A DNA stretch of 17,919 nt, taken from NCBI GenBank assembly GCA_913053815.1, contig CAJXGK010000007.1:1-17919 (forward strand), read 5' to 3'. Positions 1 to 17,919 of this stretch are shown here, in pieces. A model generated the notes under the pieces. That model was not told the DNA's origin and did no database searches. It saw only the letters and a list, made by a program, of their open reading frames with translations. The stretch is from an uncultured Rhodanobacteraceae bacterium (lineage in GTDB: Bacteria > Pseudomonadota > Gammaproteobacteria > Xanthomonadales > Rhodanobacteraceae). The position numbers were made by a program, and so were the translations under genes. Every line of letters begins with the position of its first letter. The first letter of the stretch is position 1.

Positions 1-2
1 AC

Positions 3-593
3 GGATTGGGCGTGCTGCGCGACGAAACGGACGCATGGCGCAACGGCGTCGCCGCCGCCGAGAAGGCCGAGGACTTGGCCGGACGCTCCCGCCTTCAGGT
101 TTGCCAGGCGGTGGACTGCGCCGACTGGCTGCCCCATGACCTGCTCGCCAAGTTGGACCGCTGCCTGATGGCCCACGGCGTCGAGGGGCGCGTTCCTTTC
201 CTCGACGCCTCCGTCGCCGAGATCGCCTTCCGCCTGCCCGACAAACTCAAGATAAAAAACGGGATCATAAACAACGGTGGGGGAAAATGGCTGCTCAGAA
301 AGTGGCTGGAGGACAAGCTTCCCGAAGCGCAGCCTTTTTCCAAAAAGCGCGGCTTCACCGTGCCCGTGGCGGGGTGGATCGCCGCCAAGGGACAAGACCT
401 TGGCCCCCTGGTGGCGAAGCAGCCCTGCGTCCAGGCGCTGTGCCGCCCCGGCGCCGTCGAAACGCTGATCGCCGACCCCGGCGCCAAGGCGGGGAAAGCC
501 GCCTGGAATCTTCTGTTCTATGCGCTTTGGCATAAGATTCACATCGACAACGCGCCCGCCGGCGCAAACGTGTTCGAAACCCTTTCGTCGTAG
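3..593 (+). CDS. asnB: Asparagine synthetase (glutamine-hydrolysing), C-terminal part
   Basis: The reading frame is already open at the window edge, so the N-terminal glutaminase domain and most of the synthetase domain lie outside. The visible 195 or so residues carry the hallmark stretch of the AsnB synthetase domain: DWLPHDLLAKLDR, then AHGVEGRVPFLD, then a lysine-rich KWLLRKW and the FSKKRGFTVPV segment near the acyl-adenylate site. The family makes asparagine from aspartate, ATP and glutamine; in Alphaproteobacteria paralogues of this type often sit in polysaccharide or cell-envelope clusters. The frame ends at a TAG and is followed by a 350-base gap, so it is probably the last gene of its transcript. 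The family assignment is secure. Whether it is the housekeeping enzyme or an envelope-cluster paralogue cannot be told from this end. Confidence 0.88.
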   Translation, partial: GLGVLRDETDAWRNGVAAAEKAEDLAGRSRLQVCQAVDCADWLPHDLLAKLDRCLMAHGVEGRVPFLDASVAEIAFRLPDKLKIKNGIINNGGGKWLLRKWLEDKLPEAQPFSKKRGFTVPVAGWIAAKGQDLGPLVAKQPCVQALCRPGAVETLIADPGAKAGKAAWNLLFYALWHKIHIDNAPAGANVFETLSS

Positions 594-943
594 CCGTTCC
601 TTAGAGCATTTCTCGTTGACGGCGTTTCCGCCATGGGGTCCTTAGCTCGACGACAGCTGGTGCGCCGGATAAGCGGCGGGCCGCTCTTTGCGGCCTTGAG
701 CGCTTCCGTCTAAACCGGATGCGCTTCAAACTTGAATTCACCGCCCTTCAAATTTTTTTAAGGGTGGGCGCCCCTACCCATATAGGCGGGACATAGCCCG
801 CCCTAAAGAGACGTATCCGCCCCCCTAGCGGGTGTTCCCAATTTCGCCGCCTGGAAACATCCTTGTTGGCTCCTGTTTTCCTCGGTTTTATAGTGTCTTC
901 CAAGGGATGGGGCCTTCCCAATGATGCAGGCGGGGAAATCGCG
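594..943. other. Intergenic gap with small dyads
   Basis: No gene is seen in this stretch between the asparagine synthetase and the redox operon. A run of seven T (753-759 area) is followed by two GC-rich dyads, listed separately. A long frame of the next gene extends upstream to about 863, but its residues before the ATG at 944 look non-coding, so I treat that part as leader. The promoter of the redox operon should lie here; I could not pick a convincing -35/-10 pair. Confidence 0.5.
762..802. repeat. Two adjacent GC-rich dyads
   Basis: The first dyad (762-779) can pair GGGTGGG with CCCTACCC-like bases around a 4-base loop, including one G-T pair. The second (785-802) pairs GGCGGG with CCCGCC around ACATAG. 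Neither is followed by a T run on either strand, so they are poor terminators. They may be a short interspersed repeat: the core GGGYGGGCGCCC recurs at 4661-4672. Confidence 0.35.
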
Positions 944-1681
944 ATGAGCAGCGGCAAGAATGCGAAATCCAAGAACAAAAGCACGGCCAAAAAGGCCGAA
1001 GAAGACGCCGCCTTTCGTTTGGTGACCGTCTATATCATGGGCAAGCCCTATAAGGTGCCCGCCGAGGCCACCATCATGGGGGCCATCGAGTACGCCGGCC
1101 AACAGATCATTCGCGGCGCCGGTTGCAGGGAAGGCTTTTGCGGCGCCTGCGGCGCCATCTTCCGTCTTCCCGGCGATTATAAAATTTATTCCGGCCTCGC
1201 CTGCACAACCGTCGTCCAGGAAGGCATGACCCTCACCCAAATTCCGGCCTTCCCCGTTCAGAAGGCGGTCTACGACCTTGAAAAGCTGGAGCCCAACGCC
1301 GCCACCTTCCAGAAGGTCTATCCCGTGGTGTTCCGCTGCGTTTCCTGCAACACCTGCACAAAGGTGTGCCCGCAAGGGCTGCAGGTGATGGACTACGTCA
1401 ACGCCGCCATGCGCGGCGACGTCGAGGCGGTCATGGACCTGTCCTTTGACTGCGTGTGCTGCGGCCTGTGCGCCATGCGCTGTCCGGCCGAGATCGTCCA
1501 GCACAAGGTGGGCATCCTCGGCAAGCGCCTTTACGGCCGTTACCTGCGCAAGCATAGCCCGGAACTGGCCGAACGCGTCAAGCAGATAGAGGCCGGCGTT
1601 TTCGACAAGGAATTTTCCCAATTAATGGCCATGAGCAAAGAGAAGCTGAAAAAGGCCTACTACGATCGGGATATGGAGTAA
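944..1681 (+). CDS. [2Fe-2S] plus 2[4Fe-4S] electron-transfer protein (SdhB/TfrB-like)
   Basis: This 245-residue protein has an SdhB/FrdB-type N-terminal ferredoxin fold with C61, C66, C69 and C87 (GCREGFCGAC ... LACTT) for a [2Fe-2S] cluster. Two classical CxxCxxCxxxCP motifs follow (C132-C142 and C170-C180) for two [4Fe-4S] clusters. Genuine SdhB/FrdB normally carries one [4Fe-4S] and one [3Fe-4S] cluster, so this is a variant, nearer to fumarate-reductase-like proteins that pair with Hdr-type subunits. The start ATG at 944 has GGGGA about eight bases upstream; the first 25 residues are lysine-rich and low-complexity, with no signal peptide. It is the first gene of a four-gene set, 43 bases before a flavoprotein, and probably passes electrons to or from that subunit. 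The substrate is unknown. The cluster content is direct from the sequence; the pairing is inferred. Confidence 0.82.
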   Translation: MSSGKNAKSKNKSTAKKAEEDAAFRLVTVYIMGKPYKVPAEATIMGAIEYAGQQIIRGAGCREGFCGACGAIFRLPGDYKIYSGLACTTVVQEGMTLTQIPAFPVQKAVYDLEKLEPNAATFQKVYPVVFRCVSCNTCTKVCPQGLQVMDYVNAAMRGDVEAVMDLSFDCVCCGLCAMRCPAEIVQHKVGILGKRLYGRYLRKHSPELAERVKQIEAGVFDKEFSQLMAMSKEKLKKAYYDRDME

Positions 1682-1724
1682 CCGAGGTTCTCAGCGCGCC
1701 TAAGGGCGCGATCAGGAGTGTCAA

Positions 1725-3425
1725 ATGTATCCAGAGTACATGGCTCAATCGCTGAAGAAGGTCGTCCAGACCCGAGCCAAACGGCTTGAGCTGGCTAGAA
1801 AGAAAGGGCCGGTCTTTGCCCCCATGAACGCTGATCAGCGTCAGCAAGCGCTGGACAAATATCACCCCGACTACAAATCGGACTCCAAGCAGAAAGTGAA
1901 CGTCGGCCCCAACAAGGGCGAGGCCCTCACCACCGAAGTCGCCAAGATTCTCGAATCCCATTCCTGGGTCGATCCGGAAAAAATTGACCTGGACAATCCC
2001 CACCACGAAACCGACCTGCTGATCATCGGCGGCGGCGGCGCCGGCTGCAACGCCGCCATCACCGCCATGAAGCAAGGCGTAAAATCCTTCATCATCACCA
2101 AGCTTAGGATGGGCGACGCCAACACCATGATGTCCCAAGGCGGCATGCAGGCCGCCGTCTCCACCACCGACACCCCCACCCGGCATTACCTGGACGCCAT
2201 CGGCGGCGGCCACTTCACCAACAAGCCGGAGCTGGTGCGCGCCCTGACCGAGGACGGCCCCGGGGTGGTCAAGTGGCTTGAGGACCTCGGCGTCATCTGG
2301 GACAAACACGAAGACGGATCCATACAGGTCCTCCATGGCGGCGGAACGTCGAGAAAGCGGATGATTTCGTGCCGCGACTACACCGGCGCCATCATCATGC
2401 GCACGCTGATGGACGAGGTGAAGAACCACCCCGGGATGATCACCTACCGTGAATTCCTGCCGGCGCTGGAATTGATCATGGACGTCAATGGGAAATGCGC
2501 CGGCGCCGTGTGCTACAGCCTCGACACCGAGCAGTTCCACATCATCAAGGCCAAGGCGGTCCTCGTCGCCACCGGCGGTTTCGGGCGGCTTCACATCCGC
2601 GGCTTCGCCACCACCAACCATTACGGCGCCACCGGAGACGGCTTGGTCATGGCCTACAGAGCCGGGGCCAAGCTCATGTACATGGACTCGGTCCAGTATC
2701 ACCCCACGGGCGCCGTTTTCCCCGAACAGATCGCCGGCTTCCTGATCACCGAGAAAATCCGCGGCGCCGGCGGCCAGCCCGTGAATAAGGACGGCGAGCT
2801 GTTCGTCTTCCCGCGCGAACCCCGCGACATTGAAAGCTCCGCTTTCATCAAGGAATGCGAAACCGGCATGGGCGTCAAAACCGCCAGCGGCCGCGACGGC
2901 GTCTGGCTGGACTCGCCCTTGATCGATCAAATCCACGGCGAGGGCTACACCATGAAGCAGTTCCCCGCCATGCACCGCCAGTTTATCAAGTACAGCATCG
3001 ACATCATCAAGGATCCCATGCTGGTCTACCCGTCGCTGCATTACCAGAACGGCGGCATCGAGATTAACGACAAATGCGAGACCGGCATCGAGGGACTCTT
3101 CGTCGCCGGCGAAGCCACCGGCGGCGTCCATGGCCGCAACAGGCTGATGGGCAACTCGGTTCTGGACTACAACGTCTTCGGCCGCCGCGCCGGCCAATAC
3201 ACCAGCGAATACGTCAAGAAGGCCAAGACCGGCAAGCTCACCCTCAAGCATATCGACGCCCACGAAAAGGAGATGGATAAAGCAGGCATCTATACGGATC
3301 TGGTGACTCCGGTCATCCTGCCGTCCTATACGCCCGAGGACGTGAAAATTCGCCGCCTCGCCCGCTCAGGAAACGCCCTGGCCAGACATGAAATGCTGAA
3401 AACAAGGGTAAGGCCCTCGGGATGA
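1725..3425 (+). CDS. SdhA/FrdA-like FAD-dependent oxidoreductase, atypical
   Basis: The 566-residue protein belongs to the FAD-binding-2 family (SdhA, FrdA, NadB, TfrA). The dinucleotide motif GGGGAG is at 102-107, QYHPTG at 324-329, RGAGG at 346-350 (where SdhA/FrdA have their catalytic arginine region), HYQNGG at 439-444, and the FAD-capping GEATGGVHGRNRL begins at 462. The histidine that carries covalent FAD in SdhA/FrdA (SHT..AQGG) is replaced: here the region reads NTMMSQGG, as in NadB-like non-covalent enzymes. About 95 basic residues precede the FAD fold, and the C-terminal helical domain is short. AGGAG lies seven bases before the ATG. The gene ends in an ATGA overlap with the diiron protein gene, so the two are probably translationally coupled. 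It likely reduces or oxidises a small carbon-carbon bond substrate; fumarate is only a guess. Confidence 0.85.
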   Translation: MYPEYMAQSLKKVVQTRAKRLELARKKGPVFAPMNADQRQQALDKYHPDYKSDSKQKVNVGPNKGEALTTEVAKILESHSWVDPEKIDLDNPHHETDLLIIGGGGAGCNAAITAMKQGVKSFIITKLRMGDANTMMSQGGMQAAVSTTDTPTRHYLDAIGGGHFTNKPELVRALTEDGPGVVKWLEDLGVIWDKHEDGSIQVLHGGGTSRKRMISCRDYTGAIIMRTLMDEVKNHPGMITYREFLPALELIMDVNGKCAGAVCYSLDTEQFHIIKAKAVLVATGGFGRLHIRGFATTNHYGATGDGLVMAYRAGAKLMYMDSVQYHPTGAVFPEQIAGFLITEKIRGAGGQPVNKDGELFVFPREPRDIESSAFIKECETGMGVKTASGRDGVWLDSPLIDQIHGEGYTMKQFPAMHRQFIKYSIDIIKDPMLVYPSLHYQNGGIEINDKCETGIEGLFVAGEATGGVHGRNRLMGNSVLDYNVFGRRAGQYTSEYVKKAKTGKLTLKHIDAHEKEMDKAGIYTDLVTPVILPSYTPEDVKIRRLARSGNALARHEMLKTRVRPSG

Positions 3426-3958
3426 GCGGACATGACGAACATATTGTTCTGTTGATCCGGGAAATGGTCGATTTGGAGCTTAACGCCAAGCGGTTCTACG
3501 AACACGCCGCCAAGGTGACCCACAACGAAACCGGAAAAAAAATGTTCAAACGCCTGGCCCTTGAAGAGGCCGGACACATCAAGGATGTGGGGGTAATTTT
3601 CGCATCCGCGCTCGGCGGCGACGACTGGAAGGAAATCCTTCAGAGAGAAGTTAAGAATCACGCGCCCTCCAAGTTGGTGGCCAAGTTCGAGGAGGAAGTC
3701 CAGGAATGGGGAAGCGAAAACAAGGCCGATGAGACCGAGGCCCTGAGAATGGCCATGGACTTGGAAAGGCGGGCCATCAAGTTCTTCGAAGACTTGTCTA
3801 AAAAATACGTGGACAATCCGGCGGCGCGCAAGCTGGCCGCCAAGCTGGCCGATGAGGAAAAGTTCCATTACGACATGCTGCAAGCCCAGCATGACAGCGT
3901 CATGAACGTGGGCATCTGGCTCGACGAAGCCGAGTTCAGGATGGACGGCAAATTCTAA
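3422..3958 (+). CDS. Rubrerythrin/ferritin-like diiron protein
   Basis: A 178-residue, highly charged, all-helical protein with two copies of the ferritin-like half-site: E19 in LELNAKRFYE plus E49/H52 in EEAGHIKD, and E115 in DLERRAIKFFE plus E146/H149 in DEEKFHYD. This is the diiron ligand layout of rubrerythrin-family proteins. No C-terminal rubredoxin Cys4 domain is present, so it would need an external electron donor; the two Fe-S proteins in the same operon are obvious candidates. Rubrerythrins typically reduce peroxide in microaerobic or anaerobic cells. The start overlaps the flavoprotein stop by four bases (ATGA), and its own TAA overlaps the next ATG by one base, so these genes should be made together. 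Iron storage or a dedicated diiron oxidase role are alternatives. Confidence 0.82.
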   Translation: MSGHDEHIVLLIREMVDLELNAKRFYEHAAKVTHNETGKKMFKRLALEEAGHIKDVGVIFASALGGDDWKEILQREVKNHAPSKLVAKFEEEVQEWGSENKADETEALRMAMDLERRAIKFFEDLSKKYVDNPAARKLAAKLADEEKFHYDMLQAQHDSVMNVGIWLDEAEFRMDGKF

Positions 3959-4365
3959 TGGCCTTTAATATTTCCCAATCCAAGGCCGCCGCCAAGTTCG
4001 TCGATCAGGTTGAGCGCCTCAGCGGACAGGACCTGTTGTCATGCTATCAGTGCGGCAGATGCACCGCCGGCTGCCCGATGGCCATCCACATGGACATCCT
4101 GCCCAATCAGATCATCCGCTTCGCCCAGTTGGGAATGCGCGAGGAGTTGTTGGGCGCCAAATCCATTTGGCTCTGCGTCACCTGCTACACCTGCAACAGC
4201 CGTTGCCCCAAGGGCGTGCGTATCGCCGAGGTCATCGAAGCCTTGCGCCAAATCAACCTGCGCGGCCGCAACGACCACCTTCTGGTGGAGGACTTGAGCG
4301 AACAGCAGTTGGAAACCATCCCCCCCATCGCCCTCATCTCCGCCATGCGGAAATTCACCTCTTAA
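3958..4365 (+). CDS. HdrC-like 2[4Fe-4S] protein
   Basis: This 135-residue protein has two [4Fe-4S] motifs, C29-C32-C35-C39 (CYQCGRCTAGCP) and C73-C76-C79-C83 (CVTCYTCNSRCP), and the PKGVRIAEVIEALR helix typical of subunit C of heterodisulfide reductase. In Hdr complexes HdrC relays electrons to HdrB, which carries CCG-domain catalytic clusters. No HdrB or CCG-domain frame is found after it: the stop at 4365 is followed by a tRNA gene. It starts at TAATG, sharing one base with the stop of the diiron gene. In this setting it may connect the flavoprotein and Fe-S subunit to a quinone- or thiol-linked partner encoded elsewhere. The HdrC family call is firm; the partner is unknown. Confidence 0.83.
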   Translation: MAFNISQSKAAAKFVDQVERLSGQDLLSCYQCGRCTAGCPMAIHMDILPNQIIRFAQLGMREELLGAKSIWLCVTCYTCNSRCPKGVRIAEVIEALRQINLRGRNDHLLVEDLSEQQLETIPPIALISAMRKFTS

Positions 4366-4462
4366 AATCCCCAAGGCTTTAACGGCGAAGTCAAAGAGAG
4401 CAATAGTGCGGATTTAGCGTTGCGGACGCCGTAAGCCTCGATTACCTTTCGCCTCGTCCAGC

Positions 4463-4552
4463 GGAGGGATGGCCGAGTGGCTTAAGGCGCACGCTTGGAA
4501 AGCGTGTGTACGTTTACGCGTACCGTGGGTTCGAATCCCACTCCCTCCGCCA
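4463..4552 (+). tRNA. tRNA-Ser (anticodon GGA)
   Basis: The acceptor arm pairs GGAGGGA (4463-4469) with TCCCTCC (4542-4548), followed by discriminator G and an encoded CCA. The anticodon stem is CACGC/GCGTG with loop TTGGAAA, giving GGA at 4497-4499, which reads UCC/UCU serine codons. The T arm GTGGG-TTCGAAT-CCCAC and a long variable arm (GTACG..CGTAC region), as expected for class II tRNA-Ser, are all visible. Confidence 0.97.
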
Positions 4553-4570
4553 TTCCCCCCGAGGGGTAAT
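4552..4570 (+). terminator. Possible weak terminator after tRNA-Ser
   Basis: ATTCCCC and GGGGTAAT can pair around CCGA with one bulged A, and a short T-containing run (TTTCTC) follows. The stem is short and the T run interrupted, so this is only a candidate for tRNA transcript termination. Confidence 0.25.
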
Positions 4571-5083
4571 TTCTCATACTTCCCCGCCGGTTTTCGTCGT
4601 ATGCTCAGTTGCCGCCGGCATGCCCATCCTGGCGGCCGAGAACATCAAGGGGGAGGTTTTGGGCGGGCGCCCACGCCGTCCGGGGGGCGTGCTTCGCCCT
4701 TGAGGTCGCCTATAGCCGTCCAGCCGGCTTTGCCCTGGACCCGCCGGCGACACCAAGGTAGCCTCGGCTGATGGCCGGCGGGATTTCCGGAAAGCACAGG
4801 AAAAGTTGACCTTGAATGATTTGCCAGTAACCTGATATCGTCTTGCTAAGAGGTATCGTTTGCAGGCCTTGCTGGTTGTTATTTTGAATCAATTTTATAC
4901 CAGAAAATGATTGAAGGCGCCCCAGTAATAGGCCGCAATAGTGGAATAATCCGCACAATCCCACAATTTTGCAAGAGACTCTCTTGTTAGCCGTTCAGTA
5001 TTTTGCCCTACGCAGCCGCCAATATCGGCATCCGCAAGACCTGATACTGCATGAGTTGGAAATATGTTCGGGAGATTTAGTTA
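4571..5083. other. Gene-free gap before the radical SAM gene
   Basis: Frames here are short and none resembles a family. The first half (to about 4790) is GC-rich and has a dyad CACGCC/GGCGTG at 4672-4691 next to the GGGCGGGCGCCC core also seen near 762. The second half (about 4800-5080) turns markedly AT-rich, a change that fits a promoter or upstream regulatory region for the radical SAM gene. I found no clear riboswitch or operator. Confidence 0.45.
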
Positions 5084-6550
5084 ATGCGGCGAAGATTAGT
5101 CCTCACCTATCCAAATCTCCTTTGGCTAAAGTTCGACCCGGTTACGACCTGGAACCTCAGCCCCGCCACCCTGTGCCAATTGGGCGCCGTCGCCCGGGAC
5201 GTGGTGGACGTCAGCGTCGTCGACGGCCAATTCCTCAACCTGTCAATTGACGAATACGCCGAAAAGGTTACCGAGAACGATCCGGATTTCGTTGGCGTAT
5301 CTCTGTTGTCGTCTGAGTACGGCCAAGCACTCCACATCGCCGCCGAAGCCATCAAGAAACGCAAACCTGACACCATCATCATCGCCGGGGGGGTCCACGT
5401 TACCAGGGAATATGAACAGGTCATCGCCGATAAAACAATCGACTACGCAGTCCGCGGCGATGGCGAATACATCTTAAGGGACCTGCTGGCGCATCTGTGC
5501 GGAGAGGGACCGATGCCGGAAACCGGGGTCGTTTACCGTGATGGAGGAAAAGTCGTCACCCTCCCCCAGGCCATCGTCGAGAACCTGGAAGATTTACCGA
5601 TGCCCGATTACGGCCTCTTCGACATGGCCGACTTCGCCCGGCGGGCCTACGCCTACCGCCTTGGCCCGACCAATCCGCCCGAATTGCCGGGGGTGCGCAT
5701 CACCATCACGCGGGGATGTCCCTTGGAATGCTCGTTCTGCCAGGTGAAGCTCATCAGCGGCGCCCGAATCCGCGCCCGCAGCGCCGATCAGGTCGTCGAG
5801 GAGTTGGCCTTGCTCAGGGACCGCTACGGGGTGAAGTCCGTAATTTTTGACGACGACAACCTGATTTCCAGCAAGCGCTACTTCAAGGACCTGCTGTCCC
5901 GGATGATCGACGCCCGGCTCGACATAAAATTCACGGTCGGGGCGTTCGCCCTATTCTCCCTTGATGATGAGATGCTGGATTTGCTTGCCGAGGCTGGGTG
6001 CGTCGGCATGAACATCGCCATCGAGTCAGGCAGCCAGCGGGTGCTTGACGAAATCGTCAGAAAACCCATAAAGTTGCAGGCCGTCCCGGAGTGGATCAGG
6101 AAAATCAAAGCGAAGGGAATTTTTGTCGCCTCGAATTTCATGCTTGGCTTTCCTGGCGAAACATGGGACGAAATCCGGCAAACCGTTCACTTTGCCGAGA
6201 CGTGCGGGGCCGAATACGTGAAATTCTTCATGGCCACTCCTTTGCCTGACACCGCCCTCTGGGAGATGGCGGAGAAACAGGGCGTTCTCAAGATATCCAA
6301 AAAACTCGAGGAAAAATGTGAGCGCTGGGGCTCAAGGTCAGGCCATGGGACCGCCGAGATCATTTCTGACGAATGGACGCCCGAGGACATTAGGATTTTG
6401 CGCGCCTACGAATGGGACCGGATCAATTTCGGCGATCCCGTCAAACGCCGCCGCACAATTGAAATCTGGAAGTCCGACGAAGAGACCATTAACCGCATCC
6501 GCAAGGACACGCGGGATTCCATAACCTTTGGATCAGGGGGGCGTCATTGA
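5084..6550 (+). CDS. B12-binding-domain radical SAM enzyme
   Basis: The 488-residue protein has the order of a cobalamin-dependent radical SAM enzyme. An N-terminal Rossmann-like B12-binding domain covers residues 1-150 or so (DPDFVGVSLLSSEYGQA, then IIIAGGVHVT near 98-107). The radical SAM core follows, with the CX3CX2C cluster motif CPLECSFC at C212, C216 and C219. Downstream core features include VIFDDDN, AIESGSQRVLDEI, NFMLGFPGET and FMATPLPDT. The usual DxHxxG cobalamin motif is not seen, as in several B12-radical SAM groups with base-off binding. These enzymes methylate or rearrange unactivated carbons in lipids, cofactors and natural products. The next gene follows within three bases, a TIGR04372-type glycosyltransferase-like protein, which suggests a role in glycan or glycolipid modification (inference). 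GGGAGA lies about ten bases before the ATG. Confidence 0.85.
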   Translation: MRRRLVLTYPNLLWLKFDPVTTWNLSPATLCQLGAVARDVVDVSVVDGQFLNLSIDEYAEKVTENDPDFVGVSLLSSEYGQALHIAAEAIKKRKPDTIIIAGGVHVTREYEQVIADKTIDYAVRGDGEYILRDLLAHLCGEGPMPETGVVYRDGGKVVTLPQAIVENLEDLPMPDYGLFDMADFARRAYAYRLGPTNPPELPGVRITITRGCPLECSFCQVKLISGARIRARSADQVVEELALLRDRYGVKSVIFDDDNLISSKRYFKDLLSRMIDARLDIKFTVGAFALFSLDDEMLDLLAEAGCVGMNIAIESGSQRVLDEIVRKPIKLQAVPEWIRKIKAKGIFVASNFMLGFPGETWDEIRQTVHFAETCGAEYVKFFMATPLPDTALWEMAEKQGVLKISKKLEEKCERWGSRSGHGTAEIISDEWTPEDIRILRAYEWDRINFGDPVKRRRTIEIWKSDEETINRIRKDTRDSITFGSGGRH

Positions 6551-6552
6551 AC

Positions 6553-7281
6553 ATGGACGCCGAGCTACTCGGCAAACAGGCCCAGTATTATTACGAGAAG
6601 GGTGAGTTGGACGCCGCCATCAGCAAGCAGATGGCCCTCATACGCTTGACGCCGGATAAATATGACGCAAAGGCCTGCAAGGACCTCGCCTATTATCTTT
6701 GGATGGGAGGACGATACGAAGAATCAAACAAACTGTTTCTTCAAATGCATAACCTTAAGATAAAGACGATCGACCTAATTGCCGGGAAAAGCGGCCAGCC
6801 GAAACGGGCGCTGTACTACTACTTCGACGGCGCCCCCATCCGCGCCATCGGCGAGTTCTGCCTAGCCTCCGACACCCTGTTCAAGGCGGTGAAGCTGGGG
6901 CTGCTTCCCGATATCGAGTACGTCTTTCTCCTCCATGACAAGGTGGGGCTGAACAAGAACATCCTGGAATACTGGGGGCGATACTTTTTCATTGTCCACG
7001 ACGCAGACCAGATAGCGGCGCTGAGCGAGGCGTACAAGCACTGCCAATTCGGTGAAACCTTCGTTCCAACGCCGGACACTGACGGCGGCTTCTATTACAT
7101 GGCCTGGGAGGCGGTCAACCGGCGCTGGTCGGAACAGGAGAACCCGCCCCTGCTGACGCTCGATGAGCCGCACAATGAGGAAGGCCGCAAGGTCTTGAAG
7201 GAATTAGGCATGCCCAAGGACGCCTGGCATAGTCAATGGTGGCGCATGACTGGGTGTAATAGTGCCGCAATTGCCGTGTGA
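6553..7281 (+). CDS. TIGR04372-family glycosyltransferase-like protein, 3'-truncated at a junction
   Basis: The N-terminus is a TPR-like helical repeat (YYYEKGELDAAISKQMAL.., then LAYYLWMGGRYEESNKLF). The middle (RAIGEFCLASDTLFKAVKLG) and the segment NRRWSEQENPPLLTL followed by LKELGMPKDAW match the layout of TIGR04372 proteins, which normally continue into a Phe-Val-x-Leu-His-Val-Arg-Glu-type segment and a roughly 200-residue catalytic-like domain. Here the match stops after DAW (codon 7225-7227) and the frame runs 18 alien codons to a chance stop. The protein is therefore a truncated half. The start ATG at 6553 is preferred over TTG at 6547; a GGGGGG ribosome site lies about ten bases upstream. 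Pairing with the radical SAM gene suggests one transcript. The family call rests on recalled motifs only. Confidence 0.7.
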   Translation: MDAELLGKQAQYYYEKGELDAAISKQMALIRLTPDKYDAKACKDLAYYLWMGGRYEESNKLFLQMHNLKIKTIDLIAGKSGQPKRALYYYFDGAPIRAIGEFCLASDTLFKAVKLGLLPDIEYVFLLHDKVGLNKNILEYWGRYFFIVHDADQIAALSEAYKHCQFGETFVPTPDTDGGFYYMAWEAVNRRWSEQENPPLLTLDEPHNEEGRKVLKELGMPKDAWHSQWWRMTGCNSAAIAV

Positions 7282-7398
7282 AGCTCCGCAACCCGGTTCA
7301 CCGCGCTCGAGCACTCGCACTTGCAAACCCTCACGAGCCAGCGCCAAAGCACTGGCCAGGCCGACGACCCCCCCGCCCAGAATTACCACATCATCCAT
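7204..7398 (-). pseudogene. DadA-like FAD-dependent amino-acid oxidoreductase, N-terminal fragment
   Basis: The start ATG at 7398 has a good ribosome site (AAGGAGT, seven bases upstream). The protein opens with a textbook FAD-binding fold, VVILGGGVVGLASALALA then VRVLERG, followed by ASHGNCG and TPSHAPPLTMPGV, as in DadA-type D-amino-acid dehydrogenases. After PGV (codon 7219-7221) only LGHA and a stop remain, in sequence that belongs to the + strand gene of the other segment. Roughly 350 residues of the normal protein are missing. The full enzyme would deaminate D-amino acids and feed electrons to the respiratory chain; this fragment cannot. It is a truncation by rearrangement or assembly, not gradual decay. 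Confidence 0.8.
7219..7227. other. Junction between two unlike genome segments (9-base overlap)
   Basis: GACGCCTGG encodes Asp-Ala-Trp of the + strand TIGR04372 protein and, on the other strand, Pro-Gly-Val of the DadA-like protein. Both proteins match their families up to these bases and not beyond. The simplest reading is that both parent sequences shared these nine bases and were joined here, either in the cell or by an assembler. Confidence 0.75.
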
Positions 7399-7930
7399 CG
7401 ACGCACTCCTTCTTTATCGGATAAACCTACCCTGACCGGTCTGCCACCACACGTCGACAAATATCGAACGCCAATATACTTACGCGTATATTCTCGACAG
7501 GGCAGTGAGGCAAGCCTATAAATGTAAATAATCTTCACGATTAGTACTACCCTGCTTGAAGTATGCCAAGAAGCAGGGGTATCCAGGTACGACGTAACCC
7601 CATCGCAGCCAAACCCGACACACTGCGGGTGACGCCGCACAAGGCCCGCAACGACCCCAACTTCAGTGTGCTTCAGCAAGAGTGGTTCACCATACCGGCC
7701 AACCCGAGCACCTTGATGCATGCAACTGTCCAGACAAACGCATGGCATCGTGTCCTAGACATCCAACTCGATCAACAGCTGACCGAATTCAACCACTCCC
7801 CGGCTACGGGAACCGTCATACAAATTGTCTGCCACGACTGGGCCATAAGCAAGCCGGCTTCCCCGGCATTTCCCAAGCCAATCTCAAAGGATTACCTTTC
7901 ACGCTAGTCATCCCCACACTCTAGCCGCCC
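7399..7930. other. Gap upstream of the DadA fragment and the NlpC gene
   Basis: No recognisable gene. A frame of 114 codons runs at 7563-7907 on the + strand but has no family resemblance, biased composition or ribosome site that I can support. The stretch 7430-7560 is AT-rich and holds a dyad (listed separately) and is probably the control region for the divergent - strand gene. Confidence 0.45.
7473..7492. promoter_or_regulatory. AATATAC-N6-GTATATT dyad, possible operator
   Basis: Two perfect 7-base arms, AATATAC and GTATATT, flank TTACGC about 75 bases upstream of the DadA-like start. The position and symmetry suit a regulator binding site. No known consensus is claimed. Confidence 0.35.
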
Positions 7931-8419
7931 ATGTACCGACGTCGGGTTATATATTTCCTGATTCCACTCGTAACTATGGTACTGGCCGCCTGTGCAAGTG
8001 CACCGCCTCCACGACCTGAGGCCGGTAGCGTCCAAGCCATAGCGGCTAATGCCGTACTGTTTCGCTCTATAAGTCTGGTTGGTACCCCTTATCGGTGGGG
8101 TGGCAATACACCGCACAGCGGCTTTGATTGCAGCGGCCTGGTTGATTATGTGTTCCGTAGCGTAGCGGGGATCAAACTACCTAGAACCACTGCGGAAATG
8201 AGCCACATGCAGGGAACTCATCTCCGCCGCCACGAACTGGCCCCGGGAGATCTGGTATTTTTCGATACCCTCGGCGCGTACGTCAGTCATGTTGCCATCT
8301 ACGTAGGCAAGAATCGTTTTGTCCATGCCCCGAACAGCGGCGGCAGAGTGCGGTTGGACACCCTGAACAATCCGTACTGGCGCAAGCATTTCGCCTACGG
8401 CCTGCGTATTCTGCGCTGA
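7931..8419 (+). CDS. NlpC/P60 family lipoprotein endopeptidase
   Basis: A 162-residue cell-wall hydrolase of the NlpC/P60 (Spr/MepS-like) type. The N-terminus is a lipoprotein signal peptide with lipobox LAAC, so C21 would be lipidated. The catalytic set is in order: C67 in FDCSGLV, H120 in SHVAIYVG and H132 in FVHAPNSGG, preceded by the typical GTPYRWGGN. Family members cut peptide cross-links in peptidoglycan at the outer-membrane face, allowing wall growth. Length is normal for the family. It stands alone between two gaps, and no partner gene is adjacent. The call is firm; the precise bond cut is not shown by the sequence. Confidence 0.93.
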   Translation: MYRRRVIYFLIPLVTMVLAACASAPPPRPEAGSVQAIAANAVLFRSISLVGTPYRWGGNTPHSGFDCSGLVDYVFRSVAGIKLPRTTAEMSHMQGTHLRRHELAPGDLVFFDTLGAYVSHVAIYVGKNRFVHAPNSGGRVRLDTLNNPYWRKHFAYGLRILR

Positions 8420-8872
8420 TCCCCACTGCTGGTAGAGACACCCTGATTATTCTGTAACGAAACCGTTGAGTCAGAAGCCATCATTGGGACATCTATAAAA
8501 GCCGCTTCCCTGAGAGGATTTTCGAAACAGATCATACGGATAGGCGAGGAGTGGGTGGGTACACAACGCCGCACAAGGAAATGATAAGTATGAAGGACAT
8601 CGGTTTTGTCCGTGGCCGTGGTTCGCGGTGCGAAGCAAGAGTCATGAATAGCTTGCGGGGCAGCAACGCGAACCCCAACGTGGCGAAAATCACTGGGGTA
8701 CCCACCGCCGGGGGACGGGCGCTTATTGTCGTCATCGCCGTCCAACAAGCATGTTTGTGGCGGCGGATTCACAGAAAAGATTGAATTCGACTATGAAATA
8801 TTCAAAAGATGAATGGCTATTTCGTGCTGGCATCATAAACCGACAAGTCCGAACACCATGACTGAATGCAAC
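8420..8872. other. Gap without convincing gene
   Basis: Overlapping frames exist on both strands (for example 8551-8784 + and 8395-8772 -), but neither has a recognised motif or good ribosome site, and each is full of rare-looking residue runs. I see no clear terminator after the NlpC gene or after slyD. Confidence 0.4.
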
Positions 8873-9364
8873 TCAGGGCCCGGAGTGCCCATCCGGGCCA
8901 TGCGCGTGACGAGGTTGCCGCTCTTCGGCAGTAGCTTCACGTACGGAAATGATTTCGATGTTGAAATGCAGTGTCTTGCCTGCTAATGGGTGGTTAGTAT
9001 CCACATCAATCATGGTCATTCCGACCTTATGCACAGTAACCGCCTGGCGCCCGCCATCTTGCAAAGCCAGTATGGTGGTATCCCCAACCTTGAGCCGCCC
9101 GGGCCGATGAAAGTATTTTTTGGAGACCCGCTGAATCGCCCCATCACGACGTAAACCATAGGCCTTATCGGGTGCAACGGTTACATCGAAATGGTCATTT
9201 TCCACATGTCCGAGTAAGGCCTCTTCAAGCCCCGGAATGATCCCTCCAGACCCCACCAGCACCTGCATCGGATTACCCCGCCCATGCGAACTATCAATCA
9301 GCACCCCGTCCTCGCTGGTCAAACGATAATGGAAACTGATGACATGATCTTTAGCAATCTGCAT
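8873..9364 (-). CDS. slyD: FKBP-type peptidyl-prolyl isomerase SlyD
   Basis: The 163-residue protein starts with the SlyD pattern DHVISFHYRLTSEDGVLIDSS, then GNPMQVLVGSGGIIPGLEEAL, the FKBP half that binds prolyl substrates. An insert-in-flap chaperone domain follows (about 70-120), closing with VDTNHPLAGKTLHFNIEI, which completes the FKBP fold. The tail is short and histidine-bearing (RHAHGPDGH), a reduced form of the metal-binding tail of E. coli SlyD, which supplies nickel for hydrogenase. It would act in the cytoplasm as a folding helper and perhaps metal store. The gene is monocistronic as far as can be seen. Confidence 0.93.
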   Translation of the reverse strand: MQIAKDHVISFHYRLTSEDGVLIDSSHGRGNPMQVLVGSGGIIPGLEEALLGHVENDHFDVTVAPDKAYGLRRDGAIQRVSKKYFHRPGRLKVGDTTILALQDGGRQAVTVHKVGMTMIDVDTNHPLAGKTLHFNIEIISVREATAEERQPRHAHGPDGHSGP

Positions 9365-10105
9365 AAGGGAAGCCCATAAAGGTGAACATCATAGAACGGA
9401 TAAGCTGCACAGCAACTCGGCCAGCGGATATGGAAGTTTTTTTAGGTAATCCTGACGACACAGCTCCGATGAGTTGCCGCTAAGGTTTCCAACCAGGTTC
9501 ACTACAGTGATTTTTATCCTTTGGTGACACGGCACTTTCCAGCCCGGATAGTCGGGCCAAACCATCCATCACAACTGGAATAGACCACCATACCGGAGCG
9601 CAGACATGGTCGGCGAACATCATCAAAATCCTGGCGGACCCAACCTTGGTAACCCAACTGGATCGAAAACTGTCAAACCTTATCCACCGCATAGATTGAA
9701 GAACCCATTTCAGAACCTGGGTCTCTAAGGGAACCGTTTGCCCTTGATGGGTATCCGGGGCATGCTCACCGTGAGCGGTACGCGCCCACAGGCGTCTCCC
9801 ATCATATCGATATCACCTGGTTAGGAAGATATCGCAAACGGCAGTATTGTTCTTCACCCATGAAGCTGATCCGGCACACCCCCTTCACGACAGACACGGA
9901 ATAACGTTTCCCCGTAGTCCATCCGGCCCACGACCGCCCCATTTCTACGGTCCCTACTATGCAACGCTAGCAGCTTGCCCGCCCATCAATATCCCTGTGT
10001 TTTTTGCAGAGGGATGTGGGTTACCCGAGTCCGCTGGAAAATCCGTTTCCATGCCAGTGACACGACGGGTAGCATTCTCATGGATTACCGGCTTTAGAGA
10101 CCTCA
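9365..10105. other. Long gap, possible decayed sequence
   Basis: About 740 bases with no recognisable gene. Short frames at 9480-9692 (-) and 9847-10245 (+) have no family resemblance; the latter runs out of frame into trxC. A near-palindrome GCTCAC-C-GTGAGC sits at 9764-9776. The upstream region of trxC shows only a weak AGAGA ribosome site. Confidence 0.4.
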
Positions 10106-10552
10106 ATGAACCCCTCTCTGATCGAAATCGTTTGCCCGCACTGCACTGCTATCAACCGGGTAGCGGAAGAAAAACTGGACGACCACCCTCATTGTGGGAA
10201 GTGCCACCAGACACTATTCGACGGCCGTCCCACCCCACTGAATGAGACTAATTTTGACACCTTAGTAAACCGTAGCAGTATCCCTGTTGTAGTCGATTGC
10301 TGGGCAGCCTGGTGTGGTCCATGCCGGATGTTCGCACCGGTTCTGGAGCAGGCCACACAACAATTTGAGCCCCGCTTGCGATTCGCCAAGCTGGATACTG
10401 AAGCAAATCCCGGTATCGCAACCCGCCTTGGCATTCGTAGCATCCCCACTTTGCTAGCATTCCGCATGGGCCAGGAAGTGGCGCGTATGTCTGGGGCCAT
10501 GCCTTTGTCCCAATTTACTTCATGGTTACGCCAGCAGGGCCTGCTCACCTGA
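10106..10552 (+). CDS. trxC: Thioredoxin 2 (TrxC)
   Basis: A 148-residue thioredoxin with the extra N-terminal zinc finger that defines TrxC: C10-P-H-C13 and C30-G-K-C33. The thioredoxin fold follows, with active site W69-C-G-P-C73 and the cis-proline loop SIPTLLAF. It reduces cytoplasmic disulfides and in E. coli belongs to the peroxide response. It could supply electrons to the thioredoxin-coupled type of arsenate reductase encoded at 16014, though nothing in the sequence links them. It converges on the small membrane protein gene with only 13 bases between. Confidence 0.95.
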   Translation: MNPSLIEIVCPHCTAINRVAEEKLDDHPHCGKCHQTLFDGRPTPLNETNFDTLVNRSSIPVVVDCWAAWCGPCRMFAPVLEQATQQFEPRLRFAKLDTEANPGIATRLGIRSIPTLLAFRMGQEVARMSGAMPLSQFTSWLRQQGLLT

Positions 10553-10565
10553 GTCGGCGGGGAAT

Positions 10566-10778
10566 TCAGTACCAGCGCCTCCACAGCCACGGAAAGGCCA
10601 TGAGGGCAATGGATACCAGTGCCAGAAGATAACCATTACTAATCACGAAACTCACTGCCAGCAAGCCGATTCCTGCAAACAGAGCTGGAAAATCCCCCTG
10701 GCGCTTGCCATAGATAAAGTAACCGATACCGATTGATCCGTAGATTGAGCTCCACAGAATTGCCGATGGGGAAAGCAT
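10566..10778 (-). CDS. Small three-helix membrane protein
   Basis: A 70-residue, very hydrophobic protein with three likely membrane segments (ILWSSIYGSIGIGYFIYG, then FPALFAGIGLLAVSFVIS, then YLLALVSIALMAFPWLW). The start at 10778 is chosen over 10793 because GCAGGAG lies eight bases before it. The pattern resembles short conserved proteins annotated as hypothetical or as amino-acid transport protein in Gammaproteobacteria, but I cannot give a function. It is convergent with trxC. Confidence 0.65.
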   Translation of the reverse strand: MLSPSAILWSSIYGSIGIGYFIYGKRQGDFPALFAGIGLLAVSFVISNGYLLALVSIALMAFPWLWRRWY

Positions 10779-11065
10779 TCGTGTCTCCTGCATAGCCGCT
10801 TGTCATGGCTTGGACAGTACATTCTGAGCATCGTTCCGCCTACCAGTGGATCGCTCAATATCGGAAATCATCCCCCCCAGGGCACCTCGTAAAACCGTAG
10901 CGAGTGGTTCGAGCGCAAGCCACTCTGTCGTGGATCTCCGAGACCTATTAGGGTGATAGTGAAGAGTGTGCGAGGACGCAACACAGCAAAGTAACAGCAT
11001 GGTGGCTTTCTTCGAGGATCCCACCGGTATGATGAGCTTGTATTTTTCATACTTGGGACCCCGCT
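10779..11065. other. Gap between divergent small membrane genes
   Basis: The 287 bases should contain divergent promoters for the small membrane protein (-) and the MAPEG gene (+). A - strand frame at 10803-11024 has a signal-like start but no ribosome site or family likeness, so I do not call it. Confidence 0.35.
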
Positions 11066-11461
11066 ATGTTTGCTTACCGTTGGCCTCTGCTGATTGCCCT
11101 GTCAAGTATTCTATTACTGCAGTTGACGACCTATTGGGTCGCCTGGGCGCGGGTTCGCTATGGAGTGAAGGCCCCCGCCATCAGCGGACACCCCACCTTT
11201 GAACGAATTTATCGAATCCAGATGAATACGCTCGAAGCCCTGGTCCTATTCCTGCCTGTGCTCGGACTGGCCACCTGGTTCGGCAACCCCTGGATTGCCG
11301 GCGGGCTGGGTACCATCTGGCTGCTCGGCCGCATCGCCTACCTGTTTATGTACGTACATAATCCGGGTAGCCGGGGGCCGGCCTTCACACTCGCCAGCCT
11401 GGCCCAGATCGCTCTGCTAATCCAGGCGGTAATCGCATTGGCCAGCAGCGTTCCACACTAA
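11066..11461 (+). CDS. MAPEG family integral membrane protein
   Basis: A 131-residue protein with four hydrophobic segments and the family hallmark ERIYRIQMNTLEAL (ERxxRxxxNxxE) after the first helix; GRIAYLFMYV and NPGSRGP match the later loop of the family. Eukaryotic and bacterial MAPEG proteins (microsomal glutathione transferase and relatives) conjugate glutathione to, or reduce, lipophilic electrophiles and lipid peroxides at the membrane. The conserved residues for glutathione binding appear present, but activity cannot be assumed. No operon partner is visible. Confidence 0.85.
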   Translation: MFAYRWPLLIALSSILLLQLTTYWVAWARVRYGVKAPAISGHPTFERIYRIQMNTLEALVLFLPVLGLATWFGNPWIAGGLGTIWLLGRIAYLFMYVHNPGSRGPAFTLASLAQIALLIQAVIALASSVPH

Positions 11462-11490
11462 GTCCGGCATGGAGCCTGTCTCCGGTGGGT

Positions 11491-11715
11491 TCAATAGCGA
11501 ACCGTTTTTACCAGCCAATGCTTGGCGATCTCACCATGCAACCGACCCCGGGCTCTGGCCAGAAGCAGCATCACGAAGGGGATGCCAACAAGCCGCACCG
11601 CCAGACCCAAACTCAGACGGATTCCTCCGATGATCTCCAGCCCCCCCATCGCCTTCAGGCTCATCGGCCATTGGACCAGGCTCTGTCTCAACTTTGCCAT
11701 CCGAACGTGATCCAA
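11491..11715 (-). pseudogene. DoxX-like membrane protein remnant
   Basis: The 74-codon frame holds GLEIIGGIRLSLGLAVRLVGIPFVMLLLA, compatible with the GLLEL-GG-LL-LG-xTR core of DoxX proteins, but the upstream helix with the usual N-terminal part and the downstream helices are missing. DoxX members are quinone-related or thiosulfate-oxidation membrane subunits, about 130-150 residues. Either this is a decayed fragment or a small unrelated membrane protein; I lean to the first. No good ribosome site is seen. Confidence 0.35.
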
Positions 11716-11827
11716 TAGGCAGCGACTGTTTTGTCATTCTGACTAACTCAGGGATCCTGCCGCCGTTACGCTTTCCGTCCCCAGCAGCCCCTTCCACCCG
11801 CTCATGATCACCATGGAGTTATCACCC

Positions 11828-12982
11828 ATGCCTTCCCATTCCAGCCCACCCCATCGCTACCTGGGTGCCATCCTCCCCCTGCTGCTGCTTACTCTCGGCA
11901 TCGTTACCACCCCGGCCTTGGCCTCCGTACCCAAGGTGAAAGTTGCTGCTCCGATTCACCATGTCTTCGTGATCGTTCTTGAAAACGAACCCTATCAAGC
12001 CAGCTTTGGCAAGCACTCTCCTGCCCCCTATCTAGCCAAGGTGCTTCCCGCAAAAGGGGCGCTGCTGAAGCAGTATTACGCTATCGGCCACTACAGCCTA
12101 GATAACTATATCGCTATGGTCAGTGGCCAAGCCCCCAACGCCGCAACACAAAACGACTGTCCTGTGTACAGTGAGTTTAAACTGAGTTCCAGCACCCCCG
12201 GATCCTACGACCAAGCACTGGGCCAGGGCTGTATCTACCCATCCTGGGTCAAGACTGTAGCCAACCAGCTACAGGCCAAGGGCGATACATGGAAAGGATA
12301 CTTCGAAGATATGGGGCGTGATCTCAAGCGCGAGTCGGCAACCTGCGCCCATGTTCCGATCGGCGCCAAGGACTGGACCGAACATGCCGCGGCCAATGAT
12401 CAGTACGCGGCCAAACACAATCCGTTTGTCTATTTCCATTCGATCATCGACAACCAGGCCAATTGCGATACCCATGTCGTGAACCTGGCCCAGCTTAAAA
12501 CTGACCTTCGATCCATCCGCACCACCCCCAACTACGCCTTCATCGTCCCCGATCTTTGCCATGATGGGCACAATGCGCCCTGCGCCAATGGCCAACCCGG
12601 TGGTCTGGTTTCGGTTAACCAGTTCTTAAAAGTCTGGGTACCGAAGATCCTGGCCGCTCCGGCTTTCCGTAAAGACGGTCTACTGCTGATTACTTTTGAC
12701 GAAGGCAGCGCAAGCGATGGCCGGGCCTGTTGTCACGAGATGAAACTTCCGGGTGGTCCCAAACCAGGCCGCCTCGGCCCGGGTGGTGGACGTATCGGTG
12801 CCGTAGCCATCTCCCCTTTTATTCGCCCAGGTACCGTCTCGGAAGTCCCCTACAATCACTATTCGTTCCTACGTACAGTCGAGGATTTCTTCGGACTCTC
12901 GCATCTTGGCTATGCCGCTACGCCGGGGTTGAGAACATTTGGTCGTGATGTATTTACCGGGGCGCACCGTAAAAGCCCGTGA
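11828..12982 (+). CDS. Secreted phosphoesterase family protein (acid phosphatase/phospholipase C-like)
   Basis: The 384-residue protein has a Sec signal peptide (hydrophobic LLLL core, cleavage near ALA-S at 32/33). The mature part follows the phosphoesterase family (phospholipase C, AcpA): VLENEPY at 50-56 for a metal-binding Glu/Asn pair, HYSLDNYIAMVSGQ, PDLCHDGH, LLLITFDEG and NHYSFLRTVEDFFGL near the end. These residues line a metal-dependent phosphatase/lipase site in the alkaline-phosphatase-like fold. It would act in the periplasm or outside the cell on phosphomonoesters or phospholipids. Several cysteines (DCPVY, QGCIY, ATCAH, NCDTH, CCHE) suggest disulfides. The start at 11828 is chosen because GGAG lies nine bases upstream; frames begin earlier at 11804 and 11813. 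It stands alone. Confidence 0.88.
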   Translation: MPSHSSPPHRYLGAILPLLLLTLGIVTTPALASVPKVKVAAPIHHVFVIVLENEPYQASFGKHSPAPYLAKVLPAKGALLKQYYAIGHYSLDNYIAMVSGQAPNAATQNDCPVYSEFKLSSSTPGSYDQALGQGCIYPSWVKTVANQLQAKGDTWKGYFEDMGRDLKRESATCAHVPIGAKDWTEHAAANDQYAAKHNPFVYFHSIIDNQANCDTHVVNLAQLKTDLRSIRTTPNYAFIVPDLCHDGHNAPCANGQPGGLVSVNQFLKVWVPKILAAPAFRKDGLLLITFDEGSASDGRACCHEMKLPGGPKPGRLGPGGGRIGAVAISPFIRPGTVSEVPYNHYSFLRTVEDFFGLSHLGYAATPGLRTFGRDVFTGAHRKSP

Positions 12983-13096
12983 CTCGCACACGCCACCGAC
13001 ATCGGTTTATTCACAGCCCATTCATGACATCCCAAGATCCAATCCCCATCACTGGTCTCGGAACCGTTAGTTTGCCGCCTTGATAAAAGCTACCAT

Positions 13097-13120
13097 ACCC
13101 TGCGGGCTGTCCCGCAGGGT
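13097..13120. repeat. Perfect 10-base hairpin
   Basis: ACCCTGCGGG and CCCGCAGGGT pair perfectly around CTGT. No T run follows on either strand, so it is not a standard terminator. It may be a REP-like palindrome: a RAYT transposase remnant lies in the same window, although a GTAG-type tetranucleotide in the usual position is not clear. It lies just downstream of the IS630 remnant. Confidence 0.6.
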
Positions 13121-13204
13121 CAAAACACATGTTGCAGCACTCTTTTCTCAATAGTTCTCGATGGCAGATGGCACGGGTCTTATTGATCCGGAACCGATTA
13201 TCGC

Positions 13205-13467
13205 TCAAGCCGCGTTCTTGACATGCGGATCACCGAAGAACGCACGAACCCGTTTCGGTTGCGTTTCGAGGCCGATCATGTGGGCCTCCGTAGCATGCTT
13301 GGATTTGGCCTTGGTGCGCAGCGCAACACGGGTCCCTAACGCCTGCTTGAGACGGCGTTGAGACACTCGTCAGGATTGAGTTCGGGACTTAGCTGGGCAG
13401 ATTAGAACACCTCGACCTGCTCGCTATGCTTGGCCAGCCAAGCCTTCACCGGCTTACCGTGGTGCAG
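13205..13467 (-). pseudogene. IS630-family transposase, C-terminal remnant
   Basis: Read on the - strand from about 13467, the sequence gives LHHGKPVKAWLAKHSEQVEVF, a stop where Tyr is expected, SPELNPDECLNA, a frame change, then LKQALGTRVALRTKAKSKH and ending QPKRVRAFFGDPHVKNAA. This is the last third of an IS630 DDE transposase, including the SPELNPDE catalytic glutamate block. At least one nonsense change and one frameshift mark it as dead. The 5' two thirds are missing. It abuts the truncated CBS gene, so its insertion or later deletion probably removed the CBS 3' end and whatever lay beyond. Confidence 0.82.
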
Positions 13468-13514
13468 CCCTCGGGCTTGCCCGGCTGGGCACCCTCGGGG
13501 CTGAGAAAGAAAAT

Positions 13515-13736
13515 TCAGAAGTTTTCCCTCCAAAGTGATTCACGTGACTCAAGCCGCTCATCGGCGGCGCGGTGAACCAAGTCCCCAGCGGTCACAACGC
13601 CGAGCAAGCGCTGCTGTTCATCCACAACCGACACGCCGTTGATGCGGTGAGCGAGCAACAGCCGCGCAATGGTGTCGACCGGAGTGTCTGGACAAACAGT
13701 CATGGGGTTGCGGGTCAGCAGGTTTCGAATGTATAT
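13515..13736 (-). pseudogene. CBS-domain protein of the ars operon, truncated
   Basis: The frame matches one CBS domain: MYIRNLLTRNPM-like start, TVCPDTPVDTIARLLL, HRINGVSVVDEQQRLLGVVTAGDL, then LESRESLWREN and a stop at 13515. The C-terminal second half is missing, ending a few bases before the IS630 remnant. In most versions the first codon before Tyr-Ile-Arg would be ATG; here it is ATA (13736-13734), eight bases after GGAGAG, so the start codon also looks mutated. A restart at ATG 13703 would lose the first strand. CBS proteins sit between arsA and the pump gene in operons such as that of Ochrobactrum tritici; their role is not settled. Confidence 0.75.
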
Positions 13737-13751
13737 GGATAGGCTCTCCGG

Positions 13752-15506
13752 CTACTGGTTGACCAGCGCCAGCAGGCGTCCGATGCCCACCGGCTCCTCA
13801 GTTTGTACCGGCACCAGGGCCACGCGTTTGGCGTACCGCGTGCGTACCGCTTCGATTTGCGCCAGCTCGTGGCCGGCGCGCAACTTCAGCAATGGCGATC
13901 GTGTCTCGCTGACGGCTAAACTGTTATTGATCAGCCAAGCCCACGGCTCAATCCCAGCGCGTCGCAGATCTTCTTGCAGACTGGCCGCTTCTAGTACCGG
14001 GGTAGTTTCCGCCAGGGTCACGATTAGAATCCTGGTGCGCGCCGGGTTCTGCAACTGCATCATTGGCGTGGTGTAATGTGCGTTCGCGTCCATGTGGCGA
14101 GCCACCTCGCGGTGGTAGGCACCGGTGGCATCGAGCAGCAGCAGGGTATGACCGGTCGGTGCGGTATCCATCACCACAAACTTTTTGTCTGCTTCGCGGA
14201 TGATGCGTGAGAACGCCTGAAACACCGCAATCTCCTCGGTGCACGGCGAACGCAGATCCTCTTCCAGCATCGCGCGGCCCTCAGCGTCGAGGTCCTTGCC
14301 CTTGGTGGCTAGCACGTGTTGACGGTAATGCTCGGTTTCCGCGCCCGGGTCGATGCGACTGACCTCCGGGTTATCCTGCGAGCTAGGCAGCGTATCCGAC
14401 AGATGCGCGGCCGGATCGGAGGTGGTCAGTTGTACAGGATAACCACGCCTCGCCAGTTCGACCGCAATGGCGGCCGCCAGGGTGGTTTTACCGACGCCGC
14501 CCTTACCCATCATCATGATCAAGCCATAGCCGGTTTGGGCCATCTCATCCACCAATGTGGAGAGGCCAGGTAAATCGACCGGTGCCGTGCGGATTGCCGC
14601 TGCAGACGGTACCGCACCGTCTTCGCCACCAAAAAGGCTTTTCAGCGCCTCAATGCCCACCATATTGAAGGCTTTGAGCGGCAACGAGTCTACCGGCAAC
14701 CGATGCAGTGCTGCCGGCATCTCGGCAATGGCGACCCGTTCGCGGTGGTGTACGGTAGCGGCCAGCACATCATGTTCGGCCTCGGCCGCCGGCAATACAC
14801 CGTTGATGACCAGGTATTGACTGGACAGGCCGAGGGCGGCCAACTCCTTAGAGGTGCGCGCGACTTCATCCAGGGTGGACTTTTGCGCCCGGGCAACCAG
14901 CACCAGCCGTGTGCGTTCAGTATCGGACAGCGCTTTCACCGCTGCAGCGTAACGCTGGCGCTGCTTTTCGAGACCGGCCAGCGGTCCCAGACAAGAGGCC
15001 CCATCCGGGTTTTTGTCGATAAAGCCGCTCCAAGCGCCGGGCAACTGTAGCAGGCGAATGGTATGGCCGGTGGGCGCCGTATCGAACACGATATGGTCAT
15101 AACGATTGACCAATTCGGCATCCGTCAACAGCGTGGTGAATTCGTCGAAAGCCGCGATTTCGGTGGTGCAGGCTCCGGAAAGCTGTTCTTCGATCCCCTT
15201 GACGATATCGGCTGGCAGCACGCCGCGGACTGGCTCGATCAAGCGCTCGCGGTATTGCTGCGCTGCAGCCTGCGGATTGATTTCCAACGCTGATAGGCCG
15301 CGTACCGTGTCGATCTGGGTGATTCGGTTACCGATGGTCTGCTCGAACACCTGGCCAACGTTGGAGGCTGGATCAGTACTGACAAGCAGCACCTGTTTGT
15401 CTTGCCCAGCGAGGTGGATGGCAGTGGCGCAGGACAGTGATGTTTTGCCAACGCCCCCCTTACCAGTAAAAAACAGGAACTTGGGTGTGTCATCCAGGAA
15501 CTTCAT
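13752..15506 (-). CDS. arsA: ArsA arsenite-translocating ATPase
   Basis: A complete 584-residue two-domain ATPase. Walker A loops GKGGVGKT are at 15-22 and 334-341, with signature DTAPTGHT at 142-149 and 447-454. Cysteines C113, C172 and C422 fall at the same positions as the As(III)-binding cysteines of E. coli plasmid R773 ArsA, so metalloid activation should be intact. ArsA docks on the ArsB or Acr3 membrane carrier and turns it into an ATP-driven As(III)/Sb(III) pump, taking its cargo from ArsD. The start at 15506 is chosen over an upstream frame extension because AGAGGA lies seven bases before it and MKFLDDTPKFLFFTGKGG is the family N-terminus. It follows arsD by 49 bases. No pump gene is found downstream. 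Confidence 0.97.
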   Translation of the reverse strand: MKFLDDTPKFLFFTGKGGVGKTSLSCATAIHLAGQDKQVLLVSTDPASNVGQVFEQTIGNRITQIDTVRGLSALEINPQAAAQQYRERLIEPVRGVLPADIVKGIEEQLSGACTTEIAAFDEFTTLLTDAELVNRYDHIVFDTAPTGHTIRLLQLPGAWSGFIDKNPDGASCLGPLAGLEKQRQRYAAAVKALSDTERTRLVLVARAQKSTLDEVARTSKELAALGLSSQYLVINGVLPAAEAEHDVLAATVHHRERVAIAEMPAALHRLPVDSLPLKAFNMVGIEALKSLFGGEDGAVPSAAAIRTAPVDLPGLSTLVDEMAQTGYGLIMMMGKGGVGKTTLAAAIAVELARRGYPVQLTTSDPAAHLSDTLPSSQDNPEVSRIDPGAETEHYRQHVLATKGKDLDAEGRAMLEEDLRSPCTEEIAVFQAFSRIIREADKKFVVMDTAPTGHTLLLLDATGAYHREVARHMDANAHYTTPMMQLQNPARTRILIVTLAETTPVLEAASLQEDLRRAGIEPWAWLINNSLAVSETRSPLLKLRAGHELAQIEAVRTRYAKRVALVPVQTEEPVGIGRLLALVNQ

Positions 15507-15555
15507 AGTGCATCCTCTTAAATCTATTTGATGAAAAGCACGATGCAACCCCGCA

Positions 15556-15927
15556 TTAGCAGGCGCAACCACCGCCACAGCAACCGTCCTGAGACGAGCC
15601 CGGTGCTGCGACCGGGGTTTCCGGCACGATGTCTAGCCAACGCGCCAGTTCGGCGCGCTGCGGATAACGTCCCGCCAACGCAATCTCGCCATCGATCAGA
15701 ATCAATGGCAATGCGTCTTCCCCGGAACGCTCCAGCAAGCCTTTGACGATGGCATTGTCGGCAAAGACCATCGGTTGTTGACTGAGATTGAACCGTTCGA
15801 TCCTGGCACCTTGTTGCTTTGCCCAATCGACATCGGCGGCAAAGGTCACCAATTGCTGATCGACATCCACGCCGCACACGCCAGTGCTACAACACATGGC
15901 AGGTTCAAAGATTGCAATTTTTTTCAT
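15556..15927 (-). CDS. arsD: ArsD arsenic metallochaperone
   Basis: The 123-residue protein begins MKKIAIFEPAMCCSTGVC, giving the essential C12, C13 and C18 that bind As(III) and pass it to ArsA. C-terminal vicinal pairs are present (CC at 116-117, C121 and C123), as in R773 ArsD. The thioredoxin-like fold shows in LPLILIDGEIALAGRYP. AGGAGC lies six bases before the ATG. It precedes arsA in the same transcript; a hairpin terminator candidate lies just upstream, between it and arsC, which may tune the arsD-arsA level. Confidence 0.96.
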   Translation of the reverse strand: MKKIAIFEPAMCCSTGVCGVDVDQQLVTFAADVDWAKQQGARIERFNLSQQPMVFADNAIVKGLLERSGEDALPLILIDGEIALAGRYPQRAELARWLDIVPETPVAAPGSSQDGCCGGGCAC

Positions 15928-15961
15928 TTCAATGCTCCTAATAAATTTGAAATGTTGCTCA

Positions 15962-15998
15962 ATAAAAAAGGCAATACCTCGTAACGAAGAGGTTGCCT
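15962..15998 (-). terminator. Intrinsic terminator or attenuator between arsC and arsD
   Basis: On the - strand, AGGCAACCTC (15998 downward) pairs with GAGGTATTGCCT around TTCGTTAC, with a two-base bulge, and is followed directly by TTTTTTATT. This is a good Rho-independent terminator inside the operon, 15 bases after the arsC stop. It may end most transcripts after arsRC and leave arsDA at lower level. Confidence 0.75.
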
Positions 15999-16013
15999 CA
16001 TAGGCTCCAATTC

Positions 16014-16493
16014 TTAGGGCGCCAGTGTGCCGATGCGCTCAAGTTCCGCCTTGAGAGCGACGGGGTTCTGACGCAAGTTGACTAATGGTAATGCCAGCAG
16101 TGCTTCGATACGAATACGCAAGATGCGGTAGGCCTGCTCGAATGCTGCATTGATTTCATCTTCGGATCCGGTTGCTTTGGCGGGATCCTCGACGCCCCAG
16201 TGTGCGCGCAGCGCCGGGCCAAGGTAAGCCGGGCAGGTCTCACCGGCAGCACTGGCGCAGACGGTGATCACAATATCCGGCGTTTCCGGCAGATTATCCC
16301 AGGATTTGCTGGACAGCCCCTCAGTGGGAATGCCTTCGCGCTCCAGCAAGGTCAGCGAGCGTGAATGCACCTGTCCGGTCGGCTGGCTGCCGGCACTCAT
16401 AGCGTGCCAACCGATCGAGGCCAAGGCGTTAAACGTGGCTTCGGCCAAGATCGAACGGCAGGAGTTGCCAGTGCATAAAAACAGGATATTCAC
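16014..16493 (-). CDS. arsC: ArsC arsenate reductase (LMW-phosphatase type)
   Basis: A 159-residue protein of the low-molecular-weight tyrosine phosphatase fold. The P-loop CTGNSCR (C7 to R13, CX5R) is the nucleophile site; C79 and C87 (VCASAAGETC) are the shuttling pair used by thioredoxin-coupled ArsC. This reduces arsenate to arsenite in the cytoplasm. The start is GTG at 16493, not the upstream ATG of the longer frame: the frame before it has no family likeness, and VNILFLCTGNSCRS is the usual N-terminus. The GTGA junction overlaps the arsR stop by four bases, so translation is coupled to arsR. The TrxC at 10106 could be a partner, unproven. Confidence 0.93.
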   Translation of the reverse strand: MNILFLCTGNSCRSILAEATFNALASIGWHAMSAGSQPTGQVHSRSLTLLEREGIPTEGLSSKSWDNLPETPDIVITVCASAAGETCPAYLGPALRAHWGVEDPAKATGSEDEINAAFEQAYRILRIRIEALLALPLVNLRQNPVALKAELERIGTLAP

Positions 16494-16864
16494 GATGTGA
16501 GTTCTCTTGTTGAAGCAGGGGAAGGAAGTACGCTCTCCGAACACGGCGACGCGGTTCGAAGGTTCACACACTGTTCGGGATGACCGGCGCAGCACTCTTC
16601 GGTCAGGTAGGCGATCAGGTCGAGCATCAGCGGGATATTGGCTCGATAGCGTTGAAAGCGGCCCTCTTGCTCCACGGTGAGCAGACGGGCTTGTGTCAGC
16701 GTCTTCAAGTGGAATGAGAGATTGGACGGAGGTACGTCGAGCGTTATAGCGATCTCGCCGGCAACCATCCCTTCTGATCCTTTCTTGACCAGTAGTCGAT
16801 ACACATCCAGCCGCGTGCCCGATGAGAGGGATTCAAATATTAAGGTTGCTGTCTCCTTCTTCAT
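16490..16864 (-). CDS. arsR: ArsR/SmtB arsenic-responsive repressor
   Basis: The protein of about 124 residues (start at 16864) has a winged helix: LFESLSSGTRLDVYRLL-like opening (IFESLSSGTR), recognition helix LDVPPSNLSFHLKTL, and wing VEQEGRFQRYRA. The classical ELCVCDL metal site of R773 ArsR is absent. Instead C91, C92 and C99 lie in the C-terminal EECCAGHPEQC, as in the Acidithiobacillus ferrooxidans type, where a C-terminal cysteine triplet binds As(III). It would bind DNA as a dimer and release it on As(III). The alternative ATG at 16900 adds 12 residues of poor fit. A dyad overlaps the chosen start. Confidence 0.92.
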   Translation of the reverse strand: MKKETATLIFESLSSGTRLDVYRLLVKKGSEGMVAGEIAITLDVPPSNLSFHLKTLTQARLLTVEQEGRFQRYRANIPLMLDLIAYLTEECCAGHPEQCVNLRTASPCSESVLPSPASTRELTS

Positions 16865-16890
16865 ATTTTGACTATACAACGAATATTGAA
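16860..16890 (-). promoter_or_regulatory. Candidate ArsR operator/promoter
   Basis: Arms TTCATATT (16860-16867) and AATATTGAA (16882-16890) form an imperfect inverted repeat, of the AT-rich kind bound by ArsR repressors. A TATAGT-like -10 box (- strand, about 16871-16876) lies inside, six bases before ATG 16864, which would make the arsR mRNA nearly leaderless. Confidence 0.45.
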
Positions 16891-16945
16891 ATGATGCCAT
16901 GGTAATTTTGAGTTTTGTATCTCGCTATGAATGTCCGGTTGAACT

Positions 16946-17114
16946 ATGGGGGGCCTGACGCTGTTCGCCATCGCCGACTACCAGCGCTGCATCCACCAAC
17001 TCGCTGAACTGGCCCAGCAACCTGATCGGGGCATTGTGCTCGCCGAAGTGCTGGTCGAGATGCTGCGACAGCAGCGTATCATCCTGCTGACGGCTCGATG
17101 TCATCGAGCTCCCC
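16946..17114 (+). pseudogene. Tn3-type transposase N-terminal remnant
   Basis: The residues LTLFAIADYQRCIHQLAEL then DRGIVLAEVLVEMLRQQRIIL match the N-terminal (DUF4158-like) part of Tn3-family TnpA, where an RIILPxxxVIER segment is expected. Here a one-base shift after ILL gives LDVIEL in the next frame. Only about 55 of roughly 990 residues remain. The call rests on memory of the family pattern. Confidence 0.55.
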
Positions 17115-17301
17115 CGAGTTCGACAGTTATTGGGAAAATGGGGTGTTTTTTCAGATTGTCGTTCAATAGAAACACTACCTTACCAACGATTTTCTGAAAA
17201 CCAACGTAGTAGTACGTTTATTATTCAATGGTTATTGTTGATCATGTTTTGTATGCCTATACAGCACTGGCATATACATCAAGGTTACCCCGTCCGGTCC
17301 G
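17115..17301. other. AT-rich spacer between transposase remnants
   Basis: An AT-rich stretch of different composition from its surroundings, with no frame that I recognise. It separates the Tn3-like and the next remnant and may be a deletion scar or regulatory DNA. Confidence 0.35.
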
Positions 17302-17436
17302 TGTCGCTATGTGCAGCTGCTGGAGTCGTTTCATGATGAGCACGGTCGCCCTAAGCAGCGCCCCTGACCAGCCTGGACCGGCTGGAGAAACTTAACCAAC
17401 ACCTCGATAACGTGGTAACCGGTTTGCGAAGAATGG
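17302..17436 (+). pseudogene. Possible IS1634/IS4-type transposase N-terminal remnant
   Basis: The frame reads RYVQLLESFHDEHGRPKQR, then after a one-base shift TSLDRLEKLNQHLDNVVTGLRR. This fits the usual N-terminus of some IS1634-related transposases (YVQLVESxRDExGRPRQR followed by LGRLDxL). The rest of the element is missing. The resemblance is short and recalled, not computed. Confidence 0.4.
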
Positions 17437-17476
17437 GGCCAGTTTCGTATTATAACATCCCGACAAGCGTAGCCTA

Positions 17477-17865
17477 ATGCCCATTGTCCCGCCCATTTCG
17501 TATCGAATTCGCCAGCGCGCTGTACCACGCGACAGCCCGTGGCAATGTGCGCGAAGCGATCTTTCTGGATGATCTGGGCCGGCAGACGTTTCTTGCCAAT
17601 CTGTCACGCGTGAGCGAACGCTTCGAGTGGCGTCTGTGACGCGTATTGCCTGATGGACAATCACTACCCCCGCTGATCGAGACACTGTAACCAGCGCTAT
17701 GTGGTGGTATGCACGAAGTCCACGGGGTCTACACCTAGGCATTCAACCGCCATCGCGGCGGCCTATGCAAGTACGGCGTACACCCTGAAGGACATTGGTG
17801 AGCATTTCGGCTTGCACTATGCAACGGTCAGTCGTACCGCCAGAAAGACCCTGCTGCGTAACTAG
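17477..17865 (+). pseudogene. RAYT/Y1-type (TnpREP) transposase pseudogene
   Basis: The frame SRPFRIEFASALYHATARGN, then VREAIFLDDLGRQTFLANLSRV and SERFEWRL, stop, then CDAYCLMDNHY, frame change, LIETL, stop, GGMHEVHGVYT, stop, AFNRHRGG follows the order of REP-associated Y1 transposases. The catalytic HUH motif is broken (DNHYP instead of HYH). After AFNRHRGG the sequence jumps to YTLKDIGEHFGLHYATVSRTARK, the C-terminal helix-turn-helix, so the middle with the catalytic tyrosine is deleted. At least three stops and two frameshifts are visible. In its intact form this protein would mobilise or amplify REP palindromes. Confidence 0.85.
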
Positions 17866-17919
17866 GAGCTTGTCGGACTTGGGGGGGGCGTAGCGAAGCG
17901 GATAAAAAATCGGGGGCAG

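Follow-up and report, generated by a model that had tools for sequence, protein, structure and literature searches.

The four adjacent genes studied here probably form the leading part of an rTCA tfr/hdr/kor/flx operon and encode a soluble fumarate reductase that receives its electrons from Hdr-type Fe-S proteins. They lie near the start of the window, the whole 17,919-nucleotide stretch of DNA that was analysed. A sequence-only reading had not recognised them as a named complex, a claim that falls because the same cluster (aclAB/korABCD/tfrAB/flx-hdr/rbr) was published in 2019 for tubeworm symbionts, Thioflavicoccus mobilis and the MAG RIFOXYD12_FULL_61_37 (PMC6315080). An apparently odd four-gene unit is thus tied to a published CO2-fixation cluster, by which some bacteria drive the Krebs cycle in reverse (reverse TCA, rTCA) and which is now seen among genomes labelled Gallionella, Sideroxydans, Hydrogenophilales and Rhodospirillales. 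In the literature on the rTCA cycle in Gallionella or Gallionellaceae, searched by titles and the starts of abstracts, no description of the cluster was found.

ORF calls placed the four genes as originally described, with spacings of 43, -4 and -1 bases, and a single transcription unit is supported (Table 1). The TfrB gene was taken to start at the ATG at 944, its reading frame being open already from a TTG at 863. Promoter and terminator scans of positions 594-5084 gave no excess over shuffled sequences. When the loci of relatives were compared (80 of 104 relatives kept), the TfrB-TfrA-Rbr-HdrC order, whose adjacency across lineages had been proposed as a check, recurred in Rhodospirillales-, Gallionella/Sideroxydans-, Hydrogenophilales-, Nitrosomonadales- and Gammaproteobacteria-labelled loci. 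Since the same order is found in several differently labelled groups, the arrangement is not due to chance.

Table 1. Features of the window discussed in the text
Feature	Position	Strand	Description
TfrB/SdhB-like Fe-S protein	944..1681	+	245 aa; one [2Fe-2S] and two [4Fe-4S] motifs; without CCG (HdrB-like) domain
TfrA/FrdA-type flavoprotein	1725..3425	+	566 aa; N-terminal extension of ~93 residues; FAD_binding_2; no SDH C-terminal domain match
Rubrerythrin-like ferritin-fold protein	3422..3958	+	178 aa; six presumed diiron ligands intact; without rubredoxin domain
HdrC-like protein	3958..4365	+	135 aa; two [4Fe-4S] motifs; no hdrB after it here
tRNA-Ser(GGA)	4463..4552	+	98 bp past hdrC; differs from the bin's other tRNA-Ser(GGA), on contig C67
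Foreign-looking stretch	1..7207	n/a	deviant composition, no genus matches save a tRNA; junction to native part at ~7208

TfrA is an FAD-binding-2 flavoprotein, as first described, matching PF00890 at 3.4e-72, and its closest structural match is E. coli FrdA; PF02910, the SdhA/FrdA C-terminal domain, gave no match at E up to 0.01. The dicarboxylate-site residues, which we placed by what we take to be the FrdA numbering, are all present (H326, T328, E343, R367, H439 and R473) and are kept by 46 relatives, save single gaps and two replacements of Thr by Ser. The earlier suggestion that an unsaturated acid is reduced is supported, fumarate being the most likely one. In place of the covalent-FAD histidine the window TfrA has Asn133, and all 44 ungapped rows likewise show Asn. 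In FrdA, the FAD-binding histidine is needed for succinate oxidation. Alignment A2 comprised the window copy, 23 of 27 close relatives (without L006, L058, L027 and L029) and 15 of 19 distant ones (without L117, L118, L120 and L123). The TfrA tree did not fix the position of the window copy within its own clade.

The Fe-S motifs were likewise as described, one [2Fe-2S] and four [4Fe-4S] over two proteins. In TfrB the [2Fe-2S] ligands are C61, C66, C69 and C87 and the [4Fe-4S] sets lie at residues 132-142 and 170-180. HdrC, which scored 86.4 bits against TIGR03290 (cut-off 160), carries both of its [4Fe-4S] motifs, at residues 29-39 and 73-83. All cluster cysteines are kept among the aligned relatives, and the soluble flavin-to-Fe-S relay put forward earlier is supported.

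Among the 27 relatives with TfrA more than 60% identical, hdrB is the next family gene after hdrC in 25, followed, as far as the contigs reach, by korDABC, hdrA, mvhD and a FlxB-like gene; hdrB, korABCD, hdrA and flx genes are clustered in 23-25 of the 27. The korDABC genes encode 2-oxoglutarate:ferredoxin oxidoreductase. ATP citrate lyase was present in 22 of 27 tested genomes that carry TfrA (L027 and L029 were left out) and in none of 14 controls, and lies ~4 kb from tfrA in three genomes. It was not found in L005, L006, L022, L062 and L075. These five genomes would fit an enzyme that acts chiefly as a succinate dehydrogenase, its TCA cycle being oxidative or reversible, and so would the sister-subfamily pair that stands beside sucCD and korAB, usable in either direction. 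However, both the missing FAD-binding histidine and the occurrence of ATP citrate lyase in the other 22 genomes argue against this direction, and we consider it distinctly improbable.

The sequence-only reading had also remarked on the absence of HdrB. This is true of the window, where no homologues of HdrB, KorA, KorB, KorC or HdrA were found at E <0.1, but it is not a defining trait of the family: hdrB follows hdrC in nearly all close relatives, and an unnamed complex without HdrB was therefore rejected. Some evidence would suit a naturally stand-alone module, in which a cytosolic fumarate reductase has no HdrB or Kor partner and HdrC is supplied by an unlinked electron donor. In the window the operon ends with hdrC, a tRNA gene lying 98 bp beyond it, and L075 holds tfrB-tfrA-rbr alone, with no hdrC or kor detected. 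The continuation of the operon by hdrB in 25 of 27 relatives opposes such a module, as does the possibility that the remaining genes are elsewhere in the window's true source genome, and we think it unlikely.

The window copy sits on DNA that looks foreign to the bin, through either a chimeric contig or lateral acquisition. Positions 1-7207 gave no match to the bin's genus except a tRNA, they carry a second tRNA-Ser(GGA), and their tetranucleotides deviate from those of the bin (compared with 18 other contigs of its 437), so an ordinary native locus of the genus was rejected. The junction at ~7208 cuts a DadA-like gene; the remainder of the bin, itself only 81% complete, did not yield its missing part. 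The homologue search with the protein at 6547-7281 returned only itself, and this protein is thus no guide to whether the junction truncates both genes. In the bin's genus 13 genomes were searched for ATP citrate lyase and none had it; the operon's true host may be another organism. HdrA-/HdrB-like genes (contig C42) and a KorA-like gene (C179) of the bin, only 33-37% identical, were set aside. Since the copy lacks hdrB onward and its surroundings look foreign to the bin, the true host may carry the remaining genes at another place or may have lost them. An absent partner judged from one MAG contig can mislead. Counted against the rTCA reading as a whole were the lack of close-type partners in window and bin, the five TfrA genomes without ATP citrate lyase, L075, and a study of Endoriftia in which tfrAB is described as the part of the cluster not sharing the expression pattern (PMC11636981).

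The rubrerythrin-like protein scored 38.4 bits against PF02915 (cut-off 22.8), its only Pfam match; it therefore has no rubredoxin domain. The window protein keeps all six residues presumed, by motif, to be diiron ligands (E19, E49, H52, E115, E146 and H149), and with the Pfam match this places it among rubrerythrin-type diiron proteins. In 17 of 27 operon-linked relatives at least one of them is changed, so that the proposed peroxide-reducing diiron arm, intact as its ligands are in the window, is doubtful. Despite incomplete ligands in many relatives, the protein is under purifying selection, as judged from pairs with dS 0.1-1.5 among 16 of 17 ligand-degenerate loci (without L062) and 8 of 10 intact ones (without L006 and L075). 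The homologue comparison used 24 of 31 homologues, and the 56 'other' rubrerythrin loci include L014, which holds the rest of the operon with no tfrA within the stretch examined. Rubrerythrin relatives outside the operon were often seen, by eye, near genes resembling oxidative-stress genes. These neighbours and the intact ligands of the window protein speak for a relay whose peroxide-reducing arm works and which may act on a thiol-linked substrate; but these genes are part of an rTCA cluster already published, TfrA has a dicarboxylate-type active site and the ligands are incomplete in most operon-linked relatives, making that reading highly improbable.

The new detail is that many relatives retain the protein while losing its presumed iron ligands, which offers a concrete test of subunit versus peroxidase. 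One tentative explanation, possible but not one we would favour, is that in this operon family a former diiron peroxidase has become a structural or docking subunit of a Tfr-Hdr-OGOR carbon-fixation supercomplex. It would then lose its iron ligands stepwise but retain its fold, its C-terminal tail and its position between tfrA and hdrC, and the window would preserve a form still competent for iron, separated from hdrB and kor.

Together these data suggest a model where TfrA would reduce fumarate to succinate on its FAD, the electrons arriving by way of TfrB and its [2Fe-2S] and [4Fe-4S] clusters. HdrC would supply these clusters, joined in complete operons by HdrB, as part of an electron-bifurcating HdrABC-MvhD-FlxB module that may also serve KorABCD. 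Originally the rubrerythrin-like protein probably shielded these oxygen-labile proteins from oxygen or peroxide; in some lineages it may since have become an accessory part no longer needing iron.

Compared with the published rTCA cluster (PMC6315080), the window has tfrA, tfrB, rbr and hdrC adjacent, in the same order as L012 (contig MGZB01000055, from MAG RIFOXYD12_FULL_61_37, a genome used in that study), whose TfrA is 72% identical; it differs in lacking hdrB, kor, hdrA, flx and acl, none of which the bin holds in close type. Thiol:fumarate reductase TfrAB of Methanobacterium/Methanothermobacter is the best NCBIfam match of both proteins (NF004900, NF004898), but the equivalog cut-offs are missed (TfrA 333.1 vs 718 bits, TfrB 40.6 vs 385) and the TfrA match spans positions 6-425 of 546. 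Moreover, the window TfrB ends before the C-terminal CCG half, and in the window's relatives HdrC and HdrB are separate genes. With FrdA/SdhA (E. coli 1kf6) TfrA shares the FAD_binding_2 domain and dicarboxylate-site residues, whereas it lacks the covalent-FAD histidine and a PF02910 match, has an N-terminal extension and is accompanied by no membrane anchor gene. Lastly, the TfrBA pairs in TCA gene runs of other Pseudomonadota (L130, L131; the latter reading acnB, mdh, fum, tfrB, tfrA, sucC, sucD, korA, korB) belong to a sister TfrA clade, 46-49% identical, and their setting among TCA genes counts in favour of the rTCA reading; no rbr or hdrC turned up in the short flanks examined at 19 loci, but the N-terminal extension and the active-site residues are the same.

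The four genes that the sequence-only reading had joined into one unit (tfrB, tfrA, the rubrerythrin-like rbr and hdrC) were recovered by ORF calls at the same positions and with the same spacings of 43, -4 and -1 bases. HMM scans returned, in gene order, an Fe-S dicluster plus 2Fe-2S domain, FAD_binding_2 (bearing out the proposed FAD-binding-2 flavoprotein), Rubrerythrin and an HdrC-like Fe-S dicluster, and the cysteine positions confirm one [2Fe-2S] and four [4Fe-4S] motifs across two proteins.

Features of the window
Feature	Position	Strand
tfrB, tfrA, rbr, hdrC	944-4365	+
B12-binding radical SAM protein (488 aa) and overlapping 244-aa protein	5084-7281	
Recurring stretch 1	8606-8824	
Recurring stretch 2	10878-10990	
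ArsR-type regulator, low-molecular-weight phosphatase/ArsC-like protein, ArsD, ArsA (arsenic gene set)	13752-16900	-
Recurring stretch 3 (contig end)	17859-17919	

The radical SAM protein has a 97% identical counterpart on another contig, and a protein search with its 244-aa neighbour retrieved only that protein itself. The recurring stretches have copies at 71-98% identity on many of the bin's other contigs and resemble dispersed repeat families.

Relatives of the unit were collected by two routes. A protein search with Rbr gave 31 homologues including the window's own; a profile from 24 of these, run on one-genome-per-species contigs, gave 104 loci, and in 24 of the best 80 of these a TfrA >60% identical to the window's adjoins the Rbr match. 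Three further loci were obtained by searching 369 genomes of the bin's class with TfrA, where three genomes besides the bin matched at E up to 1e-150; this made 27 close relatives. The next cluster gene after hdrC is hdrB in 25 of the 27, with a gap of about 0.6 kb separating the two in L015. The exceptions are L075, a locus labelled Aminicenantes, where tfrB-tfrA-rbr is present and neither hdrC nor hdrB gave a match, and L129, whose contig stops after rbr. hdrA is reached in 23 of the 25 hdrB-bearing stretches, with korD, korA, korB and korC lying between; korB is visible in L024 only as an ORF belonging to the korB cluster, and L027 and L029 run out of contig within korA. mvhD comes next in 22 of these 23 stretches and a FlxB-like gene is found in 21, L051 and L024 ending before the full run.

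Downstream gene names were checked by HMM on one locus, L020. Its HdrB has a CCG domain and best NCBIfam matches to SdhE and HdrB, and its kor products are delta, alpha, beta and gamma subunits of the 2-oxoglutarate:ferredoxin oxidoreductase (OGOR) type, followed by HdrA2-like and FlpD/MvhD-like proteins. Since 4Fe-4S domains were the sole match of the last gene, the name FlxB-like is based on its position and the published cluster. On another contig (L154, G000:C42, 3568-7786) the bin carries HdrB-like (33%) and 377-aa HdrA-like (33%) genes of its own, close together and possibly an sHdr-type sulfur-oxidation set.

ATP citrate lyase is a marker of the reverse TCA (rTCA) cycle, and its domain PF16114 was present in 22 of 27 genomes tested versus 0 of 14 controls. 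The 27 comprise 23 behind fetched loci, three tfrA-bearing genomes of family f206, and G066, which has the sister pair described below; tfrA is present in 22 of the 23 fetched loci, the other being L014, whose fetched stretch runs from rbr through flxB without tfrA. A six-frame PF16114 match was absent from the genomes of L005, L006, L022, L062 and L075. In G765, G671 and G560 the lyase and tfrA share a contig and are separated by about 4 kb.

Among 398 sampled Pseudomonadota genomes, 22 (the bin not counted) have a TfrA of a sister subfamily, 46-49% identical to the window's. A TfrB-like gene adjoins it in 18 of 19 fetched loci, L119 beginning at a contig edge; no rbr or hdrC was found in the short flanks of these 19, and korA- and korB-like genes lie downstream in the three loci examined at length. 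By HMM typing L131 reads acnB, mdh, fum, tfrB, tfrA, sucC, sucD, korA, korB, and thus TfrBA sits there between fumarase and succinyl-CoA synthetase. In the TfrA tree the window falls among the close relatives and is separated from the sister subfamily with support of 100/100, though the tree does not fix its branch within the close clade.

Aligned with FrdA, the window's TfrA keeps H326, T328, E343, R367, H439 and R473, the counterparts of FrdA's dicarboxylate-site residues. Across 46 relatives the six are conserved, the exceptions being a single gap at H439, another at R473 and two distant rows with Ser in place of Thr328, and Asn occupies the site of FrdA's covalent-FAD histidine in all 44 ungapped rows. 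The HMM scan gave no match to the SDH C-terminal domain (PF02910), and conservation extends to the N-terminal ~93 residues, which lie outside the FAD domain. The AlphaFold model is of moderate quality (mean pLDDT 75.7, weak around 132-165 and 201-218), its best PDB match being E. coli FrdA (TM 0.61).

Rbr is modelled as a ferritin-like fold of four helices (pLDDT 81.0, falling below 50 in the tail, 165-178), with manganese catalase and bacterioferritins as best PDB matches, none at E <0.001. All six presumed diiron ligands (E19, E49, H52, E115, E146, H149) are present in the window. Among the 27 TfrA-linked relatives they are intact in 10 and at least one is changed in 17: Arg replaces His52 in 11, His149 has become Gln in 13 and Arg in 4, Glu49 is Asp, a conservative change, in 5 and Gly in 1, and there are a few others. 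The 56 other Rbr loci show no substitution at these places (up to two gaps). For degenerate-ligand Rbr the median dN/dS of 0.163 (16 of the 17 loci, 73/120 pairs) indicates purifying selection, near HdrC (0.149, 118/120 pairs) and above TfrA (0.073, 111/120) of the same loci. Rbr of the intact set gave a higher value, 0.354, from only 8/28 pairs; there is thus no sign that ligand loss relaxed selection, although the sets are not matched. Rbr may be a structural subunit, and the decaying diiron site is one side finding deserving a test. Tail conservation in the 80 loci is biased because the tail belonged to the search pattern; the three TfrA-found loci read EFRQDGKF or EFRLDGKF. Outside the operon, Rbr neighbours named by eye resemble desulfoferrodoxin (15/56 loci), IscS (12), flavodiiron protein (10), Fur/PerR (10) and ferritin (7). 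Five loci in Stahlbacteria- and WOR-3-labelled MAGs (L025, L033, L048, L056, L069) hold the same Rbr subfamily amid desulfoferrodoxin-, TusA-, DsrE-, IscS- and IscU-like genes, again by eye.

The bin is 81% complete and consists of 437 contigs, of which the window is C7. Scoring 23 candidate places per genome, we found that 7208-17919 matches genus-mates (best G010, 74-98%), while 1-7207 is without match in the 12 other genus genomes, its tRNA excepted (70-81% over its length); the bin's second tRNA-Ser(GGA) is on C67. Sixty relatives gave no TfrA at E up to 1e-100. Compared with 18 other bin contigs, 1-7207 has a tetranucleotide correlation of 0.609, lower than any of the 31 control pieces (mean 0.867, minimum 0.697), and 7208-17919 one of 0.933. 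The junction at 7200-7240 interrupts, after about 68 codons, a gene that G010 has in full (L093, 9765-11021) and that by eye resembles a DadA-type FAD oxidoreductase; the rest of this gene did not turn up in the 81% complete bin. ATP citrate lyase occurs in none of 13 genomes of the genus. The operon is thus foreign to the bin, through either a chimeric contig or lateral transfer.

The sequence-only reading did not recognise the unit as a named complex, a claim that largely gives way to the published rTCA cluster. As published, aclAB, korABCD, tfrAB and flxABCD-hdrABC form conserved rTCA clusters in tubeworm symbionts, T. mobilis and RIFOXYD12_FULL_61_37, rbr is named in the cluster-figure legend, and a complex passing electrons to OGOR and fumarate reductase has already been suggested (PMC6315080); one of our loci, L012, comes from that same RIFOXYD12_FULL_61_37 genome. 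The literature read yielded no biochemistry of the complex. In Endoriftia korABCD lies between hdrA and hdrBC, and the cluster, tfrAB excepted, is reported to share its expression (PMC11636981). The unit in the window is of an ordinary kind: it is a copy of the known rTCA module, truncated and displaced.
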